Source: Tridacna crocea (lineage: Eukaryota; Mollusca; Bivalvia; Cardiida; Cardiidae). Taken from it: DNA of 64,000 nucleotides. Both the position numbers and the translations under genes were made by a program. Position 1 is the stretch's first letter, and each line of letters opens with the position of its first letter. Shown piece by piece: positions 1 to 64,000 of the stretch. The notes below the pieces were generated by a model. The model was not told where the DNA came from. It did no database searches and saw only the letters and a program-made list of their open reading frames with translations. The stretch covers positions 33,264,619-33,328,618 of the forward strand of contig OX031071.1 in assembly GCA_943736015.1 (NCBI GenBank), read 5' to 3'.

Positions 1-148
1 CTTTGAAATCTGTTTTGTGAAGGGTAGAAAACATTGTGGAAAAAGGAGAAAATGCTGGTTACCAGCATTTTCTCCTTTTTCCACAAAGTTTTCTAAATGC
101 TTCTTTCACAGGGTCGTCAAAAGTAGGATTTGTGTGGTGATGGGTTAA
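1..148 (-). mobile_element. MITE family A, cut by window start
   Basis: The 3' part of a family A element ending in TTAA at 145-148. It keeps the central palindrome (gagaaaatgctgg / ccagcattttctc) and the terminal block tgtgtggtgatgggTTAA. Family A is defined from full copies at 10633, 12893 and 14874: TTAA, a CYCWTTACCA terminus, a block reading like gacgcccctgagaaag, a palindrome of about 70 bp, an arm with tttgtcgtctgcaaatgc, and tggtaaagag before the second TTAA, about 230 bp in all. Strand + is that reading direction. Confidence 0.85.
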
Positions 149-256
149 AAGTCAAAGCAAAACAATTGAAAACAACAGTTTTTAGCTCTATGTCATGGTC
201 CGGTGTCCGTCATGCGAGTGTGTCCGTCCATACGTTCAAGTGTTAATCCTACGAAT

Positions 257-450
257 AAAGTCCGTAACAAAGAAACAAATGAATAAATTCATGGCAGAAA
301 TAAGGGACCGGGCGGGATTCGAATCCCAGAACTCCTGGACAAGCGGCCAATACCATAACCACTGAGCCAAAGAGATATCCCTGACGCAGTAGTCAGGTTT
401 TGTATTTAAATCGGGACAAAGCCATGCAGGGAAGAGTGGTCTCCCGTAAC
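257..450 (-). mobile_element. tRNA-derived dispersed repeat, copy 1
   Basis: On the minus strand there is a Pol III A-box-like tggctcagtggttatgg (about 353-369) and a perfect B-box stem gggattcgaatccc (314-327). A second copy lies at 1176-1370 with the same outer limits. About 80 bp precede the A box, so this is not a standard SINE with a tRNA-like 5' head; it may be a composite or a tRNA fossil inside a larger repeat. It is not a functional tRNA gene: the acceptor stem is poor and the anticodon region does not fold clearly. Confidence 0.7.
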
Positions 451-519
451 ACCCCCCCCCTCTTATTTATTGATGAGTCAAAGCCTAATTAGACAGGAAG
501 TAAAATTTTGGACAACAAA

Positions 520-708
520 TGGGATAAAGGGCTCAATGGCTAATCCCGGACGAGCGGCTATCCTGCGAACAACGTCCGTAACAGAGAAACATATAAATGC
601 ATAGCTTAAATACCAACCGCATCTGGGGGAATTCTAAACTGTGCGGACAAGATCCTCGTTTTTCGAGGATTAATGTACCAATACTATAACCACTGACCCA
701 AAGAGATA
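520..708 (-). repeat. Degenerate third copy of the tRNA-derived repeat
   Basis: Fragments match the copies at 257-450 and 1176-1370: cgtccgtaacagagaaac near 570-590 and actataaccactgaccc near 680-695. The B box is lost and the order is disturbed by indels. It abuts the broken gag-like reading frame at about 709, which it seems to truncate. Confidence 0.5.
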
Positions 709-993
709 CTAGTATCTCTCTTCTTTTTCCATTTGTAATTTTAATTTTTCTTACTCAATATTACTTTTAAAATCTATCTGAGACACAAGAATAAGAGACA
801 GAGCAGACGAGTGAAGTATTTCTTCATCAACTAAAAACTGAATAATAGAGTTCTTATTTTCATGCTTTAACATAGTACTTTCAATCGCAGTCAGTTTACA
901 ATGAGAAGCAAGATCTAAGAAATCAGACCTTTTTGGCAAATGTATCAACCCTTGTGACGGCTCAGCAATAATTGTTTCAAGATCAAAAGACAT
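709..993 (-). pseudogene. gag-like / SAP-like N-terminal fragment of a retroelement, broken
   Basis: The minus-strand frame from the Met at 991-993 reads about 80 residues of protein-like composition up to a TAA at 751-753. It then continues in the same frame for about 13 residues (EKLKLQMEKEER) to a second stop at 709-711. The beginning MSFDLETIIAEPS, a central LPKRSDFLDLASHCKL and a distal IIQFLVDEEIL resemble the SAP-like helix-turn-helix found at the N terminus of many gag-like proteins of metazoan LTR retroelements (from memory). A charged, helical segment after that domain is also typical. Only the N-terminal part remains; no protease, reverse transcriptase or LTR is seen nearby. An in-frame upstream Met at 1027-1029 exists, but 991-993 fits the family better. 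The gag assignment is inference; the interrupted frame is seen directly. Confidence 0.45.
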
Positions 994-1175
994 GATTGCT
1001 TTTTGCTGGTTTAGTAGAACAAAATTCAAATTTAAATTCCAATTCCATTTTTACATCTATTTGTTATCTAATAAAATTCAGTACTGTGACAAGTTCAAAA
1101 TAATTTCAAAGTATACTAGTATCAAAATTACTAGATGATCAATCCCAAAAGAGCCCCCAATTTCTGTTACGAGAC

Positions 1176-1370
1176 AAAGTCCGTAACAAAGAAACAAATG
1201 AATAAATGCATGGTAGAAATTAAGGGAGCGGGAGGGATTCAAACCCCAGACTCCCGGACGAGAGGCCAATACCTTAACTACTGAGCTAAAGAGATATCTC
1301 CCTGATGCAGTAGTCAAGTGTGTATTTAAATCGGGAGGAAGACATGCAGGAAGGAGTAGTCTCCCGTGAC
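1176..1370 (-). mobile_element. tRNA-derived dispersed repeat, copy 2
   Basis: Same limits and order as the copy at 257-450, starting at caaagtccgtaacaaagaaa and ending at ctcccgtgac. The B box is degraded to gggattcaaacccc and the A box reads tagctcagtagttaagg on the minus strand. Both copies lie in the same orientation about 920 bp apart with the gag-like fragment between them. Confidence 0.7.
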
Positions 1371-1380
1371 AGTTAACTTT

Positions 1381-2330
1381 TATTTAAAACATCCTCCTCT
1401 CTGAAACTACCCATCCAATTTTGATGAAACTTCACAGAAATGATCCTGCCATGGTCCTTTCTAGAATACCTTCAAAAGCTCTTGTTGCCATGGCAACAAA
1501 TATGAAAAATTTTTTAGAATCTTTGAAAATATTTTTGTCTGAAATGATGAGGCCTAGGGCTACCAAATTTAGCATGTAGCTTTATCAAGTGGAGCTCTAC
1601 CAAGTTCCTTCAAATGATAGCCCTTGGGTCAATATTGGCCCACCCTGGGAGTGGCCACCAAATTAGGGCCACCAAATTTGGCATGTATCTTTATCAAGTC
1701 GGTTTCTACCAAGAATGCCCAAAGTAATAGCTCTCACCTCAAATTTGGCCTGGCCCTGGGGGTCACAAGTTTTATATGGGCTTATATAGGGAAACTTTAA
1801 AAAATATTTTATTACATAGCGATGAGGCATAGAGCTACTAAATCTGGCATGTAGCTTAATCTAGCAGGTGTCTTACAAAGGGTGCCCAAATTATGGCCCT
1901 GAGGTCAAATTTGGCCCTGCCACAGGGGATTGCAAGTTCTACATGGGCTTCTATTGAGAAAACTTTCAAAAGCTACTTGTACTTACATGTTAGGCCTAGA
2001 CTACAAAATTTTGCTTGTAGCTTTTGTCGTGGGACTCTACCAAGAGGCCCCCAAATTCTAGTATTGGGGTCAAGTTTGTCCCGAGACCAGGAGTCACAAG
2101 CTACTTGCACCTAGCCTTAAGGCCTAGACTACCAAATTTTGCTTGTAGCTTTTTTAGTGGGCCTCTACCAAGATGAGTCTCGGGTTTTATAGGGCCTTTT
2201 CTTGAGGAACCTTTGATAATCTTGTTTATAACCACACATTATAAACCTGTATTATTTGGTATGGGACTTTATCTTGTGGACCTCCACCAGGATTCAAGTA
2301 ATTTTAGCTTTGTGGTCAAAAGGGAGTCAT
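1381..2330 (+). repeat. Degenerate tandem repeat, proximal part
   Basis: Six or so diverged units share ctaccaaatttagcatgtag, a caagtgg block, ctctaccaag and a ggtcaa...ggccc block, spaced about 125-160 bp apart (near 1575, 1690, 1850, 2007, 2142 and 2267). The first part (1385-1600) is present in inverted orientation at 10350-10632, so this is a dispersed family rather than a purely local satellite. No coding potential is seen. Confidence 0.7.
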
Positions 2331-2554
2331 AACTTTCTCAAATTTTATGGAAAAAACATTTAGTATGTCATTAAATATGAAACAAATTGGCCAAGTATTG
2401 TAATGCTTTGTTTGTAGTGTTAAATTACTTATTAGCCAGTGAAGCGATACAGGGCCATCATTTCTATCAATATAAATGTCTACCCATATTATTAAATGTT
2501 CTTTAAAACATTTATCCAAAAAAAAATGTCCTAATGACATTTTTGGAATAAATT

Positions 2555-2744
2555 GCAAAAACAAGAAAGAAGCGAGTCAAAAAGAAGCACATGCTGGTTA
2601 GCAGCATGTTCTCCTATTTCCTTAATGTTTTCTACCCTACGAATTTCCAAAATTAAGGCTAAGTGTAGCTTTAATTTGTTATCTGCAAATGTTTTCAATG
2701 TGAGCAAGGCTAATATTTTGTCGTTGAGGAAAGAGTAAACTTAA
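2555..2744 (+). mobile_element. MITE family A, degenerate
   Basis: The core palindrome is changed to acatgctggttagcagcatg and is followed by ttttctaccct and a ttatctgcaaatgttttcaa arm. It ends at TTAA 2741-2744. The left terminus is not recognisable. Confidence 0.65.
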
Positions 2745-2844
2745 CAAAACAAATCAATATAATTAGGTAGTATCCATGTAAGATATTGATCTAATTACAC
2801 TTGCATTCTCGTTTTAACACCCGAGCATGAATTGCTCAAAGTGA

Positions 2845-4745
2845 ACTTTTGTGATAGCCCAATGTTCGTTGTCCATGGTCCAAAATTTCTTTATACATCT
2901 TCTCCTTCTAAAACTCCAATCTTGAAGCAAATTGGCAGGGATGTTCCCTGGGTGAAACTCTATTATAGTTGTTCAAGAGAATTAATTTCACCTGTAACTC
3001 TGGTTTCTATGACAACCAAAAAGAAAAAAAAATCTTTGAAAATCTTCTTTTCTAAAACTTGAGGTCAAAGAGCTTTGATATTTGGTATGAAGCATCTCCT
3101 AGCGGACCGCTACCAAGTTTCCTTAAATAATGCCCCTGGGGTCAAAACTGGCCCTGCCCCTGGTGTTACAAGTTTGAAACATAGGACCAAAGAAGGAAAC
3201 CTCAAAAATCTTTTCTCTGAAACTGGAAGGCTTAGAGCTTTGATATTTTGTATATAGCATCTCCTAGTGAACCTCTACCAAGTTTGTTCATTTGATGTCC
3301 CTGGGGTCCAAACTGGCCCCGCCCAGGAGCCACAAATTTGAACATATGAACTAAAAGGAAAACTTTAAAATTCTTCTTCTTCGAAACTAAAAGGTTTAGG
3401 GCTTTGATATTTGGTTTGAAGCATCTGCTAGTGGACTTCTCCCAAGTTTGTTCATATGATGCTCCTGGGTCACCATTTCGAAACAAAGGAACAAAAACAA
3501 TAAAACTTTAGAATTCTTCTTGTCTGAAACAGGAAAGACTAGACCTTTAATATTTGGAATTTAGCATCTCCTAATGAACTTCTACCAAGTTTGTGTATAC
3601 GATGCCCCTGGGGTACAAACTGGCCCCACCCCAGGGGTCACAAGTTTGAAGATGGGAACAAGAAAGGAAAACTTTTAAAATTCTTCTTCTGTGAAACTAG
3701 ATGGTGTAGAGTTTTGATATTTAGTACGTAGCATCTCCTAGTAGACTTTTACCAGATTTATTCATGTGATGCCCATGGACTCAAAACTCGCCCCATCCCG
3801 GGCCGGTCACAATTTCAAACATAAGAACTTGGAAGAAAAACTTTGAAATTATTCTCCTCTGAGACTAGACCGCGCATAGCTTTGATATTTGGTATGTAGC
3901 AGCTCCTAGTGGACCTGTACCGTGTTTGTTCATATGATGCCACTGGGGTCAAAACTGTCCCCGCCCAGGGTTTCACAAGTTCGAAACATAGAAACAGAGA
4001 TGGAAATCTTTGAAAATCTTCTTCTCTGAAACAAGATGGCGTAGAGCTTTAATATTTGGTATGTAGCCCCACCGAATAGACCTTTACCAAGTTTGCTTTT
4101 TTATGCTCCTGGGGTCAAAACTTGCCCCGACCAGGAGGTCACAAGGTCGAAACGTAGGAACTTAGAAGGAGAACTATGAAATTCTTCTTCTCCGAAACTA
4201 GAAGCCATAGAGCTGTGATACTTAGTATGTAGCATCTCCATGTGGACCTCTACCAAGTTTGTTCATATGATGCCCCCGAGGTCAAAAATTCTTCTCTGAA
4301 ACAAGAAGGCATAGAGCTTTAATATTTGGTATGTAACGTCTCCTAGTGGACCTCTGACAAAGTTTGTGCATATGATGCTCCTGAGGTCAAGACTGGCCCT
4401 GCCCAGGAGGTCACAAGTTCGAAACCCTGGAACTTAGAAGGAGAACTGTGAAATTCTTCTTCTCCAAAACTAGCAGGCCTAGTGCTGTGATACTACAGCA
4501 TCTCTTTGTGGACCTCTTGTTGACTGCTACCAAGTTTGTTCATATGATACCCCTGGGGTAAAAACTGGCCCCATCCCCGGAGTTACAATTTCGAAACATA
4601 CAGTAGGAAGTATGAAGGAAAACTTCAAAATTCTTCTTCCCTGAAACAGGAAGAAGTAGAGCTTTGATATTTTGTATGTTGCATCTCCTAATGGATCTCT
4701 ATCAAGCTCGACGGCGTAGCTTTGATATTTGGTATGTAGTGAAAT
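2845..4745 (+). repeat. Tandem array, ~165-bp unit, about 11 diverged copies
   Basis: Each unit runs tttgatatttggtatgtagc, atctcctagtggacc, tctaccaagtttgttcat, a cctggggtcaaaactggccc block, cacaagtttgaaacatag and aaaattcttcttctctgaaac. The tgtagcatctcctag landmark falls near 3091, 3256, 3420, 3563, 3730, 3898, 4065, 4231, 4335, 4497 and 4680: mostly 162-168 bp apart, with short units of about 143 and 104 bp and one of 183 bp. Units differ by many substitutions, so the array is old. Short ORFs here are readings of the repeat. Confidence 0.85.
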
Positions 4746-4918
4746 TTCTAAATGTGCACAACATGTTAAGTTAGTTCAAGATTGGGTCACCTAGGTCAAA
4801 AACTAGGTCACTAGGTTAACTTAAAGAAATACCTTGTGGGCATTCTAGAGGCCATATTTTTTGTCAATAAACAATAACAATACAAATAGTTGTTTTTATT
4901 GTTGAAAAATTGTCGTCA
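4746..4918. other. Unassigned spacer with a short duplicated motif
   Basis: It contains caagattgggtcacctaggt followed by caaaaactaggtcactaggt, a short internal duplication at the distal edge of the ~165-bp array. Nothing else is recognised. Confidence 0.4.
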
Positions 4919-5192
4919 GACCCGCCCGGGTGGCTCAGTGGTAAGTGTGTCGGACTCATGACCTGGTGGTTGTGAATTCGATATCCTGTTGAGGCGAACT
5001 TTCTTTCAGGTGTATTTTCGCCTCTCACCTCTGCTGAAGCATGTGAGAAAAGGAGTCGGTGGCTTTGGAAAGAAAGTTGTGTTAGTACTGGTACGAGAAA
5101 GCAAGGAAACATATGTGCGTCAGCCCCATGATATGACCCTAGCTCTTAAAGTGCTGTTAAACCCCAATACAACCAACCAACCAACCAAAATT
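4919..5192 (+). mobile_element. tRNA-derived SINE (family S1), near complete
   Basis: The head holds an A box (tggctcagtggtaag, 4931-4945) and a B-box-like gtgaattcgatatcc (4972-4986), with an anticodon-loop-like ctcatga between. A body follows with cgcctctcacctctgctgaa, gcatgtgagaaaagg, ggctttggaaagaaagttgt and a gtactggtacgagaaagc block. The tail is cttaaagtgctgttaaaccc then an (acca/caac) repeat to about 5190. Head, body and simple tail together are the SINE layout. Body-matched copies are at 9732 (minus), 29860 (minus), 37960 (minus, expanded), 39740 and in each 7-kb unit near 45.5 kb. Confidence 0.85.
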
Positions 5193-5354
5193 GTCGTTCC
5201 AAAATTTGAAGGTCTACCTTTATGTAACGCTTTTTTGTTTTGAAAAATAGTCTGGTTGGGTACCCAGAATGCCACAATCAGATTTGTATTTGAAGTTTGC
5301 AATCTAGTAGAAGATAATATCATGCAGCATGATAATTGTACACCTTCACAGAAC

Positions 5355-5553
5355 ATTTCTTCACCGGAAATACGCTGCTTTAACATATTTATATTTATAA
5401 AGCTTCTCTTAAAAAAACCGGCATCTGATCGCTGATTGGCTGATTGTTTTTTGAGTTGGTGGAGCTGGCGTTTGATTAGTTGTACAATTAACAAAATTTT
5501 TCTTCGCCGGAATCACGCCGTTTTTACATTTTCATATTTATAAAGCTTCTCTT
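5355..5553 (+). repeat. Two spaced direct repeats (~50 bp) upstream of a MITE
   Basis: A block near 5358-5410 (cttcaccggaaatacgctgc ... tataaagcttctctta) recurs near 5502-5553 (cttcgccggaatcacgccg ... tataaagcttctctta). The second copy abuts the TTAA of the MITE at 5552. The ORF read here is not protein-like. Confidence 0.6.
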
Positions 5554-5785
5554 AACTCGTTACCAAACGACAATATTATATATGTAGGGTTGTCCAAATT
5601 GAAAGCATTTGCAGAGGACATAATAAAATTGACTGAAAATTTGAAATTTGTTTTGTGAAGGGTAGAAAACATTGTGGGAAAAGGAGAAAATGCTGCTTAC
5701 CAGCTTTTTCTCCTTTTTCACAATGGTTTTCTAATGGCTTCTTTCTCAGGGTCTCAAAAGTAGGGACTGTGCATTAACGGTAAAA
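5552..5785 (-). mobile_element. MITE family A, full length with eroded 3' terminus
   Basis: TTAA at 5552-5555 is followed by ctcgttaccaaacgacaa, then aaagcatttgcagaggacat, the palindrome and cttctttctcagggtc. The far terminus reads gtgcattaacggtaaa instead of gtgtggtaaagggttaa, so the right TTAA is damaged. Confidence 0.85.
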
Positions 5786-6301
5786 AAAATGAAAACTGGC
5801 GTCAACAATTTCTATCGAAATCTTACTAGATATAGTTCCGTTGGCAAACAGTTTGTACACTCAGTTGTTAACGTGATTTATCAACTAATTGGCAGTTTTC
5901 ACCGACAGATTGATAGATGTGAATAAGTGGTTGTTCATCTCGTTGCTAATCTATTTACATGGGCACCGCCATGTTTAAGATCATGTGACTGGTAGCTCAA
6001 AATGGTTGATCGATAGTCTGTATAGTGTTTAATGCCGTTTTCAACACTATTTCAGTTATATTACGACAGCTTGTGGGCCATGCTTTCTTGGAGTTTCTTT
6101 TTATTTACTCCACACATTATTCTTACAAAACCAATTACGGCCTAGTTCAAAACGGAAACCACACTTAAAGGGCACTCGTCACAACTTAGTTGATTCCATA
6201 ACTACATCTAACTTTGTCTGCATCAAGGAAGTTTCTATTTTGTACTGCCAGACATATCTTAAACATGGCGGTTAAAGAAGAAAATATAGTTTACATTTAG
6301 T
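5786..6301. other. Unassigned stretch with short known motif
   Basis: Mostly AT-rich unique-looking sequence. Near 6025-6070, gtttaatgccgttttcaaca and ctatttcagttatattacga match a motif also found near 19770, 23930 and 61315, a short dispersed repeat. No gene is seen. Confidence 0.5.
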
Positions 6302-6517
6302 TTAACTCTTTACCAAACATTCCCGACTTTTAACGACCCAGAGAAAAAAAAAATAAAAACATTGTGGGAAAAAGAGAAAATGCTAGTTACTCATTTTCCC
6401 ACAATGTTTTCTACCTTTCTCAAAACAAACTTCAACTTTTCAATCACGTTTATTTTGTAGTCTACCAATGCTTTCAATTTGCACCAGTCTAAAATTTTGT
6501 TGTTTGGTAATGAGTTC
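6302..6517 (+). mobile_element. MITE family A, deleted palindrome
   Basis: TTAA 6302-6305, then ctctttaccaaacattcccg and ttaacgacccagag. The palindrome is shortened (gctagttactcattttccc). The right arm caccagtctaaaattttgtt is intact and the last TTAA has become TTCA. Confidence 0.85.
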
Positions 6518-6602
6518 AGCATACTTATTTTACATCGATTGAGAAACAAGTTCTTACAACTTATTCTAATCTCTCAAAATAACAAACTAGAACAAATATT
6601 TG

Positions 6603-6795
6603 TATGGAAGGGGATTTAGGTAAAAAATCCATTCATATAAGTGATTAATTCTTGTATTCAAATGGAATTGGTATTATGCTAAATGAATATTGCATCAACA
6701 TTGCGTGCATGCCTATTTATACTTTTGTTACGTGCAGATCGTTATGTGACTACTGCTAAGTATCAAATACTAGATGGGTACTGTGTTATCATAGT
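6603..6795 (+). repeat. Dispersed repeat R1, copy 1
   Basis: It runs from tggaaggggatttaggtaaa through tgcatcaacattgcgtgcat to atcaaatactagatgggtac. The reverse complement is found at 16200-16398, with scattered mismatches. It does not resemble the MITEs and has no visible termini. Confidence 0.75.
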
Positions 6796-7149
6796 TAAAC
6801 TGTGTATGCATGGAGTTAACTAGTCATACTTTACATGGTTGTACACTCTTGCTTTGTAAATCTTGATTTGTAAGTTCAACAACTAAGAAGGCACTATGCA
6901 CTAAGCACTCTGCACTATTCATACTTTTTGAGAGAACCAGTTCAAAAAATTGAAATTATAGCGCAAATTCATATAGACGGGAGATCACTCTTGACAGGCG
7001 TATTCATAAATTCGAGAGTTTCCGTGGCGAGACGGTGATAGGCAAAAAAAAATACCAGATAGAAAGTACCATATCGTATAATTTAGCCGATGTCTGCTGG
7101 ATGTCGGCAAATAAATGTCCGTTGTTTGAGGTAAATATAGGTCATTGCT

Positions 7150-7357
7150 TCACAGATGAAAACATCCGTAGATGAAAAACTTGAAATTTAGACAATTTAT
7201 TAAAAAGTGTTCTCTGAAATGGCTGGCAATACATACACATAGCGGAAAATTCTAGTGGAAAATTACGGTAACCAGCATTTTGTCCTTCTGCCACATTGCT
7301 TTCAAAAGGCTTGTTTTGAAGGATCATTAGACATGGGAATGTGTGGTAAAGATTTAA
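7150..7357 (-). mobile_element. MITE family A, strongly diverged
   Basis: Only the distal half is clear: ggtaaccagcattttgtcct, ttgctttcaaaaggcttg, gaatgtgtggtaaagattTAA. The left end is uncertain. Confidence 0.55.
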
Positions 7358-7382
7358 AAGTTCGGTCATTGAATACATTTTA

Positions 7383-7612
7383 TTAACTCTTTACCAATCG
7401 AAAAAAATGCTAGCCTTGACTAAATTTAAAGACTTTGCAGACAACTAAATAAATGTGACAAAAACTCTAGAAAGTAGGCTTTTCGAGGGCAGAAAACATT
7501 TTGGGAAAAAAAGAAATGCTGGTTACCGGCATTTTCTCCTTTTTCACATTTAAAAACAACAACTCTTTTTCAGTTAAATGTTACAAGTTGGGATAGAGTG
7601 GTAAAGGGTTAA
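7383..7612 (-). mobile_element. MITE family A, full length
   Basis: TTAA 7383-7386 with ctctttaccaa and TTAA 7609-7612 preceded by gtggtaaaggg. The core is gaaatgctggttaccggcat. It lies within the first half of the 384-bp tandem duplication. Confidence 0.88.
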
Positions 7613-7766
7613 ACTTGGTCAGAATATGTTCCAGGGTCATCTTGGCCGTCTTCTTTCTTTTGTTGTATTAATTCCCACATTGCTTTCAAAAGGCTTGTTA
7701 TGAAGGATCATTAGACATGGGAATGTGTGGTACAGAGTTAAAAGTTTGGTCATTGAATACATTTCA

Positions 7767-7998
7767 TTAACTCTTTACCAAAAGAGAAAAATGTTAGACT
7801 TGACTAAATTTAAAGACTTTGCAGACAAATAAATAAATGTGACAAAAGCTCTAGACAGTAGGCTTCTAGAGGGTAGAAAACATTGTAGGAAAAGAAGAAA
7901 ATGCTGGTTACCGCCATTTTCTCCTTTTTCACAACATTTTTTAAAAAAACTCTTTTTTCAGCTTTGATACAGGTTGGGATAGAGTGGTAAAGGGTTAA
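7767..7998 (-). mobile_element. MITE family A, duplicated copy
   Basis: The counterpart of the copy at 7383 in the second half of the tandem duplication; TTAA at 7767-7770 and 7995-7998. The palindrome (aaatgctggttaccgccatt) differs slightly from its twin. Confidence 0.88.
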
Positions 7999-8127
7999 AG
8001 TTGGTCAGAATATGTTCCAGGGTCATCATGGCCGTCTTTTTTCCTTTGTTGTGGATCTACTTACGAAAATATGATTAGACTGTAGTGACTGCATAGCGAC
8101 TTCAACATGGTTGTAATGGTGCAACGT

Positions 8128-8254
8128 TTCCTTGATAGTGTAGAAAATATGATGGGAAAAGGCAAAAATGCTGGTTAAAAGCATTTTCTCCTTTTCCAAC
8201 AATGTTTTGAAAAGGCTCCCTCCTTGGGGTTGTTTAAAGTTGGCACTGTGTGCT
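8128..8254 (-). mobile_element. MITE family A, 5'-truncated
   Basis: It begins at gtgtagaaaatatgatggg, has the palindrome aaatgctggttaaaagcatt and ends in a decayed cactgtgtgcttaaa. Confidence 0.65.
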
Positions 8255-8383
8255 TAAATATTACCTGAGCCGCGTGCCAAAATCTACATTTTTTTCGATG
8301 GCATTTTGATAATTCTAATGTGGCCCTTATAATGTATACATGTATGTTGGAAGAAACTTTAAGTAAGAATCAAACAAAAAACA

Positions 8384-8441
8384 ACACGTTTAACAACATT
8401 TCATATTTTATCCAACGTTTCGGCGTAACGCCTTCTTCAGG
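8384..8441 (-). ncRNA. Hammerhead-ribozyme-like core (probable retroelement relic)
   Basis: On the minus strand, ctgaaga is followed by a 4-bp stem with a 3-nt loop (ggcg-tta-cgcc) and then gaaac. This matches the hammerhead core CUGANGA, stem II, GAAA. A 5-bp stem III is possible between acgtt after the GAAA and aacgt further on (acgtt at 8386-8390 on the plus strand). The residue at the expected cleavage position is then G, which active hammerheads do not use, so this copy is probably dead or I have misplaced stem III. Such motifs occur in Penelope-like elements and retrozymes (established). The oligo-T run just beside it is seen directly. Confidence 0.4.
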
Positions 8442-8442
8442 A

Positions 8443-8463
8443 ATCTTTTTTTTTTTTTTTTTT
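8443..8463. repeat. Oligo-T tract
   Basis: About 20 consecutive T residues next to the hammerhead-like motif. It could be a retroposon tail on the minus strand. Confidence 0.85.
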
Positions 8464-9007
8464 GGGAAGAAACTTTCACATTATCTGACACAGTTGGAGT
8501 ATTTGGTACAGGGCAAAGAACCTAGAAAGAAACTGTGCAGTTATAGAATACATATTATTAATATCTGAATGCAAATTTGTGTCCTTGTAGGATTCTTTGG
8601 TAATAAATTTGCCTTTATCATCTGTGTGGGTGGTTCTTTAAGGAGGTTTTATGGCCTCAGTTCAATCCTCATAAAATGCCATGCAGCTCTTTTTGTGCGT
8701 TGGCAAGACAAACGACAAATGAAATTGAGCCCTAGCTTTGTAGTAGTGAAACCCAGGGCATAAATGGCCACAAGAGCTGTTGCAATGATATGAATGAAAT
8801 AATGTTGAAAGCAATGTTTAAAAGCATTCAATTAATGCAAACCTCCAGGTTTGTCAATTTATGTACGACTTAAAATTTTTGTTTCTACTAAATTATCATA
8901 AATGCCTGTAATTACAATCTTTGAGACACCAACTAACAAAAGAAAGAATGCTTATAAGCAAGAACTCGGGATCTTCAACAATAGTTTTTTGGATAGGTAG
9001 CTTTGCT
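8464..9007. other. Unassigned AT-rich sequence
   Basis: No repeat partner, coding signal or tandem structure recognised. Several short ORFs on both strands are not protein-like. Confidence 0.4.
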
Positions 9008-9120
9008 TTAACTCTTCACCATACAATCTACCTTTCAAGGACAGATATCATTGTTTGATCTAAATTTTCATCTGCAAATGCTGTCGCGTTGAACCAATCT
9101 AAAATTTTGTCATGTCTTAA
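9008..9120 (+). mobile_element. MITE family A, internally deleted
   Basis: TTAA 9008-9011 followed by ctcttcacc. The palindrome is gone and the right arm (catctgcaaatgctgtcgcg, aaccaatctaaaattttgtc) leads to TTAA 9117-9120. About 113 bp instead of 230. Confidence 0.75.
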
Positions 9121-9731
9121 AACAATAACTTTTTGATAATATTGGAAGGAATTTGCTATGGAAGTTACCCATGTTTCTACTAGTAGTCAAATCATGAGTC
9201 AACTAAATTGCTCAAGTGTCTCAGTGGTAAAGTGCATAACGCCTAATCTGGAGGCATTTTGCTTACATGGGAGTACCCTTGAACAACACACTTCAGAGCC
9301 CCAGATACAACATCATAACTGCTGTCGCCTAATAATATTAACAGTGGTGTAAACACCATTGAATCAATGGATTGCTCAAGTTATAATAGCATCCATTATG
9401 TCTTGACAGGGATAAGTAAATACGTGTACTAGAAATGAAACTTTTTGCTACTTTTATTAAATTTTCCTCAAGTTTATCATAAACATGTGAGCAAATATAA
9501 AAAAAAAATACAGGTATACAGTGGATAAGTGTAGATGTTAGCTTGCTGCATTTGACTTATATGTACATGAAACATGTGAATAGACCATACAAAACAAAAA
9601 TAGACAGGGAGAATATTGGCAAGTTACAAAAAAATAATAATTACCTTACCAAGATAGCTTTGTGATAATGAGAGAGCCATGATGGCCCTGTATCGCTCCA
9701 CTGGTCTTTTATTCCGTTACCACACAAACTG
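9121..9731. other. Unassigned stretch
   Basis: AT-rich sequence. Near 9675-9705 the phrase atgatggccctgtatcgctc reappears reversed near 2440-2460 (gcgatacagggccatcat), hinting at an old shared repeat. No gene. Confidence 0.4.
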
Positions 9732-9989
9732 AATTTGGTTGGTTAGTTGTATTGGGGTTTATCGCCACTATAATAGCTAAGGTCATATCATGGCGGTCTG
9801 TGACGGACACGTTTCATGGCTTTCTCACACCAGTAATAACACACGGACTACTTTTCTCACATGCTTCAGCAGAGGTGAGAGGCAAAAATATATCGGAAAG
9901 ATAGTTTGCCTCAACTGGGTATCAAACTCACAACCACCAGGTCATGAGTCTTACATGCTCACCACTGAGCCATCTGTGCGGGCACAAAA
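9732..9989 (-). mobile_element. tRNA-derived SINE (family S1)
   Basis: Minus-strand copy. Tail ttggttggttagttgtattg at the left, body with ggctttctcacaccagtaat and cacatgcttcagcagaggtg, and head (caaccaccaggtcatgagtc, accactgagccatctg) at the right. Layout mirrors the copy at 4919. Confidence 0.85.
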
Positions 9990-10349
9990 GTTGAAGTGTT
10001 CATGACCCTGAAAAAGAGGGCTTTCTAAAACAATGTGAGGCAGTACAAGCAGGTTTGTTCATTGGCAAGAAAGATCAAGTTCTGGAAAAAGGAACCTTAA
10101 TGATAGACACCTTACTTTTGAATTTAATATTCCACTCATGTGAGCATAACTATTAGCATCAAAATGAATCACTCTCCTTGAAAATAGAATATTTTCTATG
10201 AAAAAATTTACATATCTAGCACCAATCATGCATCACTGCAGTTTGATAATCAAAGGGGGTAAATAGCAACAAACCTTACCCTTTATAACAAGAGTTATTT
10301 CCCTTAATCTAAGTTTAAATTGAAGTCACTATATATGGAAGCCCATGAT
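9990..10349. other. Unassigned stretch
   Basis: No recognised element. The beginning (catgaccctgaaaaagaggg ctttctaaaacaatgtgagg) weakly resembles the 5' block of a family A MITE, possibly a fragment. Confidence 0.35.
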
Positions 10350-10632
10350 ATACTTGTGATCCCTGGAATTTGGCCAACTTTAACCCCAGGCCTATAATAT
10401 GAAGAAACTTGTAAAATATCTATTTGATAATGCTACATGCCAAATTCAGTAGCCCTGGGCCTTGTAGTTCAGAGAAGAAGACTTAAAAATGTTTTTTTTT
10501 TCCAGTTTTGTTACCATGGTAACCAGACTTTTTGAGTCAAATTTTTTCAAGAAATTCTGAAGAGGAACATGGCAGGATAATTTCTGTAAAGTTTCATCTA
10601 ATTTGGATAGGTAGTTTCAGAGAAGAATATGT
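10350..10632 (-). repeat. Inverted copy of the 1.4-kb dispersed repeat
   Basis: Read on the minus strand it runs tgaaactacctatccaaatt, aaactttacagaaattatcc, gttaccatggtaacaaaac and aatttggcatgtagc, as at 1395-1600. It ends directly at the TTAA of the MITE at 10633. Confidence 0.8.
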
Positions 10633-10861
10633 TTAACCCATTACCACACAATCCCTACTTCTGACGCCCCTGAGAAAGAAGCCTTTTGAAAACACTGTAG
10701 GAAAAGGAGAAAATGCTGGTAACCAGCATTTTCTCCTTTTCCAACAGTGTTTTCTACCCTTCCCAGAACAAATTTCAATTTTTCATTCACCTTTATTTTG
10801 TCGTCTGCAAATCCTTTCAATTTGAACCAGTTTAAAATTTTGTCGTCTGGTAAAGAGTTAA
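10633..10861 (+). mobile_element. MITE family A, reference full-length copy (229 bp)
   Basis: TTAA 10633-10636 and 10858-10861. The termini are cccattaccacacaat and tctggtaaagag. The central palindrome spans about 10685-10757 with axis at ggtaacc; nearly every base pairs, so a transcript would fold into a hairpin of over 30 bp. No coding capacity. Confidence 0.93.
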
Positions 10862-11241
10862 AATAAAATTTAACACACGGCAGACACCGGGCCATCACCT
10901 AAGCCCGCTGGCCATCGGCCAATGGAGCTTAAAATCATCTTAACCTGGAATTGATACAGTTTCTAGAGCATGTACAACCTATAGAAAAATTTTCGTAAAG
11001 AAAATTTAAGAAAGCAGTATGAATATATTTTCAGTAACATTAGAGTCCATTTCAAAGCTGCTTATTACTGGACTGTCAAACCCAAGAAAGAAAGGAAGAA
11101 ATACAGTTACTTTAAACATTATTTTGTACTAACTTTTTAACCACTTGAATACCTATTCAGTCAAACATTGCTTTTTGTACCTTTTTAATGGTGTTATAAA
11201 TGTACAAGAATAGTAATAAAGTAGACCTGAATGTCCTACGA
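10862..11241. other. Unassigned stretch
   Basis: A short GC-richer patch (10880-10925) and AT-rich remainder. No repeat partner or gene recognised. Confidence 0.35.
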
Positions 11242-11473
11242 TTAACTTGTACCTTTTCTGTTTACCAAATAACAAAATTTCAGTCTGGAACAAATCAAAG
11301 TATTGGAGTACAACAAATTAAATGATGTTAAAATGATGATTTTTGTCTTTGATAGTGTAGAAAAAATTTGGGAAAAGGGGAACAGAGAAACGCTGATAAC
11401 CAGCTGTTTCTCCTTTTTCCACAATGTTTTCAAAACCCTATTTATCAGGGTCGTTGAAAGTTGATCGAGTTAA
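11242..11473 (-). mobile_element. MITE family A, diverged left arm
   Basis: TTAA 11242-11245 and 11470-11473. The right half (ccagctgtttctcctttttc, aaaccctatttatcagggtc) is clear. The left arm keeps tttaccaaataacaaaattt. Confidence 0.75.
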
Positions 11474-11682
11474 CAGCATTTACATGTAGATGAAACACTT
11501 GGCTACACAGAGAACTTGTGGAGGCCAAAACTCTAAGAGAGTAATTCATAGCTTCACTGGCTTATGAGGACAAGCAATTTTGATAACTTAGTGGCAAAAT
11601 AAATTTCTAGAATGAATCTCTCTCATCATCACAGAGTACACATATGCATATTTCAGTTTAAACATTTACCAAAATATCTCTT

Positions 11683-11915
11683 GTAATCTTTTACCAAACA
11701 ATACACAATTTTCAAAGTCCTGGGAAAGAAGGCATTAAAAACTTTTTGAGAAAAGGCAAAAATGTGGTAATTAGAGTTTTCTCCCTTTCCCACAATTTTC
11801 TCGACTCCATCAAAAAGCTCAAGCTCACTAAATTTTCTTAGTCATTTCAATTTGTCATCTCCAGAAGTTTTGAATTTGAAAGAGTCTAAAAATCTGTCAT
11901 TTAGAAAAGGAAAAA
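11683..11915 (+). mobile_element. MITE family A, diverged
   Basis: The left terminus tcttttaccaaacaatacac, the palindrome aaatgtggtaattagagttt and the right arm agagtctaaaaatctgtcat are in the family order. Flanking TTAA sites are lost. Confidence 0.7.
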
Positions 11916-11942
11916 TGACATACATACATGTAAGACATATTT

Positions 11943-12008
11943 TGACAGAGTTTAGGGAAAAGATGAAATTACTGGTAACCAGCTATTTTTTCTCTTTTCA
12001 CAATGTAT
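11943..12008 (+). repeat. MITE family A palindrome fragment
   Basis: An isolated core (aaattactggtaaccagcta) directly before the next MITE. Confidence 0.6.
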
Positions 12009-12248
12009 TATAACCCTTTACCAGAAAGACATGCTGACTTTTAACCACCCTGAATAAGAAGAGACCTTCTTAAAACACTGGAAAACAGAGAAAATGCCGG
12101 TAACAAGCATTTTCTCCTTTTCCCACAGCATTTTCTACCCTATCGAACACAAATCACATCAATGATTATTGAGCAACATTAAAATAATTGTCTGCAAATG
12201 CTTTCAATTTGGACAGGTGTAAAATTTTGTCACATAGAAAAGCGTTAA
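12009..12248 (+). mobile_element. MITE family A, near full length
   Basis: Left end taaccctttaccagaaagac with eroded TTAA; palindrome gaaaatgccggtaacaagca; right end TTAA 12245-12248. Confidence 0.8.
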
Positions 12249-12669
12249 ATTTTAAGACATAACTTATTTTAGCCAATGATTTACTGATCACATTACAAGG
12301 ATCTTTTTTACTTTCCTCATGCATTTTAAGTTTGGCTGTTTTCAAAGAAAACGACAAAAATTAATTATGTCATAGCGATAGTGTCTGTAACGTCACGTGA
12401 AAACTTCATTATTTCATAGTATCTCTGTTAATACTGAAGGTTCATACTTCAGACTTGGTCAAGTTGTCCACTATTAAAGGTAAGCCTATACATCATGGGC
12501 TGGTAACCAAAATATTCATGTCCCTTTTGTTGACTGAATTTTCACCGAAAATCAAGCACTTACAACCTAGCATTGGCACCCTCATGAAGTGCTCTTGTTT
12601 TCATAAGGTAATGTGTTTCCTCACTAGTCTGACTACTTCACACATATCTGATCCTAAGTAAGATCAAGG
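12249..12669. other. Unassigned stretch
   Basis: No recognised repeat. An open frame of 68 codons at 12455-12661 has unremarkable composition and no recognised domain. Confidence 0.35.
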
Positions 12670-12835
12670 GCTTGTAAAAATATTGTGGAAAAATTATAAA
12701 AATGCTTATTTCTAGCATTCTCAACTTTCTCCACCATTTATTTTATTATTTCAGAAAATTATACAACTAAATGCCCAACAATGTATTATCTGTGAATGTT
12801 TTCAGCTCAGTCCCCAACAAAAGGATATGATAAAG
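12670..12835 (+). mobile_element. MITE family A, strongly decayed
   Basis: atattgtggaaaaattataa, a core aaatgcttatttctagcatt and a right arm attatctgtgaatgttttca follow the family order with many changes. Confidence 0.5.
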
Positions 12836-12892
12836 CACAAGCAAGATACCGTTTAATCATTTATTGAGGGACAAAATTTAGACCGGTCAAAA

Positions 12893-13122
12893 TTAACCCA
12901 TTACCACACAATCCCTACTTTTGACGCCCCTGAGAAATGAGCCTTTATAAAACAATGTGGGAAAAGGGAGAAAATGCTGGTAACCAGCATTTTCTCCTTT
13001 TCCCGCAATATTTTCTACCCATCACAAAAGAAATTTCAAATTTTCAGTCACTTTTATTTTGTCGTCTGCATATGCTTTCGATTTGGACAAGCCTAAAATA
13101 TTGTCGTTTGGTAATGAGTTAA
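12893..13122 (+). mobile_element. MITE family A, reference copy (230 bp)
   Basis: TTAA 12893-12896 and 13119-13122. The termini cccattaccacacaatccc and tttggtaatgag are well kept and the palindrome is near perfect. Closely similar to the copy at 10633. Confidence 0.93.
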
Positions 13123-13187
13123 AGGTAATATAGTGCAGACGCCAAATTGAGAATGGCTCCCAACAATGGATCTTGTCTACAGAATGG

Positions 13188-13363
13188 TAGAAATCGTTGT
13201 GGGGAATGGAGAAAATGCTGGTTACCAGCATTTTCTCCTTTACCCACAATGTTTTCTACCCTTCACAAAACAAATTTCAAATTTTCAGTCACTTTTATTT
13301 TGTCGTCTGCAAATGCTTTCAATTTGGACTAGTCTTAAATTTTGTCGTTTGGTAATGGGTTAA
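13188..13363 (+). mobile_element. MITE family A, left arm missing
   Basis: Starts inside the palindrome arm (ggtagaaatcgttgtgggga) and runs to TTAA 13360-13363. It lies 65 bp after the 12893 copy in the same orientation, so a local duplication followed by divergence is possible. Confidence 0.85.
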
Positions 13364-13569
13364 CCAGTACTTGTCTGGTCAAATCATCCTGACACTGGGT
13401 GCCAGTCATAATGCTATCCCCTTAATCCTGAGCATCAAGGGAGGAAGCCACCATAACCATTAATTTTCTTAAGTCTTTGGTCTTAACTAGTCATAGACTG
13501 AACCAATGACCTATATATATTGCTCACAATGCCACTGTGGCAGTGAGAAAATATTTACTTTGTTTCTAT
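13364..13569. other. Unassigned stretch
   Basis: Nothing recognised between the MITE and the next hairpin element. Confidence 0.35.
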
Positions 13570-13701
13570 CAGGGGTTGACATTAACTGTGTCCTGCAGTC
13601 CTGAGGACACCAAAATTTCAGAAGGGACATCTAGAATTCTTCATTTTTGAGAGTTAGGTGTCATGTAGTACACCTGGTGTAAAAGTTAGTGTCAAGCCCT
13701 G
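13570..13701 (+). mobile_element. 132-bp hAT-like MITE
   Basis: Terminal inverted repeats of 17 bp, caggggttgacattaac and (reverse complement of the right end) cagggcttgacactaac, 15 of 17 identical. A CAGGG start is typical of hAT elements, which duplicate 8 bp on insertion. The flanks gtttctat and acgcagtc do not match, so insertion could be old or the class wrong. Confidence 0.55.
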
Positions 13702-14127
13702 ACGCAGTCAAATACAGCAATTTTTCTATTTTAAGTGCAGACTCTGGACAAAACTGGTCTGATTTTGTAAATACATTGTATTTTCTTTGCATGTAAGCTA
13801 GAACAAATATTGACAATAATGACAGCTCCATTTTTTTGGAATGGATAACTCGGCAAAAAAATCAAATTATGGATTTCTTTACATACAGAGCTCCTGATAG
13901 AGGGAATGATTTTGATTTCAAAATTAAAATATTAATTATCCTCACTACAACCTATGCTGTGGGTACTCATAAAATCATCTCATCGAAACAATTCTGAGAA
14001 AGTTGACTGTTCCGACAACTTTGGGTTTCGTAGAGAAATAACAAGTTTAGAATACCATCACTCCCTATTACTTGGAGCTCTGACGTATAAAGTGGGTAGC
14101 AATTATGAAGATGTGCAACCATAAAAA
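13702..14127. other. Unassigned AT-rich stretch
   Basis: No repeat partner or coding signal recognised. Confidence 0.35.
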
Positions 14128-14400
14128 GCCTTTATAGCTGAGTTGGTAGAGCGTACGACTTGTGATCATGAGGGTGTAGGTTTGATCCACACGGCTGGCC
14201 ATCCAAAATTTAATACTAATTGTCTTTCAGATGAGACGTTAAACCAAGGTCCCGTGTGACTGCGCTATGTATCGAGCACATTAGAGGATTGATTTCGTCC
14301 AGTATCTGCACTATCCCTTATAACAATACTAACAGCCTTCAAGGTGCGTTGCCCATCTGGGAAATGGGTGGGTATGATAAATAAACACAAATTCAATCAA
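14128..14400 (+). mobile_element. tRNA-derived SINE (family S2)
   Basis: Head with A box tagctgagttggtagagcg and B box gtaggtttgatccacac. The body contains tctttcagatgagacgttaa and ccaaggtcccgtgtgac, a conserved central block that I recall from several metazoan SINE families (for example V-type and bivalve SINEs). The 3' end is ggtatgataaataaacac. It shares no body with family S1. Confidence 0.75.
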
Positions 14401-14636
14401 TATACAACCAGTCTCAGAAAAATCTGGTAATTATCCAACAATGCAAGCAAGTGGGTTGCAGAGGTGAGCGTAACTGAATAAAGTGAGGGACTACATACTA
14501 TTCTCTGATATTCCATTATTCGTTCTCTTTTAGCATTTTGCAGTCAACTTTGATTCCCATATACCGTTTAGAAATCGCTGATACATTTCAGAGTGATGGG
14601 GGACAACCCCCCACTTCTCAAATCCTAGATCAGACA
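14401..14636. other. Unassigned spacer
   Basis: Nothing recognised. A short inverted C/G run (ggggacaacccccc) lies near 14600. Confidence 0.3.
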
Positions 14637-14877
14637 TTAACCCTTTACCCCATAACTAAGGCATTCCTATGGCAGCTATAATTGACCATAAATAACAGCA
14701 AGGATGAAGCCGTTTCTTACGTGTAAATGACACCTTTTGATAGCATAGAATACATTGTGACAAAAGGTGAAATTGCTCGTAACAAGCAATTTCACCTTCA
14801 GGCTATTAGCCGATATGTTTTCCAAAGGCTCCTACAAGCAATGTGTAGAAATGAGTATCTATGGAGTAAAGGGTTAA
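14637..14877 (+). mobile_element. MITE family B (241 bp)
   Basis: TTAA 14637-14640 then ccctttaccccataac; right end atggagtaaaggg before TTAA 14874-14877. The palindrome differs from family A: gtgaaattgctcgtaacaag / caagcaatttcacctt. Internal ccttttgatagcatagaata links it to the family B copy at 41485. The right TTAA is also the left TTAA of the next MITE. Confidence 0.88.
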
Positions 14878-15102
14878 CTCTGTACCAAACGACAACATTT
14901 TAGATCGGTCCACATTGAAAGCATTTGCAGACGACAAAGTAAAAGGGACTAAAAATTTGAAGTATGTTTTTGGAAGGGAAGAAAACATTGTGGGAAAAGG
15001 AGAAAATGCCTGTTACCATCATTTTGTCCTTTTCCCACAAGGTTTTTAAAAGGCTTCTTTAACAGAGGTGTTAAAAGTCGGGACTGTGTGGTAAAGGGCT
15101 AA
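14874..15102 (-). mobile_element. MITE family A sharing a TTAA with family B
   Basis: Starts at TTAA 14874-14877 with ctctgtaccaaacgacaaca and ends at gtgtggtaaagggctaa, where TTAA has become CTAA. The palindrome is imperfect at the tip (aaatgcctgttaccatcatt). Confidence 0.9.
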
Positions 15103-15440
15103 TTAAACTCGCATCTATTCGACCTACAAAAGCACCGTACATTTTTATCCGAAATATGTACTGTCCGAAATTTCAGCAATTTCATTTTGGGTACACATTG
15201 GTAGACTCTTGATTACCTATCTACGTATCGCAATAGTTTCTGACATCATTGGTATACAATGATTTTAAATAAGGTATAATACCTGCAATAAAACAAATAA
15301 CCTCGTCCGCTAGATCGTCGTCTCTTTGCTTGCACGTCCAGATTGAACTTCTCTCGGGGTAGCCTACACCGGTCGACCTTTGAACTTATTACGGAAAAAC
15401 ACGAAGATGATGGTTCTCAGCTTTATATGCATACAGACAA
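15103..15440. other. Unassigned stretch
   Basis: No repeat partner recognised; no gene. Confidence 0.35.
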
Positions 15441-16020
15441 TCTCCGAGCAGAGTTGTCGTTCGTTACCTCACATACATCTCTGCGATGGGCTAAATGACA
15501 AGAATCTTGTCAAACCGAGGAAAAGATGTTTTGTTACTGCTTAACTGTTTCATATGTAAAATTGTAAGTTAGACAAAGGAAATATGATTCTGGATACATT
15601 ATAGGTGCGTTCAAACTGATGAATTTACCTGTATAAAATGGAACTATTTTTTTCGAGCCTCTCCACTTTTCAGAATCTTACGCCGATTTTAACAAAAATG
15701 GCGGCGCCCATGAATGATAACAGCTGATTTGACACACCGCTGGATCTACGTTTGTACGATTAAAAATCAAGTTATCGTCCTTTAAAGATATATAGGCTTT
15801 TCAGAAAATTCTTCTTTTGTTCATTTCTTATCACTAAGTCTGATTGGTCCCATGCTGTTTGAACAGCACACGAAACAATCGATATTGGACTTTCTTTCAT
15901 CGGCGTTTGTGTAGCCATTTTGAGTTATGGTCATGTGACAAAAAATTACGTAATGACGGACTACTCTCTGAGCCAACTACAGAGGTGAATGTAATGATCC
16001 GGGGTGCAAGAGAGTGGCAT
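15441..16020 (+). repeat. Dispersed repeat R2, copy 1 (~580 bp)
   Basis: Aligns along its length with 36229-36824: gcagagttgtcgttcgttac, caaactgatgaatttacctg, atcttacgccgattttaaca, gtctgattggtcccatgctg, gtttgaacagcacacgaaac and ggtgaatgtaatgatccg. It contains tttgagttatggtcatgtga. No long frame is shared by the two copies, so a noncoding or heavily decayed element is likely. Confidence 0.85.
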
Positions 16021-16199
16021 ACAGATTCTTAATCGATTCATACAAATGCTTCTTGAGTACTTCTTGTCAGCTACGTAATAGCGTCAACTATTATTTGGTT
16101 CACATAACTTAAACTCCTTCATTTTCTTTTATGCAATGAAGTACAAACCAAAAGCGTAGTAAAGGCCCCATATACACTTAATAATTGTTGACATACATG

Positions 16200-16398
16200 A
16201 TTTAACAATGATAATAGATTACCCATCTAGTATTTGATACTTTGCAGTAGTCGCATCACGATCTGCATGTAACAAAAGTATGAATAGACATGTACGCAAT
16301 GTTGATGGAATATCCATTTACCATAATACCAAAGTAATTTGAATGCAAGAATGATTCACTTATATGAATGGAATTTTTACCTAAATCCCCTTCCATAG
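16200..16398 (-). repeat. Dispersed repeat R1, copy 2
   Basis: Reverse complement of 6603-6795; cccatctagtatttgatact at one end and acctaaatccccttccata at the other. Confidence 0.75.
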
Positions 16399-16519
16399 AT
16401 TTCCGTCCCTTTACTTCTTATGGTCCTAGAAAGACTTGTACATAGTGTTTTTTGTACGTCAAAACACTTTTCACAGGAGTCAATTGACACGACAGTCGCA
16501 GTTTTAAAATATTGTGGAA

Positions 16520-16935
16520 GATGACGAAATCGATGATATAGAGAATATTTGTTTTCTTTTCGGTGAAAGATCGAAATTTATTTCATCTAGTGGACACCCT
16601 AACCCTAACCCTAACCCTATGGTGTTCACGAGATGAAATAAATTCCGATCTTTCACCGAAAAAAAAACCAAATATTCTATTTATTTCATGATTTTAACCC
16701 TTTCTAGGAGGAGCTTTATGAAAATCGAGTACAGTTCTCTTCGGTTATTCCTCTCGCATAGCAAAACATTACAATATTACGTAAATCGCGAGAAATGTAA
16801 GGTATATGACGTCATATTTCCCATCTGGTTGTTAGGCACGCGCTAGTTATCTAAGCAACGAGAACGTGAAAATCGGTATTTTCACTGGTTCTACCAGTGT
16901 AAGATCGAAAAATATTTTAACTGCTATTTCTCGAT
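16520..16935 (-). mobile_element. Fold-back element R3, copy with telomeric loop
   Basis: Matches 40890-41372 in inverted orientation. Arms of about 58 bp (cggtgaaagatcgaaattta ... tttcatctagtggacacc; then ggtgttcacgagatgaaata ... gatctttcaccg) flank a loop. An outer part follows with ttaaccctttctaggaggag, ctagttatctaagcaacgag and ggtattttcactggttctac. The sister copy has a long palindrome in the loop where this one has CCCTAA units. Confidence 0.85.
16597..16620 (+). repeat. Interstitial telomeric-type repeat, (CCCTAA)3 + CCCTAT
   Basis: Three exact CCCTAA units and a fourth CCCTAT sit between the two arms of the fold-back. CCCTAA/TTAGGG is the usual metazoan telomere repeat, including molluscs. 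Confidence 0.95.
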
Positions 16936-16941
16936 ATCCTT

Positions 16942-17287
16942 CACAATACTGCAAAGAATGATTGTATCAAATCTATATAACAGGTATCGGACAGTGTAGA
17001 TCAAGATCAGACTGAACGTTCTGAATGATTGTATCAAATCTATATAACAGGTATCGGACAGTCTATGGGTTAAAATACATGTATCACAATACTGCAAAGA
17101 ATGGTTGTATCAAATCTATATAACAGGTATCGGACAGTGTAGATCAAGATCAGACTGAACGTTCTGAATGATTGTATCAAATCCATATAACAGGTATCGG
17201 ACAGTCTATGGGTTAAAATACATATATCACAATACTGCAAAGAATGGTTGTATCAAATCTATATAACAGGTATCGGACAGTGTAGAC
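16942..17287 (+). repeat. Tandem repeat, 143-bp unit, 2.4 copies
   Basis: Units start at 16942, 17085 and 17228 with cacaatactgcaaagaatg. Each 143-bp unit has two related halves, both with gattgtatcaaatctatata and acaggtatcggacagt, one followed by gtagatcaagatcagactga and the other by ctatgggttaaaatacat. Copies are nearly identical, so the duplication is recent. Confidence 0.92.
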
Positions 17288-17336
17288 CAAGATCTCAACT
17301 CAACTGCTGTCTAACTTGATCTTGATCTACACAGTC
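17275..17336. repeat. Hairpin of the 'gtgtagatcaagatcag' motif
   Basis: ggacagtgtagaccaagatc and gatcttgatctacacagtcc face each other about 20 bp apart, an inverted pair at the end of the 143-bp array. Confidence 0.8.
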
Positions 17337-17386
17337 CAATCAAGACGAATCGCCCTATTCTTTTTCAATATTTGTTTGCTTTTCGT

Positions 17387-17512
17387 AACCAGCAATGTTT
17401 TCTACCCATCCCAAAACAAGTTTTAATTTTCGAGTCCCATTCATTATGTCGTCTGCTAATACTTTCAATTTGTACAAGTCTAGAATTTCGTCATTTGGTA
17501 AAGAGTCAATTA
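17387..17512 (+). mobile_element. MITE family A, right half
   Basis: Starts in the palindrome (taaccagcaatgttttctac) and ends ttggtaaagagtcaatta. Confidence 0.75.
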
Positions 17513-17544
17513 AATTTATGAACTAGAATCTTCCTCGGGATCAC

Positions 17545-17621
17545 GACATTTGTCTTTGAAAGAGGAAAAAACATTTTGGGAAATGAGCCTAGGATTTTCT
17601 CCTTTAAGAGCAATGTTTTTT
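17545..17621 (-). repeat. MITE-like palindrome fragment
   Basis: gaaagaggaaaaaacatttt, a shortened core and ttttctcctttaagagcaat resemble family A sequence, directly before the next array. Confidence 0.45.
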
Positions 17622-17968
17622 TCTAAATACTTAAAGATTGTTTCGTAATAAGCTGTTAAGAAATGTTACTGCATGAAATGGTTACAAATTGAGCTACTAG
17701 TACTGGTGTCTAAATACTTAAAGATTGTTTGGTAATAAGCTGTTAAGAAATGTTGCTGCATGAACGGTGACAGATTGAGCTACTAGTACTGGTGTCTAAA
17801 TGCTTAAAGATTGTTTCGTAATAAGCTGTTAAGAAATGTTACTGCATGAAATGGTTACAAATTGAGCTACTAGTACTGGTGTCTAAATACTTAAAGATTG
17901 TTTGGTAATAAGCTGTTAAGAAATGTTGCTGCATGAACGGTTACAAATTGAGCTACTAGTACTAGTAG
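17622..17968 (+). repeat. Tandem repeat, 87-bp unit, four copies in A-B-A-B order
   Basis: Units start at 17622, 17709, 17795 and 17882 (tctaaatacttaaagattg). Units 1 and 3 carry gtttcgtaataa and gcatgaaatggttac; units 2 and 4 carry gtttggtaataa, ttgctgcatgaacgg. The dimer was therefore duplicated as a block. Confidence 0.93.
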
Positions 17969-17984
17969 TTTGTTTCCTCTTTTC

Positions 17985-18170
17985 TTTCCTCACACTTCTG
18001 GAGAAAAGCTATTGGAAATATTCCAATTACCAGTATTTTCTTCTTTCCCCACAATGTTTTTCCCTTCCAAAGATAAATTTAGGATTTTGTATCACATTCG
18101 GCTTTTTGTCTACAAATACCCTTAACTCTGATCTGTGTAATTTTTTGTCTTTTAGCACAGAGTCAAACAA
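17985..18170 (+). mobile_element. MITE family A, diverged
   Basis: ccaattaccagtattttctt, ccccacaatgtttttccctt, tttttgtctacaaataccct and tttttgtcttttagcacaga follow the family order. The ORF over this part is a reading of the repeat. Confidence 0.65.
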
Positions 18171-19140
18171 AGGGCTGTGGGTAGATTGCCTTTCATACAT
18201 TCTAGTCTTGAAACTTTAGGGGTTGTAGAATCAGATTTAGAACGGAGTCAATTTTCTGAATGGCCGAGTCAAATTTGGTCTAGTCAATAAGAAACTGTGT
18301 TACTTTCTAAATTTACAGTAAGACTAACAATACAGTTTACAATGTTTTAGGAGGAAAGAGGCCAAGTTCTGTTCGTGAATTTATAAAAGAAGATATTCTA
18401 ACTGTTCGGTTGTTTAATTTTTAGCCTAAAACATAATCCAAAGTTCTACCTATCATAAAGGAGAAGGCTTTTGAGACCATCTTAATGAAAGAAGATCAGC
18501 ATTTTCTCCTTTCCCCACAAGGTTTTCTGTATTTCATAAATTTTACGTCACTGCAGTTTAGGGTCCTCGAAAACACAGGAAATAATGCTAATAACAATTA
18601 TTGGTTGAATTACAATGTTCTATATTCTATCTAAAAACGGTCACTTGTTCTTTTATCTTTTATCTACATGTAGCTAGATAATTTCTAAGAGAAATAAAAT
18701 TGTTCACATTATAAATAATCAGTGCGTAAAAGATAATTTGCAGGAAGATAAAAATACTTAAAACAATAGTGGTACAAAAGGACATTAAAGTTACAAAGAA
18801 CAATAATGACCCTAAGGACAGGTCAACAGTGCACTTCATAAGACAATGGAGCAGGACGTAAAATAACCCTTGATCAACAATGGAACTTCTTACAAGTCAT
18901 TGAGAAACTTCTTTGTAAAACAGCAATGTCTTACATGTTCTCTTTATAGAAAAAACTAAAACTGTCCTTGTTTCACTCAAGGCACTTTTGTTAGTATAGA
19001 TGAAGATCAGACAGGATTGTGAGACTTTAGAGTAAAAGGCTGATTTCGGATATATGAAAATCTGACTTTACAATTTAATGTGTTTATGACAGAGAGAAAT
19101 ACTTCAGATGATGGAGTAGCAAAAGAGAACTTGTTGAAGG
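18171..19140. other. Unassigned stretch with one MITE fragment
   Basis: At 18465-18550 a family A fragment is visible (gatcagcattttctcctttc, cccacaaggttttctg). The remainder is AT-rich without recognised features apart from tagatgaagatcagacagg near 19008, a member of the dispersed 'gatcaagatcag' motif. Confidence 0.45.
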
Positions 19141-19331
19141 TTTTTTTTTTTTATTTCTGATCAAAGATATTGATAGACTGAAGTAAGAGGCACAGTTATT
19201 CCTATGGGTAAAACTGGCTTGTATAGTAAGAAAAGAAACCAAATATTACACAATTTCAAATGCTGTGACAAGACTATATCCTAAAATATTGGACCGTAAA
19301 GAATGAAGATTAGACTACACATCCTGATCTA

Positions 19332-19616
19332 CACTGTGGGTTTTTATATAGGGCCTAAATGTTGTCTTTCAGAAAGTTAAGTGTCCAACACTGTGGGTTT
19401 TTATATAGGACCTAAATGTTGTCTTTCAGAAAGTTAAGTGTCCAACACTGTGGGTTTTTATATAGGACCTAAATGTTGTCTTTCAGAAAGTTAAGTGTCC
19501 AACACTGTGGGTTTTTATATAGGACCTAAATGTTGTCTTTCAGAAAGTTAAGTGTCCAACACTGTGGGTTTTTATATAGGGCCTAAATGTTGTCTTTCAG
19601 AAAGTTAAGGATCCAA
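19332..19616 (+). repeat. Minisatellite, 57-bp unit, five copies
   Basis: Units begin cactgtgggtttttatatag at 19332, 19389, 19446, 19503 and 19560 and end agttaagtgtccaa. They are almost identical: gggcc in units 1 and 5, ggacc in units 2-4. The first unit grows from a hairpin-like cctgatctacactgtggg, linking it to the 'gtagatcaagatcag' motif. Confidence 0.95.
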
Positions 19617-20087
19617 CATGTAAAATATTGTTAAAAGATGTAGAAAGTAGATCATTGAGAAACAATGGTTATTGGTGACGTCATATTCCTAGAAGCTACA
19701 TTGTTTATCTTCTTTCCTGGACTTTCTCTCCTCTTTAAAACAAGTTATAGCTAATTTGTTGATTGATAGAATAGTGTTTTACGCCACCACTTTTAACAAT
19801 ATTTCAGTCATATCACAGGGACAGCTCGCATATTTATGTATATCCTAGGTTTTACCAGCACCATGGAAGTGAAGATTAAGATAAGACAGTATACTAAAGA
19901 TAAAAGTAAGGACTGGTCCACATAGTGTATATCAAGATCAGAAAGTATTAAAAAGCAATTCACTTGGCGCTGAAGCACACAGTGTAGATCGAAACCAGAC
20001 CGTTTTCTCTGCGCAAAGTTGGGTTCTACTGCAGTAAGTGTAGATTCAGATCAAACTTTATACTATCAACAAAAGTAGCCTCCATAG
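19617..20087. other. Stretch rich in the dispersed 'gtgtagatcaagatcag' motif
   Basis: Related motifs occur near 19925 (agtgtatatcaagatcagaa), 19982 (cagtgtagatcgaaaccaga) and 20038 (agtgtagattcagatcaaac). Near 19770-19830, gtgttttacgccaccacttt and ttcagtcatatcacagggac match the motif at 6030 and 23930. No gene. Confidence 0.5.
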
Positions 20088-20185
20088 TCAAGGGTAGGAA
20101 ACTTCATCTTTAGAGCCAATGGCTCAGACGAAAACATGTTGTGTTGGTCTTCTGTTTCTGAAGATGTCGGCTGAAATACAACCTA
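20088..20185 (+). repeat. Dispersed repeat R4, copy 1
   Basis: caagggtaggaaacttcatc, agagccaatggctcagacg and a ttctgtttctgaagatg block recur at 25240-25340 in the same orientation. Confidence 0.7.
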
Positions 20186-21744
20186 TAATCATGTAAGCTT
20201 GTCATTATTTGTAACCATGCGTTCTAATGTCTTTGAAATTCCAAAAAAGGAGAATGTCATGCGATGCTCTGTTCTTTCAACATGTTTTCTGCATTACGGA
20301 AATGTGTAGGAAGTGTACGATGTTGTCTGAATCATTTGTGGCGTGGATTGACCTTAGCCAAATAAATTCGTCACGGACCTAAATTCAGTCTGTTATTGCC
20401 ATTCAATTGGCAAATACGGGACAGTATTGCTGTTCTAAAAGCTTGAATTAATGTCTTGAAATTACATCTCGTTTTGTAAAGAACTGAAAAGAAATAGCAC
20501 AAAAATGATAAAAATAAAGACAGGCTCCGATTATGTGGACCGGCTCTGAATTGGTAAGTCGGTACCGATTGATGAGGGCTTCATTTTAAAAATTTACTTT
20601 TCTGTAAAAAATTTGAAACAAATGAAGGAAGCTGGCTTTGTTTTTTGATTAAGTACATTTTTTATGGAACATGATCGAATTTATGAAAATACAAAGGACT
20701 AGTATTGTCACGACTGAAAAATGCTGTAAAACATTAGTCTATGTAAATTAAGCAGGTTTTGATTAACAGAGTGGTCTATACATGTATATTGCATTTATAA
20801 TGCCATCCTCTTGAGTGCAGCCCACACTTAGGCAAAAATAATGAACAACATTTGAATATGAAGTTTTCTACCAGTGGTTTGGGTAAGGCGTTAAGCCGGT
20901 GACGGTGACCGAGGTCAGACTTGGCTTTAAAGGTGGCCCTTAAGATTTTGGGACGAACATTTTACAAAAATACAAACAATTCCTCCTTATACACCCAAAG
21001 GTTTTTAAATTTTATTCACAAAAGCCCAGTAGTCGAAAACCATCTGACAACAACAGAAATTTGAGATTTACTTCGGCCCAGGTCGGCACCGACGGGAAAC
21101 ACGGTCTATTTTTACATGAGAAACTTGTTCCTTTACATACTGGAAATACAGAGACGAATCATCAAACGTACCGTCCGAAGAAGACATTATGGCAAATTAT
21201 TGCATAAAACGTGCCTTTTCGGGCCGTTATAAGCATGTATTAACGGGTAAAAATCGGGCGGTTAACGGGAGAAAACGTGTATTAATCAGTAAATTCACGC
21301 GCCGTTAACGCCCGGGTTTGTACTATCAATATCCTCGATTCGGGCCTACCTTGTAAACAACGTTTGTCCTTGTCAGATTGTCCGACCATCAAACTGTAGG
21401 AATTCTTACCATATTCGATCCTTTTCATGGCATGTCTTTGATGATATTAGTACACCACAAACAAACCTTTGCACAGAATCTCAGTTTAATCGAGATCTGA
21501 ACAAAAATTCACCCGTGAAATGTACTCTAAAGCAGCTACATCCCACCCACTTTTTAACGTGATCGGTCCGCCTCGCTTGATGTATATCGAACCCTCTGTC
21601 GCCTTCAGTTACAGAAATTTATATCCACGCATTCATCCTAGTTGTAATTGTCCAAATGTGTGCAAGTTTATTCCACATAAGTCCAGTGTGTATTAAAAAT
21701 CAATAAAAGTGTATTTACAGCGAGAGAATCAAAACTGGCATACA
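20186..21744. other. Unassigned 1.5-kb stretch
   Basis: No repeat partner, tandem structure or convincing coding frame. Around 21215-21325 the sequence is rich in gttaac/ttaacg words (aacgggcggttaacggga style) and ends ccgttaacgcccgggttt, which looks like a decayed inverted repeat. Confidence 0.35.
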
Positions 21745-22730
21745 GGACTAACCACAGTGTAGGACCGGAAGTGTGCATTGTTTGATATTGTATGTCACTT
21801 GGGAGTCTGTACAGTGGCGAAATGTCACTTGATTCTAGAAAACTGTGTTTCCACGGTAAGTGAAGTTAATATTTTTTTCATTTATTTTATATTTGATTAA
21901 ATTCTTTCCATCCACTTGTACTTTTGATATATATTAAACATGCCAGGCAGCTGATCGTGCAATATGCAACCTCCTTATAGCAATAAGAATGTCTTGATCA
22001 TCTTGATGTGAGAAAATTGAAATGATTTTCGACTACAAAAAATAGCAGAATTTTCGCTTTAGCGCACACGAGAGAGTTCTTTCTACGATTAAAAGGTCTG
22101 CCGATGTGTCTGCTTTCTCTTTTCATCAACAAGTTCCAAGTTGTGACCTTAAAGCGATTAAAATGACGAAATTCCAGCATGTCTACCAACAGAATTTTGT
22201 ACTGTCACTTGTATAAAATATTGTAGATCTCAAGTGACTGTACAACAGCTTATCAAGTGACAGTACAAATTCGCTATCTTGACATGCCATTTTAAACGAA
22301 CGATTAGGAGGATTGTAGTCGATTTTATTACCAATTCTTTACATGTTTTCAAACTAAAGTGAATAAAGAAACTGTCTATACATTTTCCGTTCAGCAAAAA
22401 AGCTTTTAAGGATGATTAATCAAACAAAATACCCCGTTGTTTTTAGGCAAAATCATTTGTATTTTAGTATGGTTACATGATCAAGGCATCCCCATATCTC
22501 CAGGAAAGCTTTTCAGAGCACATGACTGTTCTTGATACGGTCTATGATTAACAAACAAACAACTGGATATGCAGGTTTTATAATAGCTATCAAAATAAAT
22601 GAAAAATCACCAGCTTGACTTACCGTGAGTTAACAATTTTCAACGACCAAGTGACATTTCACCACTGTACAGACTCCCAAGTGACATACAATCTCAAACA
22701 CTGTACACTTCCGGTCCTACACCGTGCTAA
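21745..22730. repeat. Large inverted repeat, ~120-bp arms, ~740-bp spacer
   Basis: The arm 21745-21867 (cagtgtaggaccggaagtgt, gtatgtcacttgggagtctg, tacagtgg, gaaatgtcacttg, cacggtaagt) is matched in reverse complement by 22610-22730. In the middle, tactgtcacttg (22201) faces caagtgacagta (22254). Each arm reads inward from a possible ATG (gaaATGtcact) to a ggtaagt resembling a splice donor. The right arm has an early stop. No transposase or recognised frame lies between the arms. Confidence 0.75.
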
Positions 22731-22890
22731 CGGCCCTTTCCTAATCGTAACAAAAACTTCTTCGCCGACTTCCGGTTTTGACCCATTTGCGTACAGTACA
22801 TTTGAAATTCGCTTATTTGCATTTCTATGGAAAATTGTTCGCTATCTGCAAATTATGGTTAGAATACCTTTACATTATTCAATAATAGCG

Positions 22891-23026
22891 TTAATTCACG
22901 TTTTTTTCGGTCGTTAACATTCGCAGAGGCCCTCAAAATACTTAAACACCCTCGTGCTTTGCACTCGGGCGTTAAATCATTTTTCGGGCCTCTGCGAATG
23001 TTAACGACCTCAAAAACGTGAATTAA
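22891..23026. repeat. 136-bp palindrome
   Basis: ttaattcacgtttttttcgg tcgttaacattcgcagaggc at the left matches the reverse complement of cctctgcgaatgttaacgac ctcaaaaacgtgaattaa at the right. The tip holds ctcgtgctttgcactcg, itself palindromic. Outer ends carry TTAA on both sides (ttaattcacg / cgtgaattaa). Confidence 0.88.
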
Positions 23027-23444
23027 CCCTATATAATTAAATGTTTGCTATGTTACGGAATTTACGCGTCATAAGTCACGTGCCAGTCACTTGACATTCC
23101 CACAATGCTTTTTTTTCAGTTTATTTTTAGCGTGAAACTCAAAATACCTTTAGAGGCTAGGTGGCCTTTTAAGGGAACACCATAAAAAGTTTTCTTTGGT
23201 AGTTATATGATTCTTAACGATACGTGGTAAAAACTTGTTTCTCAATCGATTTAAAATATATTTTAGATTATATAAAGAACTGTAAACATCATGAGCACCA
23301 TCAATAGACATTGCTTTTATAAGGCTCCTTTGGCTGGTTGTGTGTATCTCTGTACAATGTATCAAATTCTTTAGACTGATCTAAAATAGGCAATTGAGGA
23401 TGAAAAACCTAAGCGATGCATAAATTTTGAAATAAGTCGTTGAA
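23027..23444. other. Unassigned stretch
   Basis: No recognised features; one 71-codon minus-strand frame without recognisable domain. Confidence 0.35.
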
Positions 23445-23530
23445 CAGAAAGAAAACGTTGTGGGAAAAGGAGAAAATGCTGGTTACCAGCAATTTCTCCT
23501 CAACCTATTATGTTTTCAAGATTCCTTTTA
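23445..23530 (-). mobile_element. MITE family A fragment
   Basis: gttgtgggaaaaggagaaaa tgctggttaccagcaatttctcc is well kept; the element breaks off into unrelated sequence on both sides. Confidence 0.75.
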
Positions 23531-23799
23531 TTATCAAATCTCAGAACTGTGCTGTAAAACATCTATTGGGCAATTACAATAATACATGTAGGAGTTCTGT
23601 TTTTAATGATGTTTCACACACTTTACAGCATTGTTGTAGTTATATAGCAGTGGACAGAGCACCTATCTATCATTTCCTGGAGTAGTCTATTATCAACTGC
23701 CAACAATATTCTCTCAAAGCGACTGGATGCTTCCCAAAGTAAACATTGTAGAACCAATTATCAGAAGAGAGAGAGAAACAAATCCCGTTCGCATCTACT

Positions 23800-23884
23800 C
23801 TTGGAAAGAAAGTCGAGGACTCGAAACCAGTGGTCCCTTGCCTCCAACCCTTTACACGTCCAACTGAGCTTTCGGGCTCGGCAT
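23800..23884 (-). mobile_element. tRNA-like head of a third SINE-type repeat
   Basis: On the minus strand gcccgaaagctcagttggac resembles an A box and actggtttcgagtcctcgac a B box, about 45 bp apart, as in a tRNA. Downstream there is no clear tail. Not called as a functional tRNA because the acceptor stem does not pair well. Confidence 0.5.
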
Positions 23885-23889
23885 ATAAT

Positions 23890-24332
23890 TGAGTAATGAG
23901 TTATAAACCTACTAAAATTGTTAATACACCTGCCACACTGTTTCAGTCATTACACGGTAACAGCTAGGCATGTAGTAGAGAAACAGATTACAGGTCTTCA
24001 GAAATTATTTACACACCTGTCACAGTATTTTCGTCAAATCACAGTAATGGTTCAGCATGTGGTAGAGGAATAACTTGTAAGTCTACAAAAAAATGTTAAA
24101 ACACTTGCCAGTGTTTCAGTCATAGCAATGACAGCTTGGCATTCAGTAGAGGAATGAGTTATAAGTTTACAAAGAAAATGTTAAAACACTTGCCAGTGTT
24201 TCAGTCACAGCAATGACAGCTCGGCATGCAGTAGAGGAATGAGTTATAAGTCTACAAAAAATGTTAAAACACTTGCCAGTGTTTCAGTCATAACAATTAC
24301 AGCTCCGCATATCGTAGAGGAATGGGTTATTG
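23890..24332 (+). repeat. Tandem repeat, ~85-bp unit, about five copies
   Basis: The unit is gaatgagttataagtctaca, aaatgttaaaacacttgcca, gtgtttcagtcatagcaatg, acagctcggcatgcagtaga. Starts lie near 23894, 23980, 24068, 24152, 24237 and 24320. The last three units are most alike, so growth was at the right. The ttcagtcat...acagct part is the motif dispersed at 6030, 19800 and 61340. Confidence 0.85.
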
Positions 24333-24525
24333 TGTTTGTACCCTTATCACCTTCGTTCACTTATTTAAGAGTACGCGCTCGTGTGTCGTTATCTGGGATT
24401 TATCAGTGCTAGGATGGGGTTTTGAGTACATGCACTTGACTTTGTCTTTACCTGGGCTTTATCAGTCCTGGGCTTGGGTAATGTACTGACTTGTCCAAAT
24501 TGAAATACACATAATCATAGGATAT

Positions 24526-24830
24526 GTAACCCTTTACCAAACCACAAATATTTAGATATTCCAAAATTGAAAATATTTGCAGGTAACAAAATTGATTTAC
24601 GTGAATATTGATATATTTTGAAGGGTAGAAAACAGTGTGAAAAGCAGAAAATAACGACTACCAGGACGTTTTCATAAGCGTTTTTCCTCAGTGTTGACAA
24701 GACGTTGCACGTTACCAACTGAGTACCGGGCTTGACAAATGTTTGAAAAAGCAGAAAAGATTGTAAATGTTTCAAAAGCCTTTTTCCACAAGGCCAGTTC
24801 ATTTAGAATATTTTTGATGAACAGTTAAAC
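24526..24830 (-). mobile_element. MITE family A, expanded or decayed
   Basis: Left end taaccctttaccaaaccaca, arm gaaaatatttgcaggtaaca and a palindrome start gaagggtagaaaacagtgtg are clear. The right half is longer than usual and holds insertions (cttgacaaatgtttgaaaaa). Confidence 0.6.
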
Positions 24831-25239
24831 AAGAGAGACTTCATAGAGGATAAACTTGTACCTTAATGTATCCAAATCATACCAAGTAACATTATTGAAA
24901 TAATTATGAAGATGGCATTCTCGGTCTAAGTGTAAGTTAATGGCAGAAAAATGCATTTAAAAGTAGATTGAAAGTAAACAAGAGATACAGTGACTTCCAA
25001 CCTTATTACCAAGTATTAAAATTCACTTCTCTACCTGTGACTAAGTCTTGGAACGATCGTCCGATAACAATTTGTCATCCTTACGGTAATCTCCATTCTT
25101 TTAAACGTTATATAACTAATATTTAATGTATGTGAACATCTACAATGTTTTACTTTTGACCGCTTCTGGACCTTTCAGAAAGGCCGAAGGAATTAGATGT
25201 GTTTACACAAATCTGGAAAGCATTAACATATCTTCATGG
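24831..25239. other. Unassigned stretch
   Basis: AT-rich; no gene or repeat recognised. Confidence 0.35.
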
Positions 25240-25340
25240 TCACGGGTAGGAAACTTCATATTCAGAGCCAATGGCTCTGACAAAAAAGTGTTAGTATTCC
25301 GTTTTTGATAATGCCTGCTGATAAACAAAAAAAAATACAG
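25240..25340 (+). repeat. Dispersed repeat R4, copy 2
   Basis: Matches 20088-20185 (gggtaggaaacttcatattc, agagccaatggctctgac). Contains the small palindrome agagccaatggctct. Confidence 0.7.
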
Positions 25341-25618
25341 GTAAGCCATCCCATAGTATTGCGACCTTGAAAAGGATACTTTAAGAAGATCGTAGGACAT
25401 TGAGAAAATTCGCAAAATGTTTCCTTTTTCTCATAATGGTTTTATTTTCGACATTCCTTAACAATTGTTGTTTTCAAATTTATTCAATATTAGCAGTTTT
25501 AAAATGTTGTCCTTTGTCCGACCTTGAGGTATCATCAATCATACTATAAGGATGGAAGTCGGGTATTTCTCAAAATTTGAACATGTGATCTGTTAGACTG
25601 GACGTTTTTCGACGGGTC

Positions 25619-25670
25619 AGTGCAACACTATGCCTATACAAAGTATAGGCACTTAGGATAGTGTTGCACT
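25619..25670. repeat. Compound hairpin, 52 bp
   Basis: agtgcaacactat faces atagtgttgcact, and within the loop gcctatac faces gtataggc. Two nested stems; no U-tract or neighbouring gene suggests a function. Confidence 0.85.
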
Positions 25671-25689
25671 CACACATCGATTTAGTTTC

Positions 25690-26035
25690 ACTGGTTAGAA
25701 ACAGCTTATCTTAGTAGGTTATCAACACACGATAAAAATATCCGTATCCGTCTTTAGTGAAGGGCAAAGCTCGAATTTGTCATTTCAAAAGCATTTACAA
25801 AAGTTGAATTAGTCCCACGTGATAGGAGTGGTCCTTTTTCCTAAAAAAAAGTATGAAAATATAGGAGTTAAATTTAATTTTAATCTGTTTTTATATCTTT
25901 TAGATGTCTTCTAACTAAAGTGTTATGTGACAGAAACGTGATCAAATTGCTAGCAAAGATTCTATGTGTATGCTGTCTGAAACTCGTCATTTTCAAATCA
26001 GAAACTTTTTTTTACGGTACATGGTTAAGGTGTGC
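25690..26035. other. Unassigned stretch
   Basis: No recognised feature. Confidence 0.35.
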
Positions 26036-26164
26036 GGTAAAAATGTCAGAGGTAAAAATGTCCACTTTGACTCTGTACCACTTTGACTCTGACATTTTTA
26101 CCTATGACATTTTTACCTATGACATTTTTTCCTATGGCATTTTTACCTCTGACATTTTTACCTA
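26036..26164 (+). repeat. 15-bp repeat (gacatttttacctat) with inverted leader
   Basis: Five or more copies of gacatttttacctat/ct run to 26164. Just before them ggtaaaaatgtcagaggtaa aaatgtc is the same unit on the other strand, with ctttgactctgtaccacttt between, so the array begins as a hairpin. Confidence 0.9.
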
Positions 26165-26375
26165 CATTCGGCATGATAAGGATATATAACTTGAGTAAAA
26201 ACCTAAAGTGTATTTCGAAATACACAGTGTAGGTAATGACTAAATGACAATCTATTGTGATGTCCCGAAACCTTTCCAAATTGCATACCAACCTACTGGT
26301 GACTGCTTCTTCTAAATGTTTTAATACCATTTAACTTTAAAGCAAACATTTCAACTTCAAAACCGTGTGCCTCGA

Positions 26376-26497
26376 TTAACCCTTTCCCAAACGACCAAAT
26401 TGAAAGCATTTGCAGACGACAATTCAACTCTTGCTGAAAAGATGATTTCTGACTATGATAGGGTAGAAAACGTTGTGGGAAAAGGAGAAAATGCTGG
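26376..26497 (-). mobile_element. MITE family A, left half, running into a minisatellite
   Basis: TTAA 26376-26379, cctttcccaaacgaccaaat, gaaagcatttgcagacgaca, gggtagaaaacgttgtggga, gaaaatgctgg. The sequence then jumps at the palindrome centre into the first 60-bp unit. Confidence 0.85.
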
Positions 26498-27534
26498 TCC
26501 GGGTTAAAAGAAGGCATAATTCCTGTCCATAATGTTGCAAACTGGGGTCTGTGTGGTCCAAGTTATAAGACAGCATAATTCCTGTCTAGAGTCCTGCAAT
26601 CTAAGGTCTGTGTGGTCCGGATTAAAAGACAGCATAATTCCTGTCTATAATGTTGCAAACTGGGGTCTGCGCGGTCCGGGTTAAAAGACAGCATAATTCC
26701 TGACCACAGTCCTGCAAACTAGGGTCTGCGTGGTCCGCGTTAAAAGACAGCATAATTCCTGTCCACGTTCTTACAAACTGGGGTCTGCGTGGTCCAGATT
26801 AAAAGACAGCATAATTCCTGTCCACGTTCTTGCAAATTAGGGTCTGCGTGGTCCGGGTTAAAAGACAGCAAAACTCCCGTCCATAGTCTTGCAAACTAGG
26901 GTCTGCGTGGTCCGGGTTAAAAGACAGCAAAATTCCCTTCCATAATGTTGCAAACTAGGGTCTGCGTGGTCCGGGTTAAAAGACAGCAAAATTCCTGTCC
27001 ACATTCTTGCAAACTGGGGTCTGCGTGGTCCGGGTTAAAAGACAGCAAAATTCCCTTCCATAATGTTGCAAACTGGGGTCTGCGTGGTCCGGGTTAAAAG
27101 ACAGCAAAATTCCCTTCCATAATGTTGCAAACTAGGGTCTGCGTGGTCCGGGTTAAAAGACAGCAAAATTCCTGTCCACATTCTTGCAAACTGGGGTTTG
27201 CGTGGTCCGGGTTAAAAGACAGCAAAATTCCCTTCCATAATGTTGCAAACTGGGGTCTGCGTGGTCCGGGTTAAAAGACAGCAAAATTCCTGTCCACAGT
27301 CTTGCAAACTGTGTCCTGCGTGGTCCGGATTAAAAGACAGCATAATTCATGTCCATAGTGTTGCAAACTAGGGTCTGCGTGGTCCGGGTTAAAAGACAGC
27401 AAAATTCCTGTCCATTATGTTGCAAACTAGGGTCTGCGTGGTCCGGGTTAAAAGACAGCAAAATTCCTGTCCATAATGTTGCAAACTGGGGTCTGCGTGG
27501 TCCGGGTTAAAAGACAGCATAATTCCTGTCCATT
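26498..27534 (+). repeat. Minisatellite, 59-60-bp unit, 17 full copies plus a partial
   Basis: The unit reads tccgggttaaaagacagcaa, aattcctgtccataatgttg, caaactggggtctgcgtgg. The starting tcc falls near 26498, 26557, 26616 and so on to 27501. Variation is concentrated in cataatgttg / cacattcttg / cacagtcttg variants, which alternate along the array in a way that suggests higher-order duplication. The block tctgcgtggtccgggttaaaag resembles the family A end (ttgtgtggtaaagggTTAA), so the unit may derive from a MITE terminus. Confidence 0.95.
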
Positions 27535-27556
27535 GTTACGACATGGCACCGAACTG

Positions 27557-27746
27557 GTTTACCCTTTTCCAAACGACAAAATATCAGGCCTTTCCCAATT
27601 TGAAAACTATTGTATTCGACATAATGTATGAGTCTCTTTAATAAAAGTATACTTTTGGAGGGGTAGAAAATATAATGCTGGTAACAGCCACTTCTCTTTT
27701 TTTTTCCCGCAGTGTTTTTTTTAAAGTTTCTTGCAAATTATAATTA
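27557..27746 (-). mobile_element. MITE family A, just after the minisatellite
   Basis: Left end tttacccttttccaaacgac, core taatgctggtaacagccact and right TTAA 27743-27746. Confidence 0.7.
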
Positions 27747-27870
27747 AAAGTCTGCGTAACATAGTCAAACATAAACGACCAGTTTCTATTTTGGCTCGAA
27801 TTTCTTAATATATGCATATCATTCGATTTAGATCTACTAGACTTTTACAAAAATTGTCTGTTGTCTTTTC

Positions 27871-27990
27871 ATCTGTCTCTAAACCAAACAACAAAATTTT
27901 AGCATTGTCCTAATAGGCAGCATTCGCAGACGACAAGATGAAAATATTTCATAAATTGAAATTACTTTCTGGTTGGGCGGAAACACTGTG
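27871..27990 (-). mobile_element. MITE family A, left half
   Basis: gtctctaaaccaaacaacaa, gcagcattcgcagacgacaa and gcggaaacactgtg are kept. It stops exactly where the 82-bp inverted repeat of the 4.8-kb element starts, so that element may have inserted into it. Confidence 0.7.
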
Positions 27991-28636
27991 CACCCGGGGT
28001 TACCTGATTTAGCACACTCGGAGGGTTGGGGAACTCGGAGGTAAACAAAGACAGTCACGCTTGACTAGGGTCGATGTTTATCCTGATTTATCTTTAAAAG
28101 ACAAACCTTTTCGAATATTAAATAAACGTACATGTTAAGTTTAGAAGCCAAATGATCTATAACCGTTTTTGGTGTTAGCTTACAGGCCATCCATCAATGA
28201 AAAAAATTCATCTAAACTGGAAATTTTACTGTTTTGAAAATCAATTTCAACTCTAACCGTCTCGTTGTAGGTTAAGGGGTGATTTGTCGCAATACCTCTA
28301 TTGGTGTCTTAAATTATAGGGTCTCTTTTTAGGATCTAACACATTTTCAGTCTCCAGTATCTAAAAAATAATGTGTTTTAAACCAGATGAAAGTGGGAGG
28401 TATCAAATTTTTGGGTGTGGTAAATCTCGGAGGTATAATATAGTTAACTCGGAGTATCATCATATTCATGATATGGGTGAACTCATGGGATTTATATACT
28501 GCAGAATGTGCTCGTTTGTCTCTGAACCTTACCAGGCTTTAATTCTACGAAATAGTGTCCTGTTTATTATAAGCCTCTGAAAATATATCGTGTAATACAA
28601 CCTTTAAGCAAATATCTCGTCAAGGTAGCGTATTAT

Positions 28637-28862
28637 TTAACACTATTCCAAACAACAAATTTTAGAATCGTCCAAACTCAACAAGTTTGCAGACGATAAT
28701 TTAAACTAGATGAATATGACGGAACGTTCTCAAAACGGATAGAATGCACTTGGGGAAAAGGACAAATTGCTTGTTACGAGCAATTTCCCCTATTCCCATG
28801 GTGTTTTCAAAATGTTCGTACTACAGACACATAAAAAGAAGGGTTTGTTTGGGAAGTGTTAC
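28637..28862 (-). mobile_element. MITE family A/C hybrid type
   Basis: TTAA 28637-28640, cactattccaaacaacaaat, acaagtttgcagacgataat as in family A. The core is aaattgcttgttacgagcaa as in family C. The right end gtttgggaagtgttacg is decayed. Confidence 0.75.
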
Positions 28863-28896
28863 GTCAAAAAAATTGTTAGATAAAATAGCCATTTTT

Positions 28897-28919
28897 GACA
28901 GCGGGTGAAACCCGCTGTC
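28897..28919. repeat. Perfect short hairpin
   Basis: gacagcgggt-gaa-acccgctgtc: 10-bp stem, 3-nt loop. No gene end is near, so it is not called a terminator. Confidence 0.85.
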
Positions 28920-29394
28920 ATTATCCCCAGGTACGTGTATGAGTAACTGATTTTCAACGCCTTCAATATTTATCTAGATCGAGAATTCTTGCATCCGGCA
29001 GCTTTTTCCTGGATACGTGAGGTAAACAAAACTTGATTCCTACGAGTGACTAAATAGTTCCTCCATGAATACCCAAACGATCATGTATAAATGCGCGCTA
29101 CTCGCGCAGACGACACACTTCAAAACCGCTTTATACGAGTTCATCCGTAAATTTACAATGTAGAATAGAAATGGAAAGAGGGCATCGGTACCTACATAGA
29201 CCGAGAAAGTGCAAAAGAAAATATTTTCAGAGCAAACGTTTTTATCAGTGTTTGTTTGCAAGCATGATGAATATTGAGCATAGGGCACCCTAATGGGATT
29301 CATGTAGTTCATCGCCTTTTATCACCAAAGTCGTACAGATTCGGCTGTGAAAGGTGATGTTAAACGAAAAGTCACCTACAGTAGGATTATGTCC
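28920..29394. other. Unassigned interior of the 4.8-kb element
   Basis: Contains a 90-codon minus-strand frame (29040-29312) with several Cys and hydrophobic residues but no recognised domain. Confidence 0.35.
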
Positions 29395-29603
29395 TTAACA
29401 GACGATGAAATTTCAACTGTGTTCAAATTGAAAGCGTTTGCAGACGACAATTTCATTGTGGCTCAAATGGCACAATTTTTATTTTATAGGGTAGAAAAGT
29501 TTGTGGAAAATGGAGAAATTGCTGGTTCCCAGCAATTTCTCCATTCCTACATTGTTTCTTTCTCATGGTTGTTAGAAGTCGGCATTGGGTGGTAAAGCGT
29601 TAA
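29395..29603 (-). mobile_element. MITE family A (209 bp)
   Basis: TTAA 29395-29398 and 29600-29603; core gaaattgctggttcccagca atttctcc; right end gggtggtaaagcg. Confidence 0.85.
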
Positions 29604-29637
29604 AAGTAGTGATAAATGCTGATTATGTTATACATTT

Positions 29638-29815
29638 ACTTGTACAACACAATCCCAAGTTTTAACGACCCTTAGAATTTTTTACAAACATTGTAGGAAT
29701 GGGAAAAAATGCTGGTAAGCAGCATTTTCTCCTTTTCCAACGATGTTTTCTACTCTATCAAAGATGTTATTTGAGCCATGTTTATTTTTTTGTCTGCAAA
29801 TGGCTTCTTTTAGTA
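29638..29815 (+). mobile_element. MITE family A, right end missing
   Basis: cacaatcccaagttttaacg acccttag, core aaatgctggtaagcagcatt, arm ttttttgtctgcaaatggct. Confidence 0.8.
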
Positions 29816-29859
29816 TGATTTATTAGCATTTAATGCGATCTAAACAGCTTGGGTCATAC

Positions 29860-29950
29860 CAGTGACCAGTACTGACACAACTTTCTTTCCAAACCAGGCA
29901 TCAGAGGTAAAAGGCAATAAATCACAGAAAAGGAAGTTTGCTGAACAGGG
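29860..29950 (-). mobile_element. SINE family S1 body fragment
   Basis: ccagtactgacacaactttc tttccaaa, gcatcagaggtaaaaggcaa and ggaagtttgctgaacagggt follow the S1 body in reverse orientation; head and tail are absent. Confidence 0.7.
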
Positions 29951-30022
29951 TATTTTTGCCACACAATGAAGACTTAACGACCCTCTAGTGAGGCCTTCTG
30001 AAAACATTGTTGAAAAAGTTGT
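29951..30022 (+). mobile_element. MITE family A, left end only
   Basis: ttgccacacaatgaagactt aacgaccctctag and gccttctgaaaacattgttg; interrupted after the first palindrome arm begins. Confidence 0.65.
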
Positions 30023-30324
30023 TGTTTCTACTTCAGCTGTTGCTGTTCATGATTTTGGACATTCTAACAAGTTTCCTTTAAGTCATGCGCTGAATAACAA
30101 TATGTCATAAATGACAAGTAGATCAGAAAGAAGACCATGCTGGAAATTTAAACCAGCGACCCTGATTTCAAGTTTTTGAGCTACCAACTCCGTTAAAGGG
30201 ATCGGCAAAACTCTTATAAAGCATATTATTTGGCCTACAAGGATTTTGAGCTGTAAAACCTCAAAATAATACTAAAACTGGTTTTCAGTACTCTAAGATG
30301 CCTTTCAACATTATTGTTACAGAT

Positions 30325-30435
30325 TAATAAGATAGAAAACATTGGTAGGATGCACTTTCTGCATTTCCACAAATGTCTTTAAAGCCCTCTTCCACAGGGT
30401 CATAAAAACTTGGGATTGTTTTGGAAAGGGATCAT
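30325..30435 (-). mobile_element. MITE family A fragment
   Basis: gatagaaaacattggtagga, collapsed core, gccctcttccacagggtcat and gattgttttggaaaggg. Confidence 0.65.
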
Positions 30436-30496
30436 TTATTCAAGTTCTTGTTTTCTGCTTGTGCTCCTGTATATCTGTTTAAGCCACAAAAAAACG

Positions 30497-30757
30497 AGCC
30501 GTGCTTTGGCAAAAGGGGATTTCTTGCATCCTCATGATAGATTAAACCAAGCAAGACATAAATGATTATTGGTCCATAATAACCTATTCTTTTAACAACC
30601 TGCTTCGTTTTTAGGTATCCTTCGATGTACAGAAAATTGACCCATGGCGAAAAGTTTCAGCCCAGGTCTGCCTGTTCAGACTGCACATGCTGACCGTCTG
30701 CACAGGCTGACCTAGGTCTATACTGTTTGCAGATCGATTAAGGCACCCTTTTACTTT
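30497..30757 (-). mobile_element. Hairpin-TIR element family D
   Basis: Left terminus gagccgtgctttggcaaaag ggg, right terminus attaaggcacccttttactt (the left in reverse). Internal caggtctgcctgttcagact and gtctgcacaggctgaccta form the family's short hairpin. Related copies: 33019 and 42027 in the opposite orientation. Confidence 0.7.
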
Positions 30758-30904
30758 TTTAGATTTTTATGGTCAAGTATAAAGGAAACCTGTGCAAAGA
30801 AAATAATACATATAAGATCTGTAACTGGCAAAAACCCGCTGCCTGCAGTGCGTCAGCGCTTTGATTTTCTGTCAGTCTAGGGTTACCTTTGGATTATGGG
30901 AATT

Positions 30905-31033
30905 TCCCCTTTCAAAAGCATATTTTTACCCTGCTGGAAACTACTTTCAATTTTTGAAATGTGCTTATATTGTCGTCTGCAAGTGCTTTCAATTTGGACC
31001 TCTGCAAAATTTTGCCGTTTGGTAAAGAGTTAA
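30905..31033 (+). mobile_element. MITE family A, right half
   Basis: tttcaaaagcatatttttac, gtcgtctgcaagtgctttca, gccgtttggtaaagag and TTAA 31030-31033. Confidence 0.8.
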
Positions 31034-31394
31034 CGAAACATTTCCACACTATATAGTTTTATAGTACTATGGCTAGTCGATTGATTTTTTTGTAATTGAG
31101 TATATGATGAATGCAGATGCGGCAAATCCATCGTTTGCCATCTATAAAGGAAATGTACAGTATGTTAAATACCATAATCGTCCGTGCTCATTCTCCACTT
31201 TTCTGGCTTTTTTTTCTGTTTTTCTCTCTCATGCATTGTTATGGCAATTTTTTAAGTGACCTATTAGATGTCAAATATGTATTTGTATGTACGAAATGCA
31301 TGTGTATTCATAAGTATTCAATAAATTCTTCTTCTTCTTCTCTTCATGAAACTCTTAACTAACTAGAAGGTTGTTCAGGAAAAACATGTCGAGC
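31034..31394. other. Unassigned stretch with a short (ttc)n tract
   Basis: aattcttcttcttcttctct near 31325-31345 is the only simple repeat. No gene. Confidence 0.4.
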
Positions 31395-31670
31395 CCGCGT
31401 GACCTTGACCTTGACATTGGGCCTACGTTAAAAAAAATGTTTCAAATGACACGTCATGGACACTCATGATGGAGAACAATTGTGCAAATTTATACTGAAT
31501 CCCATTCAAAATTGTATGAGTTACGGTCCGGACAAAAAAATTGACCTTCAAGTTTGACCTTGGGCCTACCTGTACGAATGTTTCAAATATCACATCTACA
31601 GGTGATGGAGAACAATTATGTCAAATTATTTTGAAATCCATCCACAATAGTAGAAGTTATGGTTTGGACG
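31395..31670 (+). repeat. Two diverged tandem units, ~145 bp
   Basis: Unit 1 (31395-31538) and unit 2 (31539-31670) share gaccttg...gggcctac, atgtttcaaatgacac, gatggagaacaattgtgcaa and agttacggtccggac. The 136-codon frame that starts in unit 2 is a reading of this repeat. Confidence 0.75.
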
Positions 31671-32720
31671 GATGGTCGCAAGCACGCACATTCACCGAAC
31701 TGAGATTAAGACATCTATGTCTCGCTCACCGCAAGCGGGCTCGACAAAAATTGTTGTCGCTGAAAAATCGTTTTATAAGAAGCTTCAACCTATGTTTTGG
31801 TACTCACTATAATCGTCTCGTCAAGATTATTTTAATGGGTACCAATAACACAGGATTTGGTTGTGTAAAAATTTATCAATGGAAACCAGATTTGTACCTC
31901 TTACTAGGACAAACTAGTACAAATATACATTACAATAAGACGTCTATGTAATATACAACGATTTTACAGCTCTAAAAGTGACAAATTTTCAGTTGACTTT
32001 TATTCACAAATGAAGTTTTAGCGTGTAGGCTAGAACAGCATCTATGAGCGGTTCTAACAAGTACACAAAGCCGCAATTAAGAGCTAAAATATGAAATAGT
32101 AATGTACATTCCAGTTTAATAAAGATGGGATGCGAGCCTGTCTACATACAAAAGACGAATTATCATGTTGGTTACTCATCTACTTCATTGCATACATTGA
32201 AAACTTACCTCCCCTTAATACCTACCTCTGCTTACTTACCTACCGACACATTCATATAATCTCACATGAACATTTTCGAAAACAATCAGCTCTTCGAAAA
32301 GTTAAAACCTCCGACTTCCCAAACCCATACCTCCGAGTTCACAAAATTACATTTAGAAATTATTCCGAGAATTCCTGGCTCAAATTTTGTGATACGTCGT
32401 TAATTTTTTTATGCATATAGAGTTTATCCTTATACATGAATGCGCCGTGACACCTAAGATCTGTAGTAGAATAACTGAATCTTTATTTAAAGATGGCAGA
32501 TTGTTGCTAAAATGGTATATTCGTTCAATATTTAACAGTGAATACGAACAATCTCGCTGCATTAACATAATTCCGAGTTTAAAATAGTATATTATCTTTA
32601 AATGATCACATAATAAGAAAAGATGTTCATAAACTGTTTGATTATTATGTTGGCCAATAACCTACAACTCTAATAATATCCGATGTTGCTTTAACATCAT
32701 ATTATAAATGATATAATTCA
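31671..32720. other. Unassigned distal part of the 4.8-kb element
   Basis: No gene. Contains the subterminal tacctccgagtt words from about 32200 onward. Confidence 0.45.
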
Positions 32721-33018
32721 GACCCTGGTCTACCGTGACTATCTTTGTTTACCTCCGAGTTCCCAGACCCTCCGAGTGTGCTAAATCAGGTAACCTCGGG
32801 TGAAAAATATAGAAACATACAGTAGAATTATACACTTACAGCGCATTTAAATCACCTTGTCCACCTGTCGACAGCCGTACCGCTCGGTCGAAAACCGTAT
32901 TCCTCGGTTGACAGCAGTTTTACGCAGTACCGGCTCGGTCGACAGCACAGGTAGCGATTTTGGTATTATCCCCGTGGTTAATGTGGTGGAAGTTTAATTT
33001 AGGAGGGCATATTTATAC

Positions 33019-33545
33019 GAGCCGTGCTCTGTGAAAAGTGTGCTTAATGCGTCTGGAAAAAAGGACCGATCAAGGTAAGCCTGCACAATCCGCACAGGCT
33101 GACCGGGGCCAAAACTTTTTGCTTAAGACAAATGTTCTGTATGTTCAAATACCGTTCTACCCACGATTCAGTCTGTTTAACAAGAAACTCGATTTGATGT
33201 ACCCAAAATCATAATTGGCTTGCAACACGCGAAAAGGGGCATTCGGACATTTGCGTAAAGTGTCTTCTCGGATCAGCCTGCACAGTCCGCGCAGGCTAAT
33301 CCGAGACGACACTTTACAATATTATTAGATTTTGTTCCACAGTAAACTTGTGCAAAACAGAAAATTTCATAAATACAGAGAGTGTCATCTCGGATTAGCC
33401 TGCGTGGACTGCGCAGGCTGATCCGAGAAGACACTTTACGCAAATGTCTGAATGCCCTTTTCGTGTGTTGCAAGCCATATAATGTCTTGTTTGGTGTAGT
33501 AAATTACGAAGGTACATTAAGCACCCTTTTGTCAGCGTGGGGCTC
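33019..33545 (+). mobile_element. Family D element with a second palindromic element nested inside
   Basis: Outer termini gagccgtgctctgtgaaaag tgtgcttaatgc and, reversed, gagccccacgctgacaaaag ggtgcttaatg. Removing 33218-33478 leaves about 266 bp, close to the 255 bp of the uninterrupted copy at 42027. The join falls in a shared ataatt context. Confidence 0.75.
33218..33478. mobile_element. Nested 261-bp palindromic element
   Basis: ggcttgcaacacgcgaaaag gggcattcggacatttgcg at the left is matched in reverse at the right. Each arm contains its own hairpin (ttctcggatcagcctgcaca gtccgcgcaggctaatccgaga and its partner), giving palindromes within a palindrome. A related tandem form is at 42300-42560. 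Confidence 0.85.
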
Positions 33546-34408
33546 AAACATACATCTTTGCAATGCTAATGAAAAATGTGGGGTTTATAGGGGGAGTGGG
33601 GAGGAGAGTGATTTTTAAAACGGGACAGCCGTTTTGCACTTGATAACTCTTTCTATTTCAATCAAATCAGATAAGGTTTCACTGCACTGATTTAAATACA
33701 AAACCACGCAATGGACATGTGGTATTGATAATGAGACATTCTAAGAAGTCTTTACAAATCTCTGACGTGAAATCTAAAAATAAGTATGGGGCAAGGTAGC
33801 CAATTAAAGACCCAGTAGTGGCCGGAAATAAACAATGCTGGTGTTAAATTGAGTTAGAATTTAATTCATGCCCTTTAAAAGTATGGCAAACATTGTGAAA
33901 ATGATACACGATTATCGTATGGTCGGTCAAAGTATGTATAAGGCTTTGGCAGAAATTTTTAATTTAAAACTAGATAAAAAATAAACAAAAGATCGAGCAA
34001 CCCGGCAACTTTTTTACCTGCTTTACGACTAATAGTTAATATCCAACATTCTGTGCAATTACAAAATGTCATTTTCACAAAAATTTCCATACTTTTAAAT
34101 GGTATCGAATTTAAATACAAATAGATATTGTCATTGTATTGTTTAATTTAGCCGCTATTGGGCCTTTAAATGGTTTATGCAAATTCAAATGGATCTGTAT
34201 GCTCATAATCTTTCCTTTTGACCGTTCTTGGGCCGTTTAGGTAAATGCATATATACATTTCCCTTAACCCTCAGACCTTCTCATAGCACAACACAAAAAG
34301 TCAACATAAATATATTTATTTCAAATGGTAAGGTGGTAAGAGCACTTGAGAGAGCAACTGAATATACATGTACCTACAAATACATTACATACGTCACAAG
34401 TTACCATA
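33546..34408. other. Unassigned stretch
   Basis: gcaatggacatgtgg and tttagccgctattgggcctt (34149) recur in diverged, reversed form near 43590 (aggcccaatagcggctaaa), a weak dispersed repeat. No gene. Confidence 0.4.
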
Positions 34409-34470
34409 AACACACACACCCACACACACACCTACCCATATCCACCCCCCAACACCCACACACACGCATA
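34409..34470 (+). repeat. CA-rich microsatellite
   Basis: Interrupted (CA)n with cccacacacacacc and aacacccacacacacgc. It is followed by a (caa)n tract at 34511-34541. Confidence 0.9.
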
Positions 34471-34510
34471 TATGTATAAGAACTACACCAGTTCTGTCCT
34501 CCTAGATGTT

Positions 34511-34541
34511 GTCTACAACAACAACAACAACAACAACCATC
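34511..34541 (+). repeat. (CAA)n microsatellite
   Basis: About eight CAA units in a row. Confidence 0.95.
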
Positions 34542-35114
34542 TAACAACGAAATCTTTGTTGCACAGACAGACATGCTGATATGTGCAGTGAAAGAAATAT
34601 AGTTATGAATACATACGACACATGGGCATTGTTTAATTTAAACCTTATTCAAACCAGTATGTACAATACATGAATATCTGTAATACCACAAAGTATTAGT
34701 GATGAAAATAGTGATCTATGTCTCTTTCAACAGTATTTTGTACCGTATAAACGTCATTACATCATTGCATTTATCGCTTATTCTATGGCCGACTCGCCCA
34801 GGAAAAACGAGAGATAAAAACTACATGCAGAAAAACCTCTGGAAACCTGAGCCCATTTGTCAACGTCTAGTGCCATGGAATGGTGGGCCTCATTCAATGA
34901 ATTGCATTTTAAGCTACCGAAAAAACTTCAATGAAATATTAATGACAATAACTACACTTGCGAAAATCAAGTGATTTCTTATTAAATGGTGTTAATTGAT
35001 CGACGGTATTCTTGCAAAGGGATAAGCGACCATGCTTCAGAGCCCCAGTACTAAACCATGTACCGCTAGGTACGCACGCTTACTTTTAAATAGAAAGAAA
35101 AAAACGTCTGTAAA
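34542..35114. other. Unassigned stretch
   Basis: Contains a 91-codon plus-strand frame (34699-34974) with no recognised domain. No repeat seen. Confidence 0.35.
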
Positions 35115-35655
35115 CAATATACTCTTGCTACAGGGAAATAGGCCTTTTGAAACATTGTGGAAAGGGGAGAGGCTATTGGTAACCAGCTAGCACCTTCGCC
35201 CATTCTCACAATATGTTTTCTACTTTTATCAACTTTCATACTTTGTCTTCGGTCTTATTCTCTTGAACAATTTTGATATGTATATATAAGCAATATATCC
35301 TTGCCTCAGGGAAATAGACCTTTTGAAACATTGTGGAAAGGGGAGAGGATGCTGGTAACCAGCATCTTCGCCCACTATAAAAATGCTTTCTAGGTTTATC
35401 AACTTTCATATTTTGCCTTCGGTCTTATCTTCTTGAACTATTTTGATATGTATAAGCAATATGCACTTGCTACAGGGAAATTGGCCTTTTTAAGCATTGT
35501 GGAAATGGGAGACGGGCTGGTGACGGGCATCTTCGCCCATTCTCACAATGCTTTCTACTTTACCAATGATCGAGATGATTGTTTTTCTTACATCCAATTT
35601 AACCTGTCGTCTGTAGATTCTTACAATTTGGTCTAGCTGGATATTTTGTCGTTTG
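35115..35655 (+). repeat. Tandem triplication of a MITE-A core (176/166-bp period)
   Basis: cagggaaataggccttttga recurs at 35131, 35307 and 35473. Each unit holds one MITE palindrome half-pair (gctggtaaccagcatcttcg in unit 2) followed by cttcggtcttat and gaacaattttgatatgtat. Unit 3 continues into a normal MITE right end (cctgtcgtctgtagattctt, ttttgtcgtttggaaagggg). Confidence 0.88.
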
Positions 35656-35761
35656 GAAAGGGGCTACGTAACTACGATTGGCTCAGATAACTGGCCAAAT
35701 ACACAAAGTGTGGACCCCCACCCACTAACCCCTGCACTTCAACAAAAAGAAATTTGGGCTA

Positions 35762-35967
35762 TTTGACCCTTTCCCGAACAATTTCTGGTTTTTACGGGCA
35801 TTGTGGAAAAAGGAGAAAATGCTGGTAACCAGCGTTTTCTCCTTTCCCCACAATGGTTTTTACCTTATCATATAGAAGGGTCATTTTTTTGGCAACTGTT
35901 GAATTGTCATCTGCAAAGTCCTTTCAATTTGGTCAGGTCCAAAATTTGTCGTTTAGGAAGGGGTTAA
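35762..35967 (+). mobile_element. MITE family A (about 206 bp)
   Basis: Left terminus gaccctttcccgaacaattt (TTAA eroded to TTTG), core aaatgctggtaaccagcgtt, right end gtcgtttaggaagggg and TTAA 35964-35967. Confidence 0.85.
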
Positions 35968-36228
35968 TCGGAAATGGTTTACTCTAAAAAGATATCAGAT
36001 AGTTATAAAACCACTGAATATACCGGAAATCTTGTTTTAACTTTGCTTGGTATTCGTTATTTCCCCATTTTGTATGATTCGTATACTTGGGAGAATAAAA
36101 GATTTGTCTTGTCTTGTCTCTTGTACGCGTTGCCCTCTCAAAGCTGAATGAACCTTGTACCAACTACATGTACAACCTGCCTATCATTAATCCCGCGCTT
36201 CATACCCTACAGGTACATATCGAAGTAA

Positions 36229-36824
36229 TCTCCGTGCAGAGTTGTCGTTCGTTACTCTCACGATACATCTCTGCAATGGACTAAATGACAAAAATCTTGT
36301 CAAACCGAGCAAAACATGTTTTTTTACCTTTAACTGTTTCATGTGTAACATTATAAGATAGACAAAGAAAATATAAACTCTGGATACATTATAGATGCAT
36401 TCAAACTGATGAATTAACCTATATACAATGGAACTATTACTTTTTTCGATCTTCTTTACTGATCAGAATCTTACGCCAATTTTAACAAAAATGGCTGCGT
36501 CCATAAATAAAGATGCCAACAATTTTCACTCACCGATGGATCTTAGTTTGCAAGATTAAAAAAAAAAACAAGTTATCGTCTTTTAAAAGACATTTTAGCT
36601 TTTCAGAAAATCCATCATTTCCACGTTTCCTACCACTAAGTCTGATTGGTCGTATGCTGTTTGAACAGCACACAAAATAATCGATATTAGTCTTTCTTTT
36701 ACCGGCGTTTGTGTCGCCATTTTGAGTTCTGGTCATGTGGCGAAAATATCATGGAATGACGGACTACTTTCTTAGCCCACTACAGAGGTTAATGTGAATG
36801 ATCCGTAGTGTAAGAGAGTGACAT
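36229..36824 (+). repeat. Dispersed repeat R2, copy 2 (~595 bp)
   Basis: Direct-orientation partner of 15441-16020. A few short indels (a longer A run at 36549, extra bases at 36500-36530) separate the copies. Confidence 0.85.
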
Positions 36825-37188
36825 CGAAGCGTCATCGAACAAGGGAAAATAATTTCCTTCTAATTCGTTTCCTCAAACGTAGGAAATTATTATATATGTC
36901 ACAATATTTCACTTACAAAAACTTCCAATGTTCACTACTGTTAGTTTGCCAGCTATTACCTTGCTTCGTTCAGATTTTTTTTATCTGAAGCTAGGTAAAA
37001 ATCGAAATGGATCTTGAACATTTTATAAGCATAATCTGTAATCTTGAGTTCGACATTGTCAGCGAAATAAGACCCAGGAACGCCTCAAGTAACGTACTTA
37101 GTAAGACTTAGTAACTACAGAAAGGTTCAATAAATTTGTGAGGGTACATTTTTGTTATGTCATTGACGGTTGTAACACGAATCAACTA
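36825..37188. other. Unassigned stretch
   Basis: No recognised feature apart from cgtacttagtaagacttagt, a short duplication. Confidence 0.35.
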
Positions 37189-37532
37189 TCATTATCTCCC
37201 GCTAGATGGCATTCTACAAATACTTATCTATTTAATTTGGGCATCCTGGCTACACAGGACCGGACCACATTTCTACGCGACAACCGTTACTTTGAATCTC
37301 AAACTAAAATAAACATATAGTCAGAAATACGCCACCTGATGTGATTCACTCAGCAGTTTAGAGAACTCTGGAGCTAAAACAGGCCTGATTTTTCCTCAAA
37401 CGTATTGGTAAAAGCCATTTTCTCCATTGCTATTTTATAGCACGTATTATTACAGTCACCCCGATATCGGGGAGAGTGATGCTTCATATAAGACAGGTCG
37501 AATCTTCGAAAAATATGGCATGCGGAAACAAC
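37189..37532 (+). repeat. Dispersed repeat R5, copy outside the 7-kb array
   Basis: attatctcccgctagatggc, ttctacgcgacaacc, cactcagcagtttagagaa, tattttatagcacgtatt and gaatcttcgaaaaatatg match 46596-46947 and 53654-54005. This copy is clearly more diverged from those two than they are from each other. Confidence 0.85.
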
Positions 37533-37959
37533 GATCAACTATCTTTAGCTTTATCTTGAAAGCCAAGTGGTTCAACCTTCAAACCTGAACCGCGTGACCA
37601 GTACATGTACTTGTTTGGGAAGTCGGTTAAGTCAGTAGAACGCATTGAACAGACTGCTCTCTTATTATCAAGGCCAAACTTAGAGTGTTTAAAGAGAGAC
37701 TCTCAGATTTTCATAGTCTTAGAAAACTTTTATTACATTAAGTAAAGCGGTCCAGGTAGTAGACAACAGTAAATAAAGACATAACAAAGAGAAACAAATA
37801 TTTCGATTGTGGACTCTAAATTTATTTTAAGATTTCCTCTTAAATTTTTTCGTAAAAACTCCTGAGAATGTCACATGATTAACATCTCATCATGATTACT
37901 AGAATTTGTGTTCAGATTTGTTTGTATTGGAGTTTTAAGTCGTCCTAAAATCTTATGTC
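37533..37959. other. Unassigned stretch
   Basis: No feature recognised. Confidence 0.35.
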
Positions 37960-38545
37960 ATACACAGCGTCCAGTGTATCCAAGCATGTGTTTCCTAGCT
38001 TTCTCAGACCAGTCCTTACATAGCTTTCTCAGACCAGTCCTTACACAGCTATCTCAGACAAGTCCTTACACAGCTCTCTCAGAACAGTCCTTGTAAACAC
38101 AGCTTTCTCAGACCAGTCCTTACACAGGTCTCTCAGACTGGTCCTTACACATGTCTCTCAGACCAGTCCTTACACAGCTTTCTCAGACTAGTCCTTACAC
38201 ATGTCTCTCAGACCAGTCCTTACACATGTCTCTCAGACCAGTCCTTACACAGGTCTCTCAGACCAGTCCTTACACAGCTTTCTCAGACTTGTCCTTACAC
38301 AGCTTTCTCAGACCAGTCCTTACACAGCTTCCTCAGACTTGTCCTTACACAGCTTTCTCAGACCAGTCCTTACACAGCTTTCTCAGACTTGTCCTTACAC
38401 AGCTCTCTCAGACCAGTCCTTACACAGCTCTCTCAGACCAGTCCTTACACAGGTTTCTTTCCAAGTTAAGGACTACTTTTCTTACATGCATCAGAAGTGA
38501 GAAGCGAAAAAAAGTTTGCCTCAATCATATATCAAACATTCAAAT
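37960..38545 (-). mobile_element. SINE family S1 carrying an internal minisatellite
   Basis: Left of the array gtgtttcctagctttctcag and right of it ccaagttaaggactactttt cttacatgcatcagaagtga, then aagtttgcctcaatcatat, follow the S1 body in reverse, as at 9840-9930. The minisatellite occupies the position of the S1 block ggctttctcacaccagtact gacac. Confidence 0.8.
37997..38450 (+). repeat. Minisatellite, 25-bp unit, 18 copies
   Basis: The unit is agctttctcagaccagtcct tacac, with variants aggtctctc, atgtctctc, agctctctc and agacttgtcc. One unit has a 4-bp insertion (cttgtaaacac). Total 454 bp, which fits 18 units plus 4 bp. The long frames across it are artefacts of the 25-bp period. Confidence 0.96.
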
Positions 38546-39454
38546 AGAAATAGATTTAAAAAATGAAAACTTAATATGCCCCTTTAAAGGGGCAAGTTTA
38601 GATTTTTATATCACAGTTCAAAGCTTCTTGTAAAACACTCATAAACACTACTACATATATCTTTGTTGCTGTAGACTGAAAATTTATCTGAAACATTTAC
38701 AAGTAGGAATAGTGCAAATTATATTTTTCTCTTTAAACATGAATAATCTACGTAGGTATCTTCAATTTAAAAATTTAATTTTGACCTTCAAATTACAGAT
38801 TTATCTATGCAATCGGCATCTCTGTCTACACTTACGTGATAAAATACGTCGTCATCATATGTTACAATACGATTTTATGTAATCAATACGTGTAGCAGAT
38901 CATATGATATTCCCACAAATATTTGTCAAATTCGGGCACGTAATCTAAAGTATCCCAAAAGGCTATATAGACATTTAAGGAGCTAAAATTGAAGCGACTT
39001 TTTTCTACTTCACGCAAACGTATACGTCAGCATGATACATGTAGGCTTGACTTCTTTTGAATGAATGACAGCCATGAAGTAAGCATAACCGTTTTCCGTC
39101 GATGACCGCCCTACTTACGCAATTTCAAGGCTGCACATAAGAAAGGAACGTCTTGCTTACGAAGCGTTTACGACATGGCAACGGGTCATACACCACGTTT
39201 ATGCATCAGTTTGCTGTACTTTATGTCCCTTTAACACCATACGAACATAGATACGTCACAGAAACGCCAAAGAAACGTCGTTTACACGCCCTGTCTTTAA
39301 TTTTGAACAAAATACGCCTCAGTTTTCGTCGATTGATCCATGTAAAGAAATTTTGTTGTAAACGCCGCTGATACGCAATAGTGAGAGAGCATCATTACAT
39401 ATGGTTGCCGGCTGTTGCCTTATTTGACCCAATGCCGCACGAATCTCGATTTTA
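38546..39454. other. Unassigned stretch
   Basis: From about 38990 to 39380 the sequence is rich in acgc/cgtc words (acgcaaacgtatacgtcagc) and differs in composition from its surroundings; it may be an unrecognised element. A 72-codon frame there has no recognised domain. Confidence 0.4.
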
Positions 39455-39655
39455 AACAACACTTTTACAAAAGACTTTCGAAAGCAATGTAGGAAAAGGA
39501 GAAAAATGTTGCTTACCAGTATTTTCTCTCTTTCGCATGATGTTATCCACCGTGTCAAACAACTTCAGTTGATTTGTATCATCTTCGAAGTTGTTGCCTG
39601 CAGAAGCTTTTGATATGGAAGAGTCTATAACTTGACGTTAGGTTAGGGGTTGATT
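39455..39655 (+). mobile_element. MITE family C
   Basis: gaaagcaatgtaggaaaagg, core aaatgttgcttaccagtatt, tttgatatggaagagtctat and gttaggggttgattaa. The gaagagtct arm is shared with the family C copy at 44388. Confidence 0.65.
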
Positions 39656-39739
39656 AAATGATGAACCATTGCTGAGGGTTTGAGAGCGTATGAAAATATG
39701 AACAGCCCCTTTAAAGTAAGCATGGTTAGAGTGTTTGAT

Positions 39740-39795
39740 ACTCGGTTGAGACCAACTTTCTTTTCGACTATTTTTCCCCTCTCACCTCATTATGC
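39740..39795 (+). repeat. SINE family S1 body fragment
   Basis: ggttgagaccaactttcttt and tttcccctctcacctcat match the S1 head-body junction. Flanks are unrelated. Confidence 0.5.
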
Positions 39796-40111
39796 CATTT
39801 AGTATACCTAGGGCGATCCGTTGCTAGTTACTATAGTATTTTCTCTTAATGTTTATTAAAAACGTTCTTTCTCAGTGTTGTTAAATGTTGAGATTATGAG
39901 GTGCAGGGTCTAAGTACACATAAATTAAACAAACTGAAAATTTAAAAGTCTTAGAAACGCTGGGGTAATTTTACTGTATCAGTTAAAGTATAGTTTCTAT
40001 TTGATATACAAATTTGCATGTTTATCTGTCGCTGGCCGTGCTAGATCTTGTAAGACCTGTTACAACGTTTGGTGTCAATTACGTTAGTTCAAATATTGTA
40101 TTTATTTGCAG

Positions 40112-40320
40112 GAGACAGAGATAGAACAGAAACATCGACAGACATAGACATAGACAGACAAAGACAGGGACAGAGAGTAAGACAGAGACAGAGAGAGACA
40201 GGAACAGAGAGTCGGAGAGACAGAGAGACACAGAGAGAGAGAGAGAGAGAGGGACAGGGAGAGAAAGGAACACAAAGAGGTGAAGAAAGAGCGACATACA
40301 GACACACTGACAGACAGAGA
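40112..40320 (+). repeat. GACA/GAGA simple repeat
   Basis: Imperfect (gacaga)n and (ga)n tract. All six long frames through it are low-complexity and not genes. Confidence 0.95.
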
Positions 40321-40412
40321 ACTCAGAGCTCAGACCATTTTATTACCGTAAATATAGGCCACTGGCCCAAAATACATGTCATGTTTGCAACTACCTGTTG
40401 ATTATACCCTAG

Positions 40413-40793
40413 TCATTCTTGCATCCTCGGATACCCCGGGGTCTCCCTATTTGCTACGCTACATCGACCCCTGGGACAATTAGTTGAATTTCCTTCGCTT
40501 TACCGCTGGCCGAATGCTTGCTTTTCATTGGTTCCATCATCATTTTGTGATGGGTGAGTGTACTGTACGCTATAACCTTTCGTATCGATTTTCGGCGGCT
40601 CGCTTTACCGCTGGCCGAATGCTGGCTTTTCATTGGTTCTATCATCATTTTGTGATGGGCGAGTGGACTGTACGGTATGACGTTTCGTATCGATTTTCGG
40701 CGGCTGATTCAAAGTTTTATTAGTCAATTGTCCCAGGGTCGATGTAGCGTAGCAAATTGGGAGATCCTGGGGTATCCGAGGATGTCATTCTTG
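40413..40793. mobile_element. 363-bp Mutator-like MITE with 9-bp target-site duplication
   Basis: tcattcttg at 40413-40421 and again at 40785-40793 flank an element (40422-40784) whose ends are inverted repeats of about 62 bp: catcctcggataccccgggg ... tttgctacgctacatcgacc. Nine-base duplications with long terminal repeats are typical of Mutator-like elements (established). The inside is a 105-bp direct repeat, 40496-40600 and 40601-40705 (cgctttaccgctggccgaat ... gattttcggcggct). No transposase. Confidence 0.88.
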
Positions 40794-40889
40794 TATGTAG
40801 TGGTAAATCAAACCAATGCCAACCACAATTCACTTACAACAGAAAACAATTAATTTTGATTCATTTCATCCTTTCTAGATCTAGTAGGA

Positions 40890-41372
40890 TATCGAGAAAA
40901 AGCAGTGAAAATATTTTTCGATCTTACACTGGTACCACCAGTGAAAATACCGATTTTCATGCTCTTGTTGCCTAGGTAAATTGCGCGTGCCTAACAACCA
41001 GATGGGAAATATGACGTCGCCTAGGTAAATTGCGCGTGCCTAACAACCAGATGGGAAATATGACGTCATATACCTTACATTTCTCGCGCTTGACGTAACG
41101 TTGCTATGCGGGAGGGGTACGCCACGGGGAGTAACGGAAAAGACCTGTACTGGATTTTGATAAAGCTCCTCCCAGAAAGGGTTAAACGTATGAAATAAAT
41201 AGAATATTTGTTTTTTTCGGTGAAAGATCGAAATTTATTTCATCTCGTGAACACCATCGGTAATATTTTCACTCGTGGCTGCGCCACGAGTGAAAATATT
41301 ACCGATGGTGTTTACTCGTTGAAATGAATTTTGATCTTTCACCGAAAAAAACAAATATCCTCTATATCATCT
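40890..41372 (+). mobile_element. Fold-back element R3, copy with intact palindromic loop
   Basis: Inverted partner of 16520-16935. The fold-back (41201-41361) has arms agaatatttg...cggtgaaagatcgaaattta and a second palindrome in its loop, cggtaatattttcactcgtg / cacgagtgaaaatattaccg. Upstream, a 49-bp tandem duplication (gcctaggtaaattgcgcgtg...) occupies 40970-41018 and 41019-41067. Confidence 0.88.
40970..41067 (+). repeat. 49-bp tandem duplication
   Basis: gcctaggtaaattgcgcgtg ... gaaatatgacgtc twice, identical. The 16.8-kb copy has a single unit. Confidence 0.95.
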
Positions 41373-41484
41373 GATGGTGAATTTTCACTAAGTATTTTCT
41401 CCCATCCTCGCAAGGTTTCCGAACGCTTTTTTTTTTTCAAAGAATGATAAATCTAATGTATGCCGTACTCTATCAACAGGGGGT

Positions 41485-41808
41485 TTAATCCTTTACTCCA
41501 TAGATACTCATTTCTACGCATTGCTTGTATGAGCCTTTGGAAGACACTGTGGCAAAAGGTGAAATTGCTCTCGACGAGCAATTTCACCTTTTGCCACAAT
41601 GTTTTCTACACTATCAAAAGGTGCCATATACACATAAGAAATGCAAAAGGTGAAATTGCTCTCGACGAGCGATTTCACCTTTTGCCACAATGTTTTCTAC
41701 ACTATCAAAAGGTGCCATATACACATAAGAAATGACTTCATCCTTGCTTCTATTTAGGGTCAGTTAGAGATGCCATAGAAATGCCTAATGGGGTAAGCAG
41801 GTAATTAA
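41485..41808 (-). mobile_element. MITE family B with duplicated core
   Basis: Left end TTAA 41485-41488 tcctttactccatagatact; right end aatggggtaagcaggtaatt aa. The core with its arm (gcaaaaggtgaaattgctct ... acacataagaaat) is present twice, 41552-41642 and 41643-41733, period 91 bp. Partner of 14637-14877 in opposite orientation. Confidence 0.88.
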
Positions 41809-42026
41809 TCACCATATTGTTTTTACCAAGCATATTACCACATCATTTTGAATCCATTCCTTTCTTCTTACAACCAGCTCAATACTTGGGTAGAATGGTG
41901 TCTGGAACATGCAGAACATTTACCAAAAGTAAAAACTTTTCTTCCCAGGTCAGTCTACCTATGCTGCTTTGTAGATGCGAGTACATTAAATTGCCTTTTC
42001 ACACAACATTCATGTTATATAATTGA

Positions 42027-42281
42027 GTCGTGCTCTGTGAAAAAGGGGGCTTAATGCATCTGTGTAAAGTATCACCACAGGTCAGACTGTACAGTCCGCG
42101 CAGGCTGACCTTGGCCGAAACTTTTCGTCATGTGTCAATCTTCTGTATGTCAATGTACCATACTACCTCAAGATCCACTCGGTGGAAGGACCATGTGGAT
42201 TTTATGGACCCATAATTAAGTGATGACTTGAAAAGTTTTGTACATCACATAGATGTATGAAGCCCCCTTTTGCCAGAGCAT
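42027..42281 (+). mobile_element. Hairpin-TIR element family D, uninterrupted
   Basis: gtgctctgtgaaaaaggggg cttaatgcat at the left; atgtatgaagcccccttttg ccagagca at the right is its inverse. Internal hairpin cagtccgcgcaggctgacct. Used as reference for 30497 and 33019. Confidence 0.85.
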
Positions 42282-42299
42282 GGAAAAATACGGAAAATT

Positions 42300-42560
42300 T
42301 ATCAGGTTGCGTAAAGTGTCGTGTCAGATCAGACTGCGCAGTTCCCGCTGCTCCGATACGACACTTTATCACTACAATCTATTTTATACTACAGTAGAAG
42401 TGCGAGAAAGAGAAAATTGCATAAGAATGGAAAGTGTCGTCTCAGATTAGCCTTCGCGGACTACACAAGCTGATCCGATACGACACTTTATGGCTACAAT
42501 TTGTTTTATACTACAGTAGAAGTGCGAGAAAGAGAAAATTGTATAAGAATGGAAAGTGTT
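42300..42560 (+). repeat. Tandem repeat, ~124-bp unit, two copies with hairpins
   Basis: Each unit: aaagtgtcgtctcagattag, a cagctgcg/gcggac hairpin, ccgatacgacactttat, ctacaatttgttttatacta, cagtagaagtgcgagaaaga. Units begin near 42314 and 42437. The hairpin relates to those in 33218-33478. Confidence 0.85.
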
Positions 42561-43110
42561 ACGGATGGCCGAGTGAGAGTCTGGCGGCACAGGAACATAG
42601 CTTACACACCAAGAAACATCCACCCGACAGTTCCTGACGGTGGAGGCTCTGTAATGGTCTGGGATTGCATATCACATGACGATAAGTTGGACTCGGTGAC
42701 CATTAAGGACATCCTTAAGTGTGAACGTTACATTCATGACGTCCTCGAGCAGGTAGTTGTGCCTCATTTTGCGACTCATCCACTTGCCACTAGGCCTGTG
42801 TACATGGATGACAACGCTAGACCCCACCGTTCTAGTGACGGCCTATCTCAAACGTAACGCAATTGAGACATTGCCTTGGCCAGGTAGAAGCCTGGATGTG
42901 AATCCGCTGGAGCATATCTGGGACATTATTTGGCGCCAGATACAGAAAATGGACCCTCCTCCACGGAATCTAAACCAACTGGAAGTAGCTCTGCATCATC
43001 AGTGGTGACAGCTGACCATTCATCAAATTCGACGTTTAACCAGAGGAATGAGACGCAGGGTCGAGGCAGTCATCCGTACACGTAGTGGTACACCCGATAT
43101 TGACCAGTTA
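42552..43110 (+). pseudogene. Tc1/mariner transposase, C-terminal two thirds, broken
   Basis: Frame 1 (to 42857) carries DGRVRVWR, GGGSVMVWDCIS and YMDDNARPHRS, the block with the second catalytic Asp. A +1 frameshift near 42835 moves the reading to the frame with AIETLPWPGRSLDVNPLEHI, whose Glu is the third catalytic residue, about 34 residues after the second: the DD34E spacing of Tc1-type enzymes. A TGA at 43006-43008 interrupts it, and the same frame continues with MRRRVEAVIRTRSG, matching the usual C terminus. The N-terminal DNA-binding domain and the first Asp block are missing; sequence before 42552 is the 124-bp hairpin repeat. The role was cut-and-paste transposition at TA sites. It cannot be active. 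Confidence 0.92.
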
Positions 43111-43430
43111 AGGTACAAAGTTTATCTACAGACTAAAATTTACATTTTTACCAAGAAACTGTATTTAAAAGTGCTAATGGAATATGCAGCTGCATACTTT
43201 AACCGAAATCTGTTTTAGGCGAAAATGATATATTTTGAATACATTACATTTTCGGTATTAAATTCTGTATTATCTGGTCAGTTTCTGCTTTGTTATGTTA
43301 GCCAAGATATTACTGTCCAATAATAAATAGATTTTCCAATGCCTTAATTATCACTGTTTTCATGGGAAAACTTGATACTGAAACCACTTTAAAATATCCA
43401 GGGGGTACTTAACTTTTATCCAGGTGTATA
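43111..43430 (+). mobile_element. 3' part of the Tc1-type element with right terminus
   Basis: AT-rich sequence after the transposase, ending gggggtacttaacttttatc caggtgtata, which looks like a Tc1/mariner right end at a TA. No matching left terminus is found upstream, consistent with 5' truncation. Confidence 0.6.
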
Positions 43431-43776
43431 TTTAGAATCGTCCTGGAACCATCGTTGCTAAACTTTCTATTTTCAAATAAGACACAATGGTTCCACCTTG
43501 GAAGAGTGATCGTGCATGTAACATTCGATATTTTGTATTTAATTAAAATGTGTTAACCAGTATTTTGTATTCTATTAACAACAAATGTTACAGGCCCAAT
43601 AGCGGCTAAAAAGAAACAATGCCAGGTCAAATTTAGGGCAAATTTACTTCACACAGGTCAAACGGATGGATATAATCATGAGTCTATCCAAACGTTATGG
43701 TTTATATACGGTCTGTCAATGTTCCAGTCGCCGACGGGAGAAAAACCGACTACCCCCTTATTCCACGATTTTTTCT
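43431..43776. other. Unassigned stretch
   Basis: A short hairpin-like pair (ctggaaccatcgttgc ... acacaatggttccacc) near 43445-43500; otherwise nothing. Confidence 0.4.
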
Positions 43777-43830
43777 GAAGGCTTCTTCCCCGAGATTTGT
43801 TAAAATTCGGGAATGTGCAGTAAAGGTTTA
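43777..43830 (-). mobile_element. MITE family A, right end only
   Basis: gaaggcttcttccccgagat, aattcgggaatgtgcagtaa aggtttaa. Confidence 0.7.
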
Positions 43831-43840
43831 AGCGTATTGT

Positions 43841-44307
43841 TAAGGAGCCGTCACACCATGACGTTCTGGTCAACGTTTTCTGACGTTTGAGGCGACGTTG
43901 TTAGTCGCCCATAGTCGCTGGAATAGCGCCAGAAGAGCGTTGTGTGAACGCTGGTGAACGTCGGTGATCGTCGGTGATCGCAGGGAATCCGCGGAGAACG
44001 CTAGTCCGCAAAAAAAGTTTTGAACATGCACAAAAGTTCTAAATGACACCAACGTTCTTCAACGTTTAATTTTAAACGCTGAAGATCGTGAGGAACGTTT
44101 GTGGAACGTTTTACTAACTTTCATCGAGCATTGCACGCGTTCGGCTATCGCTAGTCAATCGTTACGCTAGCGTTACTTGGTTGTTGCGTTAGGCACACGT
44201 TAATAACACGCCAGATGTGAAATCCTCATTCTAGAACGCTCAAAAATCGAACGATTGAAATGCTCAAAGAACGTTGACCAGGACGTCACAGTGTGATGGC
44301 TCCTTTA
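43841..44307. mobile_element. 467-bp element with ~42-bp terminal inverted repeats, family E
   Basis: Left end taaggagccgtcacaccatg acgttctggtcaacgtt; reversed right end taaaggagccatcacactgt gacgtcctggtcaacgtt. The interior is unusually rich in aacgtt/gaacg words. No frame of note and no internal similarity to the other families. Superfamily not assigned. Confidence 0.88.
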
Positions 44308-44387
44308 TAGTGTAAATCTGCGACCAAAGTGCAGCGAAATATCTCTAGATAAAACGGACGTAATTGACAGGCCTCTTCGCTGTTCTC

Positions 44388-44611
44388 TTAACCCTTTCCT
44401 TCATATATACTCATTTTGACGTATCTTTACAGACAGCTTTTGAAAACATTGTGGGAAAAGGAGAAATTGCTCGTAACGAGCAATTTCTCCTTTTCTCACA
44501 ATGTTTTCCATTCAATCAGATATTTGTATCCTCATTTGTCCATATTTTTGACATGATGTTTTCATCTGCTGCAGAAATGGAAGAGTCTCAAATGTCAGGT
44601 AAAGGGTTAGC
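44388..44611 (+). mobile_element. MITE family C (224 bp)
   Basis: TTAA 44388-44391 ccctttccttcatatatact; core gaaattgctcgtaacgagca atttctcc, perfect palindrome; right end caggtaaagggttag where TTAA has become TTAG. Confidence 0.88.
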
Positions 44612-44964
44612 CCTTAAAGTGCCGAATTAAAACAAGAGACATTTTTAAATATCAAAACGGCTGAAATATTGCTGTACCAAGGCTTTTATGGCCAGAATAT
44701 GTAACAAAATAGTGGACAATGCAGATCTTGATCTTTACTGTACACAAAAACAAGTTAGTGATCGACCTAATTTTTTGTCCAATCAGAGAAGAGTATTTGT
44801 GGAAATTTTCTACCTCTAAAAGTCCATAAAATTTTGTCTGCTTGAAATAAAGACAGCCGTTCCGTACGTATGAATTCTACTGGCTCCTCCCACATCTACG
44901 TAAAATTAATTCATGCTCCTCCCAACCATTTAAAGCACGATTTGAAACTTGTTACAACACAACC

Positions 44965-45065
44965 TAAACCCTTTACCAAGTAATCCTGTATGTTATCGGT
45001 GAAAGTTTGATTGTAGAAAATGTTGCAGAAAAAGGGGAAATTGCATTAGAGGAATTGAGTAATAA
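44965..45065 (+). mobile_element. MITE family A fragment in unit 1 (also 52023, 59084)
   Basis: aaaccctttaccaagtaatc then gattgtagaaaatgttgcag aaaaagggg; the palindrome is lost. Present in all three units. Confidence 0.6.
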
Positions 45066-45500
45066 AACAAAATCTGATTTTTCTTCTCCATATCTTTACC
45101 CCCAATAAATTTTAGACCCAAATGGACGACCCAAGTAGCTTTTGCGTACTTTAACGATCAATCTGCAGAGAACGTGTAGTCTGATCATGAATTGAAACAT
45201 TGTGCTAAATGTTAAAATTTATGGACTGACTGCACGTTGTTCGTTCTGTATCATGACAAAAATTTGACAAAAAGAAATGACATTTGAAAATCTAGAACGT
45301 AAAAAAAATTATCTACAGCAAGAGCCAACTGATTAGTTTTTAGAAAAGTTCAACTTGTCCTTTTGTTTTATTTTGAAAATAACCCTAAAAAAAAGATAGT
45401 ATTTAGCAAGTACAGGTTTAAAGGAAAGTCCGAAAATGCTTGCCATGAACTCTTTACAAGATGCCAAAACTTAAGCCCGGCTCTAGCATATTAAAAGCAG

Positions 45501-45692
45501 CCCAGCCACGTATAATGGTTAGTATATCTGACTCGTAACCTGGAGGTTACGGGTTCGATACCTGGTTGCGCCGAACTCTCTTTCCGGTAAACTTTTGCAT
45601 CTCACCTCTGATGCATGTGAGAAAATTAGTCAGTGGCTTTGGAAAGAAAGTTGTGTCAGTACAGGTGTGATAAAGCCAGGAAACAGAAGCGG
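45501..45692 (+). mobile_element. tRNA-derived SINE family S1, unit 1
   Basis: Head with taatggttagtatatctgac (A box region), ctcgtaa (anticodon-loop-like) and gggttcgatacctgg (B box). The body cacctctgatgcatgtgaga, ggctttggaaagaaagttgt and gtgataaagccaggaaac is the S1 body, but the head differs from the copy at 4919, so S1 bodies occur with more than one tRNA head. Confidence 0.85.
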
Positions 45693-46026
45693 TGTAAAAT
45701 AACAATTATCAATAAATTAACCAATTATTCAATCTCTTAAAATGTCGACCTCATGTGATAACAATTGATAACGAGGAACAACAACAATTGAGATGGTAGA
45801 TTGTTTACAAATGTCATATCTAGATTATCTTATATATCCAAGGACAACGCATTTATAAATGAAAAGTGGATACATTTGTGATACCTAAATTGTTGACATT
45901 GAAAAATCAACATATACTAAAATTAATAGTGTTTCACATGTACCCTAAAGAACGAAATCTATTGATAAACATACGAACTTGTTTTATTTGAAAAAAAGAA
46001 AAAAAGGACTGCAATCATAAATCATA

Positions 46027-46293
46027 TCAGTTACCTGTTTTTACAAGTTCTTGTGTCAGGAATTGCAACAATTGCGTACATGATATATCCTTGTAAATTT
46101 CGTCTAAGTCATTTCCTGAGAAAAGGTCAAAGTGTGGTTTGGCTTCCGCCATTGTAAAGACAGCAAAGCTATGCACTTTTCTTTCGCAAAATTTGGGCTT
46201 GGAGACACGCATAACATGAGGGTACTGAGGAAATCCACGTGATAGTGCTGTTTTCTCGTGTTTCGGGCGTGTCTTTACAATAAAACAAAACAA
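46027..46293 (-). CDS. Hypothetical 88-codon frame, possible first exon, unit 1
   Basis: An open frame of 88 codons whose internal Met (46150-46152; context acaATGg) starts MAEAKPHFDLFSGNDLDEIY. The last codons overlap acag|gtaact (boundary 46035/46034), a good splice-donor match, so the coding part could be a 5' exon of about 40 residues rather than a complete gene. The MAEAKP...F...DL start weakly resembles N termini of KIAA1958/Crypton-derived proteins, from memory only. The frame is conserved without change in all three tandem units; they are so young that this says little about selection. No downstream exon is recognised. Confidence 0.3.
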   Translation of the reverse strand: MFCFIVKTRPKHEKTALSRGFPQYPHVMRVSKPKFCERKVHSFAVFTMAEAKPHFDLFSGNDLDEIYKDISCTQLLQFLTQELVKTGN

Positions 46294-46461
46294 TGAAATT
46301 TGATGAAAGTCATGTTTCTTGATATACTTATGTCATGTGGGCGTGTTTATACGGTCATGCGGTAATGAAGGCATGTCTTTGCATAATATCTAGGACAAAC
46401 TTTATAGAGAATGCAGTCTCTATAAAATGATTTATATAAAAACCCAGTCGATCACTAAGTT

Positions 46462-46563
46462 GGTTAGAGCACAAAAAGAGAATTCTACGAGAAAATAAAA
46501 GCTACGGCGCAGAGCGCCTTCGCTTTTATTTTCTCGAAGAATTCTCTTTTTTGTGCTCTAACC
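46462..46563. repeat. 102-bp hairpin, unit 1
   Basis: ggttagagcacaaaaagaga attct...cgagaaaataaaag at the left, cttttattttctcgaagaat tctcttttttgtgctctaacc at the right, ggcgcagagcgcc at the tip. One mismatch pair (tacgag against tcgaag). Confidence 0.95.
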
Positions 46564-46595
46564 ATTACTTAAGTCGGTTCCAGTGCTTTAAGGGC

Positions 46596-46947
46596 ATTAT
46601 CTCCCGGTAGATGGCGTTCTATAAATACTCACCTATCTAATTTGGGTATCCTGGGTAGAGAGCCGAACCATTTTCCTACGCGACAACAGTCACTTTGAAT
46701 TTCAAACTTAAATAAACGTTTACTCAATAAAATGCTACGTCGTGCAATTCACTCAGCTATGATCAGCAGTTTAGAGAAATCTGGAGCTAAAGCAGGTCTC
46801 ATTTCTCCTGAAAAGTATTGATAAAAGCTATTTGCTACATTGCTATTTTATAGAGCGTAATATTATGTACAGTCTGCCCGCTTTCGGGGCTAGTGATGCG
46901 TCATATAAGGCAATCGAATCTTCAAAGAATATGACATGCTCAGACAA
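46596..46947 (+). repeat. Dispersed repeat R5, unit 1
   Basis: Partner of 37189-37532; the second unit has it at 53654-54005. It begins 32 bp after the hairpin. Confidence 0.85.
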
Positions 46948-47517
46948 CGCTTTAAGGGTTAAATCCTCCCTGTACTAAAGATGGCTGACGTGGTTTGTAG
47001 TAGTAAAGTTTTCTATCATCACATAAACCACAGTGCCACGTGTTTTCTTTAATTCTTTCAGCGTCTATTTCTTTAATTCTTTCAACGTCTATTGTGAAAA
47101 TTGACCTCTTTCGACGCCCGAAATTACAATCCACTGACTCTGTGACAACACAGCATATATCAGGATCAGATTGCACTTTGACGGTTTAAGAAACTAACGC
47201 TAGTCTGACAGTAAAGTGTTGCCTTGTAGACTACTAAACAACCGGTTGTTATATAGATTCTGGACCAGACTGCACGTTGTGTTCAGTCTGATCCTGATCC
47301 ACGCCGTCCACAAAAGTATAAAAAAAGTATAGTTTTGACTATAGCTGAAAGCAATTTCGGTTGTCAAAAGGTTATTGCATCAGAAAATATAAGTGCACAA
47401 CCAATGTGTACATGCATCCTATTGAAAGGTCAAGTTTTCGCTTGTCTCTTCTCTCCCTGTTTATGTGTGTGGTTACTGCACGTAGACCATTGTTTGTATT
47501 ATTTAATAAATAGTTAA
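46948..47517. other. Unassigned, with inverted 'gatcaggatcag' motifs
   Basis: A 24-bp tandem duplication (tctttaattctttcagcgtc / ttaattctttcaacgtct) at 47043-47092 creates a repetitive minus-strand frame of 74 codons, not accepted as a gene. Near 47255-47315, ggaccagactgcacgttgtg and cagtctgatcctgatccacg are members of the dispersed motif facing each other. Confidence 0.5.
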
Positions 47518-47783
47518 TTAAACCTTTCCCAAACAATCCCTGGTTTTCACGACCCTGAAAAAGAAGTTTTTTGAAAGCATTGTGGGAAAAGGACTAAATG
47601 CTGTAAAAAGCTTTTTCTCCTCCTCCCACCATGTTTTCTACCCTCGCATAACATGTTTCAATTTTTGAGTCGCGTTAATTTTGTCGTCTGCAAATTCTTT
47701 CAATTTAGACCAGTGTAAAATTTTGTCGTCTGCAAATTCTTTCAATTTAGACCGGTCTAAAATTTTGTCGTTTGGGAGAGAGT
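47518..47783 (+). mobile_element. MITE family A with duplicated right arm, unit 1
   Basis: TTAA 47518-47521 acctttcccaaacaatccct; core aaatgctgtaaaaagctttt; then attttgtcgtctgcaaattc ... taaa twice in tandem (47678-47721 and 47722-47765, about 44 bp). Unit 2 copy at 54575-54840. Confidence 0.88.
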
Positions 47784-49319
47784 TCCAGTTAAATGGCTAT
47801 TGAGACTAGCTAGTCTAACAGGAAAATATAATAGAAAAAGACAATGAGTCAGTTCTCCATTTGTTTCAATGTTTTACGGTACAGTCGGACTGGTATCCCA
47901 AATTGTGACGGGGAAAACCCCTTATTTTCCTCAAGTATATGTTGTTGTCGCATGATCAGTGTAGAAAAGAGAAACTAGGTTACGTAATTTTATAGAACCT
48001 GAGGCCTAGAGAAATTTCCCGATATCTGTCCAGACTAAACATGCACGCGGTGGTCTGTCTTGTATAACATGTATCTTTATCAGTTCTTGTGACTCAGGGC
48101 GCTGTTGCGGACTGTATGTATAGGATATTGACTGAGTATAGTCCGGTCTGTTAGCTCAAAAATGTTTACCAGCCGGACGAAAGTGTGAGAATTTTATATG
48201 ATGTAAACAATACGTTTCTAAAACGAAAACAAGGGGTGTGCCCGATTTTAAGGCCCTAGATCAATTTTTATTGCGATTTGAAATTCGGATAACTGTACTG
48301 TCCGAATACTCTTCCTTTGTAGAACAGTAATTTGGTTCTTTCCTGTTTAGTTACAATGTATGATCGACAAAAAATGGTGTTTCAGTAGTATTTTGCCATT
48401 TTAAAGGCACAGATGGATTTAGGGATTGATTTAATGAATATTCTATATGTCTTTCGTATCTGTGTCTTTATCTGTCCGTCCATTTGCCTGTCATTTGCTT
48501 GCAATTTACATAGCCTACTTAAAAAGAACTGACTTTGAATTTCGCGTATAGGATTCCTTTGAATTTGGTCGATCGGCAGGACATATCAAATTGCCTTCAG
48601 ATTTCCGCATACAATGCAATAGACGATTTACCGATTGCATTTGATATAATGGATATTTTCCAAATGCTGTTTGTTCCGTTCGCAAATCCTTAACATTTGG
48701 ACAAATTCACAACTGAAAAGAAAATGACATAGCAAAAAATCTAGAGGAAATCAATTCTAACACAATTTAGTAATATTTTGTGATATTGCTTTTGAAAAAA
48801 AATAATCATGAACAGACGAAATATGCATTTTATGAGATCGTATTGAAATAAAGAGGATATAGAGACTAAGAATGAACCCTCTGTAACATGTGTATCATTC
48901 AAAATCCCGTCCATTAATGATCACCACACGGGTAAATTAATATGAAACAAAAGATACAAAGAGTCAGTTTAATGTGACACATGTTTGGGAATCTGTAAGA
49001 AGACAGTACATTACAACTCTTCTAAAGGTCATCCACCCTGCAGTGCCATACCGAGATCAAAGGAACACCGAGTTAACCCTTTACCCATTTTTCAAATCTT
49101 TAAATGCTCAAAATGAAGTTTGAATAAATGTTTTGTGAAAACGGTATGGAAGGTTTGAAATTTGATCTGAAGCCATGTTTCTTTTGTTCATGGTCTATAA
49201 TGTAAAGTTATTCGTCAATAGGAACATGCCTGAAAGTGCAACATAGACGGTTTGATAATAGTGCTGTAATACCAGTAAATGAACTGTCCCTGTCTCTCTG
49301 AAGACACTGGACAGCTATT
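47784..49319. other. Unassigned 1.5-kb stretch of the 7-kb unit
   Basis: No gene or known element. At 49074-49085 gagttaaccctttacccatt looks like one MITE terminus without the rest. Confidence 0.4.
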
Positions 49320-49620
49320 TTACCTTTTACCAAAGTATTTCGCGTTTTGGCGACCCGGAAAAAAGAGGGCAGACGTGCTGATTTGTCCCACTTTCTGTTT
49401 TTTTGTCTCACATCCTCAACTTCAACACCCCCCCGCCCCGCAAAAAAATTAATCAATATATAGTTTAAAAACATCTGTGAAAAATGAATTTTCAAAGTGT
49501 GAGAGAAGATATTGTGGAAAAAAAGAAATCTTTCTCCAGCTTCAAAAATATATATTACTTTTTCAAGGACAATTACAACCATTTGAACCACCTTTATTCT
49601 ATCGTCTCCATATGCTGGGT
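49320..49620 (+). mobile_element. MITE family A, enlarged and decayed, unit 1
   Basis: taccttttaccaaagtattt, ttggcgacccggaaaaaaga, gaagatattgtggaaaaaaa and caaccatttgaaccaccttt attctatcgtctccatatgc follow the family order around a C-rich tract (49428-49440). Unit 2 counterpart 56377-56679 differs in the C tract. Confidence 0.6.
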
Positions 49621-49623
49621 GTA

Positions 49624-50056
49624 GGACAAAAACCCAGTGGGACAAAAGCCCATTGGACAAAAGCCCAGTAAGACAAAAGCCCACTGGGACAATAGCCAAA
49701 TAGAAATTTTAGTTCTAATCATGTATGGAATTAATAAGTTTCGTATATATTATATGACTTGTCTCTACAAAAAGTAGAAAACATTATGTAAAAAGCAGAA
49801 AATGCCGATAAGCAGCAGTTTCTTCTTCTTTTACGTGGTTGTTATAAGAATGGGAAATAATGCACAGAATTAAACATTGAGAGGAAAGAAAAGCAATTTG
49901 ATCATTCTGATCATTAAATCTGTGTTTTTTCTACAAGAATTATTAAAAAATTATTTTTATACACTTTTTTATAAGTATTGAGCATTTGTTCTCCCCGTCA
50001 AAATTAGCAGTGAGTTTTGCCCAGTGGACTTTTGTTCAGTGGACTTTTGTCCGTCC
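49624..50056. repeat. Inverted 'ggacaaaagcccactgg' repeat around a MITE fragment
   Basis: ggacaaaaacccagtgggac aaaagccc and three more units lie at 49624-49693; gcccagtggacttttgttca gtggacttttgtcc lies reversed at 50014-50056. Between them is a minus-strand MITE-A fragment (49765-49872: gtagaaaacattatgtaaaa). Unit 2 copy begins at 56683. Confidence 0.8.
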
Positions 50057-50115
50057 CCCATATGCTAAGTACAGTATATGGATGTCGTCGGGTGAAAACA
50101 TTCACCGTTACTATT

Positions 50116-50341
50116 TAAAATCCTATCCCGCATAACACAAGCTTTCCACGACCCTGAGAAATATAGTTTTTAAAAACGTTGTAGAAAATTGATAAAGTTC
50201 TGGTAACCACTTTTTTCTCCTTTTCCATTTGCTATCCTTCTTACAAACAATTTCTTTTTTTTTTTTCAAGTCACATTCAAATTGTTGTCTGCAAAGGCTT
50301 GCAATTTGGCCAAGTCTCAAGTTTTCGTTTGGTAAAGATTT
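50116..50341 (+). mobile_element. MITE family A, unit 1
   Basis: ttaaaatcctatcccgcata acac, ccacgaccctgagaaatata, core gttctggtaaccactttttt and right arm gttgtctgcaaaggcttgca to tttggtaaagattta. Unit 2 copy at about 57175-57400. Confidence 0.8.
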
Positions 50342-51812
50342 AGTGGAGATTTAGTATTGTAAGAAATTGGGGAAAAGGGAGAAAAATAACATTAATATAA
50401 CTGCAATAGACCTTTCCTATTTTTATTTCAAATTGATCAACTAATGTTTGCCGAATTCCGTGGCTAAGTTTTTTTACGTACTGGCTCGAAATCCAGGAAT
50501 CGTGGGTTTGATGATCTAAACTATTAAAGTAATAATTTTTGTTAAAAAAAAATCGTTCCAGTATCTGCAAATAGACAGAGACAGTTTATTTACCAAAAAC
50601 TGGGATATCGTACCATTTCAATTTACAGCGAAAATCCTGACTCTGAAATAATATTTAAAATCTCTATAGTTGCATTTTTGTCATGTTTTTGTTTGAACTA
50701 CCTTATAAATTAACTATCGTAATAACAAAATTCAATTCAAATCTCAAACCTCCCATTCCTTCTAGAAAAAACAGAAGTTCGAGCACCGACTAACACACAA
50801 GTGTCATAATTAAGTGTTTATCCCGTTCAGCCTTACGTTGATATCACTTGTAAAGGTTTGGAATGGTTAAAATCTGTTACAGAGGATAAGTCTGTTCTTA
50901 TTACTGGCCCTTAAAAGGTGCATTTTTCTGCCCGAACATTTTTTTATGTTGTTTTCAAATGCATTATTATGTAACCTTATTTAACTGGTCCCAGTTTAAC
51001 TGTATGTTTGCACTTATTTCTTTCGGAATGGGCTGGGGGGATTTGTTTTTCAAACTATTAAACTTTATCCTACTAATTAAATGACACGTTAAAGCCGATC
51101 GTAAAATCCAAAATGTTATTTCAGAGGAATATCTCGAGGAAAAATATCTCCGTATCGGACAGTGTAGATGACCTAGGATCAGACTGCACGCTCTTCGAAA
51201 TACTTAGTCTATATTGTCTGCAAAAGATCATTGAATTGCGCTTTGCATCCTAAGGGTTAATGCATGCAGTCTGCATACAAAAGGTTCAACACGCCCGAAA
51301 GAAGATAGCGCTTATGGTACTGCTTTACTCTCTGAAGTCTACCGAAAGATTGATAAAACGACATTTCTTTTTTGTGTGTATCTTCGAAAAAGATGATTAA
51401 TAAAACTACCGGCACAAGCGTTTTAGGTTTTTTTGACCTTTAAAAAATTTCGTAACTTAATATAAAAATGAAAAAAATACTAAAAATGCCCATTCTGGGT
51501 ATCATTTCGGATTTATTCATGTCTATAGGCCTATTACTGAAAATAAACCAAAATCTACCTACAAAGTAAATAAAAAACAAATTTTCGAAAAAAATGAAGT
51601 TCTCTTAAATTTGAAAGCGTTTTGATCGACCCTCAGTGATCAAATTATTGTGAGATACAAATATATGTGTTCTTATAAAATACAACGGAAGATTATTCGG
51701 ACACTACATCTATCCGAATATATAATAGGCAGTAATTAATGAACTAGGCCACTAAAATCGGACACACCGGGCGCAAATGACTCGGACTGATGTCTATTAA
51801 CTGTATGCAAAA
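50342..51812. other. Unassigned distal part of the 7-kb unit
   Basis: No gene. At 51154-51190 atcggacagtgtagatgacc taggatcagactgcacg is a dispersed-motif copy. Confidence 0.4.
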
Positions 51813-52558
51813 TTAGTGATCGACCTAATTTTTTGTCCAATCAGAGAAGAGTATTTGTGGAAATTTTCTACCTCTAAAAGTCCATAAAATTTTGTCTGCT
51901 TGAAATAAAGACAGCCGTTCCGCACGTATGAATTCTACTGGCTCCTCCCACATCTACGTAAAATTAATTCATGCTCCTCCCAACCATTTAAAGCACGATT
52001 TGAAACTTGTTACAACACAACCTAAACCCTTTACCAAGTAATCCTGTATGTTATCGGTGAAAGTTTGATTGTAGAAAATGTTGCAGAAAAAGGGGAAATT
52101 GCATTAGAGGAATTGAGTAATAAAACAAAATCTGATTTTTCTTCTCCATATCTTTACCCCCAATAAATTTTAGACCCAAATGGACGACCCAAGTAGCTTT
52201 TGCGTACTTTAACGATCAATCTGCAGAGAACGTGTAGTCTGATCATGAATTGAAACATTGTGCTAAATGTTAAAATTTATGGACTGATTGCACGTTGTTC
52301 GTTCTGTATCATGACAAAAATTTGACAAAAAGAAATGACATTTGAAAATCTAGAACGTAAAAAAAATTATCTACAGCAAGAGCCAACTGATTAGTTTTTA
52401 GAAAAGTTCAACTTGTCCTTTTGTTTTATTTTGAAAATAACCCTAAAAAAAAGATAGTATTTAGCAAGTACAGGTTTAAAGGAAAGTCCGAAAATGCTTG
52501 CCATGAACTCTTTACAAGATGCCAAAACTTAAGCCCGGCTCTAGCATATTAAAAGCAG

Positions 52559-52750
52559 CCCAGCCACGTATAATGGTTAGTATATCTGACTCGTAACCTG
52601 GAGGTTACGGGTTCGATACCTGGTTGCGCCGAACTCTCTTTCCCGTAAACTTTTGCATCTCACCTCTGATGCATGTGAGAAAATTAGTCAGTGGCTTTGG
52701 AAAGAAAGTTGTGTCAGTACAGGTGTGATAAAGCCAGGAAACAGAAGCGG
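52559..52750 (+). mobile_element. SINE family S1, unit 2
   Basis: Copy of 45501-45692; differs at ctttcccgtaaac (ctttccggtaaac in units 1 and 3). Confidence 0.85.
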
Positions 52751-53084
52751 TGTAAAATAACAATTATCAATAAATTAACCAATTATTCAATCTCTTAAAA
52801 TGTCGACCTCATGTGATAACAATTGATAACGAGGAACAACAACAATTGAGATGGTAGATTGTTTACAAATGTCATATCTAGATTATCTTATATATCCAAG
52901 GACAACGCATTTATAAATGAAAAGTGGATACATTTGTGATACCTAAATTGTTGACATTGAAAAATCAACATATACTAAAATTAATAGTGTTTTACATGTA
53001 CCCTAAAGAACGAAATCTATTGATAAACATACGAACTTGTTTTATTTGAAAAAAAGAAAAAAAGGACTGCAATCATAAATCATA

Positions 53085-53351
53085 TCAGTTACCTGTTTTT
53101 ACAAGTTCTTGTGTCAGGAATTGCAACAATTGCGTACATGATATATCCTTGTAAATTTCGTCTAAGTCATTTCCTGAGAAAAGGTCAAAGTGTGGTTTGG
53201 CTTCCGCCATTGTAAAGACAGCAAAGCTATGCACTTTTCTTTCGCAAAATTTGGGCTTGGAGACACGCATAACATGAGGGTACTGAGGAAATCCACGTGA
53301 TAGTGCTGTTTTCTCGTGTTTCGGGCGTGTCTTTACAATAAAACAAAACAA
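53085..53351 (-). CDS. Hypothetical 88-codon frame, unit 2
   Basis: Encodes the same peptide as the frame at 46027, with the same acag|gtaact donor-like site. Confidence 0.3.
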   Translation of the reverse strand: MFCFIVKTRPKHEKTALSRGFPQYPHVMRVSKPKFCERKVHSFAVFTMAEAKPHFDLFSGNDLDEIYKDISCTQLLQFLTQELVKTGN

Positions 53352-53519
53352 TGAAATTTGATGAAAGTCATGTTTCTTGATATACTTATGTCATGTGGGC
53401 GTGTTTATACGGTCATGCGGTAATGAAGGCATGTCTTTGCATAATATCTAGGACAAACTTTATAGAGAATGCAGTCTCTATAAAATGATTTATATAAAAA
53501 CCCAGTCGATCACTAAGTT

Positions 53520-53621
53520 GGTTAGAGCACAAAAAGAGAATTCTACGAGAAAATAAAAGCTACGGTGCAGAGCGCCTTCGCTTTTATTTTCTCGAAGAAT
53601 TCTCTTTTTTGTGCTCTAACC
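53520..53621. repeat. 102-bp hairpin, unit 2
   Basis: As at 46462, but the tip reads cggtgcagagcgcc, a further mismatch. Confidence 0.95.
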
Positions 53622-53653
53622 ATTACTTAAGTCGGTTCCAGTGCTTTAAGGGC

Positions 53654-54005
53654 ATTATCTCCCGGTAGATGGCGTTCTATAAATACTCACCTATCTAATT
53701 TGGGTATCCTGGGTAGAAAGCCGAACCATTTTCCTACGCGACAACAGTCACTTTGAATTTCAAACTTAAATAAACGTTTACTCAATAAAATGCTACGTCG
53801 TGCAATTCACTCAGCTATGATCAGCAGTTTAGAGAAATCTGGAGCTAAAGCAGGTCTCATTTCTCCTGAAAAGTATTGATAAAAGCTATTTGCTACATTG
53901 CTATTTTATAGAGCGTAATATTATGTACAGTCTGCCCGCTTTCGGGGCTAGTGATGCGTCATATAAGGCAATCGAATCTTCAAAGAATATGACATGCTCA
54001 GACAA
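53654..54005 (+). repeat. Dispersed repeat R5, unit 2
   Basis: As at 46596 with gtagaaagccg in place of gtagagagccg. Confidence 0.85.
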
Positions 54006-54574
54006 CGCTTTAAGGGTTAAATCCTCCCTGTACTAAAGATGGCTGACGTGGTTTGTAGTAGTAAAGTTTTCTATCATCACATAAACCACAGTGCCACGTG
54101 TTTTCTTTAATTCTTTCAGCGTCTATTTCTTTAATTCTTTCAACGTCTATTGTGAAAATTGACCTCTTTCGACGCCCGAAATTACAATCCACTGACTCTA
54201 TGACAACACAGCATAGATCAGGATCAGATTGCACTTTGACGGTTTAAGAAACTAACGCTAGTCTGACAGTAAAGTGTTGCCTTGTAGACTACTAAACAAC
54301 CGGTTGTTATATAGATTCTGGACCAGACTGCACGTTGTGTTCAGTCTGATCCTGATCCACGCCGTCCACAAAAGTATAAAAAAAGTATAGTTTTGACTAT
54401 AGCTGAAAGCAATTTCGGTTGTCAAAAGGTTATTGCATCAGAAAATATAAGTGCACAACCAATGTGTACATGCATCCTACTGAAAGGTCAAGTTTTCGCT
54501 TGTCTCTTCTCTCCCTGTTTATGTGTGTGGTTACTGCACGTAGACCATTGTTTTATTATTTAATAAATAGTTAA

Positions 54575-54840
54575 TTAAACCTTTCCCAAACAATCCCTGG
54601 TTTTCACGACCCTGAAAAAGAAGTTTTTTGAAAGCATTGTGGGAAAAGGACTAAATGCTGTAAAAAGCTTTTTCTCCTCCTCCCACCATGTTTTCTACCC
54701 TCGCATAACATGTTTCAATTTTTGAGTCGCGTTAATTTTGTCGTCTGCAAATTCTTTCAATTTAGACCAGTGTAAAATTTTGTCGTCTGCAAATTCTTTC
54801 AATTTAGACCGGTCTAAAATTTTGTCGTTTGGGAGAGAGT
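54575..54840 (+). mobile_element. MITE family A with duplicated right arm, unit 2
   Basis: Same internal ~44-bp duplication as 47518-47783, so that duplication predates the 7-kb duplication. Confidence 0.88.
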
Positions 54841-57800
54841 TCCTGTTAAATGGCTATTGAGACTAGCTAGTCTAACAGGAAAATATAATAGAAAAAGACA
54901 ATGAGTCAGTTCTCCATTTGTTTCAATGTTTTACGGTACAGTCGGACTGGTATCCCAAATTGTGACGGGGAAAACCCCTTATTTTCCTCAAGTATATGTT
55001 GTTGTCGCATGATCAGTGTAGAAAAGAGAAACTAGGTTACGTAATTTTATAGAACCTGAGGCCTAGAGAAATTTCCCGATATCTGTCCAGACTAAACATG
55101 CACGCGGTGGTCTGTCTTGTATAACATGTATCTTTATCAGTTCTTGTGACTCAGGGCGCTGTTGCGGACTGTATGTATAGGATATTGACTGAGTATAGTC
55201 CGGTCTGTTAGCTCAAAAATGTTTACCAGCCGGACGAAAGTGTGAAAATTTTATATGATGTAAACAATACGTTTCTAAAACGAAAAAAAGGGGTGTGCCC
55301 GATTTTAAGGCCCTAGATCAATTTTTATTGCGATTTGAAATTCGGATAACTGTACTGTCCAAATACTCTTCCTTTGTAGAACAGTAATTTGGTTCTTTCC
55401 TGTTTAGTTACAATGTATGATCGACAAAAAATGGTGTTTCAGTAGTATTTTGCCATTTTAAAGGCACAGATGGATTTAGGGATTGATTTAATGAATATTC
55501 TATATGTCTTTCGTATCTGTGTCTTTATCTGTCCGTCCATTTGCCTGTCATTTGCTTGCAATTTACATAGCCTACTTAAAAAGAACTGACTTTGAATTTC
55601 GCGTATAGGATTCCTTTGAATTTGGTCGATCGGCAGGACATATCAAATTGCCTTCAGATTTCCGCATACAATGCAATAGACGATTTACCGATTGCATTTG
55701 ATATAATGGATATTTTCCAAATGCTGTTTGTTCCGTTCGCAAATCCTTAACATTTGGACAAATTCACAACTGAAAAGAAAATGACATAGCAAAAAATCTA
55801 GAGGAAATCAATTCTAACACAATTTAGTAATATTTCGTGATATTGCTTTTGAAAAAAAATAATCATGAACAGACGAAATATGCATTTTATGAGATCGTAT
55901 TGAAATAAAGAGGATATAGAGACTAAGAATGAACCCTCTGTAACATGTGTATCATTCAAAATCCCGTCCATTAATGATCACCACACGGGTAAATTAATAT
56001 GAAACAAAAGATACAAAGAGTCAGTTTAATGTGACACATGTTTGGGAATCTGTAAGAAGACAGTGCATTACAACTCTTCTAAAGGTCACCCACCCTGCAG
56101 TGCCATACCGAGATCAAAGGAACACCGAGTTAACCCTTTACCCATTTTTCAAATCTTTAAATGCTCAAAATGAAGTTTGAATAAATGTTTTGTGAAAACG
56201 GTATGGAAGGTTTGAAATTTGATCTGAAGCCATGTTTCTTTTGTTCATGGTCTATAATGTAAAGTTATTCGTCAATAGGAACATGCCTGAAAGTGCAACA
56301 TAGACGGTTTGATAATAGTGCTGTAATACCAGTAAATGAACTGTCCCTGTCTCTCTGAAGACACTGGACAGCTATTTTACCTTTTACCAAAGTATTTCGC
56401 GTTTTGGCGACCCGGAAAAAAGAGGGCAGACGTGCTGATTTGTCCCACTTTCTGTTTTTTTGTCTCACATCCTCAACTTCAACACCTCCCCCCCCCCCGC
56501 AAAAAAATTAATCAATATATAGTTTAAAAACATCTGTGAAAAATGAATTTTCAAAGTGTGAGAGAAGATATTGTGGAAAAAAAGAAATCTTTCACCAGCT
56601 TCAAAAATATATATTACTTTTTCAAGGACAATTACAACCATTTGAACCACCTTTATTCTATCGTCTCCATATGCTGGGTGTAGGACAAAAACCCAGTGGG
56701 ACAAAAGCCCATTGGACAAAAGCCCAGTAAGACAAAAGCCCACTGGGACAATAGCCAAATAGAAATTTTAGTTCTAATCATGTATGGAATTAATAAGTTT
56801 CGTATATATTATATGACTTGTCTCTACAAAAAGTAGAAAACATTATGTAAAAAGCAGAAAATGCCGATAAGCAGCAGTTTCTTCTTCTTTTACGTGGTTG
56901 TTATAAGAATGGGAAATAATGCACAGAATTAAACATTGAGAGGAAAGAAAAGCAATTTGATCATTCTGATCATTAAATCTGTGTTTTTTCTACAAGAATT
57001 ATTAAAAAATTATTTTTATACACTTTTTTTATAAGTATTGAGCATTTGTTCTCCCCGTCAAAATTAGCAGTGAGTTTTGCCCAGTGGACTTTTGTTCAGT
57101 GGACTTTTGTCCGTCCCCCATATGCTAAGTACAGTATATGGATGTCGTCGGGTGAAAACATTCACCGTAACTATTTAAAATCCTATCCCGCATAACACAA
57201 GCTTTCCACGATCCTGAGAAATATAGTTTTTAAAAACGTTGTAGAAAAGTGATAAAGTTCTGGTAACCACTTTTTTCTCCTTTTCCATTTGCTATCCTTC
57301 TTACAAACAATTTCTTTTTTTTTTTCAAGTCACATTCAAATTGTTGTCTGCAAAGGCTTGCAATTTGGCCAAGTCTCAAGTTTTCGTTTGGTAAAGATTT
57401 AGTGGAGATTTAGTATTGTAAGAAATTGGGGAAAAGGGAGAAAAATAACATTAATATAACTGCAATAGACCTTTCCTATTTTTATTTCAAATTGATCAAC
57501 TAATGTTTGCCGAATTCCGTGGCTAAGTTTTTTTACGTACTGGCTCGAAATCCAGGAATCGTGGGTTTGATGATCTAAACTATTAAAGTAATAATTTTTG
57601 TTAAAAAAAAAATCGTTCCAGTATCTGCAAATAGACAAAGACAGTTTATTTACCAAAAACTGGGATATTATAAAATTTTCAATTTACAGCGAAAATCCTG
57701 ACTTTGAAATAATATTTAAAATCTCTATAGTTGCATTTTTGTCATGTTCTTGTTTGAACTACCTTATAAATTAACTATCGTAATAACAAAATTCAATTCA

Positions 57801-59619
57801 AATCTCAAACCTCCCATTCCTTCTAGAAAAAACAGAAGTTCGAGCACCGACTAACACACAAGTGTCATAATTAAGTGTTTATCCCGTTCAGCCTTACGTT
57901 GATATCACTTGTAAAGGTTTGGAATGGTTAAAATCTGTTACAGAGGATAAGTCTGTTCTAATTACTGGCCCTTAAAAGGTGCATTTTTCTGCCCGAACAT
58001 TTTTTTATGTTGTTTTCAAATGCATTATTATGTAACCTGATTTAACTGGTCCCAGTTTAACTGTATGTTTGCACTTATTTCTTTCGGAATGGGCTGGGGG
58101 GATTTGTTTTTCAAACTATTAAACTTTATCCTACTAATTAAATGACACGTTAAAGCCGATCGTAAAATCCAAAATGTTATTTCAGAGGAATATCTCGAGG
58201 AAAAATATCTCCGTATCGGACAGTGTAGATGACCTAGGATCAGACTGCACGCTCTTCGAAATACTTAGTCTATATTGTCTGCAAAAGATCATTGAATTGC
58301 GCTTTGCATCCTAAGGGTTAATGCATGCAGTCTGCATACAAAAGGTTCAACACGCCCGAAAGAAGATAGCGCTTATGGTACTGCTTTACTCTCTGAAGTC
58401 TACCGAAAGATTGATAAAACGACATTTCTTTTTTGTGTGTATCTTCGAAAAAGATGATTAATAAAACTACCGGCACAAGCGTTTTAGGTTTTTTTGACCT
58501 TTAAAAAATTTCGTAACTTAATATAAAAATGAAAAAAATACTAAAAATGCCCATTCTGGGTATCATTTCGGATTTATTCATGTCTATAGGCCTATTACTG
58601 AAAATAAACCAAAATCTACCTACAAAGTAAATAAAAAACAAATTTTCGAAAAAAATGAAGTTCTCTTAAATTTGAAAGCGTTTTGATCGACCCTCAGTGA
58701 TCAAATTATTGTGAGATACAAATATATGTGTTCTTATAAAATACAACGGAAGATTATTCGGACACTACATCTATCCGAATATATAATAGGCAGTAATTAA
58801 TGAACTAGGCCACTAAAATCGGACACACCGGGCGCAAATGACTCGGACTGATGTCTATTAACTGTATGCAAAATTAGTGATCGACCTAATTTTTTGTCCA
58901 ATCAGAGAAGAGTATTTGTGGAAATTTTCTACCTCTAAAAGTCCATAAAATTTTGTCTGCTTGAAATAAAGACAGCCGTTCCGCACGTATGAATTCTACT
59001 GGCTCCTCCCACATCTACGTAAAATTAATTCATGCTCCTCCCAACCATTTAAAGCACGATTTGAAACTTGTTACAACACAACCTAAACCCTTTACCAAGT
59101 AATCCTGTATGTTATCGGTGAAAGTTTGATTGTAGAAAATGTTGCAGAAAAAGGGGAAATTGCATTAGAGGAATTGAGTAATAAAACAAAATCTGATTTT
59201 TCTTCTCCATATCTTTACCCCCAATAAATTTTAGACCCAAATGGACGACCCAAGTAGCTTTTGCGTACTTTAACGATCAATCTGCAGAGAACGTGTAGTC
59301 TGATCATGAATTGAAACATTGTGCTAAATGTTAAAATTTATGGACTGATTGCACGTTGTTCGTTCTGTATCATGACAAAAATTTGACAAAAAGAAATGAC
59401 ATTTGAAAATCTAGAACGTAAAAAAAATTATCTACAGCAAGAGCCAACTGATTAGTTTTTAGAAAAGTTCAACTTGTCCTTTTGTTTTATTTTGAAAATA
59501 ACCCTAAAAAAAAAGATAGTATTTAGCAAGTACAGGTTTAAAGGAAAGTCCGAAAATGCTTGCCATGAACTCTTTACAAGATGCCAAAACTTAAGCCCGG
59601 CTCTAGCATATTAAAAGCA

Positions 59620-59811
59620 GCCCAGCCACGTATAATGGTTAGTATATCTGACTCGTAACCTGGAGGTTACGGGTTCGATACCTGGTTGCGCCGAACTCTC
59701 TTTCCGGTAAACTTTTGCATCTCACCTCAGATGCATGTGAGAAAATTAGTCAGTGGCTTTGGAAAGAAAGTTGTGTCAGTACAGGTGTGATAAAGCCAGG
59801 AAACAGAAGCG
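59620..59811 (+). mobile_element. SINE family S1, unit 3
   Basis: Copy of 45501-45692 with cacctcagatgcatg in place of cacctctgatgcatg. Confidence 0.85.
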
Positions 59812-60147
59812 GTGTAAAATAACAATTATCAATAAATTAACCAATTATTCAATCTCTTAAAATGTCGACCTCATGTGATAACAATTGATAACGAGGAACA
59901 ACAACAATTGAGATGGTAGATTGTTTACAAATGTCATATCTAGATTATCTTATATATCCAAGGACAACGCATTTATAAATGAAAAGTGGATACATTTGTG
60001 AAACCTAAATTGTTGACATTGAAAAATCAACATATACTAAAATTAATAGTGTTTTACATGTACCCTAAAGAACGAAATCTATTGATAAACATACGAACTT
60101 GTATTATTTGAAAAAAAAGAAAAAAAGGACTGCAATCATAAATCATA

Positions 60148-60414
60148 TCAGTTACCTGTTTTTACAAGTTCTTGTGTCAGGAATTGCAACAATTGCGTAC
60201 ATGATATATCCTTGTAAATTTCGTCTAAGTCATTTCCTGAGAAAAGGTCAAAGTGTGGTTTGGCTTCCGCCATTGTAAAGACAGCAAAGCTATGCACTTT
60301 TCTTTCGCAAAATTTGGGCTTGGAGACACGCATAACATGAGGGTACTGAGGAAATCCACGTGATAGTGCTGTTTTCTCGTGTTTCGGGCGTGTCTTTACA
60401 ATAAAACAAAACAA
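60148..60414 (-). CDS. Hypothetical 88-codon frame, unit 3
   Basis: Same peptide as at 46027 and 53085. Unit 3 ends about 280 bp to its right, so the upstream flank here is shorter than in units 1 and 2. Confidence 0.3.
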   Translation of the reverse strand: MFCFIVKTRPKHEKTALSRGFPQYPHVMRVSKPKFCERKVHSFAVFTMAEAKPHFDLFSGNDLDEIYKDISCTQLLQFLTQELVKTGN

Positions 60415-60582
60415 TGAAATTTGATGAAAGTCATGTTTCTTGATATACTTATGTCATGTGGGCGTGTTTATACGGTCATGCGGTAATGAAGGCATGTCTT
60501 TGCATAATATCTAGGACAAACTTTATAGAGAATGCAGTCTCTATAAAATGATTTATATAAAAACCCAGTCGATCACTAAGTT

Positions 60583-60684
60583 GGTTAGAGCACAAAAAGA
60601 GAATTCTTCGAGAAAATAAAAGCTACGGCGCAGAGCGCCTTCGCTTTTATTTTCTCGAAGAATTCTCTTTTTTGTGCTCTAACC
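60583..60684. repeat. 102-bp hairpin, unit 3, at the array end
   Basis: The arms are fully complementary here (attcttcgag / ctcgaagaat), unlike units 1 and 2 (attctacgag). The tandem array ends 7 bp further on. Confidence 0.95.
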
Positions 60685-60756
60685 ATTACTTTGTTGCTTT
60701 CGTCCGGAGTGTAAACATTTTGCTAAAAAAACGAGTTAACAGACCGGACTATACGA

Positions 60757-60869
60757 GGTCTTTCCGTATAAGAACGACCTGGGCACGAGCTTCACGAAAC
60801 ACCGAGAGCGCGAAGCGCTCGAGGTGTTTTGTGAAGCTCGTGCCCTGGTCGTTCTTATACGGAAAGACC
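60757..60869. repeat. 113-bp palindrome just beyond the array
   Basis: ggtctttccgtataagaacg acctgggcacgagcttcac is matched in reverse by gtgaagctcgtgccctggtc gttcttatacggaaagacc; tip gagcgcgaagcgctc. Both flanks start with cgaggtc/gacc and outward sequence diverges. The ORFs on both strands across it mirror each other and are not genes. Confidence 0.95.
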
Positions 60870-61062
60870 GATGTACGAGGTCGATATCCGACTTACATAC
60901 CGGCCACCACCAGTATTGAGCAGACGACTTGACAGCCATTTCGAAAAGAACAGATACGTTTGATGACAAAAGGAAGCGCAAAACATGTTTTATGTTTTTT
61001 TTTTTTAACTTGTTGGTATTTCTTTTTCATTTATTTATCAGTTTTATTCTCTCGCTTAACCA

Positions 61063-61254
61063 TTAATGTTGACTTGAAACTGACACCTCGTGAGCATCAA
61101 CCTTATTTTTTTTAAACTTCGGTAGGGTTTTTGATGCTCTACGAGTGAGTTCATTGCTCAATTTAGGTTCGAATTGATTGAAATACTCATGGATTTCAGC
61201 TTTTGCCGGTAACTCTTGTGTTTTCATTTCTACGGTCTGTCCGTTTGCACTCAT
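61063..61254 (-). CDS. Hypothetical 63-codon frame
   Basis: A minus-strand frame starting MSANGQTVEMKTQELPAKAE, with KLSNELTRRASKTLPKFKKN in its second half. The composition is charged, helical and more protein-like than its neighbours. No domain is recognised, no neighbouring exon is visible and the frame is too short to be secure. Alternatives: an exon of an unseen gene, or chance. Confidence 0.25.
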   Translation of the reverse strand: MSANGQTVEMKTQELPAKAEIHEYFNQFEPKLSNELTRRASKTLPKFKKNKVDAHEVSVSSQH

Positions 61255-62770
61255 TCATCCAGTTCTGTAAAGCCATAGGTCTATATTCATTTATTGATTG
61301 ACTCAATGAATGAATGGCGTTTTACACCACTTTCAGTCATACAAAGTCACTTCCAAAGAGGCTCAAGCCTGGGACTTGGGGTCGAGCTTCTAGGACAGTT
61401 GGTCTCAAAGCGATTCTGATCATTCGACTATGGTAGTGATCGGGCCCCTCAAATTGCTTTCTTGACGCTAGCTGTGCCGGGTCAGCCATAGAAGGACATA
61501 GTCCAAATATTTAGACGTACACATGCTTGTTTGCCGTTCAACATTTATTTTTCGGACATTTCACATTTTACTTTTCTTTTGCATGTTACGTCTAAACGGG
61601 CCCTACTTAGTTCTATGTAGCAAATTCGATTTCCTAAAATCCGGGATAATGGTGAAAAAGCATTCAGGTAAACATGATAGATACTTTAATTGGATACAAA
61701 TTTACTTTTCTGACTCTGAAAAAGGCCCACATTCATGATATATTCATCTTCAGTTCAATCGTGTAACTTTTTCAACACAAAAGCCGCCATGTTTACAAGC
61801 ATATTTCAGGTTAAATAAGAAAACGAATTTCCGAACGATTTTTGAACGAAATCCGATTAGAGCCCCCCCCCCCCCCCGCACGGATTGTTACCTTAGATTT
61901 GGCAGCCATTTTCTGAAGTTCTGTTTACCAAAATTATTTCTAAAACCGTAACATAAATTAATGTGAAATGCCTGTATAATCATAGTCCCTACTTGAATCA
62001 TGTATTCAACGATAACAACATATTCAGCCTTCGGTCTTGTGCCAGAAGCTGAATTTAGACATGGGAAACCCGGGCCTCATTGCGTGGCTTTATATATCCA
62101 TTGGACAGTTCATGAAAAACATACTGTATACCAGAACTCAAGAAAAATGCTTCCTATCACCAGAAGTAAATGTTTGCATAATATAAATGAACTGTTCAAA
62201 GTCAATTAGCTCAGTTTTTGAAGCGCGATGAACGGGACGGACGGATACATGTAAAATTTAACGTCTAATGGTCTTCTCTTGACAGCAGCACTAGAATACC
62301 AGAAAATAAAAAAATACACTTTTTGCAGTATTTCTGCTCGAGCAGATTTGTACGAAAATCAAGTGGAATTGAAATTCATGTAATAAATTTTGGCTACACG
62401 CGAAACCTCACGCCAAAAAAAAAAATAAAGTGTCATTTTTTCCGTTGTCTCGTGTGAAATGACAGTTATGCAGTAACTTGACACCCTTATTGATATTATC
62501 TTTCTCAAATTATGCGGAAATACGTATCCATAAATTTACAGACATGAAAAATTGATTGTTGCAAAAAACGCAGAAACCCATGACACAACAGAATGTGCCG
62601 TTAGACTCGGCCCGGTCAGAGACTTCAGACCGTCTTTTCAGCTTTTAAATTACTTTAAACAGAAAATTTTCATAATTATCTTGATCTAACAGACTTGTTT
62701 TGCTGCAAATCATAAATATGCAGTTTAGAATCATTATTGTCCAATCCTCTAATATGAACTTAACCACAGA
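61255..62770. other. Unassigned stretch with simple tracts
   Basis: Near 61305-61345, aatgaatggcgttttacacc actttcagtcat is the short dispersed motif of 6030/19770/23930. A run of about 15 C lies at 61864-61878 and an A-rich run at 62415-62426. No gene recognised. Confidence 0.45.
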
Positions 62771-62771
62771 T

Positions 62772-62830
62772 TTACAGCTCAGGGGTTAAGTGTGCCCTGA
62801 GCGGAAATACCGCGGTTTCGGTTCCTCCTA
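62772..62830 (+). mobile_element. Possible tRNA-like SINE head
   Basis: acagctcaggggttaagtgt (A-box-like) and ggtttcggttcctcc (B-box-like) about 40 bp apart. No tail or partner copy is seen in the window. Confidence 0.4.
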
Positions 62831-64000
62831 TCAATTTATTAGCAGCTGTGAAGAAGGACTATGAATTTTCTTCGAAACTACTTTATCATTAATCACCTGA
62901 AAATATTCAGTGTCGTATTCAAAGAGTTTCATTGCTATGGAACAGCTGTGGCGTGCAAAAACTCCCATGGCGTATCCATGACGGTATAAGTTCTCCATGT
63001 CGTATTTTAGTAGGACTGGTTGGAAATATTCACTCTCAGTAATAAGAGCGAGTGGTCTGGAAAAACGTCATAAAATACCACTAAAACCGACTTTTCTTTT
63101 AAAAATATGCATACGGTCCTGTTTTGGCTGAAGTTCCTAAATAAACAACCGTGAAACTATTGTTTGCATTTAAATAAGGGGTTCGTAAAATAAGGTGACG
63201 TCTTTCACTTCGTTGTGCCTAAGAAAACTGGGATGCATTTAGGGTTCAAAAACATTCACCCCGCGAAAACACATCGATCGACGATAGATCTCATTTCTCT
63301 TTAATGAAATGAAGCTTTTCAACACTTTCCAACGTTAAAGTTTACCTAAATAGTTGGAGCCTTACTAAAGTACGTTCATTTATGTCCATGTCTTTATCTA
63401 CGTAAAATAAGGCCATGCACATAAAACATCATAAAATCCGATATGTAACACTCAACCAATAATTAAAGAAATATATCACGCTATTTAACACACAACATCC
63501 AAAAAGTATCAGAAACTCGGGTTGGACGGGAATCCGGCGAAATCCATTCAGAAAACGTGGGAACGAACTAGATTTGGGACGAGTCACTAGGACATTCTCT
63601 CGACGTTTCTTTTATTTATGAATAGTCTTAAAACTCGATAACCGTCTGTAATGGACCATTAAACGATTCAGTACTTCTTTCTGGGCAAAATTATATTTGT
63701 GAATAAGGGTTGCCCCTTTCTGTAACACTTTAATGGAGGTAAAGGAATTTCGTTTAAAGAATTTCGTTTACTTGCCGTTAACCCGCGATAACTACACATT
63801 TACATACCGGTTTTACTTCAAATATAGGGTAGTGTGAAATAGAAGCGGATTTAACTCATAAAACGTAAGTGTTTTACAACCAAGTCTTTAATATCGGTTC
63901 AATATTGATTTATCTTGTTACCGATACCAGTTTCATTGAGCATTTTAAGTATCCAAATTTTTTGCTCAAACAGCGACAAGATTTGATGTCCGAGTTTGCT
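62831..64000. other. Unassigned stretch to window end
   Basis: No repeat partner, MITE or coding frame recognised; the least repetitive part of the window. Confidence 0.4.

Follow-up and report, generated by a model that had tools for sequence, protein, structure and literature searches.

What moved the small TTAA-flanked elements that crowd this stretch of DNA, and what does the palindrome in their middle do? The dense palindromic MITEs predicted in the window (the whole stretch analysed, 64,000 nucleotides) were confirmed. A profile derived from 35 complete family A copies elsewhere in the genome matched 54 merged family A places (E <= 0.001), amounting to 8,508 bp or 13.3% of the window, and gave 0 matches in 5 shuffles of it. 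Counted among these 54 are related palindromes belonging to families C and D as well as copies doubled by tandem segmental duplication, so the original estimate of about 40 family A copies or fragments is reasonable. Shared termini and central palindromes, which had also been predicted, were found again: the termini TTAACCCTTTACCA and TGGTAAAGGGTTAA have 41 left-type and 27 right-type sites with at most 3 mismatches, compared with 0-10 terminus sites in each of 10 Markov shuffles, and a scan blind to the ends located palindromes with a 1-nt loop at 25-95, 10688-10754, 12960-13004, 13173-13273 and 44442-44508. Over the whole genome (1.05 Gb), there are 172,791 matches to one left-end pattern and 276,350 intact palindrome cores, including 242,497 of A and 29,913 of C/D.

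Elements and families

Between positions 10633 and 15102, partial family A copies lie among complete ones. The complete copies at 10633-10861 and 12893-13122 (both + strand) have TTAA at both ends; the former sits in a repeat with an empty copy at 1359-1448. Their central palindromes were delimited by the palindrome scan at 10688-10754 (33-nt arms, 1-nt loop, 97% complementary) and 12960-13004 (22-nt arms, 91% complementary). The copy at 13133-13363 (+) has a damaged left end and an intact right end, TGGTAATGGGTTAA. A family C element at 14637-14877 (+), flanked by TTAA and with a partly decayed palindrome, has the TTAA at 14874-14877 in common with a complete family A copy at 14874-15102 (-), of which the outer TTAA has decayed to CTAA. 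Elsewhere in the window, family A is represented by a nearly complete copy at 5552-5777 (-), by complete copies with TTAA at both ends at 7383-7612 and 7767-7998 (both -), by a copy at 3-144 whose palindrome (25-95) was recovered by both the scan and the profile, and by an A-like copy at 47523-47781 (+) in a 7.06-kb tandem segmental duplication, with its second copy at 54580-54838. None of the three window ORFs of at least 150 aa overlaps a listed element.

The original separation of families B and C did not hold: the element assigned to B (41485-41796, -) belongs to family C, read from the opposite strand; 91 bp inside it are tandemly duplicated, and one of its ends has decayed. A further family, D, is present at 44388-44610 (+), with an A-like outer stem, a C-like tip and a right TTAA changed to TTAG. 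The palindrome is common to families A, C and D; their arms differ, unlike the outermost letters, which are kept.

The consensus ends of the family A profile are CCCATTACCA and CTCTTTACCA. Strictly, the ends read CYC(A/T)TT, which departs slightly from the start motif CC(C/T)T given for piggyBac-type MITEs (PMC2872659), and the TIR is short as in that group. Both ends were found in 38 of the first 60 sample copies, 36 of which measure 214-239 bp, while the other two, at 169 and 210 bp, are shortened by deletions; like piggyBac MITEs, the elements are small and homogeneous and have no coding capacity. The palindrome occupies approximately positions 52-118 of 221, and inside the TTAA the ends form an imperfect pairing of about 10-16 letters, while the arms that lie between are unrelated. 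A foldback element with long TIRs was considered and rejected, as the inverted repeats stop short of the element's ends.

Target site and likely partner piggyBac elements

Very probably, the elements form a piggyBac-type MITE group of about 220-240 bp that is moved by partner lineages and in which the palindrome is no passive filler. The piggyBac assignment of the original prediction is supported by TTAA duplication, CYC(A/T)TTACC-type ends and PF13843 elements with matching left ends in the same genome. For the target site, the comparison of empty and filled sites proposed at that time shows one TTAA to be duplicated, with 8 sisters for one insertion: the filled copy L031 has two TTAA and 8 empty sister copies have one, in GGCTTAAACC, the site of a ninth empty sister being mutated. 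In the second set (L033), 7 empty copies read TTTA instead of TTAA, and the filled copy at 10633 was compared with the empty window copy at 1448-1359. The right flank is TTAA in 49 of the 63 copies with a right end found (sample of 80). The 7.06-kb duplication at 44752-60691 and the segmental duplicates L002 and L003 were considered as further sources of empty sites and rejected, their copies showing no large gaps when aligned.

The piggyBac transposase domain PF13843 has 118 matches genome-wide. Of these loci, 30 were fetched and the ends were determined for part of them, leaving out L009/L012, L010 and L036, while those of L038 are ambiguous. Partner 1, the C5-type element, is 7.2 kb long with the ends CCCATTACCG...GGTAATGAG and a PF13843 transposase inside. 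Genome-wide, its left end and its right end each match 11 places at any level of similarity, which gives 6 full-length copies (7,194-7,343 bp), four with TTAA on both sides, one without the right TTAA and one without the left. Five copies are mutually 99.5-99.98% identical over 4.1 kb, and the sixth (C18, L034) is 97.5-97.8% identical. The exon-2 ORF matches PF13843 (E 2.7e-88), piggyBat 9c0f (E 9.3e-40) and piggyBac 6x67 (E 3.3e-36). Partner 2, the C7 element, is 6.4 kb long, has the ends CTCTTTCCCACACAATCCC...GTGTGGGAAAGAG with TTAA on both sides, and contains PF13843.

The left ends agree with family A in 29 of 35 letters for C7 and 27 of 35 for partner 1. Beyond the first 10 nt, C7 still matches in 22 of 25 letters, compared with an average of 7.6 and a maximum of 17 in 10,000 shuffles. 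Within the first 16 letters, the left end of partner 1 agrees with that of family A in 13 and the ten ends of five other piggyBac elements in at most 8. Against C and D ends, partner 1 ends score 8-11 of 16 letters and other piggyBac ends up to 11; for these two families alone, the 16-letter comparison is not decisive and does not appear to single out partner 1. The MITE right end is unlike the partners' right ends beyond the short TIR. Among the loci with ends determined, close variants of the CCCTTTACCA ends occur on transposase-bearing elements, but none of these elements has those ends exactly. For family A, then, autonomous piggyBac elements sharing its ends exist in the same genome, and the search suggested with the original prediction, for a piggyBac transposase between similar TTAA-flanked ends, led to the C5-type and C7 elements with their variant ends.

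Two other relations of the C5-type element to family A were considered. The 435-bp repeats around its transposase might be read as a composite LTR-like element; they are nested family A MITEs, one in the intron and one beside another MITE downstream of the gene. Derivation of family A from the C5-type element by simple internal deletion was also rejected: 260 bp of the left end of that element match just 11 places genome-wide. In the one partner 1 copy that was scanned, both strong palindromes belong to nested family A MITEs; of its own it has one hairpin with 12-nt arms, in the intron, and a short decayed core-like stretch (L039:491). Because this copy has no long palindrome of its own, the partner transposase itself does not seem to need one.

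In the mechanism we propose, the transposases of partners 1 and 2 would recognise the shared left end of about 35 bp and the short right end, and MITEs would be excised and then reinserted at TTAA. Mobilisation by the partners would in this way have produced hundreds of thousands of MITE copies; for families C and D, it is suggested by their likeness to A.

The central palindrome

The original prediction described palindrome cores that change while the termini stay. The letters do vary, but the cores are not unrelated: there is a single palindrome of about 67 bp with paired substitutions, and 98.6% of the 276,350 cores have one or other of two states, both fully paired. The stem alignment drew on 56 A stems that satisfied a register filter and on 25 C/D stems, of which 55 A and 24 C/D stems were aligned (79, of which 76 are distinct); L116 and L155 were excluded by our own choice, as they looked out of register. 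In these 79 stems 95.2% of cells are paired, and 92 cells are changed on both sides, compared with 25.1 after shuffling (0 of 500 shuffles reach the observed value) and 4-16 in slid versions. Pairs changed on both sides number 12, moderately above the slid controls (3-9). The C/D stems were chosen on a perfect 12-nt tip and the tip pairs are therefore biased there, but the outer pairs 13, 20 and 26 are unbiased. Paired changes mostly separate families, and fewer arise within family A.

Such a pattern might also arise if the palindrome acted as RNA, with a read-through hairpin of about 33 bp entering a small-RNA or editing pathway and sources with good hairpins persisting. The stem changes are indeed paired, and a single strand of one copy folds far better than its shuffles (z -8.9, DNA parameters); symmetric DNA sites predict the identical paired pattern, and we consider the RNA explanation rather unlikely.

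Private and shared variants were compared in two copy sets. The first consists of 80 loci, the first 80 of 100 listed left-end places, all on contig C1; 78 of them matched the profile, giving 91 places, all of which entered the pair table, while the 77 above 60 bits were used for the variant and deletion analyses. In these 77 copies, picked by their left end, private substitutions are equally frequent in the palindrome and the arms, and variants common to at least 4 copies occupy 1 of 24 tip, 16 of 42 base and 79 of 130 arm sites. The second set began with 145 rows, of which 121 were left once near-identical copies had been taken out and 90 after those with C/D-like tips had been dropped as well; it takes in L001-L008, found through similarity to a family A copy. 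Its shared variants occupy 15 of 24 tip, 25 of 42 base and 110 of 130 arm sites (p 0.02 and 0.001), the same direction as in the first set although weaker, and private rates are again equal in stem and arms. Since private changes hit stem and arms equally but shared variants avoid the tip, we infer that it is the source copies that are constrained, and not that inserted copies are repaired. At pairs 22 and 24, an unpaired G-to-A variant is present in 9 of the 77 copies each.

The equal private rates in both sets speak against gene conversion or template switching, between arms or between copies, as what keeps the palindrome after insertion. A few private paired changes, such as GTTGG/CCAAC in L076, would suit that process. 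In the pair table of 91 places, however, 263 one-sided cells stand against 17 complementary and 15 non-complementary double changes, and 10 of the 17 are at pair 26, one sub-family site; except there, one-sided changes far exceed paired ones. Repair of this kind is an improbable explanation.

Equally doubtful is the idea that a separate small palindromic element with TA outer edges was inserted into a piggyBac MITE, so that conservation would reflect recent common origin. The arms start and end with TAGAAAAC...GTTTTCTA in many copies, and A, C and D have the same palindrome with different arms, as an insertion would have it. Nevertheless, in none of the 7 palindrome-poor copies inspected is the palindrome cleanly missing with one TA left at the site; two of them, L057 and L061, are deletions whose junctions each occur once genome-wide, and recent origin leaves the avoidance of the stem by shared variants unexplained. 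Deletions of at least 5 bp in the 77 copies comprise 10 in arms and 5 in stems, each unique within the sample. Genome-wide, the palindrome deletions of L057 and L061 have 1 copy each and the arm deletion of L060 has 5, a weak test that does no more than lean one way.

The central palindrome itself probably helps the elements spread. Those copies whose arms still pair would be the spreading sources; if source copies need pairing arms, the changes fixed in a family would therefore be paired. Our first guess is that the palindrome works as a symmetric cis-site on DNA. It may be a docking site for paired transposase zinc domains, that is, an internal site for dimerised cysteine-rich domains as in piggyBac and piggyBat, or it may form a cruciform bringing the ends together. 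The strict form of this reading, in which the palindrome is a selected cis-acting amplification element and only copies with a pairing palindrome of about 67 bp become sources, is put forward tentatively, as quite possible.

Related systems and significance

Among the literature searched, the CMITEs of the coral Acropora (PMC2872659) are the nearest published system. They are TTAA-flanked piggyBac-type MITEs in several families with an internal region conserved between families, and one family has its TIR and weak subterminal similarity in common with the local piggyBac AmiPB1. In CMITEs the internal region is kept while the TIRs change, and the available text of that paper does not describe this region as palindromic, whereas in Tridacna both the ends and the palindrome are kept and the palindrome changes in pairs. 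We did not class our elements as CMITEs, the outermost letters being kept between A, C and D. The copy number of CMITEs is estimated at about 1,600, against 172,791 left-end matches here. As given in the available parts of PMC7351741 and PMC11707139, piggyBac and piggyBat have a related transposase, TTAA sites and an internal palindromic repeat to which cysteine-rich domains bind as dimers; those palindromes lie close to the ends and are short and imperfect, while the one described here is about 67 bp, near-perfect and in mid-element. Pokey of Daphnia, with its mPok MITEs, is likewise a piggyBac superfamily member with MITE derivatives, but it has a specific rDNA insertion site among others, and the accessible text on it mentions no central palindrome.

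Kolobok, the other animal TTAA superfamily considered, is a highly improbable mover: TTAA duplication alone is compatible with it, it is known from bivalves (available text of PMC10294476), and the Xenopus T2-MITEs resemble our elements in TTAA target and long-lived families, but in the accessible part of PMC6004289 its ends start RR/AG (AGGRR in T2-MITE, with a THAP-type transposase), our elements begin with CYC and have no RR (AGG) terminal letters, and the matching ends were found on PF13843 piggyBac elements instead. The case that would have undone the original assignment, another TTAA class with the same termini, thus fits badly as far as terminal letters tell.

In the literature search, no published description was recognised as this MITE group; Repbase and Dfam, outside its scope, may hold it. 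Such groups could be missed in annotation, because PiggyBac stands at 0.00 and 0.01% in the Mercenaria repeat table, next to unclassified repeats at about 25% (available part of PMC8905726).

The wider issue is what lets a few MITEs reach copy numbers in the hundreds of thousands. In this case one genome offers the ends, likely partner transposases, target sites and a conserved palindrome, and its private and shared variants contrast clearly. MITE spread thereby becomes testable, through the effect of the palindrome on excision and insertion by the C5-type or C7 transposase. If the palindrome is indeed selected, a non-coding MITE group would be evolving as structured RNA genes do, through compensatory changes.

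Abundance and families of the TTAA-flanked elements

The high density of family A proposed for the window (C16:33264619-33328618) was borne out. A profile built from 35 complete copies outside the window detected 54 merged places covering 8,508 bp (13.3%), against none in 5 shuffles; these places take in the family C and D palindromes as well as copies doubled by tandem duplication. End-like sites numbered 41 (left) and 27 (right), compared with 0-10 in each shuffle, and the central palindromes were also recovered by a hairpin scan of the window blind to element ends. The family A consensus is 221 bp long, starts with CCCATTACCACACAATCCCTACTTTTGACGACCC, ends with TCGTTTGGTAAAGAG and carries its palindrome mid-element. 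Across the genome (1.05 Gb, 31 contigs), the left-end pattern TTAACYCWTTACCRNNCAAT has 86,493 forward and 86,298 reverse matches, while the same pattern read backwards has 0 and 1. The 25-bp palindrome core, with A- or C-like letters permitted, occurs at 276,350 places, or one per 3.8 kb (control 0). Since only exact matches were counted, both values are lower bounds for the group.

The original prediction separated families A, B and C by different palindrome cores. Families A and C are indeed distinct, but B is family C on the opposite strand with a tandem duplication. Family C starts with TTAACCCTTTACCCCATAAGG... and a further family, D, with TTAACCCTTTACTCCACAGATACTCATTTTGACG... The core letters do differ between families; the cores are nevertheless not unrelated, being variants matched on the other arm. 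The family A palindrome arm is TAGAAAACATTGTGGGAAAAGGAGAAAATGCTGGT, the D arm differs from it in ATTGCTCGT at the tip (the inner part of the stem), and the C arm equals the D arm, further with GGC for GGG and GTG for GAG; the opposite arm mirrors these differences. When an A- or C-like letter was permitted at two pairs per side, both sides were A in 242,497 of the 276,350 cores and C/D in 29,913, leaving 3,940 in total (1.4%) for the remaining fourteen combinations.

Other repeats are present in the window. A unit of about 7.06 kb stands in tandem at 44752-60691 (99.5% identity over 8,884 bp at offset 7,058), followed by a third, partial copy; a hairpin with 55-nt arms lies just past this third stretch (60757-60869), and a further hairpin recurs near 46510, 53568 and 60631. 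The inverted repeat at 41195-41367 (85-nt arms, 89% complementary, 3-nt spacer) is unlike the MITE palindrome. Tandem arrays occupy 26495-27533 (59-bp unit, 17.6 copies) and 37997-38458 (25-bp unit, 18.3 copies), and two hairpins at 33250-33440 bear gtcgtctcggattagcctgcgcag-like motifs, which are common in bivalve genomes. The tRNA-like stretch agctgagttggtagagc... at 14125-14380 looks like a SINE head; ARAGORN reported no tRNA genes in the window.

Relation to piggyBac and the TTAA target

The expected piggyBac-type transposase was found in TTAA-flanked elements that carry PF13843 and have ends similar to those of family A. This profile has 118 genome matches, of which 30 loci were fetched, and several of these end differently (CCCTTTATATAC, CCCATTTATGCC, CCCTTTCAGCGC, CCCTAGTCATGC). 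Seven loci (L025-L029, L034, L037) represent a 7.2-kb element, partner 1, with the structure TTAA-CCCATTACCGTTCAATAACGCC...CTGAGTGGTAATGAG-TTAA, bounded by comparing copies outward to where identity stops. Its left and right ends have 11 genome matches each, giving six full-length copies (7,194-7,343 bp) and an extra pair of ends 14.3 kb apart on contig C5. TTAA flanks both sides in four of the six (C5, C15, C3, C18) and is missing on the right in the C9 copy and on the left in the C10 copy. The 492-aa exon-2 ORF carries PF13843, matches piggyBat and piggyBac chains in PDB, terminates in a cysteine-rich stretch, and includes SVDEAMIPFSGR, YFDNFFTG and GVDLHDQ, which we take to be the catalytic aspartate regions. 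Five copies (L025-L029, on C15, C3, C5, C9 and C10) are 99.5-99.98% identical to one another over 4.1 kb, so the element has moved recently; family A MITEs nested inside the intron and downstream of the gene were already there at that time.

Partner 2 is less closely related; it lies at C7:18507269-18513636 (6,368 bp, ORF of 508 aa, TTAA on both sides) and starts with CTCTTTCCCACACAATCCCGACTTTTTACGACCCC, a unit that recurs just inside. Family A agrees with its left end in 29/35 letters and, from the eleventh letter on, in 22/25, compared with a maximum of 17 in 10,000 shuffles; the family A left end is therefore that of a piggyBac of the partner lineage. The right ends of family A and the partners are alike over the short TIR only. 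The assignment of family A to piggyBac, a known kind, is well supported. For families C and D the tie runs via family A, because 16 end letters fail to single out partner 1 (8-11 matches, with other piggyBac ends reaching up to 11).

Empty and filled sites agreed with a TTAA duplicated on insertion. They came from copies of another piggyBac element, with ends CCCTTTATATAC, and are paralogous rather than allelic. One copy (L031) holds a family A element where eight otherwise nearly identical sisters (L013-L019, L033) have a single TTAA; a ninth (L023) is mutated at that point. At a second insertion, in L033, the matching spot reads TTTA in seven sisters. The window copy at 10633 sits in a repeat with an empty, again paralogous, counterpart at 1359-1448. 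The right end was located in 63 of 80 sample copies, with TTAA next to it in 49. The TTAA is part of the target, not of the element. Adjoining family C and A elements have a single TTAA in common at 14874-14877, and at L053 (C17) a family A end directly abuts an autonomous copy with one TTAA between them, as if new insertions re-used the older element's TTAA.

Variation and possible role of the palindrome

In 79 aligned stems, 95.2% of the cells are paired. Both sides changed at 12 of the 33 stem pairs (3-9 in controls with the stem halves slid out of register) and in 92 cells, against 25.1 (sd 3.9) in shuffles, which related sequences may exceed without structure, and 4-16 in slid controls; the C/D rows were picked by their tip. 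Outside the tip, pairs 13, 20 and 26 have 13, 13 and 15 such cells.

Private and shared variation was compared in 77 family A places, picked solely by their left 20 letters. Substitutions in single copies are equally frequent in the stem (0.9-1.4%) and the arms outside it (0.8-0.9%), so decay following insertion affects both evenly. Variants common to at least 4 copies, which reflect source-copy differences or recurrent mutation, occur at 1/24 sites of the tip, 16/42 of the base (the outer stem) and 79/130 of the arms (p 1e-7 and 0.013), and the contrast persists with CpG-like sites removed. G-to-A variants on one side only, found in 9 copies each at pairs 22 and 24, speak against strict pairing as a rule. 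A second sample, made up of 90 more diverged copies taken both inside the window and at other loci, points the same way: the private rate is 0.9-1.1% in the stem and 0.7% in the arms, while the shared rate is 4.7% in the tip, 6.4% in the base and 16.3% in the arms (15/24, 25/42 and 110/130 sites).

The published portions consulted for piggyBac and piggyBat describe a dimer of the cysteine-rich domain binding a palindromic internal repeat (PMC7351741, PMC11707139), and the MITE palindrome would fit a symmetric internal site of this kind. In the one partner 1 copy scanned, no long palindrome was found outside nested MITEs, just a hairpin whose arms measure 12 nt and a short, decayed stretch like a core; the palindrome would accordingly belong to the MITEs. 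The core-like stretch, CTGCTTGTTACAAGCAATTT (L039:491-513, left part of partner 1), resembles the family C core and is either a nested MITE remnant or partner 1's own sequence. The palindrome may also act as cruciform DNA or as hairpin RNA. As single-stranded DNA, one copy folds at -49.9 kcal/mol against -20.8 (sd 3.3) in shuffles.

In the literature searched, which did not extend to Repbase, we recognised no group closer than the coral CMITEs (PMC2872659). The part of that report consulted describes TTAA MITEs, a likeness to the present group, with an internal region better conserved than the TIRs and of unknown origin and role. As far as that part goes, the palindrome, the paired changes and the abundance set the present group apart. 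The new part, suggested by the pattern of variation alone, is that the palindrome would be constrained at the level of source copies.
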